A program made the position numbers and the translations under genes. The notes under the pieces were generated by a model that was given only the letters and a program-made list of their open reading frames with translations, ran no database searches and was not told the DNA's origin. A stretch of 64,000 nucleotides of DNA from positions 1 through 64,000 of the forward strand of contig JAQQAI010000052.1 of NCBI GenBank assembly GCA_028532915.1, given 5' to 3'. The DNA is from Sphaerochaetaceae bacterium. GTDB lineage: Bacteria > Spirochaetota > Spirochaetia > Sphaerochaetales > Sphaerochaetaceae. This document shows, one piece after another, positions 1 through 64,000 of the stretch; within the stretch, counting starts at the first letter, position 1, and each line of letters starts with the position of its first letter.

Positions 1-47
1 AATTCTTCTTCAGGTTTCCTCTTACCCACTCAAAACAGCGAATAGCC

Positions 48-91
48 AAAAAAAAGTGTATATCTTGTTTTTATATTAACAAGTTATACAC
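48..91 (-). terminator. Rho-independent terminator of tRNA-Leu
   Basis: Inverted repeat 56-69 / 78-91 (14 bp arms, one mismatch, 8-nt loop) followed on the minus strand by eight T (48-55). It lies just beyond the 3' end of tRNA-Leu. Confidence 0.85.
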
Positions 92-101
92 CATTACTAA
101 T

Positions 102-185
102 TACCGGCGGTCGGACTCGAACCGACACAGGATTGCTCCCAATAGATTTTGAGTCTATCGTGTCTACCAATTTCACCACGCCGGC
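102..185 (-). tRNA. tRNA-Leu (anticodon CAA)
   Basis: An 84-nt cloverleaf reads on the minus strand. The acceptor stem GCCGGCG pairs with CGCCGGT, the T loop is GGTTCGAGTCC, and a long variable arm is present, as expected for class II tRNA. The anticodon loop CTCAAAA gives CAA, which reads UUG leucine codons. The discriminator is A at 102, and CCA is not encoded. Confidence 0.95.
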
Positions 186-286
186 GATTGATCATGCGAA
201 AAATCTAAGAGTTACCATACACTATGGAGAAAAAAAACACAAGACAGATCACTTAGAAAACCGCTGGTCAGGTTTCTCCCACACCC

Positions 287-315
287 TTGCTGATAGACCT
301 CTCTATGGGTATATT
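287..315 (+). promoter_or_regulatory. sigma-70-type promoter for the class I aldolase
   Basis: TTGCTG (287-292), a 17-bp spacer, then TATATT (310-315). The predicted start lies about 30 nt before the ATG at 351, which has a good AAAGGAG ribosome site. Confidence 0.6.
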
Positions 316-350
316 GAAGTTGACCGCAAGTCGGGTCGAAAGGAGTTTAT

Positions 351-1238
351 ATGAATCTGAAACAGCTGGATAGGATGAAAAACGGAAAGGGCTTCATAGC
401 TGCACTGGACAACAGCGGAGGCAGTACACCCAAAGCTTTGGAGCAATATGGCATCAAATCAGGTTCATTCAAGAATGATGAACAGATGTTCGCATTGATG
501 CACGAGATGAGATCGAGGATCATCACAAGTCCGTCATTCACGAAGGAGCATATCATTGCGGCAATTCTCTTTCAGGATACGTTGGACCGTACCATCGAAG
601 GTCTCCGTCCAGCACAGTATCTCTGGGAGAAAAAAGGTATCGTCCCGTTTCTCAAGGCTGACAAGGGGCTTGCTCCTGTGGAGGACGGAGTTCAGCTGAT
701 GAAACCCTTCCCCGAACTGAAAACACTGCTTGAAAGAGCGACTGAACACGAAATCTTCGGAACGAAAATGAGATCCGTCATTAAAGAGGCGAACGCGAAG
801 AGTATCAGAAAGGTGGTGCAGCAGCAGTTCGATACGGCACAGATCATCCTCGGTTATGATCTGGTTCCCATCATTGAACCTGAAGTGGATATATTCAGCC
901 CCGATAAGATCGAGTCCGAGAAGATTCTGAAAGAAGAACTGCTGAGACAGCTCTCCCTTCTTGATGATGAAACGAAAGTGATGTTCAAACTATCGATTCC
1001 GACAAAAGCCGGTTTCTATACGGATCTCATCAATGATGAGCATGTGGTGAGAGTCGTTGCTCTGTCCGGAGGATACGATCAGGATGAAGCTAATACACTT
1101 CTTGTGAAGAACAAGGGATTGATAGCGAGTTTCTCCAGAGCTCTTGCTCAGAATCTGCATATAACTCAGAGTGACGAACAGTTCAATCAGGTTCTTGCCT
1201 CTTCGATCAGCAGAATCTACGAGGCGTCGATAAGCTGA
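351..1238 (+). CDS. fda: class I fructose-1,6-bisphosphate aldolase
   Basis: A cytosolic glycolytic enzyme that cleaves fructose-1,6-bisphosphate to dihydroxyacetone phosphate and glyceraldehyde-3-phosphate through a Schiff-base lysine. The 295-aa length matches the Staphylococcus Fda type, and the N-terminal FIAALDNSGGSTPKAL segment is diagnostic of it. The FKLSIPT segment in the second half carries a conserved lysine, probably the catalytic one. The ATG is preceded by AAAGGAG. It stands alone between tRNA-Leu and the convergent mltG. This form is distinct from the zinc-dependent class II enzyme. Confidence 0.93.
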   Translation: MNLKQLDRMKNGKGFIAALDNSGGSTPKALEQYGIKSGSFKNDEQMFALMHEMRSRIITSPSFTKEHIIAAILFQDTLDRTIEGLRPAQYLWEKKGIVPFLKADKGLAPVEDGVQLMKPFPELKTLLERATEHEIFGTKMRSVIKEANAKSIRKVVQQQFDTAQIILGYDLVPIIEPEVDIFSPDKIESEKILKEELLRQLSLLDDETKVMFKLSIPTKAGFYTDLINDEHVVRVVALSGGYDQDEANTLLVKNKGLIASFSRALAQNLHITQSDEQFNQVLASSISRIYEASIS

Positions 1239-1251
1239 GAAGGGCTTTCTC

Positions 1252-2535
1252 TCACAGATACCGCTCTATGCTCTCCAGATGCTCCTGATAGGTTTTCGCA
1301 GGATGAAGTTCTCCTTTCTCATCATGCAGATAAAAAAGATAATCATGATGAGATGGAAAGAGTGCCGCATTCAGGGCCTCTTCACCGACAGTCCCTATAC
1401 CCGTGGGGGGCAGCCCTTTGCGTGAGCGGGTATTATAATCTTCCGAGTCGGAGAAATCCCCCTTCTCAAGAGGTTCATCCCATTTTGACAGAGCGTATCT
1501 CGTGGTCGCATCGATGCCCAGCGGTTCATCGAGTTCAAGTCTGTTGTAGATAACCTGCGCAATAAAAGGCATCTGATCTGGATCCTGAGTCTCTCTTTGC
1601 ACCATGGAAGCAATGACGATGACCTCCTCTAGAGAACGGTCACTTTCGACGATCGGAATTCGATACGCCTTCAGCTCTTCCATCATCGCCTCGACACTTT
1701 CGTCTGCAAGCGCATACGGGGAGAATTCTTCCCTTTCGAACGTATAGGTTCCTCCCAAAAGCCACCCTTCGATGAAAGACAGATTCCTTTCTTTCATTAC
1801 CTGATCTGCCGCCTCTATGAATTCACCGGGGACAATCAGCTGTCTTTGGGCGAGAAGAGAGTCTATCATCTCTATATCTGATCCGTCATAGATCGTGACT
1901 GTTATCATCTTCGAACTTTTTTGATCGCGGAGAGCTTCATGAACACTCTGATAATCGCTTGAGAGAGAAAAATGATAACTGCCGGCATTCAGAGCTGTGG
2001 AAGTTCCCATCCTGTCGACATAGGAAAGAAAATCCTGCCCGGACTCGACAATCCCCTCCTCTTCCAGCAAAGAGGCGATCGAAGATGCCGTTGATCCCTT
2101 CTCTATCGTTATGTGTTTAAATGTACCGCTGTCAGGGTCGACGCCTGCGCTCATTGAACGGATCGAGAATATCGTGATAAGAGTCAGAGCAATACAGACG
2201 GCGATGATCAGTGCCGATATCAGAATCACATGAGGATTCTTAAGAAAAGAAGCCCCTTTCTTCTTCTTTCTTTTCTTCTTTTTCTTTCCCCGGTTCTTCC
2301 TGCTGTTCTTTGCCTGGATCGATACGACTCTCTGTTTTTTTGCGTGAGAGGTGCTCTCTTTCTTCCGGGAGACAGGCCGTCTGGTCGCTTCGATCTTCCG
2401 TCTTGAATCTTCCTTCCGTTTCTGAACGATCTTCTTCGCATCTTCCCGGGTGGGAGCATGTTCTGTATATTCACGGCTCCTTTTGTTCATCTCTTTAGAG
2501 ACGGCAAGAGCCTTTTTGTCACGGTTTTCCATCAT
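1252..2535 (-). CDS. mltG: endolytic murein transglycosylase MltG
   Basis: Inner-membrane lytic transglycosylase that cuts nascent glycan strands and so sets peptidoglycan chain length. The protein has a strongly basic Lys/Arg-rich N-terminal cytoplasmic region of about 100 residues, one transmembrane helix (VILISALIIAVCIALTLI), a LysM-like region, and then the YceG domain. The segment IASMVQRETQDP carries the conserved catalytic Glu, followed by QVIYNRL and the late motif GLPPTGIGTVG. A GTG at 2541 could extend it by two residues; the ATG at 2535 is chosen here. It overlaps the end of the upstream coiled-coil gene, so the two are probably cotranscribed. The basic tail is longer than in E. 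coli MltG. Confidence 0.92.
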   Translation of the reverse strand: MMENRDKKALAVSKEMNKRSREYTEHAPTREDAKKIVQKRKEDSRRKIEATRRPVSRKKESTSHAKKQRVVSIQAKNSRKNRGKKKKKRKKKKGASFLKNPHVILISALIIAVCIALTLITIFSIRSMSAGVDPDSGTFKHITIEKGSTASSIASLLEEEGIVESGQDFLSYVDRMGTSTALNAGSYHFSLSSDYQSVHEALRDQKSSKMITVTIYDGSDIEMIDSLLAQRQLIVPGEFIEAADQVMKERNLSFIEGWLLGGTYTFEREEFSPYALADESVEAMMEELKAYRIPIVESDRSLEEVIVIASMVQRETQDPDQMPFIAQVIYNRLELDEPLGIDATTRYALSKWDEPLEKGDFSDSEDYNTRSRKGLPPTGIGTVGEEALNAALFPSHHDYLFYLHDEKGELHPAKTYQEHLESIERYL

Positions 2536-3673
2536 TGTCACCGATCAACAGGACTTTTCCCAATTGCTGCTGCAAGAGTCCTATCTGTTCCTTCTTCGAG
2601 GCCATCGTCTTTCGAATCTCCTCTATCTGACGGTTGAGCTGTCCGATTGAAAGCTCGATATGGGCGATATGATCCTCATCCTGCTGCAGCAGAAGTACGA
2701 GCTCCTCGATCTTCTTTTCGATCGAGAGTCTTTTTATACTCCCGAGCAATTCGGTTTTCAGTTCCTGCTGCTCTATGATCTGGTGATAACAACCGGTCAT
2801 ACCGGGAAAGTGTTCTTCGAGTTCTGACGGATCGATCATCGCGGAAATATATTTGCCGTAAAGAATCGCCGCATGATTTCTGGCCTTATCAGATTCTCTG
2901 AGTTCGCTTTCGATATCGCTGATCTTCCGCGCCAGAGATCCGTTAATGCCTTCCTGCTCAAGTCTGTGGTGACTATAGCGTATCTGCTCCGAGATCATTG
3001 CAGCTTCCTCATCTATCTCATTTATGATCTTAAGCAGTTCCGTATGCTCTTTATTGAAAAGTGAACGTTTTGTGCTGTTGAGAGAAGAAATGAGGTTCTG
3101 CGTGGCGACAGTACGACCGATGCGGATAAAGAACTCTCCGTATTTGCCGGTATGAAATTTCAATCGCCGGTTTTTCATTCTCACATTGACTTTCATCGGA
3201 ATCTTCAGAAGAAAATGTGCCGACTGATACCGTCTGTCCGCATCATCCCTTGCAGAAGAAAGTACTGAAGATTCCTCCTGCATTGCCTGAATCTCCGGAA
3301 TCTTCAAAAGGATACGGTCGGAGAGAACACCGGATTCGGCCTCCTCCCATACTATCACCCCGATTCTGCTGTACAGGAGTTTCAAGAACTCGTTACGTTC
3401 TTTCTTTTCGGATGACAGCTCTTTGAGGCGATTGGAATTTCTCTTGAAGGACGCTTTGATATCCTGAAACTTTGCCAGTCTCGATTTCACCTTCCCGCTT
3501 TGAGCAGCACATCGGGAAAAATCCTCATACAATGATTTCGCTTCTTTTGTCATAACCGGGCTACCGCAGGAAAGTGCGAGCTCACCCAGCTGCGCGTACA
3601 GATGCTGGAGAACTCTGCCGACTTCGGCAACCTGTCTTTCGACCTCTTCTATCTGACTGTGCTGTCGTGCCAT
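2519..3673 (-). CDS. coiled-coil protein of unknown function
   Basis: A 384-aa, highly charged protein without a signal peptide or membrane helix. Long heptad-rich stretches cover roughly residues 1-120, 190-280 and 315-375, giving three predicted coiled-coil blocks around a basic central segment (FLLKIPMKVNVRMKNRRLKF). I do not recognise the family. It overlaps mltG by about 17 nt and precedes it, so translational coupling and a role in envelope growth or division are possible, but that is inference from position alone. It is probably lineage-restricted. Confidence 0.7.
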   Translation of the reverse strand: MARQHSQIEEVERQVAEVGRVLQHLYAQLGELALSCGSPVMTKEAKSLYEDFSRCAAQSGKVKSRLAKFQDIKASFKRNSNRLKELSSEKKERNEFLKLLYSRIGVIVWEEAESGVLSDRILLKIPEIQAMQEESSVLSSARDDADRRYQSAHFLLKIPMKVNVRMKNRRLKFHTGKYGEFFIRIGRTVATQNLISSLNSTKRSLFNKEHTELLKIINEIDEEAAMISEQIRYSHHRLEQEGINGSLARKISDIESELRESDKARNHAAILYGKYISAMIDPSELEEHFPGMTGCYHQIIEQQELKTELLGSIKRLSIEKKIEELVLLLQQDEDHIAHIELSIGQLNRQIEEIRKTMASKKEQIGLLQQQLGKVLLIGDNDGKP

Positions 3674-3721
3674 GTTCTCTCCTTAGCAACCGTAATGACA
3701 GTCTAACATAACAGCGCTTTC

Positions 3722-3750
3722 TTGACAAAGGAAGCTTGGATGTATATCCT
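3722..3750 (+). promoter_or_regulatory. sigma-70 promoter for the DEAD-box-like gene
   Basis: Perfect TTGACA (3722-3727), a 17-bp spacer, then TATCCT (3745-3750). This is about 50 nt upstream of the ATG at 3809, which has a GGAGGT ribosome site. Confidence 0.7.
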
Positions 3751-3808
3751 TGAGCAAGGAACGAAACTAAAAAGAGCGTCGCATGAATGAATTCTCCGTG
3801 GAGGTGGA

Positions 3809-5338
3809 ATGAATACAGTATCTATTCCCTCTCCACTAAAACAAACGCTAGATGAAATGGCTCAACAGCCCTCTCCGAGACACCTCTGCATAGAGAGTGC
3901 CGACTATGCGCTGTACGCCTCGCTGTATAGAGTCTCTACCCTTGCGAAACAGAAGAAACGCAATCCGGTATCGGCTCCATCTGTCGTTTTACTGGTCGAT
4001 CAGGATATTCTTCCTTCGGTAAGAGATCATTATTCGACACCGAATGAATTCTCTGCGACCTATGTAAGCGAGAAACAGAGTCCGAAAGAGAACCTTGAGG
4101 TGCTGCATCAGCATTCGAAAGTTCTCATTACCACGCCGTCACGAATCATCGACCATATCCGAAGAGATAACATCAGACTTGATAAGTGCACAGATGTGAT
4201 CGTTCTTCATTCCTTTGTACAAAGAGAGGATGAGGATGATGAACAGTTTCAGGTGCGCGGACAGCTCTTTCTCGACGACTGCCGTTTCGTCTTCACAAAA
4301 CTGGATGCCGCAACGAATATCGAATATTTTTGCGCATCGCTGGACCATCTTCAGAGAAGCAGCAAGGAACTCTATGAAGATGTGAACATCGTACCCCTTT
4401 CATCATGGTATCGTTCACCATACCCTGTCACGAACATCATCTGTTCTTCGCAATCGGCAAAAGATATTGAAGATATCTTATATACGATCCCCGGAGAATT
4501 GCTGTATATCGTACATGGTTCGGCGATATCGAAACATGCTCTGCTGAGCCGTCTCAGCAAAGCGAAGCCCGCGCTGCACTACAGACTGTACAGCTGCAGC
4601 GACATCAATTCATTACAAGAGGATGTAGACAACCTTCCGATCACAGTGGTTCTCCTTGCTGTCACTGTCGATCAACTGACTGACCTGATCAGACATCTGT
4701 ATCACTGGAACGGAACGGATCACCGTATCTATACGATACTGAAAGCTAATGAGGCCACCACGATAACTACATCCAAGGAGACATTACTCATGGATCAAGA
4801 GACAAAACTCTCACCATCACCGGAAGAGATCACTGCAGGAAAACTGCAGCTACTTACCTCAAAAGTCAAAATTGACTCGAACCCAGAAGAACTGGAGAAC
4901 CTCAAAAAGCTCTTCAAGAAGAATGTTCCATTCACTCAGAGAGGGAATGTGACAGCCTATCTGCTCAGGGAATTTCTGAACAAGAACCCCAGAGGCACTG
5001 AGAAAAGAAAACCACAGAACACAAGAAAAGCTCCTGCCGAGGTAAAATCCGACCAGAACAGAGATGGAGCAAAACCGAAAACCCGCGTAATGCCCGAAGG
5101 TTCAAGGACTCTCTATATCAACATCGGAAAAATGAGAAGACTCTACTCGAAAGAGTTGTCTCAGATATTTCAGGATAATCTCTCTATCACAAAAGATGAT
5201 ATCTACTCTATCAGAGTGCATGACAAGTACTCGTTCGTCACTCTCGATGAAAAACATGCCGAAAAGGCGATAGAAGTTCTCAACGGAATGGAAATCAGAG
5301 GCCGGATTGCAGCTGTGAGTTACTCGAACAAGGAATAG
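3809..5338 (+). CDS. degenerate DEAD-box-like RNA helicase with DbpA-type RNA-binding domain
   Basis: A 509-aa protein laid out like a DbpA/CsdA helicase: two RecA-like lobes (about 1-200 and 210-350), a basic linker, and a C-terminal DbpA RNA-binding domain (about 430-505, starting TLYINIGKMRRLYSKEL). Motif Ib-like TPSR (109-112) is present. No P-loop AxxGxGKT can be found in residues 20-50, and the DEAD position reads VIVLHSF (130-136). ATP hydrolysis is therefore unlikely. It may be an RNA-binding pseudo-helicase acting on 23S rRNA or another structured RNA. It overlaps the following MBL gene closely (stop at 5338, ATG at 5341). Confidence 0.75.
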   Translation: MNTVSIPSPLKQTLDEMAQQPSPRHLCIESADYALYASLYRVSTLAKQKKRNPVSAPSVVLLVDQDILPSVRDHYSTPNEFSATYVSEKQSPKENLEVLHQHSKVLITTPSRIIDHIRRDNIRLDKCTDVIVLHSFVQREDEDDEQFQVRGQLFLDDCRFVFTKLDAATNIEYFCASLDHLQRSSKELYEDVNIVPLSSWYRSPYPVTNIICSSQSAKDIEDILYTIPGELLYIVHGSAISKHALLSRLSKAKPALHYRLYSCSDINSLQEDVDNLPITVVLLAVTVDQLTDLIRHLYHWNGTDHRIYTILKANEATTITTSKETLLMDQETKLSPSPEEITAGKLQLLTSKVKIDSNPEELENLKKLFKKNVPFTQRGNVTAYLLREFLNKNPRGTEKRKPQNTRKAPAEVKSDQNRDGAKPKTRVMPEGSRTLYINIGKMRRLYSKELSQIFQDNLSITKDDIYSIRVHDKYSFVTLDEKHAEKAIEVLNGMEIRGRIAAVSYSNKE

Positions 5339-5340
5339 TG

Positions 5341-5994
5341 ATGGAAATCGAAAGCCTGGCAGTCGGGATATTCAGAACCAACTGCTACCTCTTGCATGAT
5401 ACACAGAGAGTCTGGATCATAGACCCGGGCGACCAGGGAGAGATGATCAGACAAATCATCAGTGAACGGGGATGGACTGTTCAGTCCATCCTTCTCACTC
5501 ACGGCCATTTCGATCATATCCTGGCTGTCCCCTACCTTCATAGGCACTATCCTGAAGCTGAGATCATGATCCACAGGGAAGATTCTTCAGCCCTGGGTGA
5601 AACGGCATACGATACAATGGTATCTTTCATACGTCATGTGGATGTACAGCTTCTGCAACATGTAAACGACATCACAGAATTCCCCTCCCCCACCGTCCTT
5701 CTCGAAGATGGTCAGCTGATCGGAGGGTGCAATCTTCGTGTCCTTTTCACACCCGGTCATTCGAGAGGCTCCATCGGCTTTTATAACGAAGAAGAGGGTA
5801 TTCTTTTCTCCGGAGATACCCTCTTTTATCATACGATAGGAAGGACAGACCTTCCGTTCGCCGACTATGATGTGCTCATCGATTCAATACATAAAAAGCT
5901 GCTCCCTCTGAACAAGGAAGTGAACGTATATCCCGGACACGGGAAAGTGACGACGATAGGCGATGAGCTGAAATCGAATCCATTTCTCAGCTAG
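5341..5994 (+). CDS. MBL-fold hydrolase, glyoxalase II-like
   Basis: A 217-aa metallo-beta-lactamase-fold protein of the short YcbL/GloB-like group. The zinc ligands are clear: THGHFDH near residue 57, a histidine in FTPGHSRGS, an aspartate in FSGDTLFYHTIGRTD, and VYPGHG near the C-terminus. The GRTDLP motif is typical of hydroxyacylglutathione-hydrolase-like enzymes of anaerobes. The likely substrate is a thioester, but this is unproven. Translation starts at ATG 5341, three bases after the stop of the upstream gene, so it is translationally coupled. The convergent DksA-like gene ends 7 nt away. Confidence 0.88.
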   Translation: MEIESLAVGIFRTNCYLLHDTQRVWIIDPGDQGEMIRQIISERGWTVQSILLTHGHFDHILAVPYLHRHYPEAEIMIHREDSSALGETAYDTMVSFIRHVDVQLLQHVNDITEFPSPTVLLEDGQLIGGCNLRVLFTPGHSRGSIGFYNEEEGILFSGDTLFYHTIGRTDLPFADYDVLIDSIHKKLLPLNKEVNVYPGHGKVTTIGDELKSNPFLS

Positions 5995-6001
5995 ATTCTT
6001 T

Positions 6002-6376
6002 TCACCATGATTTTCTCTTCTGCCCTTCCTGGCCGCTTTTGCATTTGATGCAGAGCACTGCATACGGAATCGCCCTGAGACGCTCCTCGGGAATTTTTGC
6101 TCCGCACTGCAGACACATTCCATATTTATGATTCTTGATTCTGGAGAGAGCGGCATCCACACTCTTGAGACGGTTTGCAGCGATTTGATTCAAAACTTCC
6201 ATCTTCTTTATCATCATGTCATCACTGGCGACATCTCCGTCATCCTTTATCCCCATCGAGGAAACGAGTGACTTGAAATCTTCATCCTCCGAAGCAAGAC
6301 TTTCCAAGATCTCCTTGCGAAGATTCAACAGAAGTTGTTCCATCTCTTGTGTGAACTGCTGATCCATACTTACCAC
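6002..6376 (-). CDS. DksA/TraR-type zinc-finger protein
   Basis: A 124-aa protein with a helical N-terminal half and a C-terminal C4 zinc finger. The cysteines are arranged as CxxC, then 17 residues, then CxxC (CLQCGAKIPEERLRAI..., then CIKC). The family binds the secondary channel of RNA polymerase and modulates transcription, in some members together with ppGpp. The coiled-coil tip here reads ASEDEDF rather than the classic DxxDxA of E. coli DksA, so activity cannot be assumed to be identical. It is monocistronic, with AGGTGG-like bases before the start. Confidence 0.85.
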   Translation of the reverse strand: MVSMDQQFTQEMEQLLLNLRKEILESLASEDEDFKSLVSSMGIKDDGDVASDDMMIKKMEVLNQIAANRLKSVDAALSRIKNHKYGMCLQCGAKIPEERLRAIPYAVLCIKCKSGQEGQKRKSW

Positions 6377-6454
6377 CTCGACACATATACTTCAAATAGT
6401 ATCAATAAAGATGGATGTCTTTTTGGAATACGTCAAGTATTATTTTTTGTTTAT

Positions 6455-7054
6455 TCATAAAAAAGTATCAATAATTGAGAGAAATTCTTCATAAGTTGTT
6501 GCAAGAGGAAGATTCGGCTCCTCTTCCAATATACTTTCAGGGGCTCTGAAGAGTGCTCCGCTGTCCGCATTTTTGATCATAGTGAGATCATTATAGGAAT
6601 CTCCTGCTGCGAAAACGGTGAACCCGATCTGCTGCAGAGCCTGAACAGCCTTCCGTTTCCCGTCCTGCTGGCGAAGCTTGTAATCGACGATCATATCGTT
6701 TTCATCGATCACCAGAGAATTGCAGAAGATCGTCGGAAACATGAGCTTTTCCATCAGAGGATGGGCAAACTCGGAAAAAGTGTCACTCAATATGATGACC
6801 TGCGTCTTCTCTCTCAGTGTCTGCAAGAAACTCAAAGCACCATCAAGTGGATCGAGAGTTCTGATAACTTCCTGAATATCTGAAAGTGTCAGACCATGCT
6901 CTTTGAGAATCGCAAGTCGCTGGTTCATAAGAACATCATAATTACTCTCATCCCTCGTTGTCCTTCTCAGTTCGGCAATTTTGGTCTTCTGTGCAACACT
7001 AATCCAGATTTCGGGTACTAAGACCCCTTCAAGGTCAAGACATACTACTTTCAT
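6455..7054 (-). CDS. thrH: bifunctional phosphoserine phosphatase/homoserine phosphotransferase ThrH
   Basis: HAD-superfamily phosphatase of about 199 aa. Motif I is DLEGVLVPEIW near the N-terminus, where the usual DxDxT second Asp is Glu, as in ThrH. Motif II is SDTFSEF and the motif IV region is AAGDSYNDLTMI. ThrH removes phosphate from phosphoserine and can transfer it to homoserine. Length and motif spacing match Pseudomonas ThrH. ATG at 7054 is chosen after a GGAGTAAGG site, although a GTG lies one codon upstream. Confidence 0.88.
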   Translation of the reverse strand: MKVVCLDLEGVLVPEIWISVAQKTKIAELRRTTRDESNYDVLMNQRLAILKEHGLTLSDIQEVIRTLDPLDGALSFLQTLREKTQVIILSDTFSEFAHPLMEKLMFPTIFCNSLVIDENDMIVDYKLRQQDGKRKAVQALQQIGFTVFAAGDSYNDLTMIKNADSGALFRAPESILEEEPNLPLATTYEEFLSIIDTFL

Positions 7055-7115
7055 CACAATCCTTACTCCACTCTGATAGTTTCTTCGGCCTTACCACAAG
7101 CCCTTTCTTTACCGG

Positions 7116-7268
7116 TTAACGGTGCATCATCACATACCGGCCGGCATGACCGGGATATACATTTTCTTTCACTGTATTGACGACGAACTGTTGAAATTCA
7201 GAATACGGAATATAGGAGCTTCTATCAAGAGTAATTCCGCCACTTTTCGAATATAGATACATTAGCAT
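7116..7268 (-). CDS. possible small ORF or gene remnant (50 aa)
   Basis: The 277-nt stretch between thrH and cobS contains this open frame. It has protein-like composition (YIPYSEFQQFVVNTVKEN, then VYPGHAGRYVMMHR at the C-terminus). I see no convincing ribosome site and do not recognise the family. An in-frame stop lies just before the first ATG, so it may be the tail of a decayed gene. The rest of the gap shows nothing else. Confidence 0.3.
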   Translation of the reverse strand: MLMYLYSKSGGITLDRSSYIPYSEFQQFVVNTVKENVYPGHAGRYVMMHR

Positions 7269-7331
7269 AGCCAATTAGATCGATACCACCTCACCCTCCA
7301 TCCATTTGATCCTGAATGGTCAACTTGATTT

Positions 7332-8075
7332 CTAGCGGAATGCTGCGATGCAGAGCATGAAGACTTCACTGAGTTCACAAGCTGCACCGAGCAGGTCGCC
7401 TGTTATTCCGTCGATCCTCTTTCGCCCTTTATAGGCAACAAACAGTGCGACAGCAACCGCGGTCCCGACACAGCTGAGAAACAGAAAAATATCATCAAAG
7501 AAAAACAGCAAAGCGATGAGAGCGATCTGAACCGAGGAGACGACCAGATGGCGAAGTCTGCTTTCATTGATGAGTGCTCCTGCAGTCCCTCCCTCCTTTC
7601 TTGCATACGGCTGGGTCACAGAAAGAAACACCAGAATGAATCGGGAAACCGAAGAAATCGCAATAAGACAGATTCCTTCCGACTGTTCGATCAGAGCACT
7701 CAAGGCAGCAGTCTTTACTATCAGCAGAACGCCTATACTGATCGCGCCGAAAGCCCCGATGCGGGAGTCTTTCATGATCTGCAGAATCCTTTCTTTGGTC
7801 CATCCTCCACCGAATCCGTCAGCCATATCGGCCAATCCGTCAAGATGAAAGGCTCTTGTCACATATACATGAAAAGCGACAATCACGGCAGCAGCAAGCT
7901 GTGCAGACACTGCAGGATAGAGAAGCCTGTACAGCAGCCACTGCATCAGTCCTAAAACCAGACCGACAGGGACGAACCAATACAGAGATGTTGTCATCGA
8001 ACTGCTCTCTTTTCCCCAAACTCTGAAGATAGTAAGAGTTCTGAATGCTGTAGCTAATCCGATTCCTCCCTTCAT
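7332..8075 (-). CDS. cobS: cobalamin synthase CobS (adenosylcobinamide-GDP ribazoletransferase)
   Basis: Integral membrane enzyme that joins adenosylcobinamide-GDP to alpha-ribazole (or its 5'-phosphate) in the last step of cobalamin assembly. The 247-aa protein has about six hydrophobic segments and the family motif HLDGLADMADGFGGG with its conserved acidic residues. The start overlaps the cobU stop (ATGA junction). It is the last gene of the cobT-cobU-cobS run. No corrin-ring genes are seen, so this set fits salvage of cobinamide or lower-ligand exchange. Confidence 0.93.
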   Translation of the reverse strand: MKGGIGLATAFRTLTIFRVWGKESSSMTTSLYWFVPVGLVLGLMQWLLYRLLYPAVSAQLAAAVIVAFHVYVTRAFHLDGLADMADGFGGGWTKERILQIMKDSRIGAFGAISIGVLLIVKTAALSALIEQSEGICLIAISSVSRFILVFLSVTQPYARKEGGTAGALINESRLRHLVVSSVQIALIALLFFFDDIFLFLSCVGTAVAVALFVAYKGRKRIDGITGDLLGAACELSEVFMLCIAAFR

Positions 8076-8614
8076 AGAGTCTCCCCTTTAATGTATTGGG
8101 GAATACCGCAGGTCATCCTGATTACCACATCCGCTATGGAGGCGACTTTCTGGTTCATCCATCCGTGAGCATCACGATATATACGCGACATTTCATTGTC
8201 CGGAACGATTCCTTCGCCCACCTCGTTAGAAATCAGGATGATTGTGTTGGTCGTTTCAGTCAGAGCCTCATAAAGACTGTCGAGACGGCTGTAGGAAAAA
8301 GCCGGTTTTTCATGATAAAAAAGATTTCCCAGATAGACGCTCAGACAATCGACTAAGAGCACAGAGTTCTCAGGTTGAGCCATAACCGCTCCGGCCAGGT
8401 CAAGAGGCTCCTCTACAGTCCTCTCGAACAGACCTTCTCTTCTTTGCTGATGCCGCGCGATTCTCTCTTTCATCTCTTCATCAGTGACCTCGCCTGTCGC
8501 AATATAGACAGCTTTCCCCGGCAACCGGAGGACCAGCTGCTCACCGAACCGGCTTTTTCCGCTTCTCGCCCCGCCGACGACGAAGATGACCCTGTTTTCC
8601 TCATGATTCATCAT
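8072..8614 (-). CDS. cobU: adenosylcobinamide kinase/guanylyltransferase CobU
   Basis: A cytosolic bifunctional enzyme that phosphorylates adenosylcobinamide and adds GMP. The P-loop GGARSGKSRFGE is at the N-terminus, the conserved IATGEVTDEEM follows, and then LLVDCLSVYLGN with the family acidic residue. The length of about 180 aa is normal. It overlaps cobT at its start and cobS at its end, so all three are translationally coupled. GTG 8617 and ATG 8611 are alternative starts. Confidence 0.94.
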   Translation of the reverse strand: MMNHEENRVIFVVGGARSGKSRFGEQLVLRLPGKAVYIATGEVTDEEMKERIARHQQRREGLFERTVEEPLDLAGAVMAQPENSVLLVDCLSVYLGNLFYHEKPAFSYSRLDSLYEALTETTNTIILISNEVGEGIVPDNEMSRIYRDAHGWMNQKVASIADVVIRMTCGIPQYIKGETL

Positions 8615-9662
8615 CACACTCCCGTATCAGTTTCTCGACCGAATTTGTAACCCCGGCCTCATCGAAAGTCTCCAGCTTCTCATACAGATGAAGGGCCTGC
8701 CTGATCACAGGATAGCTCATCAGAGCTCCGGTTCCTTCACCCAGACTCAACCCGAGGTCCAACAGAGGCCGAAGAGACACCCTTTCGAGTATGAGCGCAT
8801 GTCCCGACTCTCTGCTCCGGTGGGAGGCTATTACATAGGGAAGAACCCTTTCATCCATTGAGAAAGCGACCAGCAATGCTGCTGCAGTAACGAAACCGTC
8901 GATGACAATGATTCGTCTGCGCACAGCCGCCTCCAGGATGATACCGACCATCGTGGCGATCTCGTAGCCTCCGAAGGTGCACAGAACAGAAAAAGGCTCC
9001 TCGGGAAAACCGTGAAACGCCAGGGCCTGACCGATCACATCGATCTTTCGAGCCAGCGCGGCCGGTGTAAGACCTGCACCTTTAGAAGTGCACATTCGGG
9101 GGTCCACTTTCAACAGTGCGCTGCAGATTGCACTCGCACTGGTAGTGTTGCCCACTCCCATCTCTCCGAGCATGATCACATCATACCCTTCACAACACAT
9201 CAAGCGCACAAGATCCTTCCCGTTTTCCACAGCCTGCGATGCTGATACCGGATCCATCGCTTTTGTATGAAGAAAGTTCCCTGCTGCTAAACCGGCTTTT
9301 CTGTCAATCACTAAAGAATCAGGTTTGAAATCATGATTCACACCGCAATCAATGATCTTCAAAGTGACCTGCTGATCATTCGCCATCAGAGAGACAGCGC
9401 CTTTCCCCCGGGCGAAATTCTCCACCTGCTGCCATGTGACCTTCTGCGGACTGTGGCTCACACCTTCTTCGATGATATTGTGATCAGCGGCACATAGAAG
9501 CAGTACGGGTTTCATATTCTGACAGGTGAGATCAGGTCGGATCGACAATATCCGGGCTACGATATCTTCCAAAACTCCGAGAGAATCCTTGGGTTTGACC
9601 TTTTTGTCCCAGTTTCGTTTTACCTCGGCAGCCTTCTGCATATCTACAGGAGGGATATTCAT
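8601..9662 (-). CDS. cobT: nicotinate-nucleotide:dimethylbenzimidazole phosphoribosyltransferase CobT
   Basis: Activates the lower-ligand base by transferring phosphoribose from nicotinate mononucleotide, giving alpha-ribazole phosphate. The 353-aa length is typical. Visible signatures are LLCAADHNIIEEGVSHSPQ near residue 55, GEMGVGNTTSASA at mid-length, and LGEGTGA near the C-terminus, which contains the catalytic Glu. It starts 10 nt after the UshA-like gene and is preceded by GAGGGTAGG, inside the long minus-strand operon. Confidence 0.95.
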   Translation of the reverse strand: MNIPPVDMQKAAEVKRNWDKKVKPKDSLGVLEDIVARILSIRPDLTCQNMKPVLLLCAADHNIIEEGVSHSPQKVTWQQVENFARGKGAVSLMANDQQVTLKIIDCGVNHDFKPDSLVIDRKAGLAAGNFLHTKAMDPVSASQAVENGKDLVRLMCCEGYDVIMLGEMGVGNTTSASAICSALLKVDPRMCTSKGAGLTPAALARKIDVIGQALAFHGFPEEPFSVLCTFGGYEIATMVGIILEAAVRRRIIVIDGFVTAAALLVAFSMDERVLPYVIASHRSRESGHALILERVSLRPLLDLGLSLGEGTGALMSYPVIRQALHLYEKLETFDEAGVTNSVEKLIRECDDES

Positions 9663-9672
9663 CTTCCTACCC

Positions 9673-11409
9673 TCACTTCGACGAACCGGGAAACAGTTTG
9701 GGATAGGTGTTCTTTAATCCGCGCTGAAACCAGACATCAGGGATGATCGACCAGTTTCCGACGGAGAAAGGTTCGACGATGTTTTGCTGTGACAGCATGT
9801 CCAGAAGATAATATTGAAACGGTAGAGCCGTGACGGAGATGATCTTCTGCTCGATCTGACTGCGATCCAGACCCGTCTCTCTTAAGATCCCGTTCATTTC
9901 CAAAATGATTTTCGAATCCATCACGACAGTATAGGTCTCATCCATTTTGAAAGGAGAACCGTCGCTCAGATCTCTTATGGTAATACGGTCTCCACCTTCT
10001 TTGGTGATATCGACGGTATAATTCACTCCGGAAAAAGAGAATAGTTGTGCATGCGGTTGAGAAAGCTCATACTTTCCACTGTTCTCATCGAATTCGATAG
10101 CAAGCAGATCATCCTGCAATGAGGCCATCTTGCCGAACCAGTTCCCGTAGGAATATTCCATCATCCGGTAGATCTGCTCTCCGGTAAGTTCCACTACACA
10201 CAGATGGGAGGTATAAGGAAATAACGAAAGAACATCCTGAACATACACTTCACCTTCCTGTACCACGGCATCGGACGAGAGAGGCGCTCTCATCGATATA
10301 TCTGCACCTGTCTGCAGAAGCTGCAGCAGATGTAGCATATCGACGAAAGCCGACGGACCGTACAGTCCGTCGCGACAATAGAGGCTCTCTTCAATCTCTC
10401 CCTTCTTTTCGAAGATCCAGTCCATAACCGCATCGGTCTGCACGGACAGGTCACCCATCAGCTGCTCATCATAGTCTATCTGGCTCGTCTCAATGCTCTT
10501 GCTTTCGACCGATGAGATTCTGTATGTCTGCAGCTCTGTATTGTATGAGAATGTGAGAAGGGTATGAGAAACACTCTCTGCTGATGGAAGCGCTGTGATG
10601 ATAGAAACATCTGATTCAGCCTCACCGGTTGAGGTACCGGAAAATACCGCATCGAATCTGTCCGCCTGAGCTGTCGGGATTTCCGAGTTGATCAATGCGA
10701 TAATCGCATTGACCTGTTCATTCTCTCTGATGTGTTCGACCCATCTCTCGGCGGCTTCCACTTCATCGATATAGATCACATTCTCAGGAAGGACGGAAAC
10801 AGCAGAAGGAGAGCTGAGCCCCAATACAGCGACAGACAGACCTCCGGCCTTTATGACAGTATAAGGTGATAACACCGGTTCAAGGGTAACGGCATCCACG
10901 ATATTCGCACTGAGGTAGGGATACCGTGCCTGGTCGGACAGACCGGGATATAAATTTTGAGCATTGAACAGATCTGACGAACCAATATTTACCGCATCGT
11001 AGCCCATATAGTTGTTTACCACAGTAGCAATGTGATTCTGTGTCCTGTCGATGTAAGTGAAATAGTCGACGAAAGGATCCCCCTCGAGGGAGTTTCCGTT
11101 ATCAAGAAGGATCACATGATCGTAGAGTTCCCTCAGATTCTTCACATAGGCGGAAACATTTAGAAGAGAGTACTCCTTTTCAATATTGTTGACAAAATCG
11201 TAGGGAAAGATATTGCCCGACACATCGCTTGTATGAACGACATGGACCTCGATATCTTCAAAATGTTCCAGATCCTCAGGAGGACTCGGCACGACTGATA
11301 CGAAGGGAGCCGTTGTCTCTACAGGGACAGAGGTCGAACCGCAGGAAAACATCATCAAAGAGAATAAGACGGGGATGAGAATGAACAATATCGAATATTT
11401 CCGGTCCAT
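9673..11409 (-). CDS. UshA-like 5'-nucleotidase-family lipoprotein, probably inactive
   Basis: A 578-aa exported lipoprotein with an N-terminal hydrophobic signal and lipobox MFSC (Cys23), followed by a metallophosphoesterase domain and a C-terminal substrate-binding domain. The family metal ligands are mostly replaced. HTNDxHG reads HTSDVSG (59-65), the GNHE motif reads GSSDLFN, and the GHTH motif reads SGTSTGE. I infer loss of hydrolase activity, perhaps with retention of nucleotide or nucleoside binding. It sits 10 nt upstream of cobT and 12 nt after the glycosylase gene, so it is cotranscribed with lower-ligand assembly genes. Confidence 0.8.
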   Translation of the reverse strand: MDRKYSILFILIPVLFSLMMFSCGSTSVPVETTAPFVSVVPSPPEDLEHFEDIEVHVVHTSDVSGNIFPYDFVNNIEKEYSLLNVSAYVKNLRELYDHVILLDNGNSLEGDPFVDYFTYIDRTQNHIATVVNNYMGYDAVNIGSSDLFNAQNLYPGLSDQARYPYLSANIVDAVTLEPVLSPYTVIKAGGLSVAVLGLSSPSAVSVLPENVIYIDEVEAAERWVEHIRENEQVNAIIALINSEIPTAQADRFDAVFSGTSTGEAESDVSIITALPSAESVSHTLLTFSYNTELQTYRISSVESKSIETSQIDYDEQLMGDLSVQTDAVMDWIFEKKGEIEESLYCRDGLYGPSAFVDMLHLLQLLQTGADISMRAPLSSDAVVQEGEVYVQDVLSLFPYTSHLCVVELTGEQIYRMMEYSYGNWFGKMASLQDDLLAIEFDENSGKYELSQPHAQLFSFSGVNYTVDITKEGGDRITIRDLSDGSPFKMDETYTVVMDSKIILEMNGILRETGLDRSQIEQKIISVTALPFQYYLLDMLSQQNIVEPFSVGNWSIIPDVWFQRGLKNTYPKLFPGSSK

Positions 11410-11421
11410 AACGGCTCCCTG

Positions 11422-12309
11422 TCAGAGTTCTTCTCTGATCTGATAACAGACTTCCGTCTCACTGACCGACTGCTCAATGAAACCCTCATCCTCCAATTGC
11501 TTCAGAGCCCCTTCTATTCTCCCGGGTTCGAAAGAAAAACGCTGAAGTAGAGCCCTCTTCGGTTGAATCCCCTCCACAGTGATCGTATGCAGAAGAGCGG
11601 AACGGATCTGCCGGTTGGAATTCTCAAACGGTGACTGCTTATGATAATGATGCGATCTCCTGTTGGGATTGATTCCCGTTTTTTTGATCATGACTCCGTA
11701 ATCCATGAGAGCGTAGTACCACATTTTCATATCGGACTGCCTGTCGGCAAGTGCTTCGAGGATCTTTCTTATCTCCCGGTCTTTCACGGCATCAGAAGAA
11801 ACAAAGAAGTGATGGATGATCACCCGACGGATATTGGTTTCCAGATAGATCGATCTCTTCTGGTATGCGAAGGCCATGATAGCAGCGCTCGTTGCTTCTC
11901 CGATCATGGGGAACGTCCGCAGTATCTTCTCATCGGGGGGCAGTGTATATCCGTACGGCTCACTCATACGGGCAATGTCTCTCAAAGCCTTTGCCCGCCT
12001 GTTATATCCCAAACCTTTCCATGCAAACAGAACATCGGTAAGTGTCGATGCGGCCATATCCTCCAGCGTAGGCCACAGTGAGAGAAACTGACGGTATTTC
12101 GGAAGTACCCTCCCGGTCTGAGTCTGCTGAAGCATCAGTTCCGAAAGAAGGATCCGGTAGGGATCACACGTTTCCCTCCATTCAAACTTCCTTCCGTTCC
12201 CGGCATACCATGAGCGGATAAAAAGAGAGAACTCATCGAGAAATGATCGGGAATCCTCACCGGAGAGTGTGTCGAAATCCAGCTGGACAAATCCGGCGTC
12301 ACGTCTCAT
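11422..12309 (-). CDS. MutY-like adenine glycosylase lacking the Fe-S cluster
   Basis: A 295-aa helix-hairpin-helix/GPD DNA glycosylase. The family catalytic Glu is kept (LSELMLQQTQ, Glu57), followed by the HhH segment TFPMIGEATSAAI. The second catalytic Asp of MutY is Glu157 here (LETNIRRV). The four-cysteine 4Fe-4S loop after the HhH domain is absent and is replaced by NPNRRSHHYHKQSP. The C-terminus looks like a small winged helix rather than the MutT-like domain of E. coli MutY. It probably removes A mispaired with oxidised G, but specificity is inferred. The start overlaps the preceding gene by 4 nt. Confidence 0.8.
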   Translation of the reverse strand: MRRDAGFVQLDFDTLSGEDSRSFLDEFSLFIRSWYAGNGRKFEWRETCDPYRILLSELMLQQTQTGRVLPKYRQFLSLWPTLEDMAASTLTDVLFAWKGLGYNRRAKALRDIARMSEPYGYTLPPDEKILRTFPMIGEATSAAIMAFAYQKRSIYLETNIRRVIIHHFFVSSDAVKDREIRKILEALADRQSDMKMWYYALMDYGVMIKKTGINPNRRSHHYHKQSPFENSNRQIRSALLHTITVEGIQPKRALLQRFSFEPGRIEGALKQLEDEGFIEQSVSETEVCYQIREEL

Positions 12310-13466
12310 ACCTTCGGTTCCTTCGCACTGTTGTGAGTTCTGGCCAGTCTCCGTTTCTCTCTCTCATCTCTCCGTTTAGCTCTCTCCATGTTCCTCTTCT
12401 GTTCCTGAGCGAGAACTCTGCGGTAGGAGCGTCCGCTTCCGATAAGGACAGCAAACGGTTTCAGCGATTTCACATTCGCGCATACTATCTGAAGGATACT
12501 GGTGATGGGAACTGCCAGAAACATTCCCGCAATTCCCCAGAGAAATCCCCATAAAGTCAATGAGACAAGAATCACGATAGGTGACAGGTTCAGCTGAATA
12601 CCCTGTATCCTGGGGTCGAGAATATTTCCGAGAACCATCTGTATGGAAATCATCAGGATTGCAACATATATGATATTCGCCCAACTCGGAAAGAACTGAA
12701 GAAGAGCCAGAACAACTGTGAGAGACGTTATGATGATCGATCCTATCGAAGGAATAAAGTTGAAGATGAAGGCAAGGACTCCCCATACCAGTGCAAAATC
12801 GAGACCGGTGGCAAGACATGCGAGATAGAAGAGTATGCCTGTGACTGCACTGATAAGTGCCTTGAGCAGCAGATATCGGGAGATCTGTCTGTTTATCCGT
12901 TCGAACATCACCGCTACTTTCATTCCCTTTCCATCGGGAATCGCTACTTTCAGCTTGGGAATCAGTGACTGCCTTTCAAGCAGAAGGAACAGAACGAAAA
13001 TATAGATGAGACCGAAACGGGAGATAATGGTAATCGCTCTTCCGGAAAGACTCGAAAGAGACGACAGAATGATCCCGCTCCAGTCGAAATTGAGAAAAGA
13101 GAGAAAACTTGTGCCGGATTCGAGGTCGAGCTGCTGGGAGAGCCAACCGTCGATCACCGAAAAACGCCTGATATACATCGGAAGACTCTGCACAAGCCGG
13201 TCGACCGAGAAGAAGAAGAACCATCCTGCAAGAAAGAGAAAAACGAGAAGAAGGATCATGACAATGAGAACGCCGAGATAGCGGGGAATCTTCAGCTTCT
13301 CCATCCTGTTCAGCATCGGGTTGAACAGAAGAAAGATGAAGAATGCGAAAACGAGAGGAAGCAGTACAGATTCGGCAAGCTTCAATGCCACTAGAATGAG
13401 GATAATGGCGATGATATACAATGCCGTTTTCTGCCCATCTTTCTTTATTTTTGGTTTTTCTTCCAT
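12306..13466 (-). CDS. AI-2E family transporter (PerM/TqsA-like)
   Basis: A polytopic membrane protein with about seven to eight hydrophobic segments. The first pair (TALYIIAIILILVALKLAES and LLPLVFAFFIFLLF) and the conserved VWGVLAFIFNFIPSIGSII are typical of the AI-2E/PerM exporter family. The C-terminal 40 residues are very basic (QKRNMERAKRRDEREKRR). Substrates vary across the family and cannot be assigned. ATG 13466 is chosen because homologues start near the MEEKPK segment; a start at 13514 would overlap divergent trmJ. It is the first gene of the operon running to cobS. Confidence 0.85.
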   Translation of the reverse strand: MEEKPKIKKDGQKTALYIIAIILILVALKLAESVLLPLVFAFFIFLLFNPMLNRMEKLKIPRYLGVLIVMILLLVFLFLAGWFFFFSVDRLVQSLPMYIRRFSVIDGWLSQQLDLESGTSFLSFLNFDWSGIILSSLSSLSGRAITIISRFGLIYIFVLFLLLERQSLIPKLKVAIPDGKGMKVAVMFERINRQISRYLLLKALISAVTGILFYLACLATGLDFALVWGVLAFIFNFIPSIGSIIITSLTVVLALLQFFPSWANIIYVAILMISIQMVLGNILDPRIQGIQLNLSPIVILVSLTLWGFLWGIAGMFLAVPITSILQIVCANVKSLKPFAVLIGSGRSYRRVLAQEQKRNMERAKRRDEREKRRLARTHNSAKEPKV

Positions 13467-13522
13467 GGTAACACTATATGATAGCTTGGATATCATGGCA
13501 ATATCTGTTATCAAGTAAAGCT

Positions 13523-14251
13523 ATGGAACAATGTGCTGATTTGAATAGAATAGAGATTATTTTGGTAGAACCCCAGGACGGGGCGAATATTGGTGCAGTC
13601 TGCAGGGCGATGAAGACGATGGGGATAAACCGTCTGACGATCATAGGTGACAGAATCTACAATGAAATGAGGATCAAGACCCTCGCCATACATGCGTTCG
13701 ATCTGTATGAGAAACACAGCAGGTTCGACACGCTCGAACAGGCCATTGAAGATAGTATTCTGGTCGTCGGAGCATCAAGAAGAAGAGGAAAGAAACGCAA
13801 GTACTTCTCCCTTCTTCCCGAGCAGCTGGCCGAAAGGATCAGCTCGACAGGTGAAGGAAAGATCTCGATCGTGTTCGGAAGGGAGTCCAACGGTCTCACC
13901 GATGATGAATTGAGTCTGTGCCATATGGGAGTGAAAATTCCGAGCAGTGATGAGTTCGGGTCATTGAATCTCGCTCAGGCTGTACAGGTGATCACCTACA
14001 CACTCTTCAGGAATCTTCAGGATATCAGAGGCTTTCAACCTATCGAGAACAGAAGGATCAAAGAGGTAAGCGATACGGTCACCCGGTCGTTTGATATGAT
14101 CGGATTCTACAAGGGACAGGAGAAAGAAGAGGTTCACCAGTTCTTCACAGATGTCATCGCCCGCGCCGCATTGAGCGAACGTGAGGCAGCCCAGATGGAA
14201 AGACTGTTTCGCAAGATGGCCAAGATCAAGATTTATAAAGAAACAAATTGA
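13523..14251 (+). CDS. trmJ: tRNA 2'-O-methyltransferase TrmJ (SPOUT family)
   Basis: Methylates the ribose of tRNA position 32 using S-adenosylmethionine. The 242-aa SPOUT protein shows LVEPQDGANIGAVCRAMKTM at the start, VFGRESNGLTDDEL mid-protein, and the SAM-knot segment SSDEFGSLNLAQAVQVI. A C-terminal helical extension is present. ATG 13523 is chosen because the upstream in-frame codons from 13478 lack conserved sequence. It is divergent from the AI-2E gene. Confidence 0.9.
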   Translation: MEQCADLNRIEIILVEPQDGANIGAVCRAMKTMGINRLTIIGDRIYNEMRIKTLAIHAFDLYEKHSRFDTLEQAIEDSILVVGASRRRGKKRKYFSLLPEQLAERISSTGEGKISIVFGRESNGLTDDELSLCHMGVKIPSSDEFGSLNLAQAVQVITYTLFRNLQDIRGFQPIENRRIKEVSDTVTRSFDMIGFYKGQEKEEVHQFFTDVIARAALSEREAAQMERLFRKMAKIKIYKETN

Positions 14252-14275
14252 CCTTTCTCTCCATCCCTGTGTAAA
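14248..14275 (+). promoter_or_regulatory. candidate promoter for the GlpQ-like gene
   Basis: TTGACC (14248-14253), a 16-bp spacer, then TGTAAA (14270-14275), overlapping the trmJ stop. The ATG at 14284 is only 8 nt beyond the -10, which would make a nearly leaderless message. The match is moderate. Confidence 0.35.
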
Positions 14276-14283
14276 GTTAACGA

Positions 14284-15090
14284 ATGATTGAACCATTTTT
14301 ATCGCCGATGCCGAAAGTCGTCGCACACAGGGGCGATTCTCATACCTATCCGGAGAACACACTCCCCGCCTTCACAAGCGCCCGCGATATGGGTGTAGAT
14401 GTGATCGAAACCGATGTTCATCTCACAAAAGATGCTGAAGTGGTGATCTGGCACGACAGCACTCTCGACCGTAATACCGACGGGGCTGGACGAATCGAAG
14501 ATTACACTCTCGCCGAACTCAGAACCTTCGATGCCGGATATACATTCACCAAAGATGAAGGAAGAAGCTTTCCGTTCCGGGGTAAGGGAATCAGGATGAT
14601 CACTCTGGATGAGGCTCTGCAGAGCTGCGCCACACAGCGTTTCAATGTCGATCTGAAAAGCAAAGATACCAGAATCGTCGATGCATTCACTCGGGTGATC
14701 AGGAGGAATAACGCTGAAAGGCGGGTGTTATGTGCTTCCTTCCACCTGTCCCATCTGAAAAGGATCAGAAAAGAGAGCCCCGAAATACTCACAAGCGTGA
14801 CGACGGCGGAGGTTCTTCCCCTTCTTATACAGCAGAAGTTGAATCTGCTTCCCCGAAGCTTCGGTCCAGACAGAACTCTGGTTTTTCAGGTCCCGGTCGC
14901 ACAGTGGGGGATCAAAGTCATCACCCCGCGTTTCATTGAAGAGTTCCATAAACGTAACGCTGTCATCATGGTCTGGACGATAAACGAGGAGGAAGATATG
15001 GAGAACCTTTTCGACATGGGCGTTGATACGATCATGAGCGATAATGCGGAACTTCTGATTTCTGTGGCACGACGAAAAGATTTAATGTAA
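14284..15090 (+). CDS. glycerophosphodiester phosphodiesterase
   Basis: A 268-aa GlpQ/UgpQ-type TIM-barrel enzyme that hydrolyses glycerophosphodiesters to glycerol-3-phosphate and an alcohol. The metal and catalytic residues are visible in [29 protein letters not shown] and [14 protein letters not shown]. No signal peptide is present, so it acts in the cytoplasm on imported or recycled diesters. The stop overlaps the convergent nagB end by 9 nt. An internal ATG at 14308, closer to the conserved start, is an alternative. Confidence 0.9.
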
Positions 15091-15882
15091 CAGCTGATCC
15101 TGTTCGATCTCTTTGAAATATTTGTAGGTCCCGACCTTTAGTTCCACGGTGGCATCCTCATCACAGACGATTATCGCGTTAGGATGAAGTTGGAGAATGC
15201 TCGAAGTAAACGAATGGGTCACCGGTCCTTCGACGATCGCCTGAAGCGCTCTTCCTTTGTTGTATCCGTTGACGAGAAGGAGAACCTCTTTGGAATCGGT
15301 GACCGTCTTCACACCGACAGTGACTGCAGTAGTGGGAACTCTGCTGACATCGTTGTCAAAGAATCTTGAATTCACGACCCTGGTATCATACGTCAGTGTC
15401 TTGACTCTGGTGACCGAAGAAAGAGATGAGAAGGGCTCATTGAATGCAAGATGCCCATCTACTCCGACTCCTCCGAGAAACAGGTCTATGCCGCCGTAGG
15501 AGGCGATCTTCTTCTCGTAATCTTCACACATCCGGGTGATGTCTGCGGCATTACCGTCGGGGATATTCACATTCTCTCTGGGAATGTCGATATGAGAGAA
15601 AAGATTATCCCACATGAACGAGTGATAACTTTGAGGATGATCGCAGGGAAGACCAACATATTCATCCATATTGAAGGTAACCACATTTTTGAAACTGACT
15701 TCACCGCTTTTGTGCATCCTGATCAGTTCTTTGTAGGTACCGACCGGAGAGCTTCCGGTGGGAAGCCCCAGAACGAACGGTTTTTTATGTGAACAGGCCT
15801 CACATCTGTTGATGGCATCAGCGATATATGCTGCAGTCCAGTTCGACATCTTCTTATAATCCCTTTGGATAATTACTCTCAT
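15082..15882 (-). CDS. nagB: glucosamine-6-phosphate deaminase NagB
   Basis: Converts glucosamine-6-phosphate to fructose-6-phosphate plus ammonia in amino-sugar catabolism. The 266-aa length is typical. Signatures are [26 protein letters not shown] with the catalytic Asp, and the [17 protein letters not shown] loop with the conserved His and Glu. A partner nagA is not in the window. It is monocistronic as far as can be seen. Confidence 0.96.
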
Positions 15883-15950
15883 CCGCTTCCTCCTCAGATT
15901 TCTTCCGGTCTCTATGATTTAATCACAACGGAGTCTATCATTCAAGAAGA

Positions 15951-17012
15951 CTATTCGATTATTCCTCCGCCGATGACTGTGTTGTCGATGTAGAAGACAA
16001 CTGACTGACCTCTGGTAATCGAATTCTGCTTCTCTGTGAAATCGACACGTACTCTGCCTTCTTCCAGCGGCGCCACAACAGCATCAGCCCCTGCCGAGGT
16101 CGATCTGATCTTCGCTTTCACTTCGATCGGTCTATCTATCTTCTCTATAGCCATCCAGGACATAAAATGGGCTGTGAGTGTATCTGTCTGAGTCTCTTCT
16201 TTGAAACCTGCGATGACCTTATTGTTCAAAGCATCGAGTTCGAGAACATACAAGGGTTTCGACGATGAAATGTTCAAGCCCCGTCTCTGTCCTACAGTGT
16301 AGTGCCAGTACCCTTTATGGTGCCCGAGTACTTTCCCATCTCTGGTCACTATTTCTCCTTCTCTGTCCTCTATTGAGAGCAGTTCACTGTAATGACCGCT
16401 GTAGAAATCCTGACTTTCCTTTTTCTCGACGGAGAAGAACCCGTTTTGTATCCCGAGTTCCTTATTTTCCACCTTGGTCGTTCCTCCGAGGGGGAAGATA
16501 ACCTGTGACAGCTGCTGCTGATTGAGACGATACATGAAATAGCTCTGATCCTTTTTTACATCGTCGGCCACATGAAGGGCAAGCCTTCCGCCCACATCTA
16601 CTATCTTCACGTAATGTCCGGTCGCATATCTGTCGAAATCGTAGCCCATCTCACGTGCGGATCTCAGCAGCGCACCGAACTTTATGTATGAATTGCACCA
16701 TACGCACGGATTCGGAGTCCTTCCTTCCAGATACTCTCCGGTGAAATTATCGAGCACATACCGTTCATACTCTTTCGCGCAATCAACCACTATATGCTCG
16801 ATCCCGAGTCTGTCACAGACTTCCCTGGCTTCCCGGATCGTCTGTTCGACATGAGGTGTGAAACAACCAGAACCGGACAGCCGGGAGGTTATAGGATTAT
16901 CTTTATTATAGAGGGACATCGTCGCCCCGATTACTTCATGGCCTTCCCTCTGCAGCCGTAATGCGACCGCGGAAGAATCAATACCGCCGCTCATACCAAC
17001 TAATACTTTCAT
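15951..17012 (-). CDS. mnmA: tRNA-specific 2-thiouridylase MnmA
   Basis: Thiolates U34 of tRNA-Lys, -Glu and -Gln using ATP and a persulfide donor. The 353-aa protein opens with the PP-loop LVGMSGGIDSSAVALRL. The catalytic cysteines are in NPCVWCNSYIKFG and in the second-Cys region (FTPHVEQ context: GSGCFTPH). GQRRGLNISS and the C-terminal beta-barrel domain are present. A tRNA-Asp gene and its terminator lie directly upstream. Confidence 0.93.
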   Translation of the reverse strand: MKVLVGMSGGIDSSAVALRLQREGHEVIGATMSLYNKDNPITSRLSGSGCFTPHVEQTIREAREVCDRLGIEHIVVDCAKEYERYVLDNFTGEYLEGRTPNPCVWCNSYIKFGALLRSAREMGYDFDRYATGHYVKIVDVGGRLALHVADDVKKDQSYFMYRLNQQQLSQVIFPLGGTTKVENKELGIQNGFFSVEKKESQDFYSGHYSELLSIEDREGEIVTRDGKVLGHHKGYWHYTVGQRRGLNISSSKPLYVLELDALNNKVIAGFKEETQTDTLTAHFMSWMAIEKIDRPIEVKAKIRSTSAGADAVVAPLEEGRVRVDFTEKQNSITRGQSVVFYIDNTVIGGGIIE

Positions 17013-17035
17013 ACTATTCCTTTACACCAATACAT

Positions 17036-17068
17036 AAAAAAAAACTACCCCGGAAAAACCCGGAGCAG
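17036..17068 (-). terminator. terminator downstream of tRNA-Asp
   Basis: On the minus strand, a GC-rich imperfect stem (17059-17068 with 17045-17053) with an A/T loop is followed by nine T (17036-17044). It separates tRNA-Asp from mnmA. Confidence 0.8.
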
Positions 17069-17074
17069 TTTAGG

Positions 17075-17148
17075 CGAGAGTGACGGGACTCGAACCCGCG
17101 ATCTACGGCGTGACAGGCCGTCGCGATAACCAGCTTCGCTACACCCTC
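17075..17148 (-). tRNA. tRNA-Asp (anticodon GTC)
   Basis: A 74-nt cloverleaf. The acceptor stem GAGGGTG pairs with CACTCTC, the anticodon stem ACGGC/GCCGT encloses loop CTGTCAC (GTC), and the T arm is GCGGGTTCGAGTCCCGT. The discriminator is G, as expected for tRNA-Asp. CCA is not encoded. Confidence 0.95.
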
Positions 17149-17235
17149 GTTGGTAGCAAGGAGAAACTACACTGTAACAGAATTTTTGTCAAGACCCTCA
17201 AAAAAAAATGTATTATTTTGAGAAAAAAACTTTTA

Positions 17236-17264
17236 TTGCCTCCAGATCATTGCTTTGATATACT
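17236..17264 (+). promoter_or_regulatory. promoter for the PAP2 phosphatase gene
   Basis: TTGCCT (17236-17241), a 17-bp spacer, then TATACT (17259-17264). The start ATG at 17296 follows with an AGAGGA ribosome site. Confidence 0.65.
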
Positions 17265-17295
17265 TGATTGAATCCTTATATTGAGAGGAATTATT

Positions 17296-18192
17296 ATGCA
17301 ACTTGCAATCCTGGAGTTTTTTCAGTCTCTCTCATCCCCTCTTTTGGACTCCATCGTATCTGCTGTTACTATGTTCGGTGAACAGAATGTGTTCATAGTC
17401 ATCATCACCTATATGATATGGAATGTCTCAAAGAGAAAAGGATTCCTTCTCTTTTCTACACTGGCATTCTCTCTTGTCGTGATGGGATTCACCAAGGCTA
17501 TCGTAAAAGCGCCCCGTCCCTATCAGGTGATCGCCGAGATCGAAGGAAAGCGGGTACACACTGCCACAGGATACTCATTCCCTTCAGGGCATACGACCGG
17601 TGCTGCGGCCTTTTACAGCAGCCTTTCGATGATCTTCAGAAAGAGATGGCTTTCGATCATCTGTTCCCTCATCATCGTCATCGTTGCCCTTTCACGGATA
17701 TATCTGGGAGTTCACTGGCCTCTGGATGTATTCGGAGGCCTGGCACTGGGCATAACCGGTACAGCTATACTTTTCCCGGCTTTATCAGGATTGTATGATG
17801 ACAGAGAACGGCTTGGAAACTTCACGATGATAGGAGGTATCATCAGTCTCTTCGGAGCATTGACACTGCTTGTGACGATGGAAATCGGAATAGGCGATGA
17901 TACAGCCTATCTGGATATCATGAAACTTCTGAGTCTTCTGGGAACAGGATATATCGGATTCTCATTCGCTCTGGCAGACCTAGACTACAGTGTTGAGCAT
18001 ACGATCGGTATAAAACTGACAAGATACGTAATCGGTATGGCGGGAATAATCGCCATTCAGTCAATGAAGCTGATTCTCCCTGAACTGCTGATAGTCACCT
18101 TCTTCCGCTATTCTCTGATCGGACTGTGGATCACATTCCTCTATCCGTATATCGGTGTGAGACTGAAACTGTTTTCTCTCGAACACCGGTGA
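17296..18192 (+). CDS. PAP2-family membrane phosphatase
   Basis: A 298-aa integral membrane protein with about seven hydrophobic segments and the three-part acid-phosphatase signature: KAPRP, SFPSGHTTGAA and SRIYLGVHWPLDV. Such enzymes dephosphorylate lipid phosphates (undecaprenyl pyrophosphate, phosphatidic acid or sphingosine-type lipids) at the outer face of the inner membrane. The substrate cannot be chosen from sequence. A TTG at 17281 opens the frame, but the ATG at 17296 has the ribosome site. It converges on topA. Confidence 0.88.
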   Translation: MQLAILEFFQSLSSPLLDSIVSAVTMFGEQNVFIVIITYMIWNVSKRKGFLLFSTLAFSLVVMGFTKAIVKAPRPYQVIAEIEGKRVHTATGYSFPSGHTTGAAAFYSSLSMIFRKRWLSIICSLIIVIVALSRIYLGVHWPLDVFGGLALGITGTAILFPALSGLYDDRERLGNFTMIGGIISLFGALTLLVTMEIGIGDDTAYLDIMKLLSLLGTGYIGFSFALADLDYSVEHTIGIKLTRYVIGMAGIIAIQSMKLILPELLIVTFFRYSLIGLWITFLYPYIGVRLKLFSLEHR

Positions 18193-18219
18193 GAACGAGT
18201 CATCATCGCTTCGGTTCTG

Positions 18220-20805
18220 TCAGCTTTTTTTCGCGGTTCGTTTCTTCTTTGTCTTCTTTGCCGGGGTGTAATTCTTATACAGTTCAAGCATCTTCTCTTC
18301 CGTCAGCTCTTCCAGTTTGGCCGCGTTCTTTTTCATCTCATCTTCCAGAGCAAAATTATCGCTGCCGTATTTTCCGTAGAAACCGTAGCGGCCGTTATAG
18401 ACGGCAAGCAGTTTACCGTCGACTTCGCCGAAAGAACGTACAGGTTCACTTTTGCCCTTTTTTGACTGACCGGGTTTCGGCTGATTCAGAAGAGCCAGGG
18501 CATCTTCCAAAGTTATATCAAACAGTTTCTGTTCATCGGGAAGTGACCGGAATTCTCCATTCATCGAAACATATGGTCCGTATTTGCCGATGCTTGCTCT
18601 GACTTCCTCACCGGTCTTCTCATCAACTCCCAGGACTCTGGGAAGGTCCAGATATCTGATAATCTCATCGCAGCTCATCTGCGACGGATCCTTTCCCTTG
18701 GGAACAGAGAACCGTTTCGGTTTCCCGGCGCCTTTCTCCACTTCTCCCAACTGAAAATAAGGACCATACTTCCCGCTCAGCAGATAAACCGGTTTACCAT
18801 TAGGATGATGACAGATCGGTTTGACAGCGTCAGACCCTTCAGCTTTTGCTTTCACAAGGTTTTCTATCTGTTCTTCTGTTATGGTTCCGGGATAAATATT
18901 GACCGGGATTGATACAGACACCTCGACATCATCTCCTGCAGAAGTCTTGATATATGGCCCGTATTTCCCTACATAGACTCCGTGTTTGTCGGATATAGTG
19001 GGAAGCTTGATCTTCTTCGCTTCCAGGCTGTCGATGGAATCCATCTTCTGATCCACCGTTGCCTTCAGTCCTTTATTGCCGTCGTAGAAAGATTTGAGAA
19101 ATGAAGCTTCATCCTGCTCGCCTCTTGCGATATTATCGAGAGATTCTTCCATCTTGCTGGTGAAATCATAGTTCACAAGGTCATCGAAATTATTCTCGAG
19201 AAGCTGAACCACGGCGAAACCGACGAAAGTCGGAACAAGTGCATTGTTCTCTTTCTCAGCATATTTCTTCTCGAAAAGTTTGTCGATGATTGTCGCATAG
19301 GTGGAGGGCCGACCGATTCCCTGCTTCTCGAGTTCCTGAACGAGAGTCGCTTCGGTGAATCGTGCAGGGCTCTTTGTTTCATGTTCCACGGCCTCACTTG
19401 ATTTCACATCGATCACCGACTGCGCTGATAAAGGAGGAAGGATCTTCTCGCTGTCATCCAATGCAGCTTCAGGATCATCCTTTCCTTCTACATAGACTCT
19501 GATGAATCCCGGGAAGACGATTCTGTTCCCTGTAGCACCGAAACGGTACGAATCGACTGAAAGCTTCACGGAAGTGGTTGCCTTTACGGCATCGGCCATC
19601 TGACAGGCCAGCGTCCGTTTCCAGATGAGATCATATAACGCAAGCTCTTTTCCGTGAAGTCCTGTATCGTCAGGGTGCACAAAGCTTTCCCCGGCCGGTC
19701 TGATGGCTTCATGAGCTTCCTGAGCCGAGGCGTTCTTGGATGTATATCTGCGGGGGGATGGAGAAAGAAAATTCATACCGAAGAGTTTTCCGGCTGCATC
19801 TCTTGCTCCTTTGATGCCCTCTTCACTCAAAGCGGGACTGTCGGTTCTCATGTAGGTGATCAATCCGCTTTCGTAGAGTTTCTGAGCGACTCTCATAGTC
19901 TCTTTCGCACTCATCCGCAGCTTTCTCGACCCTTCCTGCTGGAGAGTACTCGTGATGAAAGGAGGAGCAGGTCGGTTCTTTTTCTCCTTCTCGGTTACAC
20001 TTTCAACCTTCCAGTCGCTCTTCTTTACCTTTTCGGCGATCATCTGCGCCATATCCCCGTCTACGACAGTGACTTTCTTCTTCGGAAGAAGTTTTCCCGT
20101 ATTGGGATCAAAATCCTTACCGGAAGCGATCCTCTGATCATCGATACTTTCAAGTTTCGCTTCAAACGGGATCTTGGGATTTGCTTCCGTATGCACCGAG
20201 GCAACCACATCCCAGTAGGAGGCTTTTACGAATGCCAGACGTTCTCTCTCTCTGTCCACGATCAGCCGCAGTCCCGGTGACTGTACCCGTCCGGCGGAAA
20301 GATTGCGGACGCTCAGTTTTTTCCACAGAAGAGGCGAAAGAGTGTACCCGTAGAGCCTGTCAAGGATTCTGCGTGCCTCCTGGGCATTCACCAGATCCAT
20401 ATCAAGCTCCCTTCCGTGATCGATAGCATAGGTAATGGCTTTCTTGGTGATCTCATGGAACACCATTCTCTGATAAGGGACCTTAGGATTGAGAACTTCG
20501 ATCAGATGCCATGAAATACTCTCTCCCTCACGGTCTTCATCAGTCGCGAGCAGTAACCGGCTGCTGGTGGCAAGTTCTTTCTTCAACTCCTTGATGATCT
20601 TCTCCTTTCCTGCAGAGATGACGTACTTCGGTTTGAAGTTATCCTCGACATCTACAGCCGTGTCTTTTTCGGGGAGATCTCTGATATGCCCGTTACAGGC
20701 GATCACCTGAGTATTGGAGGGGAGAAATTTTTTGATCGTTCGTGCTTTGGTAGGAGACTCTACAATGATAAGAGTCTTGTCGGTAACCTCTTTCGCTTTT
20801 GCCAT
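18220..20805 (-). CDS. topA: DNA topoisomerase I
   Basis: Type IA topoisomerase that relaxes negative supercoils. The 861-aa protein has an N-terminal Toprim domain (LIIVESPTKARTIKKFL, ATDEDREGESISWHL), the gate with the active-site Tyr in GLITYMRTDSP, and C-terminal repeats. The tetra-cysteine zinc ribbons of E. coli TopA are absent. Instead there are four GKYGPY/GRYGFY-type repeats of the Toprim_C_rpt kind, then a Lys-rich tail (KKTKKKRTAKKS). It has its own promoter and is divergent from the poorly defined region after 20.9 kb. Confidence 0.96.
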   Translation of the reverse strand: MAKAKEVTDKTLIIVESPTKARTIKKFLPSNTQVIACNGHIRDLPEKDTAVDVEDNFKPKYVISAGKEKIIKELKKELATSSRLLLATDEDREGESISWHLIEVLNPKVPYQRMVFHEITKKAITYAIDHGRELDMDLVNAQEARRILDRLYGYTLSPLLWKKLSVRNLSAGRVQSPGLRLIVDRERERLAFVKASYWDVVASVHTEANPKIPFEAKLESIDDQRIASGKDFDPNTGKLLPKKKVTVVDGDMAQMIAEKVKKSDWKVESVTEKEKKNRPAPPFITSTLQQEGSRKLRMSAKETMRVAQKLYESGLITYMRTDSPALSEEGIKGARDAAGKLFGMNFLSPSPRRYTSKNASAQEAHEAIRPAGESFVHPDDTGLHGKELALYDLIWKRTLACQMADAVKATTSVKLSVDSYRFGATGNRIVFPGFIRVYVEGKDDPEAALDDSEKILPPLSAQSVIDVKSSEAVEHETKSPARFTEATLVQELEKQGIGRPSTYATIIDKLFEKKYAEKENNALVPTFVGFAVVQLLENNFDDLVNYDFTSKMEESLDNIARGEQDEASFLKSFYDGNKGLKATVDQKMDSIDSLEAKKIKLPTISDKHGVYVGKYGPYIKTSAGDDVEVSVSIPVNIYPGTITEEQIENLVKAKAEGSDAVKPICHHPNGKPVYLLSGKYGPYFQLGEVEKGAGKPKRFSVPKGKDPSQMSCDEIIRYLDLPRVLGVDEKTGEEVRASIGKYGPYVSMNGEFRSLPDEQKLFDITLEDALALLNQPKPGQSKKGKSEPVRSFGEVDGKLLAVYNGRYGFYGKYGSDNFALEDEMKKNAAKLEELTEEKMLELYKNYTPAKKTKKKRTAKKS

Positions 20806-20863
20806 TACATCGATTCCTTTTATTGAAGCCTCTTCTTTTTATGTTAAAAGAGGATGAATTACA

Positions 20864-20892
20864 GTTATAGGTAGTCATGTTGATTTTGTCAA
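20864..20892 (-). promoter_or_regulatory. sigma-70 promoter of topA
   Basis: On the minus strand, TTGACA (20892-20887), a 17-bp spacer, then TATAAC (20869-20864). The leader before the ATG contains a CCTCTT/AAGAGG-type stem around 20828-20853. Confidence 0.7.
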
Positions 20893-21199
20893 CGATTGAC
20901 AGAAGGCAATTTTTCCACCCATTATACTCATAAGAAAGGACGAAGTGCACCGGATGATACAATCTTAAAAGATGCGTACGATATATATGATCTTCTGTTT
21001 CTGAAGAAATCAGAGCATCTTATCATGATCCGTGTCATAGGCGGGGCACCGCTGATCACATTCAACAGTATATAGTATGCACAAAAATACGCGTACCGTC
21101 TATTGAACCGATGACCCATCCTGTAAAGGACGGAGTATCGGCAGCTGTGAATACGGCTGATTTCAGCCTGTTAAGAGATACAAGAGAGGTGATATTCCG
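20893..21199 (+). other. 307-nt region with coding-like fragments but no intact gene
   Basis: No complete gene is supported. Two plus-strand open stretches in different frames look protein-like. One ends at a TAG near 21075 (IYDLLFLKKSEHLIMIRVIG, then GGAPLITFNSI). The other ends at the TGA overlapping the ATG at 21200 (IEPMTHPVKDGVSAAVNTAD, then FSLLRDTREVIFR). TTGACA (20896-20901) and TATACT (20923-20928) are present but 21 bp apart, which is too long for a standard promoter. This may be a decayed gene upstream of the next CDS. Confidence 0.3.
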
Positions 21200-21586
21200 A
21201 TGAAAGAAGACACGGATGCCCGGCATCCTGAAAAAGCCTATGAAGATGAAAAAAGGATGACCAGTTCTTCCTACACTTCCATTTTCTCTACACATGATAA
21301 ACAGGTGGAAGGAACTTTGGACGACGGGTCTACGATCTTCACACTTTTCGGATCATTCAGACTTGATTCTGTTTCAGCAGCTGTGACCGACAACACGATC
21401 ATCGATGTCACCTGCTTTTTCGGAAATGTCAGCATAGAACTCCCACACGATGTGAATGTCGATGTAAAGGGAACTCCGGTATTCGGTGAACTGAAGAACA
21501 AAAGGTCCGGGAAAAACGGGGAGATGGGTCTTGCGACAGTCACTGTGAGAGTTCTCTGCCTGTTCGGCGAGGTGACAATCAGGTGA
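21200..21586 (+). CDS. LiaF C-terminal-like (cell-wall-active antibiotic response) domain protein
   Basis: A 128-aa cytoplasmic protein without membrane helices. A charged N-terminus is followed by a right-handed beta-helix-like region with repeating strands: IFTLFGSFRLDSV, IIDVTCFFGNVSIELP and VRVLCLFGEVTIR. This matches the C-terminal domain of LiaF/YvqF-type proteins, here without the usual membrane half. The role is probably envelope-stress related by family association, not shown here. A GAGAGGTG ribosome site precedes the ATG, and the radical SAM gene begins 3 nt after its stop. Confidence 0.65.
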   Translation: MKEDTDARHPEKAYEDEKRMTSSSYTSIFSTHDKQVEGTLDDGSTIFTLFGSFRLDSVSAAVTDNTIIDVTCFFGNVSIELPHDVNVDVKGTPVFGELKNKRSGKNGEMGLATVTVRVLCLFGEVTIR

Positions 21587-21589
21587 AAA

Positions 21590-23227
21590 ATGGATATTGA
21601 GATCATAGCAGCATCGATTGAACAATCGACGCTTTCATTTCCCCTCGGGTCACTCGCAATCTATGTAGCTCTCAAGGAAAACAGAGTCATAAGCGGATCG
21701 GCCCACATCTCTCATTCACATTATTTTATCGACACACACGATCCTGTCGAAGCTGCACAGTCGATGGCTGAACGTCAGGTGGACCTTCTGGGTCTGTCGA
21801 TCTATCTGTTCAACAGGACCTGGATGAATACCTTTCTTCAAGCATTTCTCACTCTCAGTCCTTCAACGACCGTCTTTGCCGGAGGACCTGAAACGATAGC
21901 CCATCCGCACGATCTTCTTGATGCAGGCTGTGCCTTTCTCATCCAGGGAGAAGGAGAAATGTGCACCCAGGAGGCGGTCGAAAAATGGCTCAGAGGGGAA
22001 CAGGTAGAAGGAAGCGGTATCTTCACGAAAGATTCTCGTCGACTGAACAGCGCTTATCCGCAGAATCTGTCGACCCTTCCATCCATCATCCTTCATCCCG
22101 CTATCTCGCTTGATGATTATCCCGGAGTACTGTGGGAGTTCACCAGAGGCTGTCCGTACAACTGCGCATTCTGTTTTGAATCGAAAGGGAGCAGGCTCGT
22201 CAGAACCTATGATCTGAACCGTATAGAAAGGGAACTTGACTATCTCATCGAACAGGAAATCTCCCGCATCTTCGTACTGGATCCCACCTTCAATATGACA
22301 CGGAACCGTACCATTGAAATTCTTGAACTTCTGATACGCAAATCGGATCCGGCAATGCACTACACCTTTGAGATCAGGGCCGAACTTCTCGACTCCCGGA
22401 CAGCTTCCCTTTTCGGAAAACTACACTGTTCTTTGCAGATCGGTCTTCAAAGCAGCAATACAGGAGTGCTCAATACTATCAACCGTTCATTCGAACCGGA
22501 CCTTTTCAGCAGAAAGATCGGTCTGCTGCAGAAGCACAATGTGGTTTTCGGACTCGATCTCATCATCGGCCTTCCCGGTGATACCTGCGAATCATTTTTC
22601 GACAGTGTCGATTATGCCGTCGGATGCAGACCGAGCAATATCGATATATTCCTTCTATCTCTGCTTCCCGGAACCGAAGTGTATGATAAAAGAGACACCT
22701 TCGCCCTGCAGTATCAGTCGGACTCTCCCTACGAACTTATAGAGAGTACGACCATGAGTGAGAAGGATATCCTGAAAGCTCTGAAGGTCAAACACGGATG
22801 TGATATCTTCTACACGAAAGGAAATGCGGTCATGTGGTTTCACCATATTGTCGAAACCCTGCAGATGAAGGCCTCACAGTTTTTTCTTCTGTTCGATCAG
22901 TTCATGGAAAATGAAAAAATCAGCGATGAAGATGATACCTATCGCATTCAGGATATGTTTATTACGTATATGTTCAAAAAAGAGAAGAAAGAACATCTTC
23001 TTCCTGTGATATTAAGCTATATCGAAATGCACCAGGGAATCAGTTACTACCAGGAGACACTGGAGACTCCAGTGGTGACGCTCTGGTATGATCCCGAAGA
23101 CCTTGCCTTTCTGGACACTCATTCCGCACTGGAGCTCTATCAGAAGAAACGGCCGAACACCGCTTCATCAGATTATCTTCTGTACGGTGAGAACGGCAGA
23201 CTCTTTTTTGAAAGATTTATGGATTGA
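21590..23227 (+). CDS. B12-binding-type radical SAM protein (DUF4080-like)
   Basis: A 545-aa protein. It has an N-terminal cobalamin-binding-like Rossmann region (about 1-150; no DxHxxG motif seen), a radical SAM core with GCPYNCAFC (CxxxCxxC near 187-194), and a C-terminal domain ending in a conserved LYGENGRLF-like segment. Such proteins catalyse methylations or rearrangements on unknown substrates. It is coupled to the LiaF-like gene upstream. The B12 fold without the His ligand suggests base-off binding is not histidine-coordinated. Confidence 0.8.
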   Translation: MDIEIIAASIEQSTLSFPLGSLAIYVALKENRVISGSAHISHSHYFIDTHDPVEAAQSMAERQVDLLGLSIYLFNRTWMNTFLQAFLTLSPSTTVFAGGPETIAHPHDLLDAGCAFLIQGEGEMCTQEAVEKWLRGEQVEGSGIFTKDSRRLNSAYPQNLSTLPSIILHPAISLDDYPGVLWEFTRGCPYNCAFCFESKGSRLVRTYDLNRIERELDYLIEQEISRIFVLDPTFNMTRNRTIEILELLIRKSDPAMHYTFEIRAELLDSRTASLFGKLHCSLQIGLQSSNTGVLNTINRSFEPDLFSRKIGLLQKHNVVFGLDLIIGLPGDTCESFFDSVDYAVGCRPSNIDIFLLSLLPGTEVYDKRDTFALQYQSDSPYELIESTTMSEKDILKALKVKHGCDIFYTKGNAVMWFHHIVETLQMKASQFFLLFDQFMENEKISDEDDTYRIQDMFITYMFKKEKKEHLLPVILSYIEMHQGISYYQETLETPVVTLWYDPEDLAFLDTHSALELYQKKRPNTASSDYLLYGENGRLFFERFMD

Positions 23228-23291
23228 GAAACTTGAACGTTGCGGCATATTAAATTACGATAACGTATCGAATCAGAACAAAGGATCAGAC

Positions 23292-24017
23292 ATGAGACGA
23301 CAATTTCAATTACTTATAACATCAGTCCTGCTTATACTCTCTCTCACGACAGGCTGTGTGATGCAGCAGGGATTATCTCTTACGGAAGACCAGTCAGGAT
23401 GGGCTACGGTCGATCTGAGCGTTTACGACTTCTTCTCGACCATACTGGAAGATTTCGCACCGTTCGACGAAGATATGGCCGATACATCCGTCATAGAGCA
23501 GTCGGTCGACGATTTCGTCGTCCAGCTCGATAATGCTCCGAGCACATCCGAAGCTTCAGCGATGAAAATCAAAGATAACAGCTATTTCATAGATTTCACA
23601 TTCTCTTCACTCAACGGTATTCTCAACGATCTGGCCAATCAGAATCAGCAGACACTTCTCACCGTAAAAGAGTCAAAAAATTCGACACGACTTGAATTCT
23701 ATCTGGACCTCGACAATTACCCGCAGCTTACCGAGATAGTCCCGTTTCTCGCCGATGAGAATTTCGAGACGTTCGGCCCCCTGTACAATCAGGGGATGAA
23801 CGAGGCGGACTATCTTGAGATGATCAGCTACATACTCGGTGAAGAAGGTCCGGATGCCATCAGAGAAAGTGTCATCTCACTGCGTCTGACGGCTCCCGAC
23901 CCGATCGAAAGCTATGAAGGGGGGATCCTGGAAGATGATACCACGATCCGTTTTGACATTCCTCTCATAGACATACTGCTGCTTGCCGAGCCGATCACCT
24001 TCTACGCACAATGGTAG
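23292..24017 (+). CDS. exported lipoprotein of unknown function
   Basis: A 241-aa protein with a lipoprotein signal (LLILSLTTGC, lipobox LTTGC near residue 20). The mature part is acidic, with alternating strands and helices and no recognised motif. Composition and the NQGMNEADYLEMISYIL region recall the spirochaete family of small beta-rich lipoproteins, but the match is weak. ATG 23292 with an AAGGA site is chosen; the longer in-frame extension from 23088 overlaps the radical SAM gene and is not real coding. Confidence 0.7.
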   Translation: MRRQFQLLITSVLLILSLTTGCVMQQGLSLTEDQSGWATVDLSVYDFFSTILEDFAPFDEDMADTSVIEQSVDDFVVQLDNAPSTSEASAMKIKDNSYFIDFTFSSLNGILNDLANQNQQTLLTVKESKNSTRLEFYLDLDNYPQLTEIVPFLADENFETFGPLYNQGMNEADYLEMISYILGEEGPDAIRESVISLRLTAPDPIESYEGGILEDDTTIRFDIPLIDILLLAEPITFYAQW

Positions 24018-24023
24018 GTGCTA

Positions 24024-25130
24024 TCAGTTATTGAATCTGAAGTGCATGATATCACCGTCCTGCACTTCGTATTGTTTCCCCTCAAGTCTCAGCTTTCCGT
24101 TCTCTCTGACTTTCTGTTCGCTCTTGTAGGTAAACAGATCCTCACATGAATAGACTTCCGCCTTGATGAAACCTTTCTCGAAATCGGTATGGATGACTCC
24201 TGCAGCCTGAGGCGCCTTGTCTCCGGCATGGAATGTCCATGCCCTGTTCTCATCGCTTCCTGCAGTGAAGAAGGTCCTGAGCCCCAGTGTGCGGTAACCG
24301 CTGTGAATGAGCTGATTGAGTCCGGATTCTTCCAGACCTACGGCCTCAAGAAACTCGCTGCGTTCTTCGGGAGTCTCCAGTGCTGCGATCTCTGCTTCGA
24401 TCTTCCCGCAGATCACCACCACCTCCGAGTCTCTCGACTGTGCGATCTCTCTGACTGTCCTGACATATTCATTCTCTTCAAGAATGCCGTCCTCATCGAC
24501 GTTGGCTACATAGATCACAGGTTTTGTCGTGATAAGATGCATATCGTAGATCAATGCATTCTCTTCATCACTCAAATTAAGCGAACGGACGCTCTTTCCT
24601 TCGGAGAGAGCCTCTTTCATCCTCTCGAGTACAGGCATCATCACCGCTGCGGCCTTTGCACTCTCTTTATCTACACGGGAGGACTTGCCGAGTTTAGTCA
24701 GCCGTTTCTCAACAGTCTCGAGATCTGCAAGAGCCAGTTCTATATCAATCGTCTCGATATCCCCGGCAGGATCTATCTTGTTATTGACGTGGACTATATC
24801 GGGGTTCTCGAAACATCTTACCACATGGACGAGCACTCCGACCTCCCTGATCGAAGCGAGGAACCGGTTCCCCAGCCCTTCGCCTTTGCTCGCACCGGCG
24901 ACAAGACCTGCAATATCGACAAACTCCACTGTTGCGGGCACGACTTTTTTGGTAGGGATCAATGATACGATTCTGTCGAGACGGGGATCCGGTACACTCA
25001 CCATACCGATATTCGGGTCGATCGTACAGAACGGATAGTTCGCCGCCTCTGCAGGAGCTGACGAAAGTGCTGAAAAGATTGTTGACTTTCCCACATTGGG
25101 AAGTCCGACGATACCGCAATTTAAACCCAT
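24024..25130 (-). CDS. ychF: ribosome-binding ATPase YchF (Obg-like)
   Basis: P-loop ATPase of the Obg/OLA1 family that binds the ribosome. The 368-aa length is normal. It has G1 GLPNVGKSTIFSAL, G3 DIAGLV, the nucleotide-specificity motif NVDE replacing NKxD (VANVDEDG), and a C-terminal TGS domain (LRTFFTAGSDENRAWTFHAG). ATG 25130 with GAGAGGA is the family start. It is divergent from hflX. Confidence 0.95.
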   Translation of the reverse strand: MGLNCGIVGLPNVGKSTIFSALSSAPAEAANYPFCTIDPNIGMVSVPDPRLDRIVSLIPTKKVVPATVEFVDIAGLVAGASKGEGLGNRFLASIREVGVLVHVVRCFENPDIVHVNNKIDPAGDIETIDIELALADLETVEKRLTKLGKSSRVDKESAKAAAVMMPVLERMKEALSEGKSVRSLNLSDEENALIYDMHLITTKPVIYVANVDEDGILEENEYVRTVREIAQSRDSEVVVICGKIEAEIAALETPEERSEFLEAVGLEESGLNQLIHSGYRTLGLRTFFTAGSDENRAWTFHAGDKAPQAAGVIHTDFEKGFIKAEVYSCEDLFTYKSEQKVRENGKLRLEGKQYEVQDGDIMHFRFNN

Positions 25131-25177
25131 GAATTCCTCTCTTATACTACAATAATGCGCGCTGAGTATATCATATA

Positions 25178-25206
25178 TTGACAACTTAGGTAACACTTTC
25201 TATAGT
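25178..25206 (+). promoter_or_regulatory. sigma-70 promoter of hflX
   Basis: TTGACA (25178-25183), a 17-bp spacer, then TATAGT (25201-25206). GAAGGAG precedes the ATG at 25223. Confidence 0.7.
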
Positions 25207-25222
25207 TTTCCCGAAGGAGTAT

Positions 25223-26509
25223 ATGACTATCGAAAAAACATTTATCGAAACTGAACCATCTTTACTGAGAGTTCTGGTGCTTATCGCGGATACCGGGGGT
25301 GACAATGAAGTCGGCATCGAACGGAGAAAACAGGAGATGTGTTCTCTCGTATCAACTATGGGAAGCCATGTAGTCGATACTGTGACCGTCCGTCTTCACG
25401 CTTTCGTTCCGGCGACTCTGATAGGATCGGGAAAGATAGAAGAACTCCGTGAGTCAGCACAGCAGTCGCAAATAGACTGCATCGTGTTTGAATGCGATAT
25501 TTCGCCGAGACAGCAGAGAAATCTGGAACAGCTGCTTGATCTGGCCGTGATAGACCGTCAGGAGGTTATCCTCCAGATTTTCAGCAATACAGCGAGAACG
25601 AAGGAATCGACCCTTCAGGTGGCTCTTGCCCGATCCCTCTACTCCCTGCCGCGGCTGAAGAGAAGATGGACTCACCTGTCACGTCAGCAGGGCGGTGCCA
25701 AGGGAACCCGCGGAGAAGGTGAAAAACAGCTCGAGATAGATAAAAGGATCGTCAACCGCAATATTCAGGTCATCAGGAAAGAACTGAATAAGATAGAACG
25801 GCAGCGCCAGACCCAGAGAAAGAACAGACAGACCTCTCCCATCGTGAACGCCGCCATAGTAGGATATACGAACGCGGGAAAGTCATCGCTGCTGAAGGCT
25901 CTGTCGAACAGTGATATTCTGGTCGAGGATAAACTCTTTGCGACACTTGAGCCGGTGACAAGAAAAGTCACCCTACCGGGCAATCATCAGATTCTTCTCA
26001 GTGACACTGTAGGATTCGTCAGCAGACTTCCCCACCACCTTGTGGAATCGTTCAAGAGCACACTGGAAGAAGTGACCTACAGTGACCTGATCATCCATCT
26101 GCTTGATGCATCCCACCCCGACATGTACCAGTGTTATGAGACGACAAGGGAGGTCCTTTCCTCACTGGGATGTGAACATATTCCGACGATCTATGTAATC
26201 AATAAGATCGATTCCATAGAGAATCCGTTCATCTGCAACAGGCTGATGCATGAACTGCCAGGTACTGTCGGTATCAGCGTGAAAGACCGTCTCGGACTGG
26301 ATGAACTGAAGAATATGATAGTAAGGGCGCTGATTGAATCGTACAGAGAGACCACTCTTCTCATCCCCTATCAACATCAGAAACTGCTATCAACGCTGCA
26401 TACTCAGGGAGAAGTGATATCGGTGGACTATCAGGAAGAAGGAGCTGTCGTAGAAGCGAAAATCCCTCCGAGAATATTTGATCAGATGAGAATCTACTCG
26501 ATGACATAA
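25223..26509 (+). CDS. hflX: GTPase HflX
   Basis: Ribosome-associated GTPase implicated in splitting stalled or heat-damaged ribosomes. The 428-aa protein has the HflX N-terminal domain (IECDISPRQ-like, PRQQRNLEQLL), a coiled-coil linker with GGAKGTRGEGEKQLEID, and the G domain with GYTNAGKSSLLKAL, DTVGFVSRLP and NKID. A short C-terminal extension follows. The stop runs into a terminator shared with the convergent gene. Confidence 0.95.
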   Translation: MTIEKTFIETEPSLLRVLVLIADTGGDNEVGIERRKQEMCSLVSTMGSHVVDTVTVRLHAFVPATLIGSGKIEELRESAQQSQIDCIVFECDISPRQQRNLEQLLDLAVIDRQEVILQIFSNTARTKESTLQVALARSLYSLPRLKRRWTHLSRQQGGAKGTRGEGEKQLEIDKRIVNRNIQVIRKELNKIERQRQTQRKNRQTSPIVNAAIVGYTNAGKSSLLKALSNSDILVEDKLFATLEPVTRKVTLPGNHQILLSDTVGFVSRLPHHLVESFKSTLEEVTYSDLIIHLLDASHPDMYQCYETTREVLSSLGCEHIPTIYVINKIDSIENPFICNRLMHELPGTVGISVKDRLGLDELKNMIVRALIESYRETTLLIPYQHQKLLSTLHTQGEVISVDYQEEGAVVEAKIPPRIFDQMRIYSMT

Positions 26510-26546
26510 AAAAGAACCCGTACTGATTTGCTGTCAAAACGGGTTC
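26508..26546 (-). terminator. terminator between hflX and the exported protein gene
   Basis: Stem GAACCCGT/ACGGGTTC (26514-26521 with 26539-26546) followed on the minus strand by six T (26508-26513). It terminates the minus-strand gene and may also slow plus-strand transcripts. Confidence 0.75.
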
Positions 26547-26566
26547 GGTCTAAACTATAGAATAAT

Positions 26567-27016
26567 CTATTCGAAATACCAAAGAGCTCCTACACCGCCT
26601 TTGAAGGAGAATCCCATTGAAGGAAGGATCGCCACTCCGGGTGCGAGGTTCACAAATACTTCGACGGGATAATCATCCATGTAATAGGATGCACCGACGA
26701 CACCGTTGACAGAAAAGGCGAATGCACTGTTATTGATACCCAAACCGAGCTGAGCTCCGGCATTGATGATGACAGGAAGATCTGCGACTTCCACTTCTGT
26801 TATGTCATACAAGGCACCGGCATCGAGATAGAATCCTGATCCGTAGTTCCATGTCAGATTCCCGAGCACTCTGAAATCATCCATTCCGTAGCGCATGGTG
26901 AGACCTGTAGGATACCCTAAAGTTACACCGACACCGATTCCATCATTTTTCTGCATTGCAAAAAGAGGAGTCATAAGTACCATAACAAGCACGACAATTA
27001 ATAAGGTCTTTTTCAT
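26567..27016 (-). CDS. small exported outer-membrane-like protein
   Basis: A 149-aa protein with a signal peptide (LLIVVLVMVLMTPLFA, cleavage near AMQ) and a glycine-rich beta-strand mature part ending in ALWYFE. Alternating hydrophobic and polar residues suggest a small beta-barrel in the outer membrane. It shares size and layout with the product at 29891-30367: signal peptide, GIGVG or GIAVG after the signal, and a GALWxF ending. No enzymatic motif is present. It has an AAGGAG site at the start and a terminator behind it. Confidence 0.7.
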   Translation of the reverse strand: MKKTLLIVVLVMVLMTPLFAMQKNDGIGVGVTLGYPTGLTMRYGMDDFRVLGNLTWNYGSGFYLDAGALYDITEVEVADLPVIINAGAQLGLGINNSAFAFSVNGVVGASYYMDDYPVEVFVNLAPGVAILPSMGFSFKGGVGALWYFE

Positions 27017-27217
27017 ACGATAATCTCCTTTGGTATTAAATTTACATACAATATGTATTTTATATTACTCCAAAATATTACAAATATCTACAGGAATCTC
27101 GACATTTATTATTGTTACTGCCTCATTTATCACAATTCTCATAAGTAAGATGGACACTTTAAATAGAATTGTCAATTTGATATGATACATCCACATAGAA
27201 AAAAGGAGACTTTCAGA

Positions 27218-28831
27218 ATGAACAGACGTTTCCCTCAGCTCACCCTCCGGTCGGTGATTATCGGGGTTTTAGGGCTTCTAGTGATCACCAGCAGTTCCAT
27301 GTATGTGGCCTTACGGATGGGAGCTTTGCCGTGGCCTACGGTATTTGTGACTATAGTGAGTCTTGCCATCCTTCGGCGCTGGAAAGACTCGACACTTCAG
27401 GAGATCAATATCACTCATACTATCATGAGCTCGGGGGCCATGGTCGCAGGAGGTCTGGCATTCACAATCCCCGGATTGTGGATGAATGATCCTGAAGCGA
27501 CGATTTCCGTCCCTTCACTGCTGATCATCACAATAAGCGGAGCACTTCTGGGTACTCTTTTTTCGATCGTGGCGAGAAAGAAGTATGTTGAGAAAGAGAA
27601 ACTTCCGTTTCCCATGGGACAGGCCGCGTATCAGACACTGATGAGTGCGACGGAAAAGAAAAAGGGGGCACGCCTATTGTTTGCCGCCATGGGGCTGAGC
27701 ATAGTATTCACAATCCTCAGAGATCAGTTTGCCATCGTTCCGGCAGCACTTCTCCTGTTTTCTGGAAGCACATTGGTAGCCCCTTTGAGCATGTGGCTCT
27801 CCCCGATGGCAGCGGGTATCGGGGCGATTATAGGACCTTCTCTGGCACTGTTCTGGCTCGGAGGTGCATTGGTATCATATCTGGTGATCACACCGGTGGG
27901 CATCAGTGTAGGTTGGTTCGATTCTCTCGCACAGGCCGATGTATTCAGAAGCAATCTGGGAATCGGGCTGATGGTGGGAACCGGGCTGGCGATCATCGTC
28001 CGTTTTGCTGTTCAGGGAATCAGTTCTTTTAGAAATAACAGAAAGGCAGCGAAAGAGCCTTCTATACTGTTTTCTAAGAATATCCGGTACATTTCGCTTT
28101 CTCTGATGGCAATCGTCGTGATCCTGCTCTCGGTCACATCGACAGTACCGTTCTTTGCAGCATTGCTTCTTATCGCCGGAATCTACATTACTAGTCAGAT
28201 CGCAGCTATGCTGACCGGTCAGACAGGGATAAATCCCATGGAAATCCTGGGAATCCTCGTCCTTCTGTTCGTTCAGCTCCTGGCCGATATCACGATCGTT
28301 CAGGGATTCTCCATCGCCGCCGTGACTGCTATCGCCTGCGGTCTCAGCGGAGATCTGATGAACGACACGAAATCAGGGCATCTGCTTGGAACGAATCCTG
28401 CGACACAGATCTTCGCAGAAGGTGTCGGCGGTGTGATCGGCGCGGTCGTTGCTGTCGTCGCCCTTCTGGTGCTCAAGGATTCTTTCGGAGGTTTCGGAAC
28501 CGAAGCACTGCCCGCACCGCAGGCACGTGCTGTCAGTGCGATGGTAGGGGGCCTGTCTCATGTTCCGGCATTCACTATAGGGTTGGTCATAGGTTTGATT
28601 CTCTACCTGTGCCGCCTCCCCTCCGCAACGCTCGGTCTCGGTGTCTACCTGCCGTTCAGCATCTCCTCGATCATGGGATTCGGATCTCTTGTATTCCTCT
28701 TCTTTTCAATGGTAAGCCCTAAAAGCAAAAAGGAATCCCTGAAAGAAAGAACCAGTCTTCTGGCGAGCGGATTTCTGGGTGGAGAAGGGATCACAGGTGT
28801 AGTACTTGCGATACTATTTATGTTATCGTAA
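27218..28831 (+). CDS. OPT-family oligopeptide/metal-chelate transporter
   Basis: A 537-aa integral membrane protein with about 14 hydrophobic segments. The family features are SSSMYVALRMGALPWPTV near the N-terminus, the basic KKYVEKEKLPFPMGQAA loop, and the MNDTKSGHLLGTNP loop. OPT proteins import peptides or metal-siderophore complexes; the substrate here is unknown. ATG 27218 with AAGGAG is the start. A TATGAT box lies at 27181-27186. Confidence 0.88.
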   Translation: MNRRFPQLTLRSVIIGVLGLLVITSSSMYVALRMGALPWPTVFVTIVSLAILRRWKDSTLQEINITHTIMSSGAMVAGGLAFTIPGLWMNDPEATISVPSLLIITISGALLGTLFSIVARKKYVEKEKLPFPMGQAAYQTLMSATEKKKGARLLFAAMGLSIVFTILRDQFAIVPAALLLFSGSTLVAPLSMWLSPMAAGIGAIIGPSLALFWLGGALVSYLVITPVGISVGWFDSLAQADVFRSNLGIGLMVGTGLAIIVRFAVQGISSFRNNRKAAKEPSILFSKNIRYISLSLMAIVVILLSVTSTVPFFAALLLIAGIYITSQIAAMLTGQTGINPMEILGILVLLFVQLLADITIVQGFSIAAVTAIACGLSGDLMNDTKSGHLLGTNPATQIFAEGVGGVIGAVVAVVALLVLKDSFGGFGTEALPAPQARAVSAMVGGLSHVPAFTIGLVIGLILYLCRLPSATLGLGVYLPFSISSIMGFGSLVFLFFSMVSPKSKKESLKERTSLLASGFLGGEGITGVVLAILFMLS

Positions 28832-28850
28832 GCAGGTTTGTGAGGATACT

Positions 28851-29894
28851 ATGGAAGAAACGAGAAAAATGCCCAAAAGCCTGTATGCAATGAGCCCCAA
28901 TGAGCTGCTGGGTGCACTGCAGCTCGAAAAGGGTTTTCAGGGGAAACAGATATACAGCTGGCTGATGAAAGGGGTGACATCATTCGATGAAATGAGCAAT
29001 CTGCCGAAATCATTACGTGAAAGGCTGACGAAATCGATGGGAACCCCGCTCTCTTCGAAGATCGCCGAAGTTCAGGAAGACGGATCGGATGCCATCAAAC
29101 TTGCTATAGAACTGCATGACACGCTGGTTGTCGAAGCGGTGATCCTTTCCGACGGAAAGGGAAGGATGACCGCATGCCTCTCTTCCCAGGTCGGCTGCGC
29201 GATGGGCTGCGCCTTCTGCAGGACAGGGACGATGGGTCTGCAGCGGAATCTGAGCGCATTCGAGATCGTGGAACAGTTCATCCATATAAGAAGCATTGCG
29301 CCCGAAACATCTCATATCGTCTTCATGGGAATGGGAGAACCTCTGGCAAACAGAGAACAGGTATTGAAGGCGATCGAACATCTTCACAACAAAGAAGGAG
29401 CCGATATATCGTACAGAAGGATCACGATCAGCACCTGCGGTCTGATCCCCGGTATCCTTGCGCTGGCAGAATTGAATCTTCCGGTACGTCTGGCAGTCTC
29501 ACTGACCAGTGCCGACAACAACCAGAGAAACGTTCTCATGCCGATAAACCGGAGATATCCTCTGGATGACCTCAAAAGGGCCCTACTGCATTACCAGCAT
29601 ATCATCAACAAACGTTTCACTCTTGAATATGTGATGCTTTCGAATGAGAACATGAGCGAATATCATGCGAAGAAACTCGCACAATTCGTCCGCAATCTGG
29701 AAGTGATCGTCAATCTGATTCCCTACAACAGCGCATCGGAACTCTCTTTCGTCCGCCCGGGCAAAAGGGAGATCTCCCAGTTCACCCGCTATCTGGATGA
29801 TCTTGGTGTCCCGTACACCAGACGGCTGAGCAAGGGAGACACGATCAACGGAGCCTGCGGTCAGCTTGCCGTGAAACGGGAACCTCTTTCCTAG
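28851..29894 (+). CDS. rlmN: 23S rRNA (adenine2503-C2)-methyltransferase RlmN
   Basis: Radical SAM methyltransferase acting on A2503 of 23S rRNA and A37 of some tRNAs. The 347-aa protein has the cluster motif CAMGCAFC, GMGEPLAN binding SAM, and the C-terminal catalytic Cys in NGACGQLA. The N-terminal LLGALQLEKGFQGKQIYSW domain is typical. It overlaps the 3' end of the convergent exported-protein gene by 4 nt and starts 19 nt after the OPT stop. Confidence 0.95.
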   Translation: MEETRKMPKSLYAMSPNELLGALQLEKGFQGKQIYSWLMKGVTSFDEMSNLPKSLRERLTKSMGTPLSSKIAEVQEDGSDAIKLAIELHDTLVVEAVILSDGKGRMTACLSSQVGCAMGCAFCRTGTMGLQRNLSAFEIVEQFIHIRSIAPETSHIVFMGMGEPLANREQVLKAIEHLHNKEGADISYRRITISTCGLIPGILALAELNLPVRLAVSLTSADNNQRNVLMPINRRYPLDDLKRALLHYQHIINKRFTLEYVMLSNENMSEYHAKKLAQFVRNLEVIVNLIPYNSASELSFVRPGKREISQFTRYLDDLGVPYTRRLSKGDTINGACGQLAVKREPLS

Positions 29895-30367
29895 AACTGC
29901 CAGAGAGCCCCTGCTTCACCTGCCATCGAGAGTCTGAACAGTCCTGTCGCGATACTGAAATGAGGATTCGCTTTCGCGAAGATTCTTACAGGAAGGTCTT
30001 CCATCTGGTAATATAGAGCCAGTTGAGGGCCTAAACTTATGATGGTCGTAGTTCCGAACTGCAGGTCGAGTCTTCCTCCCACACTGGGATACAGCATAAA
30101 AAGGTCATCGGATGCCGAAAGAGTGAACGGCAGATGATACATCCCCTCCAAAGCGAGATCGAAATATCCTGAACCGGGAAAGAGATTCTTGAAACCTAAT
30201 GAAACGGCCGCACTTGCTGCTCCGAAATTGTAATCACCGACGACAGTAAAGGAAAAGGGAGCTCCGACAGATGCTCCGACTGCTATTCCTTCTCTCATCT
30301 GACCTGCGGTGACGGCAGATACGGCCAGTGCGAGAATAAGAACCACTACGAATACCTTCTTCCTCAT
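29891..30367 (-). CDS. small exported outer-membrane-like protein (paralogue-like)
   Basis: A 158-aa protein with a signal peptide (FVVVLILALAVSAVTAG) and a beta-rich mature region ending in GALWQF; the C-terminal Phe is typical of outer-membrane barrels. Layout and motif positions parallel the protein at 26567-27016, suggesting an old duplication with strong divergence. It has its own promoter and converges on rlmN with a 4-nt overlap. Confidence 0.7.
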   Translation of the reverse strand: MRKKVFVVVLILALAVSAVTAGQMREGIAVGASVGAPFSFTVVGDYNFGAASAAVSLGFKNLFPGSGYFDLALEGMYHLPFTLSASDDLFMLYPSVGGRLDLQFGTTTIISLGPQLALYYQMEDLPVRIFAKANPHFSIATGLFRLSMAGEAGALWQF

Positions 30368-30400
30368 ATAAAAACACTCCTTATGTGTAGAACTACATAC

Positions 30401-30429
30401 ATTGTCGGCTCTATAAAAAGGAGTGTCAA
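30401..30429 (-). promoter_or_regulatory. promoter of the exported-protein gene
   Basis: On the minus strand, TTGACA (30429-30424), a 17-bp spacer, then GACAAT (30406-30401). The start codon ends at 30367 with a GGAG site. Confidence 0.65.
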
Positions 30430-30468
30430 GTTTTTTCTAATTTTCTGTCAAATACTATGATAGATTAC

Positions 30469-32253
30469 TTATTTTTCCAATACAGCTTTGATCCTGCGGA
30501 CACCTGCGGAGGAGGACTGTTCCTTCTTGATCCTGAAATGTCCCATCACACCGGTATGTTCCACATGAGGTCCTCCGCATACTTCCTTGGAGAAATCTCC
30601 GACCGAATAGACTTTCACCTGTTCGCCGTATTTGCTGGCAAAAAAGGCGATAGCCCCTTTCTCCTTCGCTTCAGATAGTGTCATCGTCTCCACGGTGACA
30701 GGAAGGTCCTTCTCTATCACCTCGTTGACCATATCCTCCACCTTCTTCAGTTCTTCTTTGGTCATAGGGGCCGGATGAGTGAAATCGAAACGGAGTCTCT
30801 CTGGTGTGATATTCGATCCCTTCTGTCCCACATGATCGCCCAGGACGGTCCTGAGCGACTGATGAAGAAGATGAGTAGCAGTGTGCAGAGCTGTCGTGAG
30901 TTCGCTGTGGTCTGCAAGACCTCCTTTGAACTGCTGCTGAGCTCCTGAACGCGACACCTCCTGATGCTTGGCGAAAGCTTTCTCGAAACCCTCTTTATCG
31001 ACAGTGAATCCGTGTTCCGCTGCAAGTTCTTCGGTCAGTTCGATCGGGAACCCGTAAGTGTCATATAATTTGAATGCGATTCTTCCGCTGATGACGCGGG
31101 CTTTTCCCTTGAGAAGGTTTACGAGAATCTTCTCGAACTCATGCTCACCTTTCTGCAGCGTTGTAGAGAATTTCTCTTCTTCTCCTTCAAGCTCTTTGAG
31201 GATGAAATCTCTGTTCGCTGCCAGTTCAGGGTATGCCGCCTGATACATAGCTATGACAATCTGTGCCAGTTCGGAGAGGAATTTCCCTTCGATATTCAGC
31301 TTCTTCGCATGTCTGACCGCTCTGCGGATGAGTCTGCGGAGGATATATCCCTGACCGACATTGCTCGGAGAGACGCCTCTCTGATCACCGAGGATGAATA
31401 CACTGGTTCTGACATGGTCGGCGATGATCCTCATCGAGACATCCGTCTGCTCCTCATTGCCGTAGGATTTTCCTGAAAGCTCTCCGATCATCTTCAACAG
31501 GGGAGTGAAGACTTCAGTCTGATAAACAGAATCCTTACCCTGAAGTATAGCAATGGTACGTTCGATACCCATTCCGGTATCGACACAGGCTCTTTCCATA
31601 GGAACATAGGTCCCGTCTGCCATCTTGCTGTATCCCATGAACACGTCATTCCATATCTCGAAATATTTTCCGCAGGAACAACCCGGTCTGCATTCGTCAG
31701 AACAGGCAGGTCGTCCGGTATCTATGAACATCTCGGAGTCGGGACCGCAAGGTCCTGTCTCGCCTGCCGGGCCCCACCAGTTGTCTTCTCTGCCGAGAAA
31801 ATAGATGCGATCTTCGGGAATTCTCAATGAAAGCCATTTTGCTGCCGAAACATCATCCCTGGGAACATCATCATCGCCGGCGAATACCGTGACCGAAAGC
31901 AGAGATGGATCGAGTTTCAGAACTTCCGTCAGAAACTCGTAACTGAAATCGATCGCCTCTTCCTTGAAGTAGTCTCCCAGAGACCAGTTTCCGAGCATCT
32001 CGAAGAACGTAAGATGGTGCGGATCACCGACAGCATCGATATCCCCTGTACGTATACATTTCTGATAGTCTACAAGCCGCTTTCCTTCAGGATGATCCTC
32101 TCCCAGAATGTAGGGAACGAGCGGGTGCATTCCTGCTGTCGTGAACAGCACTGTCGGGTCATTTTCAGGAATCAGCGAGGCACCTGAAATCTGGGCATGG
32201 TTCTTTGATACAAAGAATTCGATATACTTTTGTCGTAGTTCATGAGCTTTCAT
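30469..32253 (-). CDS. alaS: alanyl-tRNA synthetase, short form
   Basis: Charges tRNA-Ala and edits mischarged Ser/Gly. The catalytic class II core comes first (motif 1 LTFFEMLGNWSLGDYF), with the zinc-binding editing domain after it (HTATHLLH and CGGPHVEHTG). The protein ends right after the editing domain at 594 aa, so the dimerising C-Ala/DHHA1 domain of most bacterial enzymes (about 870 aa) is missing. I believe spirochaete AlaRS is commonly this short. No ribosome site is seen; the promoter predicts a start at or next to the ATG. Confidence 0.95.
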   Translation of the reverse strand: MKAHELRQKYIEFFVSKNHAQISGASLIPENDPTVLFTTAGMHPLVPYILGEDHPEGKRLVDYQKCIRTGDIDAVGDPHHLTFFEMLGNWSLGDYFKEEAIDFSYEFLTEVLKLDPSLLSVTVFAGDDDVPRDDVSAAKWLSLRIPEDRIYFLGREDNWWGPAGETGPCGPDSEMFIDTGRPACSDECRPGCSCGKYFEIWNDVFMGYSKMADGTYVPMERACVDTGMGIERTIAILQGKDSVYQTEVFTPLLKMIGELSGKSYGNEEQTDVSMRIIADHVRTSVFILGDQRGVSPSNVGQGYILRRLIRRAVRHAKKLNIEGKFLSELAQIVIAMYQAAYPELAANRDFILKELEGEEEKFSTTLQKGEHEFEKILVNLLKGKARVISGRIAFKLYDTYGFPIELTEELAAEHGFTVDKEGFEKAFAKHQEVSRSGAQQQFKGGLADHSELTTALHTATHLLHQSLRTVLGDHVGQKGSNITPERLRFDFTHPAPMTKEELKKVEDMVNEVIEKDLPVTVETMTLSEAKEKGAIAFFASKYGEQVKVYSVGDFSKEVCGGPHVEHTGVMGHFRIKKEQSSSAGVRRIKAVLEK

Positions 32254-32261
32254 AGAAAGTC

Positions 32262-32290
32262 ATGTTAAGCAAGGAGGTAATGATTGTCAA
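32262..32290 (-). promoter_or_regulatory. promoter of alaS, probably leaderless
   Basis: On the minus strand, TTGACA (32290-32285), a 17-bp spacer, then TAACAT (32267-32262). Only 8 nt separate the -10 from the ATG at 32253, and no purine-rich ribosome site fits between them. Confidence 0.6.
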
Positions 32291-32292
32291 TA

Positions 32293-33249
32293 TCAATCGA
32301 ACAGGGAAAGCTGCTCAGATTTTAGAATCGTCTTTCTCATCGTTGCAGAAGAATCAGCCGTCTTGAGGAAGGACAGTACAGCACGGCTGTCCCTGACTAT
32401 CTTGACATTCTTCAATCTGTCAAGGTTTCTGGCCCACAGCAGGGATCGGTCATTGACGGAATCTTCGTAGATATAAACAGACTTTCCCGATTCATTCATC
32501 GTGTGAATACCTTTGACACCCGCACCACCGTCTTTCTCTTCGGTGACGATCATACAATGGCTGACCGTCGTCAGAATCTCCTTCTGTACAGCTATATGCC
32601 ATCTTTGAGTTTCCTGTGACGGGGCAAACGGAGAAATAAGAAGTCCGTGATCACCAATATGATCCTGAAGGCTCCTTATCTCTTCATATCGAAACTGGTT
32701 CAAAGGCGTCGAAAGGATCACCACGATTTTTCCCTTCAGTGCCGAAACAGAAAGGGACGCCATGCTCTCCACGCCCCGGTCAAGACCGGTCACCACGATC
32801 CTTTTATCTTCACATAAGGCTCCGACAAGATCCTTGGTCCTCTTCAGGCCTTCATTGGTCAGAAACCTTGTCCCGGTAACATAGATCAGCTGACGGTCAA
32901 GAAGTGATACATCACCTTTGAGATAGAGAAAAGGCGGATTATTGAGACTATCCGCCAAAGCAGCCGGATACAGAGGATCGGCACAAGAGATGACATACTC
33001 ATTCGTCTTCAGAGCCAGAAATCCTTTCTTTACAGCAAGAAAAGAGTCTATCAGGGAAGAGGAGGGAATACCGAACACCTCCTGATAATCTTCAAGATGA
33101 ATGACCAGAGGATCGCAAAGAGAGAACCGGGCCGCCAGCTGCTCCAACAAGGAGAGAATGAGACCGCTCTCTTTCTGAGTTACCTGACGGAGAGTTTCAT
33201 AGTTGATCGCTGCTGTGATGTTCTGCTCGCTCCGCATGCTGATATCCAT
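32293..33249 (-). CDS. DprA/Smf-like DNA-processing protein, divergent
   Basis: A 318-aa protein matching the DprA Rossmann domain: NPPFLYLKGDVSLLDRQ followed by the nucleotide-binding start YVTGTRFLT. In canonical DprA the latter reads VGSR, and the later GxAxGID and PG-type motifs are replaced here (VTGLDRGVESMASLSVSAL, VILSTPLNQ). DprA loads RecA on incoming single strands in transformation. The changed residues suggest a diverged role or weak activity. No clear ribosome site is seen; ATG 33237 is an alternative start. Confidence 0.72.
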   Translation of the reverse strand: MDISMRSEQNITAAINYETLRQVTQKESGLILSLLEQLAARFSLCDPLVIHLEDYQEVFGIPSSSLIDSFLAVKKGFLALKTNEYVISCADPLYPAALADSLNNPPFLYLKGDVSLLDRQLIYVTGTRFLTNEGLKRTKDLVGALCEDKRIVVTGLDRGVESMASLSVSALKGKIVVILSTPLNQFRYEEIRSLQDHIGDHGLLISPFAPSQETQRWHIAVQKEILTTVSHCMIVTEEKDGGAGVKGIHTMNESGKSVYIYEDSVNDRSLLWARNLDRLKNVKIVRDSRAVLSFLKTADSSATMRKTILKSEQLSLFD

Positions 33250-33355
33250 AATGAGAAAATAGCATGGAACGGGCTAAAAGAACAGAGGAATGAAACCGAT
33301 ATAATTGAGAAGCTCTTTACGTTCATCTTTCGACTATAAGTATGATTCCCTCCGA

Positions 33356-33827
33356 TTAAGGAAGGTTTCCATACGATCCTTTGAAGAAGATCTGATAAAG
33401 GCCCTCACTATTCAGAGGATAGCCGTCAAGTAGATTCACCCGAGTTTCGACCGACTCTCCGGGACCGAGGGTGATATAATCGTCAGCTCCAATTTCCATT
33501 CGATTGACCATGATTCCCTCATACCCGATACTTCTGCCGTCAGCGGTCACAGAGAGACAATCACTCGTGAACATCCCTTCCATGGGAGCCCTCCCAGGAA
33601 AGAAAGGTGACGAATCTGTCAGCTGACAGATTCGTTACTGTAAAGATCAATTCCACAGGTTCTCCTATCTGATAATGATCTTTCTCTGTCTCGACAGATG
33701 TTGATAGATACCGCGTAGTATCTTCTGAGGTAACAAACTGAGAAAAACCGGTTATCGAATGACATGAGATCAGACAGACTACGAACATCACAGTCGAAAT
33801 AGGGATTGTCAGCAATCTTCTGTTCAT
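33356..33827 (-). pseudogene. frameshifted lipoprotein with an M35-peptidase-prodomain-like beta domain
   Basis: Two abutting minus-strand frames form one protein. The upstream part has a lipobox (VCLISC) and a beta-sandwich start ending in FVTFLSWEG. The downstream part continues MEGMFTSDCLSVTADG and GADDYITLGPGESVETRVNL. Homologous domains read W-x-x-P-L-E-G-F-T-x-D. Removing one G from the run at plus positions 33589-33591 restores W-E-A-P-M-E-G-M-F-T-S-D in frame. Either a recent inactivating +1 insertion or a sequencing error is possible. The domain occurs at the N-terminus of peptidyl-Lys metalloendopeptidases; no catalytic HExxH is present. Confidence 0.65.
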
Positions 33828-33945
33828 TCTGCTTCTTAGATTAATAAAATGAATTGACTGTACGATAATCATCGTGAACAGTCAATCGGGAGATTCAGGC
33901 CATAACATATTTTCAGAATAATGAGCATAAATCTGTTTCAATCAA

Positions 33946-33974
33946 TTGCCCCGGTCTTCCTCAGACCGGGGCAA
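33946..33974 (-). terminator. strong stem-loop after the dikinase-like gene
   Basis: Perfect 12-bp stem (33946-33957 with 33963-33974) with loop TCCTC, 10 nt beyond the stop of the 33985-36318 gene. The following minus-strand bases are only weakly T-rich. Confidence 0.55.
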
Positions 33975-33984
33975 CAAGATATTT

Positions 33985-36318
33985 CTAGAAACTGCCTTCT
34001 TCAGCACGATCAATATTTTGCTGTAAAATCAAATCTTCGTGTAGTTCCATCCAGATATCATGGACCGAACCGCACATGACACCGGTGAACATTTTTATCT
34101 CACCAGAGAGGACACGATTGAGAGCCTTCTGTAATCTGCTGTTGTATCTGGCTAGACGGGGAAGATGTTCAGCAAGATTCGAAATAATGGGTTGCCCTCT
34201 TTCCACGATGGATTTGAGCCTATCAAGTTGAATCTGATCATACGCCGTGTCACTGTGATCATTGGGAGCACCGTCTTTCAGCTGCCAGTCGTTGCATAAA
34301 CCTTTAAATTCATTGTTAAGTTCCAAAAACAGCTTGTAGGCCGGCATCAGAGCCTGTGCTAAAGAAGGGTTCGCACTGGCATCCAGCCTACGCTGCTGCT
34401 GTTCGGTTCCTTCGGATGTGAGGGTATAGATATCCTGGGCCTCCATATGGTCGACCCACCCTTTTTTCACAAGATCTTCCATGATGGAGGACGGGACCAT
34501 ACCCACACTGTCCATCAGACCGTCGCTGGTGATATAGCCCCGGATTCTGAGAAGATAGAGTACAAAATCTTCATCGGCTGTCAAAATCATTTCTCCGACA
34601 GGCTCCGCGCTGTTTTCAGCCACCTCAGATGTACAGCAGGCCTCTTCCTGCGGCATTTCGAAATCAAAAGAGATTTTATCAGCACGAACACGACCGGATT
34701 CAAGCAGAGCCTGTGCCGCTGCAAGACGGCTTAACGGGACTCTGAAAGGTGAACAACTCACTGAATCGACTCCTGCTTTTACAAAGAAATCAACTGAATC
34801 CGGATTTCCTGCATGTTCCCCGCAGACGCTGAGGACGACTGAAGGTTTTGCTGTCCGGGATGACTCACACCCCATTTTAACCAGCAGCCCGACACCGTCC
34901 TGATCCACAGTAGCAAAAGGATTGTTCTTCAGGATACCCTTCTTTCTATAATCAGGTAGAATGCTTGATTCGACATCGTCCCGGCTGAAACCGAATGTCA
35001 TCTGGGTTAGATCATTGGTACCGAAAGAGAAGAAATCGGCATGCTCTGCAAGAGATCCGGCCACCAGTGCGGCCCGCGGAGTCTCTATCATAGCTCCGAT
35101 AGGCACGGTAAGTTCTGTTAGTTCAGAATGTCCGTATTTCTCCAGCTCATCGGTCACCCACTTTCTTGATATCTCCAATTCTTTTTCGTCAATGATCAGA
35201 GGAATCATGATCTCGATTCTGGGATGCTTACCCTTCTTAATCTGGTTTGCTGCAGCTGCAAGTAGCGAGCGGACCTGCATCTCGTAGAGACCGGGACGTA
35301 TCATTCCGAGTCTCACCCCGCGGGTCCCGATCATGGGATTTTTCTCATGCAGTCGTCTGACCGCCGCAAGTTCTTTGACCTCGCTATCTGATAGCTTTCC
35401 CTTTGCCTCTTTAGCGGTGAGCTCGAGGATATCGGGAAGAAACTCATGCAGAGGAGGGTCGAGAAGACGAACCTTCACAGGAAGAGTGTCCATAGCGTCC
35501 AAGACCTCTTCAAAATCTGATACTTGAGCTTTCTCAAGCTCCTGAAGGCTTTCCTTTTCTTCTTCTTCTGTTTCGCTCAGAATGAAACTCCGCATCATCG
35601 GAAGTCTGTCTGCCGAAAGAAACATGTGCTCAGTCCTGCACAAGCCTATACCTTTAGCACCCAAAGTCCTACCCATCTTCGCATCGGCGTATGTGTCGGC
35701 ATTCACTCTCACCTCGAAATTTCCTGCTTCAGCGATCTGATCAGCCCAATTGAGAAGGGTCTTCAATTCTTTCGGAGGTTCATGTGAAGAAATCTCGAGT
35801 TTTCCGATATATACGGCTCCGGTGGTTCCATCAATAGTTATATAATCACCTTCATGGATCAAATTGCCGTTGATCTCAATACCTCCTTCCACAAAACGGA
35901 GATCATTTGCACCGACAACAGCGGGCTTTCCCCAACCGCGGGCAACTATTGCAGCATGTGAACATACTCCACCGCGTGCTGTCAGCACTCCTTTTGAAGA
36001 CTGCATTCCCAGCATATCATCAGGATTTGTTTCCGAACGCACCAGTATAACGGACTTCCCCTGTGCTGCCAGATCCACCGCCTGAGCTGCTTCTAACACG
36101 ACCTCACCGACGGCAGCACCAGGCGAGGCAGGAAGCCCAGTGGTAATCGGCTTTGCCTGTGATGTATCGGATGTCAGTCCAGCAGAGTAGAACATTTTGA
36201 GTTTATCAGGATGAATTGATCTGATAGCTGCCGTAACATAGTCTGGGCTCTGTTTTTCGGAAGCTTCCCTGACCGCATCAATAATTACCTGATCGATAGA
36301 TTTCTGCTTTGTTTCCAT
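33985..36318 (-). CDS. PPDK-like protein: phosphohistidine and PEP-binding domains without ATP-grasp
   Basis: A 777-aa protein corresponding to the C-terminal half of pyruvate,phosphate dikinase. An N-terminal fragment (AIRSIHPDKL, then GLPASPGAAVGEVV) leads into the swivelling domain GGVCSHAAIVARG with His121. Next comes the PEP/pyruvate TIM barrel (GIGLCRTEHMFL, IEIMIPLI, SFGTNDLTQMTFG, VCGEHAG). The nucleotide-binding N-terminal half is absent. About 220 extra C-terminal residues include a winged-helix-like segment (YLLRIRGYITSDGLMDSVGM) and a helical tail ending NIDRAEEGSF. It probably works with a separate ATP-grasp subunit such as 39245-40264. ATG 36318 follows AGAGG; an operator copy lies upstream. 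Confidence 0.82.
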   Translation of the reverse strand: METKQKSIDQVIIDAVREASEKQSPDYVTAAIRSIHPDKLKMFYSAGLTSDTSQAKPITTGLPASPGAAVGEVVLEAAQAVDLAAQGKSVILVRSETNPDDMLGMQSSKGVLTARGGVCSHAAIVARGWGKPAVVGANDLRFVEGGIEINGNLIHEGDYITIDGTTGAVYIGKLEISSHEPPKELKTLLNWADQIAEAGNFEVRVNADTYADAKMGRTLGAKGIGLCRTEHMFLSADRLPMMRSFILSETEEEEKESLQELEKAQVSDFEEVLDAMDTLPVKVRLLDPPLHEFLPDILELTAKEAKGKLSDSEVKELAAVRRLHEKNPMIGTRGVRLGMIRPGLYEMQVRSLLAAAANQIKKGKHPRIEIMIPLIIDEKELEISRKWVTDELEKYGHSELTELTVPIGAMIETPRAALVAGSLAEHADFFSFGTNDLTQMTFGFSRDDVESSILPDYRKKGILKNNPFATVDQDGVGLLVKMGCESSRTAKPSVVLSVCGEHAGNPDSVDFFVKAGVDSVSCSPFRVPLSRLAAAQALLESGRVRADKISFDFEMPQEEACCTSEVAENSAEPVGEMILTADEDFVLYLLRIRGYITSDGLMDSVGMVPSSIMEDLVKKGWVDHMEAQDIYTLTSEGTEQQQRRLDASANPSLAQALMPAYKLFLELNNEFKGLCNDWQLKDGAPNDHSDTAYDQIQLDRLKSIVERGQPIISNLAEHLPRLARYNSRLQKALNRVLSGEIKMFTGVMCGSVHDIWMELHEDLILQQNIDRAEEGSF

Positions 36319-36398
36319 ATTAACCTCTGATGAAAAAATGTTGTTTAGCGGACAGATCACTTGCCATGATACATACCACTCAGATAGTTATCTATAAT

Positions 36399-36420
36399 TT
36401 ATTTTCGATAATCTATAATT
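36399..36420. promoter_or_regulatory. island operator copy A
   Basis: Reads TTTTCGATAATCTATAAT at its core, 80-100 nt upstream of the PPDK-like gene start. One of nine related AT-rich inverted-repeat sites in the 36-59 kb island. Confidence 0.6.
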
Positions 36421-36541
36421 ATGGTAACATGAGATTTTCAAATTGTATATCAAAGATTTCAGAAATTTACGCGACTACCTCGTATAAAAACATCTCGGAC
36501 GAAACCGCAGACAATATTCGAGATATTCGGTATTTTCAGCA

Positions 36542-36715
36542 TTAAAATTTAAACTTGATTTCATGCCAGCGGTCAAGCTTTTTTTTCAATTCTTTCCTTC
36601 TGGACTTTACACTGACCTCACAACCAACAACGATGGAAGAGAGTTGAAGTCCAGAAGCTCTGCCTGATCCTGTACTCAGATCGATCGAAGAGAGCCGAAT
36701 GAAATCAGCATACAT
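36542..36715 (-). CDS. possible small ORF (57 aa)
   Basis: The roughly 450-nt gap between the PPDK-like gene and tRNA-Phe holds operator A, this frame and the tRNA terminator. The frame begins MYADFIRLSSIDLSTGSG and ends in a basic tail RRKELKKKLDRWHEIKFKF. Composition is protein-like, but no ribosome site is visible and I do not recognise it. It could be a remnant. Confidence 0.3.
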   Translation of the reverse strand: MYADFIRLSSIDLSTGSGRASGLQLSSIVVGCEVSVKSRRKELKKKLDRWHEIKFKF

Positions 36716-36727
36716 GGGAATTTGGAC

Positions 36728-36768
36728 AAAAAAAAGAATAGATACCTATATGATAAGTAACTATTCTT
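36728..36768 (-). terminator. terminator of tRNA-Phe
   Basis: Minus-strand stem AAGAATAG/CTATTCTT (36768-36761 with 36741-36734) followed by a run of T (36735-36728). It starts four nucleotides past the tRNA 3' end. Confidence 0.75.
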
Positions 36769-36771
36769 TAG

Positions 36772-36844
36772 TGCCGCCTCTCGGAATTGAACCGAGGACA
36801 CAAGGATTTTCAGTCCTTTGCTCTACCAACTGAGCTAAAGCGGC
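36772..36844 (-). tRNA. tRNA-Phe (anticodon GAA)
   Basis: A 73-nt cloverleaf. The acceptor GCCGCTT pairs with AGGCGGC, the anticodon stem AAGGA/TCCTT encloses loop CTGAAAA (GAA), and the T arm is CTCGGTTCAATTCCGAG. The discriminator is A, and CCA is not encoded. It lies inside the catabolic island, between the PPDK-like and transketolase genes. Confidence 0.95.
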
Positions 36845-36958
36845 GTGAATTTCGTAACTGAGGATAGCAGATAAATGAGGTTGTGTAAACTACCCGACAC
36901 AACTTTTTTTCCACTATATCCCCAAAGAGAAAACATCAAATACGATCGGATACAAAAG

Positions 36959-36982
36959 GCTCCTAAAGCTAGCTTTAGGAGC
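36959..36982 (-). terminator. terminator after transketolase
   Basis: Perfect palindrome with 11-bp arms of GCTCCTAAAGC type, 109 nt beyond the transketolase stop, followed on the minus strand by CTTTTG. Confidence 0.6.
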
Positions 36983-37090
36983 ACTATGTTATAAGGACTG
37001 AGTAATCTTTGATTCTTTGCGTTTGGAGTGTCAAAGGTTGTCAATAATCTTATGAGAAGAGTTCACTCTAGTCCGTATTCAAAAGATAAT

Positions 37091-39169
37091 CTACGCCATG
37101 ATCTCCTTCACCTTTTTCACCAATGAGGATGAATCCAGACCGGAAGCTCTTGTGAGTTCATCATACACTGCTGAATGTATGAATCTGTAAGAACCGTCCG
37201 TCCTGTTCAGGTTCACGGCAGTCAACCGGGAAATATCGAAGGAAAGAGAATTATCGAGAATATATTTGGAAGCTGCATTCCACAGATATCCGTTATTCTG
37301 TTCCGCAAAGATGACTTTCATATCGGTTTGAGTACACAACTGTTTCACAGTCTCTCCATCGAAAGACGGCATATCATAGACAGCAGCGGAAATCCCTTCC
37401 TGCTTCAGAGTCTCTGCGGCGGCAACAGCTTCGTGTGTACCTCTTCCACTGGAGATGATCGCCACTTTGGAAGAATCATCTCCCAAAAGTCTCCATGCTT
37501 TTCCATAGGAGAATCGGGTTCCGGCTGGATATAGAACGTTCGATGCTTTACGCATGATCCTAAGGTAAACAAGCCCCTTATCTCCCTCCATGATCCACCG
37601 GATAATCGAGACCAGCTGGTTCGGACAGGAAACATCAATGATCTTTAGCCCCGGAACAGTCGCAAACAGAAGATTGTCATCATTGCCCATGTGAGTTGCA
37701 CCATTCACCTGAGTATCGAGGTTCGCAGCTGTTGCCACAAACGTCAAATCCAGCCCGTGTCCCTGAGACAGCCAGTTTGAGGGGTCTTCGATAGCCTCCA
37801 GACGTTCCTGCTGACTGACTCCAATACGCCTCATGACCTGCCAGTTGAAAAACGGACAGAAAGTGCTTACCCAGGCATTACCGCCTAAAGCAGAGACGGC
37901 CTCGCCTATACACATCATATTGGCTTCAGCTATTCCCGCATTAATTGCACGGTTCTGGTCGACAGAGCCCACACCATCCTTAAGACCACTTGTTGAGGCC
38001 AAATCAGAATCAATCGAATAGACTCTGTCATCTGCAGCATAGAGTTTCATACAGCTTTTTATCACATCACTTGCCATGACACTATCACTCATCTCATATA
38101 CGGGGAGCTTCTCGGTCTGCGTGATAATCTTTTTCTCTCTCGGAGGAACTTTTCCTTCTCTCACAGGTGCCTTGTATGAACTTTCCTCTTTCTCTTCCAG
38201 AGGAAGATACATTTCACCTCTCCGTTTCTCCAACGCATCAACGATATCGGTACAACCGTTTTGAGTAAGCTGTGCAAGATATTTACGATAGGAAGCTATC
38301 CGGTAATTCTCCCTCTTGGTCTGCAAAGCAAGCTCCTGCTCTAACAGCTGCGGTTTGAGCGTGATCTTATGTTTGTTCATTTCCTGAGAATAAGAGCCGA
38401 ATCCTTTGCGAGTGTTACTTATGATCGCTAATGGTCTTCCGTCTGCAGTACCTTCCGCAAATTCCTCGAGGATATCAACCATCTGTTCATAACGGGTCCC
38501 GTCAACCTCGACGACTTTCCATCCGAAAGCTTTAAGCTGATTTCCGATGTTATCCATGCTGAAATGCAGTTTTGTGTAATCATCCAACTGCCCATTGTTC
38601 TTATCGATGATCACACACAAGTTGTCAAGATGATTCTTCGGAGCAAACATGAAGGTTTCCCACACGATTCCCTCCTGCAATTCACCATCTCCGGTAAGAG
38701 CGAACACTTTTCGGTTCGTAGTATTTTTCGCATGCAGAGCAAATCCTTGGGCGACCATCAGCCCCTGCCCCAAAGGACCTGTAGCCAGATGAACACCTGG
38801 CAGAATAGGTCCCGGGTGACCATTGAGAATACTGTCATGGCAGCGTGAATTCTCAAGGACCTCTGAGGGGAAGTACCCTACATCAGCATATACTGAAGCC
38901 AAAGCAGCAACGGCATGGCCTTTACTCAGTACCATCAGATCCTTATCGGAAGCGGTAGGATCCTGTACATCATAATCCATCAGTCCGCTGTAGTATAAAG
39001 AAACCATGGGGATCACTGAAGAAAAAGCACCTCCGATATGTATTCCCTTATCGACAGCCGAAGCTCCCTGCCTCAGAATGGATTTCCTTATTTGGGAATC
39101 TTTCACTTCAAGAAGTTTCATCAAGCCTTCACGATATTTCAGATTTTTAGAAATATTGTTCATAATCAT
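37091..39169 (-). CDS. transketolase-like enzyme, single chain
   Basis: A 692-aa thiamine-diphosphate enzyme that moves a two-carbon ketol unit between sugar phosphates. It carries SKGHAVAALASVYA, GPLGQGLMVAQGFAL, the ThDP motif GDGELQEGIVWE ending in DKNNGQLD, and then the pyrimidine-binding half with FAVAEANMMCIGE-like NAGIAEANMMCIGEAVSALG. It deviates from housekeeping transketolases in the second half, for example STFCPFFNWQVMRRIGVSQQ. The start ATG has GAGGTG. It follows the ATP-grasp gene by 75 nt and probably shares its transcript from operator B. Confidence 0.87.
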   Translation of the reverse strand: MIMNNISKNLKYREGLMKLLEVKDSQIRKSILRQGASAVDKGIHIGGAFSSVIPMVSLYYSGLMDYDVQDPTASDKDLMVLSKGHAVAALASVYADVGYFPSEVLENSRCHDSILNGHPGPILPGVHLATGPLGQGLMVAQGFALHAKNTTNRKVFALTGDGELQEGIVWETFMFAPKNHLDNLCVIIDKNNGQLDDYTKLHFSMDNIGNQLKAFGWKVVEVDGTRYEQMVDILEEFAEGTADGRPLAIISNTRKGFGSYSQEMNKHKITLKPQLLEQELALQTKRENYRIASYRKYLAQLTQNGCTDIVDALEKRRGEMYLPLEEKEESSYKAPVREGKVPPREKKIITQTEKLPVYEMSDSVMASDVIKSCMKLYAADDRVYSIDSDLASTSGLKDGVGSVDQNRAINAGIAEANMMCIGEAVSALGGNAWVSTFCPFFNWQVMRRIGVSQQERLEAIEDPSNWLSQGHGLDLTFVATAANLDTQVNGATHMGNDDNLLFATVPGLKIIDVSCPNQLVSIIRWIMEGDKGLVYLRIMRKASNVLYPAGTRFSYGKAWRLLGDDSSKVAIISSGRGTHEAVAAAETLKQEGISAAVYDMPSFDGETVKQLCTQTDMKVIFAEQNNGYLWNAASKYILDNSLSFDISRLTAVNLNRTDGSYRFIHSAVYDELTRASGLDSSSLVKKVKEIMA

Positions 39170-39244
39170 TCGCTCACCTCGCTTTCATATACCAGACGGT
39201 CATATCGCTGTCCGCCTGAACATAATACATTCAGTGAATGTATC

Positions 39245-40264
39245 TTAATTGCAGTCAAATACCATATTCTGAAGATTAAGCCATTCGGTTGTCTTCAACG
39301 CTTTAATATTCCTCGACTGAAGCAGATAGAGAATATCATTTTCATACGCCCACTCCACATTCTGAGGATAACTGAAAACTTTCTCAACGCTCAAACCAAG
39401 TTCTCCCAATTCCATAAGCTGATTTTCTGTAAGAGTGCAGTCTGAGATCATATGCCCTTTTAGATCGTATCTCTTTCGGCCGCAGCCTTTCTCATTATCG
39501 ATTGTTATCATAATTTCCTTCGGCATGATCTTCTTCATTTTCACTCTGAGCGGTTTATCCCTACAGAGGACGAAATGATCTGCATTCGCCTCGCCTGACA
39601 CAACCGACTCTCCCAAACCCCAGTTAGACTCTATGATAATCTCACGGCAATTGCCTGTAACCGGATTTGCCGTAAACAACACTCCGGACACATCCGAATC
39701 GACCATCTGCTGAACTATAGGAGCTATCACCCCTCTATCTTGCCCAATATCCTGTTGATGCCTTCTGTAAACTGCTCTAGCGGTATACAGTGAAGCCCAG
39801 CAGTCTCTGATCGCCCCTATGATCTGCCTCTCTCCTTTTATGTACGGAAAAGTATCCATCATCCCGGGGAAAGAGTAGACTGGTGTCTCTCTGACGGAAA
39901 CCGAAGATCTTACGGCCACGAAGGGGTTTTCTCCTCCGTTTTCGATCTGCATTCTCTCAATCTGTTCTTTAAGTTCATTCAGAAGATCACATGGAAGAGG
40001 AGCGGAGCGTATAAGGTCACGTATCATCTCAGATTTTATTTCAATATCATGGTAATCATCAAAATCCATCGCTCTGATGATCTTTCTGATGTGCGGCATC
40101 AGATTATTTACATCCAGAAGATACTCGAGAGATGGCCCTGTTACAGTAAATCCCTTGGGAACTCTGAACCCGTGCCGGGTAAGTTCCCCAAGATTTGCAG
40201 CTTTTCCGCCTGAGATAGGGGCTTCGACTTTTTTCAAATCAGAGATTCTTTTAACATAGTTCAT
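39245..40264 (-). CDS. stand-alone PEP-synthase/PPDK-type ATP-grasp subunit
   Basis: A 339-aa protein equal to only the nucleotide-binding N-terminal domain of PEP synthase. It begins GGKAANLGELTRHGFRVPKGF, then has VAVRSSVSVRETPVYSFPGM, QQMVDSDVSGVLFTANPVTG and the terminal LYLLQSRNIKAL. The phosphohistidine and PEP domains that normally follow are absent. The same layout is found in the 40-kDa subunit of phenylphosphate synthase. Its partners are likely 57575-59254 and possibly 33985-36318. ATG 40264 with AAAGGGGAAAGG is chosen. Operator B lies about 115 nt upstream. Confidence 0.85.
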   Translation of the reverse strand: MNYVKRISDLKKVEAPISGGKAANLGELTRHGFRVPKGFTVTGPSLEYLLDVNNLMPHIRKIIRAMDFDDYHDIEIKSEMIRDLIRSAPLPCDLLNELKEQIERMQIENGGENPFVAVRSSVSVRETPVYSFPGMMDTFPYIKGERQIIGAIRDCWASLYTARAVYRRHQQDIGQDRGVIAPIVQQMVDSDVSGVLFTANPVTGNCREIIIESNWGLGESVVSGEANADHFVLCRDKPLRVKMKKIMPKEIMITIDNEKGCGRKRYDLKGHMISDCTLTENQLMELGELGLSVEKVFSYPQNVEWAYENDILYLLQSRNIKALKTTEWLNLQNMVFDCN

Positions 40265-40380
40265 TGCCTTTCCCCTTTGTGTCATTGACGATCCAGCAGG
40301 TCCGTTCTCAATCAATGCAATCTTTATAAAACAGCCTATTACTGCCGTGCGGAAAGATATCCGTTACCATCTTTTAATCA

Positions 40381-40413
40381 TATTATCGATTATCGATTAT
40401 CGATAGTTTATCA
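40381..40413. promoter_or_regulatory. island operator copy B (extended)
   Basis: Contains three overlapping TATCGAT units in a row (40384-40403) followed by AGTTTATC, upstream of the ATP-grasp/transketolase unit. It is the longest copy of the motif. The 210-nt gap holds nothing else recognised. Confidence 0.65.
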
Positions 40414-40474
40414 CTGAAGAAATGATATGTCAATAAAAGTTTATCCCATCTGCCGCCGGGGAAGATATTCCAAA

Positions 40475-40963
40475 TTATTTCTTGTCTGAATTTTCCACCA
40501 TCGAATCAGCGGTCTTCTTCACTGTCTTTATAACCCTGGTATAACCTGTGCAGCGACATAGATTTCCCTCCATGAGCTTTCTTATCTCCTGTTCAGAAGG
40601 ATTTCCATATTCATCGATTATAGCCTTTCCAGTCATAATCATCCCTGGAGTGCAGAAACCGCATTGCACTGCCCCCTCATCGATAAAGGCCTGCTGCAGA
40701 GGATGCAGTTTATCACCGTCCGCCAGTCCTTCGATTGTCAGAATGGTACTGCCGTCAGCTTCAACTGCAAGCATCAGACAGGAATTCACGGGCTTGCCGT
40801 CGACCAGTACAGTACATGCACCGCATTCTCCTTCGTTACATCCTTCTTTCGCACCTGTAAGACCAAGGTCTTCCCTCAGAAATTCCAGAAGAGTCCTGTT
40901 GACAGCTACTTCTCTCACATACGATTCGTTATTGATAGTCAGACTAATCTCTTTTTTATACAT
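40475..40963 (-). CDS. molybdenum hydroxylase, 2Fe-2S subunit
   Basis: Small electron-transfer subunit (162 aa) of an xanthine-dehydrogenase-family enzyme. Plant-type 2Fe-2S ligands are in CNEGECGACTVLVDG with a further Cys in VNSCLML. The second cluster is in QCGFCTPGMIM and CRCTGYT. It passes electrons from the molybdopterin site to FAD. It is the third of three adjacent genes (large, FAD, Fe-S), separated from the FAD gene by 4 nt. The start has AGGAGTAAAG. Confidence 0.93.
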   Translation of the reverse strand: MYKKEISLTINNESYVREVAVNRTLLEFLREDLGLTGAKEGCNEGECGACTVLVDGKPVNSCLMLAVEADGSTILTIEGLADGDKLHPLQQAFIDEGAVQCGFCTPGMIMTGKAIIDEYGNPSEQEIRKLMEGNLCRCTGYTRVIKTVKKTADSMVENSDKK

Positions 40964-40967
40964 TTCT

Positions 40968-41849
40968 TTACTCCTCGATCAGACTCTTGTAGGCGGTTTT
41001 GACAGTACGGGGAACGAGCTGGCGCAACAGAGTGAGCCTGAAATTGCTGTTCGCTCTCCAGCTCGACCGGGGAGAAGCCTCCTCAATTACCAGGTCTCCT
41101 CCCTTTGCGACTGCCTCATTATCAGTCAAATCCTTTCCAATGAAATATTGTTCGGTCTTATGAACACGAATAGGAGTCGGTGCGGAAGTTCCCAATGCTA
41201 TTCTCATTTCTGTACATGTTTTATTATCATCATCAACTTCCAGATAGACGGAGATGTTCAGCAAAGCAATTTCCATAGCATTTCTTCTACCATATTTAAA
41301 ATAGGCCCCTCCGTATCTGGATGCGGGATTTTTCATTCTCACCCGGACGAGAACTTCATCTGACCTCAGAACAGTTCTTTTTGGTCCCGTGAAGAATTCT
41401 GCCAGAGGCACAATCCTCTCTCCCCCAATACCATGAATCACACATTCTGAATTCAGAACAAGCAGAGGGCCGACACCATCTGCGGAGGGAGCCGCAGTGC
41501 AGATGTTTCCTCCGATTGTCCCTCTGTTTCTAACCTGAAGCGAGCCGACTGTTCTGACTCCCTGAACCAGAACCTGATATCGTTCAGTTATGACCGGATG
41601 ACGTTCAATCTCATGATGCGTGACAGCAGCGCCCAGCGAAAGACCTTCCTGTTCTGACCATTCTATTCCCTTCATTTCAGGAATCTTTTTAATATCGATG
41701 ACATGATCATATCTGTGATTTCCATCATGAAGTTTTGCATAGACATCAGACCCGCCGGCAACGATGACACCGGAAGATCCGTACTCCTGCTTCATTTCAC
41801 AAGCTTCTTTGAGAGTAGCCGGTACATGATAATCAAATTTGGCAATCAT
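40968..41849 (-). CDS. molybdenum hydroxylase, FAD subunit
   Basis: A 293-aa FAD-binding subunit of the CoxM/NdhF-type family with IVAGGSDVYAKLHDG and NRGTIGGNICTAAPSADG contacting FAD. The extra four-cysteine 4Fe-4S loop that marks 4-hydroxybenzoyl-CoA reductase is absent, so the enzyme is probably an ordinary hydroxylase/dehydrogenase. ATG 41849 overlaps the stop of the large-subunit gene. The further upstream frame is spurious. Confidence 0.9.
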   Translation of the reverse strand: MIAKFDYHVPATLKEACEMKQEYGSSGVIVAGGSDVYAKLHDGNHRYDHVIDIKKIPEMKGIEWSEQEGLSLGAAVTHHEIERHPVITERYQVLVQGVRTVGSLQVRNRGTIGGNICTAAPSADGVGPLLVLNSECVIHGIGGERIVPLAEFFTGPKRTVLRSDEVLVRVRMKNPASRYGGAYFKYGRRNAMEIALLNISVYLEVDDDNKTCTEMRIALGTSAPTPIRVHKTEQYFIGKDLTDNEAVAKGGDLVIEEASPRSSWRANSNFRLTLLRQLVPRTVKTAYKSLIEE

Positions 41850-44185
41850 TTGCTTTCCTCCATTCGTTTTCTGCATGCCTCGAGAATGGTCTCCGGCTTG
41901 ATGGGAACATGCGTGACAGGGACACCCAGTGCATGCTCCACCGCGGAGGCTACTGCCGATTGAGTAGCGCACATTGCTGGTTCACCGATACCTTTCGCCC
42001 CATAAGGACCTTCGGGATGCGGAGAGGATTCCACTAATCTCATCTCAATCTCCACATCGGTATCCATTGAAGTCGGTATTTTAAAATCGACCATATTTCC
42101 GTTCATCAGATATCCGTCACGATGGATGAACTCTTCGAGCAGAGTGTTGCCTATCCCCATGACGACACCACCTTCAACCTGCTGCAGACATCCCAGCGGA
42201 TTTAATGCCTTCCCGATATCATGCGCAGCAACGACCTTGATAACCTTTGTCTTTCCCGTATCAGGGTCGATTTCGACCTCTGCAGCGTTGGCACCGAAAA
42301 ACCACATCGCAGTCAACCGTTCAGTCTGATACGTCTCCAGATCCGGCTTGTGCCAGATATTGGTCGTCTCATAACTACCATATCCCAGAATCGGTTCTCC
42401 GTTGCGAATGAGTGAATTTTCATCCAGCTGATCCATTCTTGCTGTTCTCCCGGTTGGAGTCCCCTCTGCATCGACTTCAACAAGGATTCCCCCTTTCTCG
42501 AATTTCACAAGGTTCTCTTCAGTATTCCATTTGAATGCAACCCATTTACAGATCTGGCGCTTCACATCAGCCGATGCCTTAATTGCAGCATTTCCAAGGT
42601 GGAATGTCGCCCGGCTGGATGTTGTTGTTTTATCAAGCGGAGTATTCTCCGTATCTACCTGAACGGTGCTGATATTCTCAAGAGGAATACCAAGTTCTTC
42701 ACTGACTATCTGCGGGATGACTATTCCCACTCCCTGCCCTAGTTCTGTCGTTGAGTATGACACGATGGCAGTTCCGTCGAAATTGAACTTGATAGTAACG
42801 GAAGTATATGAAGGAGTTCCTGTGAATTTCATAAAGGTTCCCAGACCTCTTCCACGTATCTTGCCCTCTTTGGTGATCCAGCTGATTGGATGGTCTTTCC
42901 ATCCTATTCCGTCTGCCGCCTCCTGAAGGCATTCTTTCACTCCTACGGAGAACAGAGTCTCTCCGGTAGAGGCCTTGCTTCCGTCAACCATAATATTCTT
43001 CATCCTGATTTCGAGAGGGTCCATACCAAGAGCCTTGGCTAAAGCGTCCATCTGCTGCTCGTGAGCATATGACGCTTCAGCTACTCCGAATCCGCGCTGG
43101 GCTGTTCCAAGCTGTTTGTTTGTGGCGACACAATATCCGTCTGTCTTGATGTTCTTCACCTCATACGGACCTGCGAGAATCACATTTGCTTTAAGTGTCA
43201 CTGTAGGACTTATTGTCGAATATGCTCCGGAATCCCAGTAATTTGTCGACTCGAAAGCAACGATCGTACCATCTTTTTTCGCTCCGGTCTTCATTTTAAA
43301 ATGCACTCCGGCTCTAACGGTACCGGCAAGAAAATCCTCTTCCCTGCTGAACATGACTTTTACCGGCCGACCTTTAGTATGCATTGCCAAAGCAATCGCA
43401 AGCTGTTCTGCCCTGGGCTCGAGCTTACCGCCGAACCCCCCTCCGATCGGAGGAACGATGATTCTGATCTTGTTTTCGGGGATACCGAGAGCTCGTGATA
43501 ATTCACCGCGGATATAGAATGGAGACTGTGCAGGAGACCAAACAGTAATCTTTCCTGAAGCATCGACTTTTGCGGTAGCCATATGATTTTCGATAGCCGC
43601 ATGGTGAAGTATTGCACACTCATACTCATTCTCAACAATGACATCCGCTTCAGCAAAACCTTTTTCTACATCACCTTTACGCAAAGTAAAATGATCATAG
43701 ATGTTAGTCCCGTTTACAGGACGCACTGTCGGAATATGAGGATACTCTTCAAGTTTCTCGTGAACGAGGGGACTATTTTCTTCAACAGCTTCGAGCACAT
43801 CGTTCACAGCAGGGAGCTGTTCGATGTCCACTTTCACTTTTCTTACAGCTTCATATGCCTGCTCCAGGGTATCGGCCGCAACCAGGACGATAGGTTCTCC
43901 CTGGTAACGAACCTTATCAATCGCCAGAAAAGTCTGATCTTGAATAGAACGCCCTATTCTGTACGGAACATCTTTACCAGTCACCACGGCACGGACACCT
44001 TCGACCTCCCAGGCCCCGGAAACATCTACTGACTGAATCTTGCCATGAGGAACTTTACTTCTGTACACTGCCCCATGGAGCATTCCCGTCAATGTTATAT
44101 CACAGCAATACTGAGTCGCCCCCGTCACCTTATCTCTGGAGTCCTTACGCAGCTCGGGCTTTCCAATTACATTGTAATTGTCCAT
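41846..44185 (-). CDS. molybdenum hydroxylase, molybdopterin-binding large subunit
   Basis: A 779-aa catalytic subunit of the xanthine-dehydrogenase/aldehyde-oxidoreductase family. It hydroxylates a carbon using water. Motifs are PPIGGGFGGKLEPRAEQ, AQRGFGVAEASYAHEQQ at the moco-contact region, and GPYGAKGIGEPAMCA with the catalytic Glu. The substrate-pocket residues differ from textbook xanthine dehydrogenase, so the substrate is open; N-heterocycles, aldehydes or aromatic acids are possible. No maturation gene (XdhC/MocA-like) is in the window. The start has GGGAGGAG. Confidence 0.9.
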   Translation of the reverse strand: MDNYNVIGKPELRKDSRDKVTGATQYCCDITLTGMLHGAVYRSKVPHGKIQSVDVSGAWEVEGVRAVVTGKDVPYRIGRSIQDQTFLAIDKVRYQGEPIVLVAADTLEQAYEAVRKVKVDIEQLPAVNDVLEAVEENSPLVHEKLEEYPHIPTVRPVNGTNIYDHFTLRKGDVEKGFAEADVIVENEYECAILHHAAIENHMATAKVDASGKITVWSPAQSPFYIRGELSRALGIPENKIRIIVPPIGGGFGGKLEPRAEQLAIALAMHTKGRPVKVMFSREEDFLAGTVRAGVHFKMKTGAKKDGTIVAFESTNYWDSGAYSTISPTVTLKANVILAGPYEVKNIKTDGYCVATNKQLGTAQRGFGVAEASYAHEQQMDALAKALGMDPLEIRMKNIMVDGSKASTGETLFSVGVKECLQEAADGIGWKDHPISWITKEGKIRGRGLGTFMKFTGTPSYTSVTIKFNFDGTAIVSYSTTELGQGVGIVIPQIVSEELGIPLENISTVQVDTENTPLDKTTTSSRATFHLGNAAIKASADVKRQICKWVAFKWNTEENLVKFEKGGILVEVDAEGTPTGRTARMDQLDENSLIRNGEPILGYGSYETTNIWHKPDLETYQTERLTAMWFFGANAAEVEIDPDTGKTKVIKVVAAHDIGKALNPLGCLQQVEGGVVMGIGNTLLEEFIHRDGYLMNGNMVDFKIPTSMDTDVEIEMRLVESSPHPEGPYGAKGIGEPAMCATQSAVASAVEHALGVPVTHVPIKPETILEACRKRMEESK

Positions 44186-44215
44186 ATTCTCCTCCCTCAA
44201 AACCTCGATTCCCTT

Positions 44216-44794
44216 CTATTTGATTCCGAAATGGGAATCAAAGCCCAACTCTTTATACATCTGAATGACCGGTTCGGTCCGGACTGTCACACTTTGAGAC
44301 AAGACTCTCAAAGCACAGCTATTCTTCACAGAATCCAATACGGCATAGGTCGAAACACCATATTTATGTGCTGATATCTCTCCAGGATTAACAACGAGAC
44401 AGCCGTTTATTTCTTCGATCGATTTGCGATGGGTATGACCAAAAAAAACCCCTTTAAACTTTCCTGATGACGCCGCGATATCGGCAAGGTCCTCATGGTG
44501 CGATAAAAAATAACGGTTCCCGGCACATGAGAACTCACTATAGGTTTTTGGATGGAATGTCAGACTGCTGTCCGGTTTCACCGACTGCCTGTAAATCGCC
44601 ATCAAATCACCATCATTATTCCCTCTGACGGCGAATGTCGGGATACCCGTTGTGGCCAAAGCTCTGGCAACCCCTGCATTGTTGAAATCTCCTAGGAACA
44701 GGACCTGTTCTATCTTCTGATCTCTCATATCATTTATACAAAGTTGGAGATTATGATAATTCTCATGTATATCTGAAAGTATTGCAATTTTCAC
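44216..44794 (-). CDS. YfcE/MJ0936-type metallophosphoesterase
   Basis: A 192-aa phosphodiesterase with the metal motifs LSDIHENYHNL, LGDFNNAG, RGNNDGD, SHHED and GHTHRKS. In the family it hydrolyses phosphodiesters or phosphate esters of unknown physiology. It heads the transcription unit that continues into the molybdenum hydroxylase, so a phosphorylated intermediate or a repair role is conceivable. The start codon is GTG with GGGAG. Operator C lies 85 nt upstream. Confidence 0.85.
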   Translation of the reverse strand: MKIAILSDIHENYHNLQLCINDMRDQKIEQVLFLGDFNNAGVARALATTGIPTFAVRGNNDGDLMAIYRQSVKPDSSLTFHPKTYSEFSCAGNRYFLSHHEDLADIAASSGKFKGVFFGHTHRKSIEEINGCLVVNPGEISAHKYGVSTYAVLDSVKNSCALRVLSQSVTVRTEPVIQMYKELGFDSHFGIK

Positions 44795-44878
44795 TTAAAA
44801 CTCCCATTGGAAACAGCCGCACGATATCAGGTTCGACCTCTCATGATTGAATAGACAGGGAATTCGCACTCTTGACTC

Positions 44879-44899
44879 TTTCGATTTTCGATTATAGAA
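44879..44899. promoter_or_regulatory. island operator copy C; gap 44795-45172
   Basis: Contains TTTCGATTTTCGATTATA. It lies in the 378-nt gap that also holds the stem-loop at 45110-45138 and no supported gene. Confidence 0.6.
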
Positions 44900-45109
44900 C
44901 ATAAATAATAAGACGTCAACTTTTTTCATCACCTAACGCCATCCAGAACCATTATATCCCGAAGGTAAAACAGCAACCGCAAGAACCTTTTCCGCGGTGG
45001 ATTTCTGCACTTGCATTATATATAGTTTATCCGCTTTTTTTAACTGGAAAAACACGACGATCTAATAATTCTCATATCACGGTGTCGGATATTTCCGTCA
45101 GACAACGAA

Positions 45110-45138
45110 TGCGGCCCGCTTGTTAAAGCCGGGCCGCA
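45110..45138 (-). terminator. GC-rich stem-loop after the HprK-like gene
   Basis: Stem TGCGGCCCG / CGGGCCGCA with an 11-nt loop, 35 nt past the stop of the HPr-kinase-like gene. No U-tract follows, so termination may need a factor. Confidence 0.5.
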
Positions 45139-45172
45139 AACGTGCTATATACTGATAAAAGAATCTCAGCTC

Positions 45173-46072
45173 TTATTTTGCTTCAAGAATCTTATCCACC
45201 TCATCAAACAGGATCTGAGGAGTCTTCGATCTGATGAGATAACAGGGAATGTCTCTTACCAGGTCAGCAAGGAAAGCCGCTCTCTTCTGGCGCAGAAAAT
45301 CATTATCGATAATAGGCATTGCTAAACCTTCTTCTCCGGAAAGCAGCTGATTCAACCCCATGAAGTTCATCATTGAATGGTACCCCTGGTAGGCTTTCTC
45401 GAACTGTCCCATAGGAAGCACCTTGGTATCAAAGTGACCATCAATACTGGGTTGGATGATCAGGTCAATCTTGATGGGTTCATTATATGCTTCATATTCA
45501 GGTTCTTTTTCGAAGAATTTCGATACACCTTCATCCTGATCAGGCAGGTCGGAACGTTCTGTTCCTTTCGCTCTGCTTTTGATATAGACATTCTTGGACC
45601 CCAGAATGGCAACTTTATTCTCATCGACGACTGTTGTTTCTGTCGAGAACATCAGACCGCCGCGACGGCAGCCTTCCAGCTGACTCATGCTCTTTCCGTG
45701 ATTATTCTCGCCGCCGAGAAGGAGAATACCCTTGCCCTTGTAGACAACCATCGAGGAATGGAACGGATACAGTCCGACATGGTTCAGTTCCATGGCAAGC
45801 ATACTCACCAGGATCTTGTTGATCTCTCCTTCTTCCCAATAGCCGTCAAGGATCAGCTGCTGGGCAACGAAACTGATATTCTTCTTGGGACGTTCATAAT
45901 TCCAGATAACATCAGCTTTTCCTTTGGAAGGTTCATTATGGACAGTGACCGCTGCCAATCGGTAATTCAGAAATACCGAGTTCTCGACGATCTCTGTCCG
46001 TTTCGGGCCACCGATGACATCAACACGGATAGCTGCATTCGCACATCGAAATTCTGTAGTAAAATAATTCAT
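45173..46072 (-). CDS. HPr-kinase-like P-loop protein of unknown substrate
   Basis: A 299-aa protein with a phosphotransfer P-loop, GGENNHGKS (residues 120-128), preceded by FHSSMVVYKGKGILLLG. That is the arrangement of HprK C-terminal domains and their stand-alone relatives. The capping HPr-recognition helix and the HprK N-terminal domain are not recognisable. It is not next to a PTS gene. It shares the transcript with the MDR dehydrogenase, lactonase and cupin, so it may phosphorylate a small metabolite or a partner protein. AGGAG precedes the ATG. The family assignment is moderate. Confidence 0.65.
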   Translation of the reverse strand: MNYFTTEFRCANAAIRVDVIGGPKRTEIVENSVFLNYRLAAVTVHNEPSKGKADVIWNYERPKKNISFVAQQLILDGYWEEGEINKILVSMLAMELNHVGLYPFHSSMVVYKGKGILLLGGENNHGKSMSQLEGCRRGGLMFSTETTVVDENKVAILGSKNVYIKSRAKGTERSDLPDQDEGVSKFFEKEPEYEAYNEPIKIDLIIQPSIDGHFDTKVLPMGQFEKAYQGYHSMMNFMGLNQLLSGEEGLAMPIIDNDFLRQKRAAFLADLVRDIPCYLIRSKTPQILFDEVDKILEAK

Positions 46073-46107
46073 TCATTGCTCCTTAAATTTATATTTTTTA
46101 GCTGCGA

Positions 46108-47178
46108 CTACAGCTGTGGTTTCATAATCACTTTCAACGAATTGTCTTTTCTTCCGTTGAAGATATCGAAAGCTTTCTCATATTGAGACAAAGGCAGCTC
46201 ATGAGTGATAAGGCGTTTCATCTCCCGTTCGAACTGAGTAGCAAGTGGAATCGCTTTCTCAAGAGTATTCGGATTTGCTCTGTTACCGATAATCTCGATC
46301 TCTTCGAGGACGATTCTTCTCATAGGAAGAGGAATATCTCCTCCAGGCAGACTTACAACAGACACTACACCGCCTTTTGCCACAGAATCGATAGCCTGCT
46401 GAATACCGACTGCCGTACCGGCACATTCGAATACCCGTTTCGCTCCCTTCCCGTTCGTAAGAGCCTTGACCCGTTCGGGAACATTCTCATTTCTATAATT
46501 GATGGGTATTGCACCGAAGTCTTTTGCCACATCCAATCTGAATCCGCTTCCGCTGACCATGATCTTACCTGCACCAAGTGCACGGGCACACAAGATTGCC
46601 ATAAGCCCCTGTCCTCCCGAACCGTTTACGAGCACATCATCACCAGGTTCAATTCTGCTGCGGAGAACCATATGCAATGCAATACTGAGCGGATCCATAC
46701 AGGATGCAACGTTAAAATCCATCTCGTCTGGAATCTTCGCAATTGCTTTTACATTAGTCCTCATATATTGCGCATAAGCACCCTGACTGTAGTGCCCGTA
46801 CTGACGGTGACCGAACTCTTCATGTCCATAGTTGTCACAGAGAGTATATCTTCCTTCCATACACATGGCACAATGCCCGCATCCTACGTGACTGATTCCG
46901 CATACTCTGTCTCCGACCTTCCAGCCGAGGGCTTTTGCACTGTCACCGAGAGTCTCTACCACTCCGGCCCATTCATGTCCCGGAATAAGTGGGAATTTGT
47001 CCGGCCAGAAATTAGGAAAATCTCCATTGATAATATGAGGATCAGTTCCGCAAATTGCTACTGATTCAACCTTACACACGACTTCCATATCTCCGGGAGT
47101 CGGTACTGGTATACTGCAGTACTCCAAATCATGGGGAGCATTCAATCTCACCGCATGCATCATTTCATTCTTCTCCAT
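46108..47178 (-). CDS. zinc-dependent medium-chain dehydrogenase
   Basis: A 356-aa MDR-superfamily NAD(P)-dependent alcohol/polyol dehydrogenase. Catalytic zinc is set by CGTDPH near residue 39 and GHEWAGVVE. Structural zinc is set by GCGHCAMCMEGRYTLC, and the Rossmann motif is GSGGQGLMAI. Relatives act on L-threonine, sorbitol or other polyols. It is cotranscribed with an SMP-30 lactonase upstream, which suggests a sugar- or cyclitol-type alcohol, but this is inference. The start has GGAGG. Confidence 0.88.
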   Translation of the reverse strand: MEKNEMMHAVRLNAPHDLEYCSIPVPTPGDMEVVCKVESVAICGTDPHIINGDFPNFWPDKFPLIPGHEWAGVVETLGDSAKALGWKVGDRVCGISHVGCGHCAMCMEGRYTLCDNYGHEEFGHRQYGHYSQGAYAQYMRTNVKAIAKIPDEMDFNVASCMDPLSIALHMVLRSRIEPGDDVLVNGSGGQGLMAILCARALGAGKIMVSGSGFRLDVAKDFGAIPINYRNENVPERVKALTNGKGAKRVFECAGTAVGIQQAIDSVAKGGVVSVVSLPGGDIPLPMRRIVLEEIEIIGNRANPNTLEKAIPLATQFEREMKRLITHELPLSQYEKAFDIFNGRKDNSLKVIMKPQL

Positions 47179-47229
47179 TGCCTACCTCCATGCATAGCAA
47201 TCAAATCATTTTAACCACAAAGACCGCGA

Positions 47230-48261
47230 TCAATACCTGTCGTTCCAATGAACCATTGGAAGTCCAGCGACAGGGCTCCTGAAAAAAGGGATCGTGTTTC
47301 CTCGTAAGCATCCGATATATATCGTCGAAAGGTCAGGTCCTCCGAATGTCACACTCGCCATCCATGGAGCAATACCTCTTCCTGTCTCGAACAGAATTTC
47401 ATTGGTCACTCTTTTTTCAAAGAATGCCTCATCAAGTTTTTTCACCTTCTCGCTGTCACCTTCATCAAGAAGAATCTTCAGCTCTCCGTCAGGAGTAAGA
47501 GCAAACAGCTTATCAGAGTAGACCATCGTCCCCCAGAGATTCCCGTATGAATCAAAAGCTATCCCGTCGGGATATGCTCCGGGTCCCAGGCTTGACGGTC
47601 CGAAGATCTCCTTGTTGTGGAGATCACCGTTCGCATCCACTTTATAACGAAGAATGCGTCCTCCGGTGGTTTCCACGACGTACATATATTCCTCGTTCTT
47701 ATCAAAACGAACTTCATTGGTGAAATGGAGACCATCAGCCACTATATGAGCTCCCCGTTCATCGAAACGGATGATGTACCCATCATCAAGATCCGGAACC
47801 AGAGCGTCGAGCCAGTTGGTCAGCCGGGTTGTGACTGTGATCCACAAACGATCTTTCGAATCTCTCAGAACAAAGTTTACTTTACCGATCTTCTTTCCGT
47901 CGACCGTATCCATGAGAACTTTCGTCTCACCTGTTCTTTTCATCACTTCAAGACAGTCGGTGCCGAAGTTAGAAATGAGGATGTCTCCATTTCTGGCAAA
48001 TGCAAGCCCGTTCGGAAGGGTCCCCTCAAAAAAACGGTTAACCTTATTTGTTGCATGATCAAATCCGGCTTCGTGTTTCTGAGTGATGATCGTCTGCGAG
48101 CCGTCACCTTTGATGTGCATCACTCCGCCTCTCGCATCTGCCGCCCACAGGCTACCGTCTTTTTCTGCAAGAATGCATTCTGGACGTTGCAAATCTTCAC
48201 CGATAGTCTTGATCATCTCCGGTTCTAGCGTGAAATCTTTCAAAGGGTTACTTTTCAGCAT
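47230..48261 (-). CDS. SMP-30/gluconolactonase-like beta-propeller hydrolase
   Basis: A 343-aa six-bladed propeller of the SMP-30/lactonase superfamily. It includes the typical LPNGLAFARNGDILISNFG, FTNEVRFDKNEEYMYVVET and GAYPDGIAFDSYGNLWGTM segments with conserved Asn/Asp metal ligands. It probably hydrolyses a lactone made by an adjacent dehydrogenase. It overlaps the cupin gene by 7 nt upstream and is followed by the MDR gene after 51 nt. It has no signal peptide. Confidence 0.86.
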   Translation of the reverse strand: MLKSNPLKDFTLEPEMIKTIGEDLQRPECILAEKDGSLWAADARGGVMHIKGDGSQTIITQKHEAGFDHATNKVNRFFEGTLPNGLAFARNGDILISNFGTDCLEVMKRTGETKVLMDTVDGKKIGKVNFVLRDSKDRLWITVTTRLTNWLDALVPDLDDGYIIRFDERGAHIVADGLHFTNEVRFDKNEEYMYVVETTGGRILRYKVDANGDLHNKEIFGPSSLGPGAYPDGIAFDSYGNLWGTMVYSDKLFALTPDGELKILLDEGDSEKVKKLDEAFFEKRVTNEILFETGRGIAPWMASVTFGGPDLSTIYIGCLRGNTIPFFRSPVAGLPMVHWNDRY

Positions 48262-48653
48262 TCTTCTACTCCTCCATCAAAATCAATTTCAGGATGAAAC
48301 TCATATTCTTCAAGGCTCGTTTTTGGAGCAAAGAAACAGATAACTTTCATCGGAATCTTTCCGCTGTTTCGAACCATATGTATAGAACCCTTCTCGAACA
48401 GGACAGCTGTCCCGGCTTGCATCTTTTTGATTATCCCGTCGACGTAGACTTTGCCTTCGCCTTCGATGATATAGATAAGTTCCTCACCTTCCGGATGAGA
48501 ATGAGCCGGAGAAACCGTGAATCCCGGTTCGACTCTCATCACACAGCTGGAACAGAATTCAGGGTCCAATCCTGTATTATCTTTCGCAATCCACCGAAGG
48601 AACCTTCCGGGAACCTTGGTTTCCTCCACGTCCGTCTCATGTATGATTTTCAC
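48255..48653 (-). CDS. cupin-domain protein
   Basis: A 132-aa single-cupin protein. Likely metal ligands are SPAHSHPEGEELIYI in motif 1 and GSIHMVRN in motif 2. Small cupins of this kind act as isomerases, dioxygenases, epimerases or sensors; the reaction is unknown. It is the first gene of the cupin-lactonase-dehydrogenase-kinase unit and starts at GTG with AGGAGGG, right below the operator/hairpin E. Confidence 0.83.
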   Translation of the reverse strand: MKIIHETDVEETKVPGRFLRWIAKDNTGLDPEFCSSCVMRVEPGFTVSPAHSHPEGEELIYIIEGEGKVYVDGIIKKMQAGTAVLFEKGSIHMVRNSGKIPMKVICFFAPKTSLEEYEFHPEIDFDGGVEEC

Positions 48654-48678
48654 AGAACCCTCCTAAAAAAATAAAAAT

Positions 48679-48715
48679 AAGAGAGAGGCTATCGATTATC
48701 GATAATCTCTCTCTT
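48679..48715 (-). promoter_or_regulatory. operator copy E embedded in a terminator-like hairpin
   Basis: Perfect 9-bp outer arms, AAGAGAGAG (48679-48687) and CTCTCTCTT (48707-48715), flank a 19-nt core containing the palindrome ATTATCGATAAT (48695-48706). On the minus strand the stem is followed by T-rich ATTTTTATTTTTTT before the cupin ribosome site. It may serve both as operator and as terminator of the preceding DUF1097 gene. Confidence 0.65.
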
Positions 48716-48770
48716 AGAGTATCCTAGCACTTTTCGTTTGTCAAGCACGATAAATTACAAGGAAAAAGAT

Positions 48771-49307
48771 TTATTTTACTTCCTTCGGAAAAGTGATAGC
48801 CATATTGAACCAACCGAGGAATAATCCGAACAGACCTGCGATGATTGTCCACAGTGCGGCAACCAGAGGAGTGAGGACAGCACTCTCGGTGAGAGGGGGA
48901 AATGAGTTCGTGAACAGAACAGCAATACACATCGTCATACCGTTAAAGTAAGCGAGTGAACCTTTCTGGAAAACAGGAACGAAATCCATCAATTTCACAA
49001 GAATCGCAACGAAGATACCGAAACCGATCCAATAAGCCCACAAACCTCCTGTAGCAGGAATGAGTGGAACCAGAGCGAACGAAGCAGCCCAGCCCAATCC
49101 GCAGATGATTGCACCTGCAGGGAAAGCAGGCAACACTAATTTACCGGCATCCTTCAGATTCCCACCGAAAGTGAAAAACTCTGCCCATACGATAAACGAC
49201 ACCCATAGAGGTATGTTGTACTTACCCAGAAACATAGTCAGAGGTAAGAAGACGATAGCAGTAATCGCAACTGCCAGCCAGAACGGAATGGTGTTCTTTG
49301 TAGCCAT
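48771..49307 (-). CDS. DUF1097-family inner-membrane protein
   Basis: A 178-aa protein with about five hydrophobic helices, for example FWLAVAITAIVFLPLTMFLG, and the FTFGGNLKDAG segment of the DUF1097 (YcdZ-like) family. It is the only membrane-transport-like gene in the island, so it could move a substrate or product, but the family has no assigned function that I know of. The start has AGGAGAG. It is monocistronic between operator F and hairpin E. Confidence 0.8.
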   Translation of the reverse strand: MATKNTIPFWLAVAITAIVFLPLTMFLGKYNIPLWVSFIVWAEFFTFGGNLKDAGKLVLPAFPAGAIICGLGWAASFALVPLIPATGGLWAYWIGFGIFVAILVKLMDFVPVFQKGSLAYFNGMTMCIAVLFTNSFPPLTESAVLTPLVAALWTIIAGLFGLFLGWFNMAITFPKEVK

Positions 49308-49522
49308 ATAAAACTCTCCTTTTCTATTTTCACAATCAAATTGTGATTTTTTTAGTGAATTCCATCAATTCGGATAATTCACCCACCAACAAACAGCAAG
49401 AAAACAGGTCTTCCCAGATTTCTTTCTCCTTCATCTCGGAAAACCTGAATACCTGTCTCCCATACCTCAACTCCCAACGGCACGGAAGTACTGCATTGCA
49501 CTTTATCTAGAATCAATAATCC

Positions 49523-49558
49523 ATTCTCGATAATCTATAGTATTATAATTATAGAGAA
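49523..49558. promoter_or_regulatory. island operator copy F
   Basis: Near-palindrome running from TTCTCGATAATC to ATTATAGAGAA, roughly 220 nt upstream of the DUF1097 start. The 298-nt gap 49308-49605 contains nothing else recognised. Confidence 0.6.
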
Positions 49559-49605
49559 AGACCGTGTTGTCAAGAAAATCTTTAACAATTTTTTACTAAG
49601 AAAAT

Positions 49606-50397
49606 TCACTGACAGGCGGTCAGACCTCCATCGAGAAAGATTATCTGCCCCGTAACAAAATCGGAAGCTTTGCTTGCAAGATAGAGTGCCAGTGAAGCAA
49701 CATCTGACGGTTCACAGACACGTCCGAGAGGAATTCTCTGCACAAGAGGTTCGTAGAATGCAGGGTCCTCTAGATATTGTGCTACAAGCGATGTGCGGGT
49801 AAAAGTTGGTCCGATACCATTTACGGTAATGCCGTATTTTCCCCACTCGGTGGCAAGCTGCTTGATCATCATATTCATACCCCCACGACTTGCACAGTAA
49901 CTCAGATATCCCCGGCGCAGACCGATGACACTTCGTACCGATGAGATATGGATATGCTTCCCTTTGATACCTTTTGCGATCTGATCCTTCGCAATCGTCT
50001 GACTAATATAGAAAGCTGCTTTCAAATTCACATCTATGACCTGATCCCAGTCTTCCTCCCTGTAGTCTTCCGCAGGATTCTCTATATGCATACCGACGCA
50101 ATTAACCAGGATATCGATTCCTCCACTGACTTCCAGAATGGAACCGATCTGCTCTTTCATTACAGAGATATCATTCACCTGAAGGACAACAGCATGAGCA
50201 TCGGCCCCTCTTTCCCGTAAGTCGCGGGCGAGTTTTTCGGATTTTCCGAGTGTACGTGCCCCGATATAGACAGTAGCTCCCATCGAAGCGAGAGCTTCAG
50301 ATATTGCCGAACCGATCCCGCCTGCCCCTCCTGCAATCAGGGCACGTTTACCTTTTAGAGAAAACAGGTTCGGATAATAGTTATCTGTATCTTTCAT
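49606..50397 (-). CDS. short-chain dehydrogenase/reductase
   Basis: A 263-aa classical SDR with the cofactor motif AGGAGGIGSAISEAL, NNAG replaced by NCVGMH, the catalytic Ser in ISSVRS, and YxxxK reading YCASRGG. The family Lys is thus replaced by Arg, unless the alignment shifts. The C-terminal ASDFVTGQIIFLDGGLT is typical. It resembles gluconate/2-keto-sugar-acid dehydrogenases. ATG 50397 is chosen rather than the upstream TTG at 50421. It follows the MBL gene in one unit. Confidence 0.85.
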   Translation of the reverse strand: MKDTDNYYPNLFSLKGKRALIAGGAGGIGSAISEALASMGATVYIGARTLGKSEKLARDLRERGADAHAVVLQVNDISVMKEQIGSILEVSGGIDILVNCVGMHIENPAEDYREEDWDQVIDVNLKAAFYISQTIAKDQIAKGIKGKHIHISSVRSVIGLRRGYLSYCASRGGMNMMIKQLATEWGKYGITVNGIGPTFTRTSLVAQYLEDPAFYEPLVQRIPLGRVCEPSDVASLALYLASKASDFVTGQIIFLDGGLTACQ

Positions 50398-50407
50398 CTC
50401 TTTACTC

Positions 50408-51280
50408 TCACTTATTTTCAACAGACATCTTCACTGTCAACTGATCGTATAATGACGCAATATTGTTTTTCGTCACATCATCAAGCATATATTCCTGACC
50501 GATGTCAACAGGAAACCTGTTTGCGAACCCGAGATTCTCAAGACATTCTTCTTTCGTCCACCCCTTCCCCACAGCTACAGCGATCTGAGTGATCCATTCC
50601 AGAAGGAATGCCCTTTGGACATAAAGCTCCTGTTTCGTGCATACGGGACCATGTCCGGGAACGATCACATCGACATCGACTTCTAACAGCCGGTCAATAG
50701 AATCAAACCATGCATTCAGATCGGAAGTATAGAGCCATGTCTGACATCCGTTGAACACAGTATCACCGACAAACATAATTCTCTCTTCAGGCACTACTAC
50801 AGCAAGCTGCCCAGGAGTATGCCCCGGTGTCCATAGGATCTGGAATGTATGATCACCAACTTTCAACTCACTATCCCCATCAAGAATGATGTCAGGTTTG
50901 TTAGGCTTCGAAAAATATGTCTTCTCGTCAGGGAAAAGAGCGGCTCCCTCAGGGTCATCGGTCGGAATAGCCTCTTTGGCATATTCATAGGGATTGATCT
51001 GGGGATATACCGTCATAAAATTATCAAACGTTGCTCTATGAGAGACAATGTGCTCAACCTCGTCAAAATAGTAGTTTCCGAATATATGATCCACATGATG
51101 CTCTGTATTGATCAGATATCTTATCGGTCCGTATGCTCTCGCTTCCTCATACATCGCTAAAGCCTTCGTCGGTAGCTGTGGAGTATCAATCACGACCACA
51201 CCCTCACTTGTTACAACGAATCCTGGATTGCAGCCGCGGATTCTTGTTTCGACAAAAACATTTTCTGATAATTTCTCCAT
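50408..51280 (-). CDS. MBL-fold metallohydrolase of the island
   Basis: A 290-aa metallo-beta-lactamase-fold protein. The usual THxHxDH reads NTEHHVDHIFGN, so the first His is Glu. The other ligands are WTPGHTPGQ, FVGDTVF and PGHGPV. Such enzymes hydrolyse thioesters, lactones or cyclic ketones. The His-to-Glu change suggests altered metal use. ATG 51280 follows AAGGAGG; the longer frame to 51340 is not supported. It lies opposite the GntR gene with operator G between. Confidence 0.85.
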   Translation of the reverse strand: MEKLSENVFVETRIRGCNPGFVVTSEGVVVIDTPQLPTKALAMYEEARAYGPIRYLINTEHHVDHIFGNYYFDEVEHIVSHRATFDNFMTVYPQINPYEYAKEAIPTDDPEGAALFPDEKTYFSKPNKPDIILDGDSELKVGDHTFQILWTPGHTPGQLAVVVPEERIMFVGDTVFNGCQTWLYTSDLNAWFDSIDRLLEVDVDVIVPGHGPVCTKQELYVQRAFLLEWITQIAVAVGKGWTKEECLENLGFANRFPVDIGQEYMLDDVTKNNIASLYDQLTVKMSVENK

Positions 51281-51474
51281 ATCATCCTCCTTCTTTGATG
51301 AGACTAAACTGTATGATTTGATCTTCACTCGAGATACCACCGGTTTCCGGGACTCTCTTTTGATTCACTAAAGAGAATTTTTTCAAATCTCATATTTTCG
51401 AGAATCTTCTCAAATGCCGTATATATGTTTTGTATAACTATAAATGTAAATCACGATTAATACAAGTTCTTTTA

Positions 51475-51495
51475 TAGAAAATCTATTATCGAGCA
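51475..51495. promoter_or_regulatory. island operator copy G
   Basis: Contains AATCTATTATCGAGCAAAT, between the divergent MBL and gntR genes and just upstream of the gntR -35. The position suits joint repression and autoregulation. Confidence 0.6.
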
Positions 51496-51509
51496 AATAA
51501 AATCCTTTA

Positions 51510-51538
51510 TTGACAATTGATATTCATTGGAGTAATCT
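51510..51538 (+). promoter_or_regulatory. sigma-70 promoter of gntR
   Basis: TTGACA (51510-51515), a 17-bp spacer, then TAATCT (51533-51538), 37 nt before the ATG. Confidence 0.7.
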
Positions 51539-51575
51539 GAAAAATAATAGAAAATTAAAATTTTAGGGAAGTCAT

Positions 51576-52271
51576 ATGGCTAAAAATGTAAACAGCAGAC
51601 CTGGTCTCATCAAAAAGGTACTAAGCGAACAGATAAAAGAACAGCTGATGGAAGATCTGCTGAATAAAAAATACAAGGCAGGAGACCGCCTCGTAGAGAG
51701 CGCTATAGCGAGAGAATTCAATGTCAGTCAGGCACCGGTCAGAGAGGCAATCAAGAGCCTTGTTGAAATGCAGCTTTTAGATTTCGAACCGTACAAAGGT
51801 ATCACAGTGAGATCTTTCACAACAAAAGATCTGTACGAAGTCTTTGAAGTCCGTGCATCTTTGGAATCGCTCGCTGCATCGCTTGCCGCCACCAATATCA
51901 CCGAACACGAAATAAATAAATTAGAGAGCATTCTGGAAAAAATGCTTGACTGCGCGCAACGAGATGATGTGGTCAACAGGACATCCTATAACAATCAATT
52001 TCACGACGTCATCATTAAGGCCTCCGGAAATAAGCTCATTCAGCGGCTTTCAAACAATCTTAGATTCGCGTCTTGGTCACACACTTCAGGTGCGATCACC
52101 AGCATGGATCCGATACAGATTGCCAAACGGCATACCCTCATCATCGAATCATTACGAAGCGGAGATCCCGAAAGGGCCGAGAAAGTCATGAAATCTCACA
52201 TCCTTTCTTCTCTCGAAGGTCTTGTAAAGAAACTCGAAGAAGAAGAAAGACTGCAGCAAGTTTCGGAATAA
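51576..52271 (+). CDS. GntR-family regulator, FCD (FadR) subfamily
   Basis: A 231-aa regulator with an N-terminal winged helix (LVESAIAREFNVSQAPVREAIKSL) and a C-terminal all-helical FCD ligand domain (VFEVRASLESLAASLAA, NNQFHDVIIKASGNKLI, RHTLIIESLRSGDPERAEKV). FCD domains usually bind an organic acid with a divalent metal held by Asp/His residues, and those are visible here. It is the only regulator in the island and the likely reader of the nine operator copies. It ends 4 nt from the convergent isomerase gene. Confidence 0.92.
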   Translation: MAKNVNSRPGLIKKVLSEQIKEQLMEDLLNKKYKAGDRLVESAIAREFNVSQAPVREAIKSLVEMQLLDFEPYKGITVRSFTTKDLYEVFEVRASLESLAASLAATNITEHEINKLESILEKMLDCAQRDDVVNRTSYNNQFHDVIIKASGNKLIQRLSNNLRFASWSHTSGAITSMDPIQIAKRHTLIIESLRSGDPERAEKVMKSHILSSLEGLVKKLEEEERLQQVSE

Positions 52272-52275
52272 CAGA

Positions 52276-53085
52276 TTACCGTCGCCCCAAATAGGCAACT
52301 GACTGTTTCAGAGCTTCAACAGTTTTGACTTCAACAACAACCGGCAGCGCTCTTTCATCAGCAAATGAGAGAGCGTTTTCTATATCTGCTTTACCTGATC
52401 CAAGCGGCAGATGATCATTTTTCCCATCAGAATCATGCAGATGGAGTTCTTTCACATCATCAAGATGATTCAGAAAGAAAGGTGTATCCGACAGACCGGA
52501 AGAAGTATCGTGTCCTATATCCCAAAGGAGACCTACAGAAGGAAGAGACAGCATGAGTTCTACGCCTTTAAAGATGTGTGGAAGGCTGAAATTGCCAAGA
52601 TTTTCGATACATAATGAACACCCTTCCCCGTCCAGAATTGCACTCACAACCGAAATTGTCTCCTCCAGAGCATCCAGGTATTCATGTTCATAGCGCTTAT
52701 AAAGAAACACCTGTTCATCGCGAAGGCGTACCGGTATTCCACTGTTCATATGGTAGACAAATCGGGTACCGGGCTTCACTAAATCGCAGAAACCGGCAAT
52801 CATGGAAACTGCAGCATCTCTGAACTCGGACTGAAAAACCCCGAAATCCAGGGTCTCAGGTAGATGCACAGAATAATCAATACCTTCCTGTTCGAGAAGA
52901 CTCAACGTGTTTCTGCGATGGAGGGTCTCTCTCACATAGTGAGGAAAGTTAGCATTCAGTTCAATAAAATCCAGACCACAATCTCTACAGGTTAGAATAA
53001 GAGACTCGACAGTATCGAGTTCCATCAGAGATGACATTCCGAAACTGATTCTGTGGGATGACCCTAATGTAGCCGATTCCAACAT
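52276..53085 (-). CDS. sugar-phosphate isomerase/epimerase-like TIM barrel
   Basis: A 269-aa protein of the AP-endonuclease-2/xylose-isomerase-like fold (IolE/IolI/IolH group). Metal-binding residues appear in CIENLGNFSLP, LLWDIGHDTSSG, LHLHDSDGKNDHLPLG and VVEVKTVE. It probably isomerises or epimerises a sugar, inosose or keto-acid intermediate. It overlaps the small membrane-protein gene by 22 nt and is the last gene of the aldehyde-dehydrogenase unit. GGAAAGGG precedes the ATG. Confidence 0.85.
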   Translation of the reverse strand: MLESATLGSSHRISFGMSSLMELDTVESLILTCRDCGLDFIELNANFPHYVRETLHRRNTLSLLEQEGIDYSVHLPETLDFGVFQSEFRDAAVSMIAGFCDLVKPGTRFVYHMNSGIPVRLRDEQVFLYKRYEHEYLDALEETISVVSAILDGEGCSLCIENLGNFSLPHIFKGVELMLSLPSVGLLWDIGHDTSSGLSDTPFFLNHLDDVKELHLHDSDGKNDHLPLGSGKADIENALSFADERALPVVVEVKTVEALKQSVAYLGRR

Positions 53086-53318
53086 CTTCTTCCCTTTCCA
53101 TCTTCAACCACACCAGTACCCGAGATATTCTTCAGATTTTTTTCCGGTAGAAGATTTTTAGTCATCTTTTCCCGTGCGTATAACCACACATCGGATATTC
53201 GCAGAGATGAAGAATTCTTCATTTTTGAAGCCTTTCTTCTAAATACCAGAAGCATAGTGGCTGCAAAAGACCATATCAATAATACAATGAAGAGTGGAAG
53301 AAGATATTTAGTGATCAT
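53064..53318 (-). CDS. small single-pass membrane protein, candidate decarboxylase subunit
   Basis: An 84-aa protein with one N-terminal membrane helix (LLPLFIVLLIWSFAATMLLV) and a basic cytoplasmic tail. It overlaps the carboxyltransferase stop by 4 nt and the isomerase start by 22 nt. Position and size fit an OadG/MmdG-like accessory subunit of a membrane decarboxylase, but the Ala/Pro-rich linker typical of that family is absent. The assignment is by context only. Confidence 0.55.
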   Translation of the reverse strand: MITKYLLPLFIVLLIWSFAATMLLVFRRKASKMKNSSSLRISDVWLYAREKMTKNLLPEKNLKNISGTGVVEDGKGRRCWNRLH

Positions 53319-54862
53319 AACGGCATATTCCCGTGTTTCTTCTCAGGACGATTCTCCACCTTGTTTGAAAGAGATTCGACCGAACGGATGAGAGACGAAC
53401 GAATCTCTGTGGGATCAAGAATCGTATCGACCATGCCAGAGGAGGCGGAGATGTACGGATTCGTAGATTTTCTTTTCAGCTCTTCAATTTTCTCCAATCT
53501 GGTCTGATTCGGATCAGAAGACTGTGCGATATCTTTACGGAAGATGATGTTTGCAGCACCCTCGGCACCCATCACAGCTATCTCGGAAGTAGGCAGAGCC
53601 AGGACTCTGTCATAGCCCAAAGAACGGGATGCCATTGCGATATATGCGCCGCCGAAGGCTTTCCTCAGTACGACCGCGATCTTCGGGACGGTCGCCTCAC
53701 CGATTGCATACAGCATCTTTGCTCCATGCCTGATTATTCCGCCGAACTCCTGCTTCGTACCGGGCATATATCCGGGAACATCCACGAAGGTTGTCACCGG
53801 AATATTGAAGGCATCACAGAATCTGATAAACCGGGCCCCTTTATCACTGCTGTCGATATCGAGTGTACCCGAGAGAAAACGGGGTTGATTTGCCACGATT
53901 CCTACTGTTCTTCCTGCCAGACGGGCAAAACCGACGACTATATTCTGTGCAAAATCTTTCTGTACCTCCAGGAAAGAATCCTTGTCGAACAATTCCTGAA
54001 TCACAAGATGTACATCATATGCCTTGGTAGATTTCTCACCCATGATCTTTTCTATTATCTGTGTAGATTCCGGAGGATCGGCAGGATCCGCAAGCGGCGG
54101 AATCTCCATGTTATTCAATGGAAGATATGAAATCAGTTTTCTCAGATGAGCGAATGCACTCTGCTCATTCTCATGTGTAAAATGGATATTTCCACTTTTC
54201 TTTCCATGAGCTTTAGCTCCTCCGAGTTCCTGATGGGTCACTGACTCACCGGTGACAGCTTTGATCACATCAGGGCCTGTGATATACATCTGACTGATCG
54301 AATCAACCATATATATAAAATCGGTGAGTGCCGGAGAGTATGCTGCTCCCCCGGCACAAGGCCCCATAATCAGTGAAAACTGGGGGATTACCCCGGAGGC
54401 CAGAATATTGTTTCTGAATATTTTCCCGTAACCGTCAAGAGAATATACTCCTTCCTGAATCCTGGCACCACCGGAATCATTGATCTGAATGAAAGGTGAT
54501 TTAGTTTCAATTGCTTTCTGCTGAACTCTGGCGATACGTTCGGCATGCTGTTCACCAAGCGATCCGCCGAGCACCGTGAAATCCTGGCTGGAAATCCATA
54601 CCTGCCGCCCTTCGATAAGTGCAGTACCGGTAACGACTCCGTCCCCGTAGAACCGTTTTGATTCCATATTGAATTCTGTAGCTCTGCAGGTCATGAAGGA
54701 ATCGAACTCTATGAAAGAACCTTCATCCACCAACTGTTCTATTCGTTCTCTGGCAGTGAACTTTCCTTTAGCATGTTGAGCTTCGACTTTTCTTGGGTCG
54801 CCACCTGACTCCATTACATTCTTTATCGATCTGAGCTGTTCAATTTTTTCCAAATTTTCCAC
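53315..54862 (-). CDS. acyl-CoA carboxyltransferase subunit (MmdA/PccB family)
   Basis: A 515-aa carboxyltransferase of the propionyl-CoA carboxylase beta/methylmalonyl-CoA decarboxylase alpha family. It shows GGSLGEQHAERIARVQQKA, the N-terminal oxyanion glycines NDSGGARIQEGV, MGPCAGGAAYSPA, and the C-terminal half RKAFGGAYIAMASRSLG. It moves CO2 between biotin and an acyl-CoA. No biotin carboxylase, biotin carrier or decarboxylase beta subunit lies nearby, so its partners are elsewhere. Start GTG with GAGGTG. It follows the acylating aldehyde dehydrogenase. Confidence 0.9.
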   Translation of the reverse strand: MENLEKIEQLRSIKNVMESGGDPRKVEAQHAKGKFTARERIEQLVDEGSFIEFDSFMTCRATEFNMESKRFYGDGVVTGTALIEGRQVWISSQDFTVLGGSLGEQHAERIARVQQKAIETKSPFIQINDSGGARIQEGVYSLDGYGKIFRNNILASGVIPQFSLIMGPCAGGAAYSPALTDFIYMVDSISQMYITGPDVIKAVTGESVTHQELGGAKAHGKKSGNIHFTHENEQSAFAHLRKLISYLPLNNMEIPPLADPADPPESTQIIEKIMGEKSTKAYDVHLVIQELFDKDSFLEVQKDFAQNIVVGFARLAGRTVGIVANQPRFLSGTLDIDSSDKGARFIRFCDAFNIPVTTFVDVPGYMPGTKQEFGGIIRHGAKMLYAIGEATVPKIAVVLRKAFGGAYIAMASRSLGYDRVLALPTSEIAVMGAEGAANIIFRKDIAQSSDPNQTRLEKIEELKRKSTNPYISASSGMVDTILDPTEIRSSLIRSVESLSNKVENRPEKKHGNMPL

Positions 54863-54895
54863 TTGTCACCTCTCGCATTTTTATGGTGCAATCAA

Positions 54896-56305
54896 CTATC
54901 TGCGCTCGCGTACTTCCTGAGAAAACAGATCCTCATCTTTAGGCTGTTTGCTTTCAATAGGGAATGATACCCATGTTTTGTTAATCAGATGCTTCCATGT
55001 GACATTTTCACTGCTGATATTACCGCCCCAGGTTCCGCATCCGAGCGTCAATGTCACGGGCATTCCGTTAGTCCATGCGCCACTGTTTGAAAGGCTCTGC
55101 GGTTGATTTACCATAACTCTTGAAACTCTGACTTTGCTCGCCAGCTCAATCGCCCTTTCACGATTTGCCGTATGGATACCACATGAGTGTCCGGCACCAC
55201 TGAATTGAGTGATTCTGTTGACCAGGTCGACAGCATCAGCAAAAGAATCCCACTTGTAAAGTGTAATCACTACGGATAGTTTTTCACCACTGAACGGGAA
55301 CCGCTCTCCGACACCGACCTCTTCGACCATGAAAAATTTCTTCCCTTCAGGAAGATCTATATCTGCGACTTTTGCGATCTTGTCGGCACTCTGGGCAACA
55401 ACTTCACGATTTAATGTATGCCCGTCAGGCCACATTGCTTTCTGAAGCTTCTCTTTCTCTTCAGAATTAAGAAGATAGCCACCTTCCGCTTCCATTGCTT
55501 TGATGAATTCATCGTACACTTTCGATTCTACAACAGCTCCATTTTCGCTGGAACAACTTGTAGCCTGATCAAAAGTCTTCGACCGTCTGATTTTTTCTGC
55601 AACGACCTTCATATCCTGAGTATCATCAACGATTGTCACAGCATTTCCGGCACCTACACCGTAAGCAGGAGTTCCGCTCGAATATGCGGCAGCTACCATA
55701 CCGGGACCGCCTGTGGCAAGAATGAGATCACACTGAGCCATCAGCTGCTGGCTGTTCTCCAAAGACACTTTTGACATATTGATGATAAGGTCTGGATTAT
55801 ACCCGTAACTCTCAATTACACCTCTCATCATGTTCACTACTTTTTCATTGGTCTTCTGTGTTCTCGGATGGGGAGCCATGATCACAGCATTTCTCGTTTT
55901 TAATGTCCAGGCAGCTTTAAGAACAGGAGTAGCTTCACAGTTGGTACAGGGAACGAGTGCTCCGATAACACCCACAGGTTTTGCGATACAGACAAGGTTA
56001 TTGACATGATCCTCTTCAAGGATACCGACCGATTTCTGTCCTTTCATATCAAACCAGCCGCCTCTGCTTTTGGTCATCATCTTCGCATATTTACTTTCAA
56101 CATCTCCCATTCTGGATTCCTGTACAGCAAGCTCGGCCAATTCTCTGGCAAATTCGGGCTGAAGGGCGTTCCAACAGATTGCTTCGGCAAGAGCGTCCAC
56201 CTCTTTCTGTGAAGCGAACTCAATACTTGACTGTGCTTTTCTTGCCCGTTCTATGAGTGTAGCAACGTATGCTTTTGCCTCATCTTTTTTATTCTCTTCA
56301 ATCAT
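54896..56305 (-). CDS. CoA-acylating aldehyde dehydrogenase (EutE/SauS-like)
   Basis: A 469-aa NAD(P)-dependent enzyme that converts an aldehyde plus CoA to acyl-CoA. The catalytic Cys is in FDQATSCSSENGAVVE, and the cofactor glycine motif is ATGGPGMVAAAYSSG. The C-terminal LGCGTWGGNISSENVTWKH is typical of the acylating EutE/AdhE-N/sulfoacetaldehyde dehydrogenase group. The substrate is undecided. With the next gene being a carboxyltransferase, malonate or methylmalonate semialdehyde is a reasonable candidate. AAAGGAG precedes the ATG; operator H lies 45 nt upstream. Confidence 0.88.
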   Translation of the reverse strand: MIEENKKDEAKAYVATLIERARKAQSSIEFASQKEVDALAEAICWNALQPEFARELAELAVQESRMGDVESKYAKMMTKSRGGWFDMKGQKSVGILEEDHVNNLVCIAKPVGVIGALVPCTNCEATPVLKAAWTLKTRNAVIMAPHPRTQKTNEKVVNMMRGVIESYGYNPDLIINMSKVSLENSQQLMAQCDLILATGGPGMVAAAYSSGTPAYGVGAGNAVTIVDDTQDMKVVAEKIRRSKTFDQATSCSSENGAVVESKVYDEFIKAMEAEGGYLLNSEEKEKLQKAMWPDGHTLNREVVAQSADKIAKVADIDLPEGKKFFMVEEVGVGERFPFSGEKLSVVITLYKWDSFADAVDLVNRITQFSGAGHSCGIHTANRERAIELASKVRVSRVMVNQPQSLSNSGAWTNGMPVTLTLGCGTWGGNISSENVTWKHLINKTWVSFPIESKQPKDEDLFSQEVRERR

Positions 56306-56348
56306 CTATTGCTCCTTTGCCCAAATGAAAAAGTTTAGGGCTAATAAT

Positions 56349-56373
56349 TTATTTTCGATTATCGATTATAAAA
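56349..56373. promoter_or_regulatory. island operator copy H
   Basis: Contains ATTTTCGATTATCGATTATA, directly upstream of the aldehyde-dehydrogenase unit. Confidence 0.65.
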
Positions 56374-56429
56374 TACACCTACTGAACTATTATGTCAATT
56401 CACACTCAGGTAATTTCCTTGAATTTCAT

Positions 56430-57455
56430 TCAGTCAATTCTGAACTGCCCGATTTTGTTCCAGTTTTCTGTAAATTGTGCAAGAGTTTTCTGGACCACTC
56501 CATAGGTGATAAACTCTTCTTCCTTCATACCGTCCGCATCATAGGCTTTGACGAACTGTTCACATGTACACAGTCGTTCAATCACTTCGGAATCAATATC
56601 CTCTTCCCACCGCTCAACGAAAGGTTCTGCGACGGTTTCTGTCAATTTCTGAATTTTCGGATGAATTGAGAAGGTTACGCCGGCTCCTGACAGATCCGTT
56701 ACGTGATAGGCCCCCCTCTTCCCTGCGGGCATCAAGGTTGCCGAATAACCTTCTTTCTTGAATAGTGCGATTGCCCGTTTCATGATTGCGCTGCCACATT
56801 GGATGATATCGGTTTCATAGATCCCTTCAATGTCATTATCACGTACAACATCCCGTATATAATCGTCTATCCGTCCGACCATGATCACTGCAAAACATCT
56901 TCCCGGTGTAATTCCTGCTTTACTACATCGAATTATCCCCTTCTCGTACCTTCTTGCCACAGCAAGCACTTGAGGAAGAGTAAAACTCACGGTGGCGGCA
57001 ACCGTGATACCTTCAGCAACACATTCTTCTAAAACATCAAGTCCAGCTTTCGTAACAGGAAGTTTCACAGCAATATTCGGGGCCCAATTGTGGAGCCTTT
57101 TTGCCATTGCAAGCATTGCATCTCTATCTGAAGCTTTGGAAGGATCCACCTGGGCACACACATATCCATCATTATTGTTCACATAGAACGAGGCCATTCT
57201 ATCTGCGACAGCAACCGTAACCCGTCTGATGATCTCCTCAATACGGTCCGCCAAAGAAAGATCAGGCTGAATTCCCTGTAAATACGGTTTCCAGAAATCA
57301 GGATCATCATATAGTGTTCTACATACCAAAACTGGATTTGTTGTTACACCGACAGCTCCATCGGAAATGGCTATTTCCAATTCTTTAAAATCTGCTGAAT
57401 CATTCCACCATTTGCTCTTTGTTTCTCTTGCCATCCACGAAAGATACTTGCTCAT
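56430..57455 (-). CDS. transaldolase-family enzyme
   Basis: A 341-aa class I aldolase of the transaldolase family. It has the signature GVTTNPVLV near residue 36, the Schiff-base Lys in NIAVKLPVTKAG, and C-terminal segments for substrate and phosphate binding. It is longer than short fructose-6-phosphate aldolases and diverges from housekeeping TalB. It probably transfers or releases a dihydroxyacetone unit. The start has AAGGAGAG. It follows the phosphohistidine-domain gene after a strong stem-loop. Confidence 0.85.
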   Translation of the reverse strand: MSKYLSWMARETKSKWWNDSADFKELEIAISDGAVGVTTNPVLVCRTLYDDPDFWKPYLQGIQPDLSLADRIEEIIRRVTVAVADRMASFYVNNNDGYVCAQVDPSKASDRDAMLAMAKRLHNWAPNIAVKLPVTKAGLDVLEECVAEGITVAATVSFTLPQVLAVARRYEKGIIRCSKAGITPGRCFAVIMVGRIDDYIRDVVRDNDIEGIYETDIIQCGSAIMKRAIALFKKEGYSATLMPAGKRGAYHVTDLSGAGVTFSIHPKIQKLTETVAEPFVERWEEDIDSEVIERLCTCEQFVKAYDADGMKEEEFITYGVVQKTLAQFTENWNKIGQFRID

Positions 57456-57507
57456 AAACTCTCCTTTTCATACTCTTTTGCGAAACGCATCATCTAAGGC
57501 ATGAAAG

Positions 57508-57533
57508 AGTGGTACTACCTAAGTAGTACCACT
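57508..57533 (-). terminator. strong stem-loop between the dikinase subunit and transaldolase genes
   Basis: Perfect 11-bp stem AGTGGTACTAC / GTAGTACCACT with loop CTAA. No clear T-tract follows. It may be an attenuating or processing hairpin in one transcript. Confidence 0.5.
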
Positions 57534-57574
57534 TTCATCAAATAAGTCTTCATTATTACTATCGAAGATTCGTA

Positions 57575-59254
57575 TCAGAGAATGGTTACTACTCCATTGT
57601 CCCCATCTACACGGATTCTATCGCCAGTTTTAATTTCCCGTGTTGCACTTCCTGTCCCTACTACTGCCGGAATCATAAATTCACGAGCAACAACAGCAGA
57701 ATGGGAAAGCACACCACCGGAATCGGTGACAATACCTGTAATCTTGGAGAATACAACAACCCATGCAGGATTCGTCATAATACAGACGATAATCTCTCCA
57801 CGTTTCACATCATTGAACTCGGCAGGGCTTTTGACAATACGGGCTGTTCCCTCTACAACTCCCGGAGAACCTCCGAGCCCCTGGATGGTTCCTTTCACCT
57901 TTTCATCCTGTTCTCGTTCAAACTTCTCAGGATATCCCCACAGAGTATGGTACGGTTCTTCATACATATTAGCCTGTGTCACAGTACCGACCCAATCACG
58001 GGGGGTTATTGATCTGGCTTTTTCAAGCTCGACTTTCGCATTGGCAATGATTTTTTTGCCAGGATAGTTTTCAGGATCAGCAACATAACGTCGAAGCTGT
58101 TCGTATTCGAGACACATAATATCTTCAGGATCATCCAGAAGATCCATTTCAACCATCTTCCTTGCAACACGGAGGAGAACCACACGCATTCTTGCGTAAG
58201 TACCCTGATCGAAATAGAAGTGATGATCAGGAGTAAGAGGCAGCATAGCTAGATTCAGGGCAAGAGCATCTTCAAATCTCTTCTTATCCTCATCACTTCT
58301 GTCTTTGATCTGATCCCGCAGGTACGCTATTGCACGATCCTGTTCGTTGATACATTTGTTGTAAACATCATGGTAGTCAAAGTTGGTGGCAAGATAGCTT
58401 CTGATCTGCTCAAGAATAGGTTTCTGATCCTCGATATAGAGTGGGAATACGTATTCATGAGTATAGATTGCTTTATAACCGAATTCTTTAGCATATTCAA
58501 ATACATCATCCAGGAATTTCTTCCCTGCTTCAGTTTTTTTGAGTTCTGATTCAATGACTGCAGAATCCTCATTTCCTTCAAAGATCTTTTTCAATTCCGG
58601 TATCGTCTTGACTTCTTCTTTGAGCTGATAAAGAGCTTTCAGGCTGTCCCAGTTTCTATCTTTGCGTGACACATTCACTTTACCTAACAGATCCTGATCC
58701 ACGTTACCGATAAGCTCGTTGACAACAGTGTTGAAACCGATAGAAGATTGGAACTGAGCCCAGTTCAATACCCAATGGAGTCTGAAATGTCTTTCCTGAA
58801 TATCGATCATCTCTTCAAGATGAATCATAAGCTCCTGAAGTGTCTTTTTCGAAGGATCATATTCATCAATGTATTTGAAGTTCGTGAATACTTCAGGCAG
58901 GTAACGATTTTCCCACCACTCCAAAAAGTTAGTAGCATAGGTCGGCATGATCCAGTTATAGTATTTTGCCGTCTGATCTGAATCAACTTTGTCACGACCT
59001 TCGATCGCAGTATACACATACCCGTTGATTCTTTTTGCAGGCCAGGCTACACCTGTCGGCACGTCAAATCTTCTGAACAGGTATTCACATGTCGGCCCCC
59101 ACCATCCGTCCAAGCTGAAATACATCGGTGAAACAGGGAAGGGAACGTGATTGTCATCAAAGAACCAGAAAAGAGATTTCTCTTTCTCGTCTTTCCATTG
59201 CACAGGAAAACTATCATCACCCAAAAATTGGGCGAGAACTTTTGAATTATCCAT
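57575..59254 (-). CDS. phenylphosphate-synthase/rifampin-phosphotransferase-like subunit with C-terminal phosphohistidine domain
   Basis: A 559-aa protein. A large helical N-terminal domain (about 1-460) corresponds to the substrate-binding domain of such dikinases. A C-terminal swivel domain follows (GLGGSPGVVEGTARIV, then DSGGVLSHSAVVAREF with His518). It lacks an ATP-grasp domain and the PEP TIM barrel. The separate ATP-grasp protein at 39245-40264 supplies the missing part. The known relative transfers the beta-phosphate of ATP to an organic hydroxyl. AAGGAGG precedes the ATG; operators I and J lie upstream. Confidence 0.82.
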   Translation of the reverse strand: MDNSKVLAQFLGDDSFPVQWKDEKEKSLFWFFDDNHVPFPVSPMYFSLDGWWGPTCEYLFRRFDVPTGVAWPAKRINGYVYTAIEGRDKVDSDQTAKYYNWIMPTYATNFLEWWENRYLPEVFTNFKYIDEYDPSKKTLQELMIHLEEMIDIQERHFRLHWVLNWAQFQSSIGFNTVVNELIGNVDQDLLGKVNVSRKDRNWDSLKALYQLKEEVKTIPELKKIFEGNEDSAVIESELKKTEAGKKFLDDVFEYAKEFGYKAIYTHEYVFPLYIEDQKPILEQIRSYLATNFDYHDVYNKCINEQDRAIAYLRDQIKDRSDEDKKRFEDALALNLAMLPLTPDHHFYFDQGTYARMRVVLLRVARKMVEMDLLDDPEDIMCLEYEQLRRYVADPENYPGKKIIANAKVELEKARSITPRDWVGTVTQANMYEEPYHTLWGYPEKFEREQDEKVKGTIQGLGGSPGVVEGTARIVKSPAEFNDVKRGEIIVCIMTNPAWVVVFSKITGIVTDSGGVLSHSAVVAREFMIPAVVGTGSATREIKTGDRIRVDGDNGVVTIL

Positions 59255-59269
59255 AATGCCTCCTTTTAG

Positions 59270-59291
59270 AATTTCGATTATCGATAGTTGA
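59270..59291. promoter_or_regulatory. island operator copy I
   Basis: Contains TTTCGATTATCGATAG, only 16 nt above the start codon at 59254, overlapping the leader of the dikinase subunit gene. Confidence 0.65.
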
Positions 59292-59348
59292 ATATATTGT
59301 TCGTCAGCTTTGATGATATGTCAAGGAAAAAAACACGAAATTTTTATA

Positions 59349-59370
59349 ATTATCTATAATCGATAAAAAC
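59349..59370. promoter_or_regulatory. island operator copy J
   Basis: Contains TATCTATAATCGATAAAAAC, a reverse-oriented half-match 58 nt further upstream of copy I. Paired sites suggest cooperative binding. Confidence 0.55.
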
Positions 59371-59383
59371 TCAATATTTATCA

Positions 59384-59806
59384 TCATTCCACTTTCATCG
59401 TCGCACAGCCGAATCGTACTCTCACCGCTATATTCAATCTATTTCGGATCGCATAGCTGTGTTTCCTAGGACAGAGTGAGCTCTCGTCGATTACACAAGC
59501 GGTTATCAGGGGTTGAAATCTATCCAGCGTCGAGCGTACAGATGCGATGTGTACTGATAGACACTTTCGAAGTCCAACCCTCATAAAAGCAAGGCAGTCA
59601 GGGAATATCTTGCTTTCATGATATACGAGTGCATGTTCATCTCTGATAGTGCCATTCAGACTGTTCTCGATTTGACTATATTGTCTCGTGAAATCCCCAC
59701 TATGGCGGTGGTGTAATGAGATACGACACACTCCGGATTTCTTGAAAGAACTTTTGCTTTGAAAAAACCTCATTAGTTTTCGGGAGGGTATTAAGCCATA
59801 TGTCAT
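59384..59806 (-). CDS. unrecognised basic protein (140 aa)
   Basis: Fills most of the 742-nt gap 59255-59996. A TATAAT box (minus strand, 59841-59836) and an AAGGTGGTG site precede the start, which favours a real gene. The protein is basic and Cys/His-containing (SGVCRISLHHRHSGDF) with no membrane helix. I do not recognise it. GTG 59815 is an alternative start. Confidence 0.45.
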   Translation of the reverse strand: MTYGLIPSRKLMRFFQSKSSFKKSGVCRISLHHRHSGDFTRQYSQIENSLNGTIRDEHALVYHESKIFPDCLAFMRVGLRKCLSVHIASVRSTLDRFQPLITACVIDESSLCPRKHSYAIRNRLNIAVRVRFGCATMKVE

Positions 59807-59928
59807 TATCGTCACACCACCTTTTTGAAAAGGATATTATATCAAAAAAGCATTCCATATACACTTCAAATATAAATCCAGATTTTGGGTCGACTTTCTC
59901 TACTGATGCTGAAAATCATGTTCTGTGC

Positions 59929-59934
59929 TATACT
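59929..59934 (+). promoter_or_regulatory. extended -10 for the methyltransferase
   Basis: TGCTATACT is an extended -10 with no good -35, about 65 nt before the start of the methyltransferase. Confidence 0.45.
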
Positions 59935-59996
59935 CAATAGATGATAGAAATTATTCAGAGGCCCCGGACTGTCCTGTCTCATATCAGAGGTAATCT

Positions 59997-60584
59997 GTGA
60001 AGCACATTTCCTACTATAACAGAAACAGTAACGGCTATATCGAACAGACAAAAGATGCCGATCTCAGCTTTCTCTATAAACGGTTTCTCCCCCTGTTGCC
60101 TCCGGGAGGAACGATCATCGACGGAGGCTGCGGCAGCGGCCGGGACCTCCGTTTTTTCAGGTTGAGAGGATATAAGGCAGAAGGGTTCGACAGTAGTGAA
60201 AAGATGGCAACTGCTGCATCATGTTACAGTGGAGCGAAGGTCAGGAACATGCGTTTTGAAGATCTCGATGAAACAGACGAATATGATGGATTCTGGGCAT
60301 GTGCATCATTGATTCATGTCCCGCGCGATCTTCATAAAAAGGTCTTCACGTCGATTTACCGCTCACTCAGAAATGGGGGGATACTTTACTGCTCGTTCAA
60401 AGACAGTGAAGAAGACTTTTATGACGGCGAACGGGTATTTTATTGTTACACTGTGCAGCAACTGGGAGAATTCGTCCGTAATAATACAGATTTCTCTATT
60501 ATCGACATCTGGAAGTCACAGGATACATCGAGAAAAGATCTGTTGTGGACGAATGCTCTTTTACGGAAGGTCACTTTTTCCTGA
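59997..60584 (+). CDS. class I SAM-dependent methyltransferase
   Basis: A 195-aa Rossmann methyltransferase with motif I IIDGGCGSGRDLRFF, the motif II acidic AEGFDSS, and motif IV DGFWACASLIHVPR. The TehB-like small size lacks extra substrate domains, so the substrate is unknown. The start is GTG 59997 with AGAGG. The 3' end overlaps the convergent birA by 14 nt. Confidence 0.85.
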   Translation: MKHISYYNRNSNGYIEQTKDADLSFLYKRFLPLLPPGGTIIDGGCGSGRDLRFFRLRGYKAEGFDSSEKMATAASCYSGAKVRNMRFEDLDETDEYDGFWACASLIHVPRDLHKKVFTSIYRSLRNGGILYCSFKDSEEDFYDGERVFYCYTVQQLGEFVRNNTDFSIIDIWKSQDTSRKDLLWTNALLRKVTFS

Positions 60585-61545
60585 TCGATATCTCACCCGA
60601 ATTCAGTCGATGTATTTCTCCCTTCTCATCTTTGACGATCAGAGACCCGTCATTATCGATATCTGTGACGTGCGCATCGTAGGACTCATTTCCCGTGATC
60701 ACCGATACATCCGTATCAAGAACGAACGAATGTTCACGGTATTCTTTCATTATCGAAGGATCTTCAAGGTCAAAGAGAACAGCTGATAGTTCAGATATAA
60801 GGCAGGATGCAAAATCGTTCATGACCTCCTTTTCGTGTTCAAACAGACTAGAAGCAATCTCTTTGAGATGATCGGGAAAACCTCCCCGAGGAGGAAAGAG
60901 GTTGATTCCGATCCCAACAATGATACTTTCCATCCGGCCGTTTTCGAAATTGCTCGTTCCCTCAGTCAGGATCCCTGCTATCTTCTTTCCCTCTTTGTAT
61001 ATATCGTTCACCCATTTGATCTGTACGGGAATCGAGAAAGACTTCTCTATAGCCCGGGTGACAGCAACGGCAGCAGCACTGGTGACCAGCAGAGCTTTCT
61101 GCAGCTCCAGAGCCTCTTTAATGATGTATGAGAGGTATAGACCGCTCCGGTCGGGAGAAAAGAACGATCGGCCGAGTCTGCCTCTCCCCTCACTCTGTGA
61201 GCGGGCGATCACGACCGTATCGGTCTGACAGCCGGCAGCGAGAAGACGTTTGGCCTCACTGTTGGTGCTGTCGATCGTATCAAAGACTTTCAAAGTGATT
61301 TTCTCCCGTTCTCTTCGGTCAAGCAGAGAGAGGATGCTGTCGCAGTAGAGCTCATTAGTCTCTTTGATCAGGCGGTAACCTTGATGACTTTTCGATTCTA
61401 TCTGATACCCCTGGGTCCTCAGTGTATCGACCGCCTTCCAGATCGCAGCTCTCGAGATATCGAGCTGCCCGGCAAGATTCTCACCTGAAATATAGTTTCC
61501 TCTGTGTTCTCTCAACTGCTGCAGTACCGCTTCCTTAGAATTCAT
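60571..61545 (-). CDS. birA: bifunctional biotin-protein ligase/biotin repressor
   Basis: Attaches biotin to carboxylases and represses biotin genes. The 324-aa protein has an N-terminal winged helix (YISGENLAGQLDISRAAIWK), the ligase core with SQSEGRGRLGRSFFSP and IQIKWVNDIYKEGKKIAGI-like KWVNDIYKEGKKIAGILTE, and a C-terminal SH3-like domain. ATG 61545 is chosen. The divergent region to bioY carries a clear BirA operator, so it autoregulates and controls the importer. Confidence 0.95.
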   Translation of the reverse strand: MNSKEAVLQQLREHRGNYISGENLAGQLDISRAAIWKAVDTLRTQGYQIESKSHQGYRLIKETNELYCDSILSLLDRREREKITLKVFDTIDSTNSEAKRLLAAGCQTDTVVIARSQSEGRGRLGRSFFSPDRSGLYLSYIIKEALELQKALLVTSAAAVAVTRAIEKSFSIPVQIKWVNDIYKEGKKIAGILTEGTSNFENGRMESIIVGIGINLFPPRGGFPDHLKEIASSLFEHEKEVMNDFASCLISELSAVLFDLEDPSIMKEYREHSFVLDTDVSVITGNESYDAHVTDIDNDGSLIVKDEKGEIHRLNSGEISIRKK

Positions 61546-61561
61546 AATGCTTCCCCCGACT

Positions 61562-61595
61562 ATTGTAAACATACAATATTATAATAGTTTACAAT
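61562..61595. promoter_or_regulatory. BirA operator
   Basis: TTGTAAAC (61563-61570), a 16-bp spacer, then GTTTACAA (61587-61594): the canonical BirA box. A TATAAT (61580-61585) for bioY lies inside it, explaining repression. Confidence 0.9.
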
Positions 61596-61635
61596 AGCCC
61601 CGTTTTCGTGTTATGAAAGATAAAGAGGAGATTCT

Positions 61636-62208
61636 ATGGCAGTTCGCAATGTTATCATCACATCATTATTTACAGCACTGATAATCGTCGGTTCGTTCAT
61701 CATCATCCCCGTGACAGTCGTTCCTGTCACTCTCCAGACTCTTTTCGTGCTTCTTGCCGGGGTTCTCGCCGGCAGAAAAACGGCTCTGACGTCGACTTCG
61801 CTCTATCTTGTCCTGGGAGCTGTCGGTCTTCCGGTATTCAGCGGAGCAAGCGGAGGTCTCGCCCACTATTTCGGCCCGACCGGAGGATTTCTGATAGGAA
61901 TGCTTCTGATGGCCGCTATCAGCGGAGCGGCAGGTGATGCAGCTATGAAGTATCAGAATGAGGATCAGACCCTTATGAAAAAAGGCCTCGTCATTCTGAT
62001 TCTCGGATCTTTTGCGGCGACGGTTTCGATCTATCTTGTAGGGATTCCGTTCATCAAGTTCAACCTCGATCTCACCTGGCCGAAAGCCTTCGCCACGGCA
62101 ATGATACCGTTCATACCGGGAGATCTGCTCAAGCTCGTTGTAGTCATCATCGTCAGCAACATCTTCTTTCCCAGAGTCCGCTCTTATCTTGCGGTGAAAG
62201 ATGAGTAG
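61636..62208 (+). CDS. bioY: biotin transporter substrate-binding component BioY
   Basis: A 190-aa integral membrane S-component of an ECF biotin transporter with six hydrophobic segments and the family stretches TLQTLFVLLAGVLAGRK and GPTGGFLIGM. It captures biotin and docks on the ECF module encoded just downstream. The ATPase start overlaps its stop by 8 nt. It is controlled by the BirA operator. Confidence 0.95.
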   Translation: MAVRNVIITSLFTALIIVGSFIIIPVTVVPVTLQTLFVLLAGVLAGRKTALTSTSLYLVLGAVGLPVFSGASGGLAHYFGPTGGFLIGMLLMAAISGAAGDAAMKYQNEDQTLMKKGLVILILGSFAATVSIYLVGIPFIKFNLDLTWPKAFATAMIPFIPGDLLKLVVVIIVSNIFFPRVRSYLAVKDE

Positions 62209-62959
62209 TCTACTATCGGTCAGAAATCTATCGCTGTCACTCGCCGGCTCCATCGATGTGCTCAGCGATATCAGCTTTGATATTAAGAAGAACTCCACCG
62301 TGCTGTTAAGCGGGAAGAACGGATCTGGAAAGAGTATGCTTTTGAGAACGTTGAAAGGACTGATACCTTTTCAGAAAGGTTCGATATCCCTCGACGGAAA
62401 AAATGTGACCAGAAACAGTTCATACAGAAATACCCATATAGCTCTGGTCTTTCAGGATACGGAGACTCAGATCGTGGGACAGAGTGTACGCAAAGATCTT
62501 CTGTTCGGACTGCAGAACACCGGTATCAGTAAAAGTGAGAGTCACGAGAGAATCGAGCAGGTCGCATCTCTGCTCGATATCACCCATCTTCTTGAAAGAA
62601 GACCCATGCAGCTGAGCGGCGGAGAAAAACGGAGGGTCGCCATCGGAGGTGTCCTGGTCATGAATCCTCAGCTCATCTTTCTCGACGAACCGTTCGCCAA
62701 TCTCGATTATCCGGGGATACGGCAGGTACTCCTGTCGATTCTGGCACTGCAGAAAAACGGAACAACCGTCATCATCGCCACACATGAGGTAGAAAAGGTT
62801 GCTTTCCACTGTGACACGATGATGATCATGGAAAAAGGAAGGATCGAGACTGCAGGTCCTGCAAGAACGGTCCTCGAGAATGCAGCAGATTATGATATCA
62901 AGATACCCTCGCACAGAGGAGAACCTCTCGATTTCGAAGAGTTGACCTACCTGTCATGA
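62201..62959 (+). CDS. bioM: ECF transporter ATPase (BioM/EcfA)
   Basis: A 252-aa ABC ATPase. It has Walker A SGKNGSGKSMLLRTL, a Q-loop FQDTETQI, signature LSGGEKRRVAIGG, Walker B LIFLDEPFANLD, and the H-loop His in ATHEVEK. It powers biotin import with BioY and the EcfT protein. Both ends overlap neighbouring genes, so it is strictly coupled. Confidence 0.93.
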   Translation: MSSLLSVRNLSLSLAGSIDVLSDISFDIKKNSTVLLSGKNGSGKSMLLRTLKGLIPFQKGSISLDGKNVTRNSSYRNTHIALVFQDTETQIVGQSVRKDLLFGLQNTGISKSESHERIEQVASLLDITHLLERRPMQLSGGEKRRVAIGGVLVMNPQLIFLDEPFANLDYPGIRQVLLSILALQKNGTTVIIATHEVEKVAFHCDTMMIMEKGRIETAGPARTVLENAADYDIKIPSHRGEPLDFEELTYLS

Positions 62960-63660
62960 ATATCTTCCATTTCAGACCGGCACAATCTGTTCTTCATTCT
63001 CTTCACCCGCTGACAAAGATTCTGCTGACACTCCTTCTTTCTTCTCTTGCACTCGACAGCTCCCTTCTGTTCAGTGTTCTTCTGGCGGTCGTTCTGAATG
63101 TGACTCTGATTCTCATCAGAGTCCCTCTGAAACATTATGTAAAAGAGGGAAAATTCTTCTTTCTCATCATCTCGGTCATCGGAATCTTTACATACACACA
63201 TTCCAAAGATCTCATAGAAACGGCACAGATTGTTACCGCCTTCTTCTCAATGATAGAACTGAGTATACTACTGCTGGATACGACCGCGTTTGATGATCTG
63301 TCTATGGCGATAGGCTCGGTACTGTCGTTGTTTTCGAAGAAGAAAGGGTATCGTATCGCTTCAACGATAGAATTGACCCTGGCTATGATACCCCTGTTAT
63401 TCGATATCACACAGAGCGTCTCTCTTGCAAGAAGAGCCCGTGGAGAAAAGATGTACAGACATCCCGTGCGCAGCGTATCACAGTACGTAACCGGTGTTCT
63501 CACGCTTGTTTTCATCAGAGTCGAACAGCTCGAGCTCGCCCTTAAGGCCCGTCAGTTCGACCCCGACAAAGAACGAGAAAAGATGAAACCGGAATTCAAA
63601 GATATCATCTTCTTCCTCTCTGTTTCTTCAGGCTCTGTTGTTCTATACTTGTTCATATGA
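62956..63660 (+). CDS. bioN: ECF transporter transmembrane coupling protein (BioN/EcfT)
   Basis: A 234-aa membrane protein with five to six hydrophobic segments (FSVLLAVVLNVTLILI-type) and the coupling-helix motif SLARRARGEK, where ARG contacts the ATPase. It joins BioY to the ATPase. The start overlaps the ATPase stop by 4 nt, and the next gene starts within its last codon. Confidence 0.9.
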   Translation: MNIFHFRPAQSVLHSLHPLTKILLTLLLSSLALDSSLLFSVLLAVVLNVTLILIRVPLKHYVKEGKFFFLIISVIGIFTYTHSKDLIETAQIVTAFFSMIELSILLLDTTAFDDLSMAIGSVLSLFSKKKGYRIASTIELTLAMIPLLFDITQSVSLARRARGEKMYRHPVRSVSQYVTGVLTLVFIRVEQLELALKARQFDPDKEREKMKPEFKDIIFFLSVSSGSVVLYLFI

Positions 63661-64000
63661 AAGCCGAACAGAGAAAAAGTTCCTTACGGACAGAAGTGGC
63701 CGAAAGACTAAGAGAAATCGACAGGAGTGAACGCCAAAGATCATCAGGGAAGATCGTCGAAAAGATACTCGGAACGCCGATATGGAAACAATGCACTGCC
63801 GTGCTTGCCTATATACCTCTCGCTTCTGAAGCAGATATCTCTTCATTGATTAAAAAAGCTTTCGAGCAGAATATCTTTGTTGCAGTGAGCAGAGTCGACG
63901 ACGATAAGCTCACTTTCTGTCAGATCAAACCGGATTATGAGAAAATACTCGTGAAAGGCTCTCTCGGCGTTCATGAGCCTCCGAAGACCCTTCCCCCTTT
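63657..64000 (+). CDS. 5-formyltetrahydrofolate cyclo-ligase (partial)
   Basis: The first 114 residues of a folate-recycling enzyme that converts 5-formyl-THF plus ATP to methenyl-THF; the window ends before the GxGxGYYDR motif. MKAEQRKSSLRTEV at the N-terminus, VLAYIPLASEADISSLI and VKGSLGVHEPP are characteristic. It overlaps the EcfT stop. The 3' part is outside the window. Confidence 0.9.
   Translation, partial: MKAEQRKSSLRTEVAERLREIDRSERQRSSGKIVEKILGTPIWKQCTAVLAYIPLASEADISSLIKKAFEQNIFVAVSRVDDDKLTFCQIKPDYEKILVKGSLGVHEPPKTLPP

Follow-up and report, generated by a model that had tools for sequence, protein, structure and literature searches.

The locus and its genes

The window is the whole stretch of DNA analysed, 64,000 nt of a contig from a Sphaerochaetaceae bacterium. 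It carries the gene under study, P0001, on the reverse strand, together with the following features.

45173..46072, reverse strand: P0001, a short protein of predicted PEPCK fold, 299 aa with an ATG start (open reading frame list, alignments, models and fold searches)
46079..46084, reverse strand: AAGGAG, the likely ribosome-binding site of P0001 (read from the sequence)
46108..47178, reverse strand: MDR zinc dehydrogenase, ending 35 bp before P0001 and probably in the same operon
47230..48261, reverse strand: SMP-30/gluconolactonase-type lactonase (Pfam, open reading frame list)
48255..48653, reverse strand: cupin, with a 7 bp overlap with the lactonase gene
50408..51340, reverse strand: metallo-beta-lactamase-fold hydrolase (MBL), in the conserved neighbourhood
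51576..52271, forward strand: GntR/FCD regulator, in the conserved neighbourhood
57575..59254, reverse strand: DikC, dikinase partner with a C-terminal phospho-His domain (PEP-utilizers; His518)
39245..40315, reverse strand: DikN, stand-alone dikinase ATP-binding half (PPDK_N; profile matches, neighbour in related loci)
40475..44200, reverse strand: molybdenum hydroxylase, three subunits of XdhA/B/C type
45110..45138, reverse strand: strong RNA hairpin just 3' of P0001, a possible transcript end without a clear T run
44919-44891, reverse strand: promoter-like site, 11 of 12 matches, before the phosphoesterase and Mo-hydroxylase genes

The AAGGAG motif lies 6 nt before the start codon of P0001, and an overlapping open reading frame on the opposite strand (45377-46186, forward) is taken as a shadow. 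The hairpin and the promoter-like site occupy a 378-bp gap 3' of the gene. An 88-nt stretch with the hairpin has a z of -5.06, and none of 200 shuffles was equally stable; the hairpin scan lists part of 45110-45138 in a total of 5, near the shuffle mean of 3.2. The promoter-like site is weak on its own, because the promoter scan total (9) is close to the shuffle level (6.2, sd 2.4). Given this gap and its contents, a cupin-lactonase-MDR-P0001 unit probably, though not with certainty, ends with P0001, and a new unit holds the phosphoesterase and Mo-hydroxylase genes. The first-pass annotation had P0001 cotranscribed with cupin, lactonase and MDR dehydrogenase; these three genes do lie upstream on the same strand, and cotranscription is judged from their spacing.

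The same annotation described an HPr-kinase-like protein in a setting without a PTS and with no HPr gene nearby. The locus indeed lacks HPr, since the sole PF00381 (HPr) match in the source genome falls on another contig, C34. The genome itself is not HPr-free: C34 carries canonical HprK (5.8e-66, with PF02603) and HPr (2.8e-27), with ∼75 bp between them. As this canonical pair is present, P0001 is not the HPr kinase of the genome.

Two further regions of the window are recorded as observations. At 33985-36360 (reverse strand) lies a gene for a 791-aa PPDK-like protein without the ATP-binding half, of which residues 44-552 match PPDK positions 360-864, with ∼240 C-terminal residues beyond. At 53315-54862 (reverse strand) a carboxyltransferase (MmdA-like) gene adjoins the gene for a SauS-like acylating aldehyde dehydrogenase (54896-56305); both are also found in locus L003.

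A conserved and sporadic family

Relatives of P0001 are encoded at 25 loci in named genomes, at 51-87% identity. Record names point to Spirochaetes, Oscillospiraceae/Oscillibacter, Lachnospiraceae and other Clostridia or Bacillota. Of 26 sequences, 23 make up alignment A1 (the truncated L025 was set aside, as were L008 and L010, which hardly differ from L009), and alignment A3 has two more, giving a total of 25. Across these 25 sequences, which include the two divergent members L043 and L044 (∼45% identical), 63 columns are invariant and full-length members are similar in length. The open reading frame is therefore more than a product of chance.

The distribution is sporadic, with the gene in 2 of 139 genomes of its own family and in 3 of 398 from the phylum to which L009 (Oscillibacter valericigenes strain An860) belongs, the genome of L009 counted. 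The latter search yielded the divergent L043 and L044. Searches for relatives gave no match in plasmids and none in phages; in viral contigs, 116 stretches fitted a pattern, and none of them was a relative. Two weak matches from its own phylum were set aside, L028 as an HprK-related protein and L029 as a short match with two internal stops. A search of open-licence papers returned none treating this family by title or abstract start. Collectively, P0001 belongs to a real, conserved and uncharacterised branch of the PEPCK/HprK fold group.

Predicted fold

Cheek et al. 2005 (PMC1079889) group HprK with PEPCK in a single kinase family. AlphaFold models of P0001 (pLDDT 87.4) and of L043 (pLDDT 87.9) were compared with known structures; the two proteins are ∼45% identical and share most of an alignment, so the models are not fully independent. 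In the P0001 model, P-loop residues 122-124 have a pLDDT <50. For both models the top Foldseek match is ATP-PEPCK (E 3.1e-7 for P0001, 2.1e-7 for L043), rows 1-36 are ATP-PEPCK chains bar one Euglena supercomplex chain, and HprK appears from rank 37. For the PEPCK chains Foldseek gives modest TM-scores (0.39-0.50 by query, rmsd 7.7-11.1 A), as would suit a PEPCK that is partial and remodelled.

With VIA-align, Thermus PEPCK is matched by 249 of 299 residues of P0001 (Z 13.2, 4.4 A, chain 97-455) and by 248 of 294 residues of L043 (Z 12.6, 4.6 A, chain 97-452), the match covering both models from first to last residue. Comparison of P0001 with E. coli PEPCK entries gives Z 10.9 to 12.1, and with HprK Z 11.0 over 126 residues (3.5 A), from residue 100 on; in one Mycoplasma HprK chain, 131 aligned residues span 12-299. 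By Z, HprK thus ties with E. coli PEPCK, and what separates the two is the aligned length. Of the fold-search matches listed, none was identified as an HprK-related (A/B type) kinase, an absence that is uninformative.

The models make a PEPCK-type fold highly probable. P0001 is predicted to be a short PEPCK-fold protein without the first ∼95-115 and the last ∼75 residues of PEPCK. The HprK-like character noted in the first-pass annotation holds as far as membership of the HprK/PEPCK fold group goes; taken from end to end, P0001 is predicted to have the fold of PEPCK, and likeness to HprK is mainly confined to the C-terminal half. An unrelated P-loop family was not found in the profile and fold comparisons with HprK and PEPCK-like folds.

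Profile comparisons

P0001 matches no Pfam family at E<=1, including PF01293 (ATP-dependent PEPCK), PF07475 (HPr kinase/phosphorylase) and PF02603, which agrees with the earlier remark that HPr-specific parts are not seen. With phmmer it has no PDB match at E<=10. Its best NCBIfam match is an HPr-kinase-related model (E 0.071), and it reaches none of the curated cut-offs. Judged by best E-values, no family member passes a Pfam cut-off either. PF01293 (cut-off 26.5 bits) matches nine of the 25 members at E<=1, the best being L044 with 21.6 bits (E 1e-4), and PF07475 (cut-off 33.3 bits) gives weak matches at E<=1 in eight (best E 0.052). NCBIfam results for the 23 members of A1 are mixed, with NF003883 (HPr-kinase-related) in 10 (best 0.0026), pckA in 6 (0.011) and HprK in 5 (0.026). 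Matches of single sequences are thus insufficient to tell PEPCK from HprK.

Against the PDB, family profiles find PEPCK chains weakly (best E 0.09 for A1 and 0.016 for A3), and with A3 an HprK chain follows (E 0.36). Aligned by hhalign, family and PEPCK share 55 columns that run from a W..GE..K motif through a helix and an HSS strand to the P-loop (A1: P 5.7e-5, prob 66; A3: P 2.7e-6, prob 89). A forced full-length hhalign alignment to PEPCK was untrustworthy outside this core, and no residue equivalences were taken from it. L044 is closer to PEPCK and reads WYQGEIQK and SGESNSGKT. The canonical HprK of the genome aligns over 87 columns with P 4.7e-4, by P no better than the control, an ABC ATPase from the window (P 3.9e-4, 19 columns). 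The HprK-related L028 is a better match to the catalytic half (P 2.2e-5, 134 columns) than canonical HprK, and L044 matches the HprK model TIGR00679 with E 0.0037. Judged by these profiles, the catalytic half is intermediate between PEPCK and HprK-related kinases, and the part before it resembles PEPCK.

Active-site positions

The motifs and residues that align with functional positions of PEPCK or HprK are as follows.

45815..45838, reverse strand: W79-E80-E81-G82-E83-I84-N85-K86, aligned with PEPCK TWYGGEMKK (hhalign)
45758..45760, reverse strand: His105, opposite PEPCK His232 (hhalign), invariant in 25 of 25 sequences
45689..45715, reverse strand: Walker A/P-loop GGENNHGKS, residues 120-128 (read from the sequence)
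45629..45646, reverse strand: STETTV, residues 143-148, with T144-E145 opposite the HprK Asp-Asp pair (hhalign)

Both features cited in the first-pass annotation as HprK-like, GGENNHGKS and the preceding FHSSMVV, are present, the latter as residues 104-110. The metal ligands of PEPCK are Lys213, His232 and Asp269, the first Asp of the HprK Asp-Asp pair is the catalytic base, and PEPCK also has Asp-Asp at that position. Entry titles in the PDB among the fold matches name PEPCK mutated at R65, Y207, K213, S250, K254 and D269. K86 and H105 align with the ligands Lys213 and His232, which we take to be in E. coli numbering; K86 is Lys in 24 of 25 sequences and Arg in one. E145 is probably the metal-site Glu, a placement that comes from alignments to HprK and not to PEPCK, its match to Asp269 running only via HprK. 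In the P-loop, G126 and K127 are invariant (25/25), and S128 is conserved in 24 with Thr in one. T144 and E145 are likewise found in all 25 sequences and stand opposite Asp-Asn of L028.

Likeness to ATP-dependent PEPCK thus comprises the predicted fold over the whole length, the W..GE..K helix, the His ahead of the P-loop and the P-loop itself. The differences are substantial. P0001 has ∼300 residues versus 530-540 in PEPCK; the Arg65-bearing N-terminal segment is absent, the alignment beginning near residue 116 of the E. coli enzyme or residue 97 of the Thermus enzyme; the PEPCK P-loop GLSGTGKTT is replaced by GGENNHGKS (SGESNSGKT in L044); and E80 occupies the position of Tyr207, where 23 of 25 members have Glu, one Phe and one Tyr. 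The loss of both PEPCK ends and of the GLSGTGKTT signature could suggest a degraded or non-catalytic PEPCK remnant. This is hardly credible, as the P-loop and active-site positions are strongly conserved in 25 sequences from two phyla and full members keep a similar length.

With HPr kinase/phosphorylase (PF07475, TIGR00679), P0001 shares a C-terminal half of ∼125 residues, the P-loop and the strand before it, but it lacks the PF02603 domain, a nearby HPr gene and the Asp-Asp pair, replaced in the family by Thr-Glu. An identity of P0001 as HprK was rejected on the missed PF07475 cut-off and the missing PF02603 and Asp-Asp. HprK-related kinases A/B and lasso-peptide HprK-like kinases (TIGR04352, TIGR04355) resemble P0001 in size, and 134 columns are shared with L028, whose best models are these two, both below cut-off. 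Unlike them, P0001 has no match to TIGR04352 or TIGR04355 at E<=1, and L028 lacks the W..GE..K motif (read from the sequence). L044 matches TIGR04355 with E 0.0045 and L043 matches TIGR04352 with E 0.17, below the 200-bit NCBIfam cut-off of the A/B kinases. By the likeness of its catalytic half to L028, P0001 may act on a protein or peptide. HprK-like kinases acting on peptides are described in PMC7533575 and PMC13381572, which keeps the protein-substrate reading alive.

Presence of PEPCK was also surveyed. The source genome gave no ATP-PEPCK match, and PF01293 matches occur in nine of 17 carrier genomes searched, two being fragments and one very divergent; the P0001 family hence does not simply replace PEPCK. 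Separately, a very divergent PEPCK-like protein of 562 aa (L039 1201-2886; PF01293 E 2.7e-21) is encoded in the genome of L013.

Gene neighbourhood

In 27 related loci, which contain the near-identical sets L008/L009/L010 and L023/L025 and so represent fewer independent cases, the gene lies directly behind DikN in 12 and behind MDR in 11, together 23, with gaps of 17-101 bp measured between tblastn matches. Of the others, in L012 the gene is preceded by SMP30 and followed by MDR, and in L004 it follows a split transketolase; in L044 two genes separate it from an upstream DikN, and L025 starts at a contig end. XdhA and XdhB are each found in 21 loci, XdhC, DikC and GntR in 20, MBL in 19, DikN in 18, MDR and SMP30 in 13 and cupin in 10. 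The dikinase halves, 17 kb apart in the window, are neighbours in 15 of the 27.

Genes for one or more Mo-hydroxylase subunits occur in 22 loci. Among the remaining five, L015, L016 and L023 cover ∼4 kb, the L022 sequence stops 3.2 kb past the gene, and the 19.9 kb of L044 show a presumed AOR-type protein and a presumed Fe-S protein in place of the hydroxylase. The recurrence of the Mo-hydroxylase, which extends to the dikinase-less L004 and L012, and the AOR-type protein adjoining the gene in L044 would suit an ATP-dependent maturation or insertion factor for the Mo/W enzyme of the operon. Such a role is quite improbable: in 23 of 27 loci the gene stands right behind DikN or MDR and not beside the hydroxylase genes, and we know of no role of the PEPCK fold in Mo/W enzyme maturation.

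Several observations concern the surroundings. The regions L044 4061-10084 and L051 3835-10811 carry the same dikinase pair with presumed AOR-type (tungsten enzyme-like) proteins and an Fe-S protein, once without P0001. A further gene family occurs near the cluster in eight Clostridia loci (L007, L008, L010, L013, L014, L017, L026 and L027), and its L017 member (6189-6971) is a PHP-domain protein between GntR and DikC. Aromatic (phenol/aniline-like), sugar-acid and sulfo-sugar names for the pathway were weighed against the genes present and abandoned, as the evidence was insufficient.

Association with a split dikinase

Twenty carrier genomes from 28 loci or records were searched for the dikinase halves (L008, L010, L014, L016, L018, L025, L026 and L027 were left out). 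DikN was found in 16, DikC in 17, both in 15 and neither in two, G496 and G502, which are MAGs and possibly incomplete. Among the 139 genomes of the own family, two have DikC, and these are precisely the two with the P0001 gene. In the 398-genome sample, DikC matches at E<=1e-40 occur in 10 genomes. Four of them, all 3 carriers included, show 47-53% identity (E <1e-100); the other six, with 25-29% identity and E values of 1e-58 or worse, were left out of the count of DikC orthologues. Co-occurrence exceeds chance (Fisher 3.8e-5 without the seed genome, with the cut of E <1e-100 set after the list was seen). Genome G697, not among the carriers of this sample, has the dikinase pair and two AOR-like proteins, with no P0001 in the 18 kb read. 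The association between dikinase and P0001 is strong, yet neither strictly needs the other, as G496 and G502 show no dikinase and the stretch of G697 shows no P0001.

Such data bear on a regulatory protein kinase/phosphorylase that would switch the pathway by phosphorylating a Ser/Thr in the phospho-His subunit of the dikinase, in the way that HprK phosphorylates HPr. The co-occurrence, the frequent position right behind DikN, the catalytic half resembling HprK-related kinases (with L044 matching TIGR00679) and the peptide-phosphorylating HprK-like kinases reported in PMC13381572 speak in its favour. Against it stand the dikinase-less carriers, the G697 dikinase on a stretch without the gene, the replacement of the first Asp of the HprK pair by Thr in 25 of 25 sequences, and the canonical HprK signal that equals the ABC ATPase control, though over 87 versus 19 columns. 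Two of 20 carriers without dikinase argue against a dedicated dikinase regulator. The proposal of the first-pass annotation that P0001 regulates the dikinase complex is thereby weakened, and we consider it unlikely, though the most probable of the alternatives.

Proposed function

The reading we favour, with some confidence, is that P0001 is a small-molecule ATP phosphotransferase, more likely than a kinase of HPr, with ATP use, metal site and substrate type inferred from fold and gene context. A small-molecule kinase had already been suggested in the first-pass annotation and emerges here as the likelier of its two proposals. P0001 would found a distinct family of ∼300-residue metal-dependent ATP phosphotransferases with a PEPCK fold. 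ATP would be bound at the P-loop (K127 and S128), and K86, H105 and probably E145 would form a second metal site. The phosphate acceptor or donor would be a small intermediate, carboxylate or enol-type, in an anaerobic catabolic route that includes a Mo (or W) redox enzyme as well. For many members the partner would be a split dikinase with the layout of phenylphosphate synthase, and P0001 would probably act one step upstream or downstream of what the dikinase makes. Phenylphosphate and phenylphosphoamidate synthases resemble the dikinase of the operon in layout, having two separate subunits, one with phospho-His. A split dikinase with a separate phospho-His subunit is described for phenol and aniline activation in PMC7500099.

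Provided that the genomes of the carriers without dikinase are complete there, a regulator of the dikinase would leave these carriers unexplained, and an enzyme serving only an MDR-lactonase branch would not account for the Oscillibacter loci without these genes nearby. An intermediate common to both fits best. Some points go against the phosphotransferase, namely the missing Arg65 region, the replaced Tyr207, the NCBIfam results that lean to HPr-kinase-related models and the likeness to L028.

A bolder reading, very improbable when taken as a whole, is a two-stroke, ATP-driven carboxylation built from parts of the PEP node, with P0001 as a PEPCK-like carboxykinase for a non-PEP substrate. The split dikinase would make an enol or aryl phosphate from a ketone or phenol-type substrate, and P0001 would carboxylate that phosphate, making ATP from ADP.

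Significance

The P0001 family adds a compact branch of ∼300 residues, ∼55% of the length of PEPCK, to a fold group in which PEPCK serves metabolism and HprK serves regulation. Its gene marks the genomes of Clostridia, with many animal-gut records, and of Spirochaetes that have an uncharacterised catabolic pathway. If its substrate is found, the family could show how this fold passed between small-molecule and protein phosphorylation.
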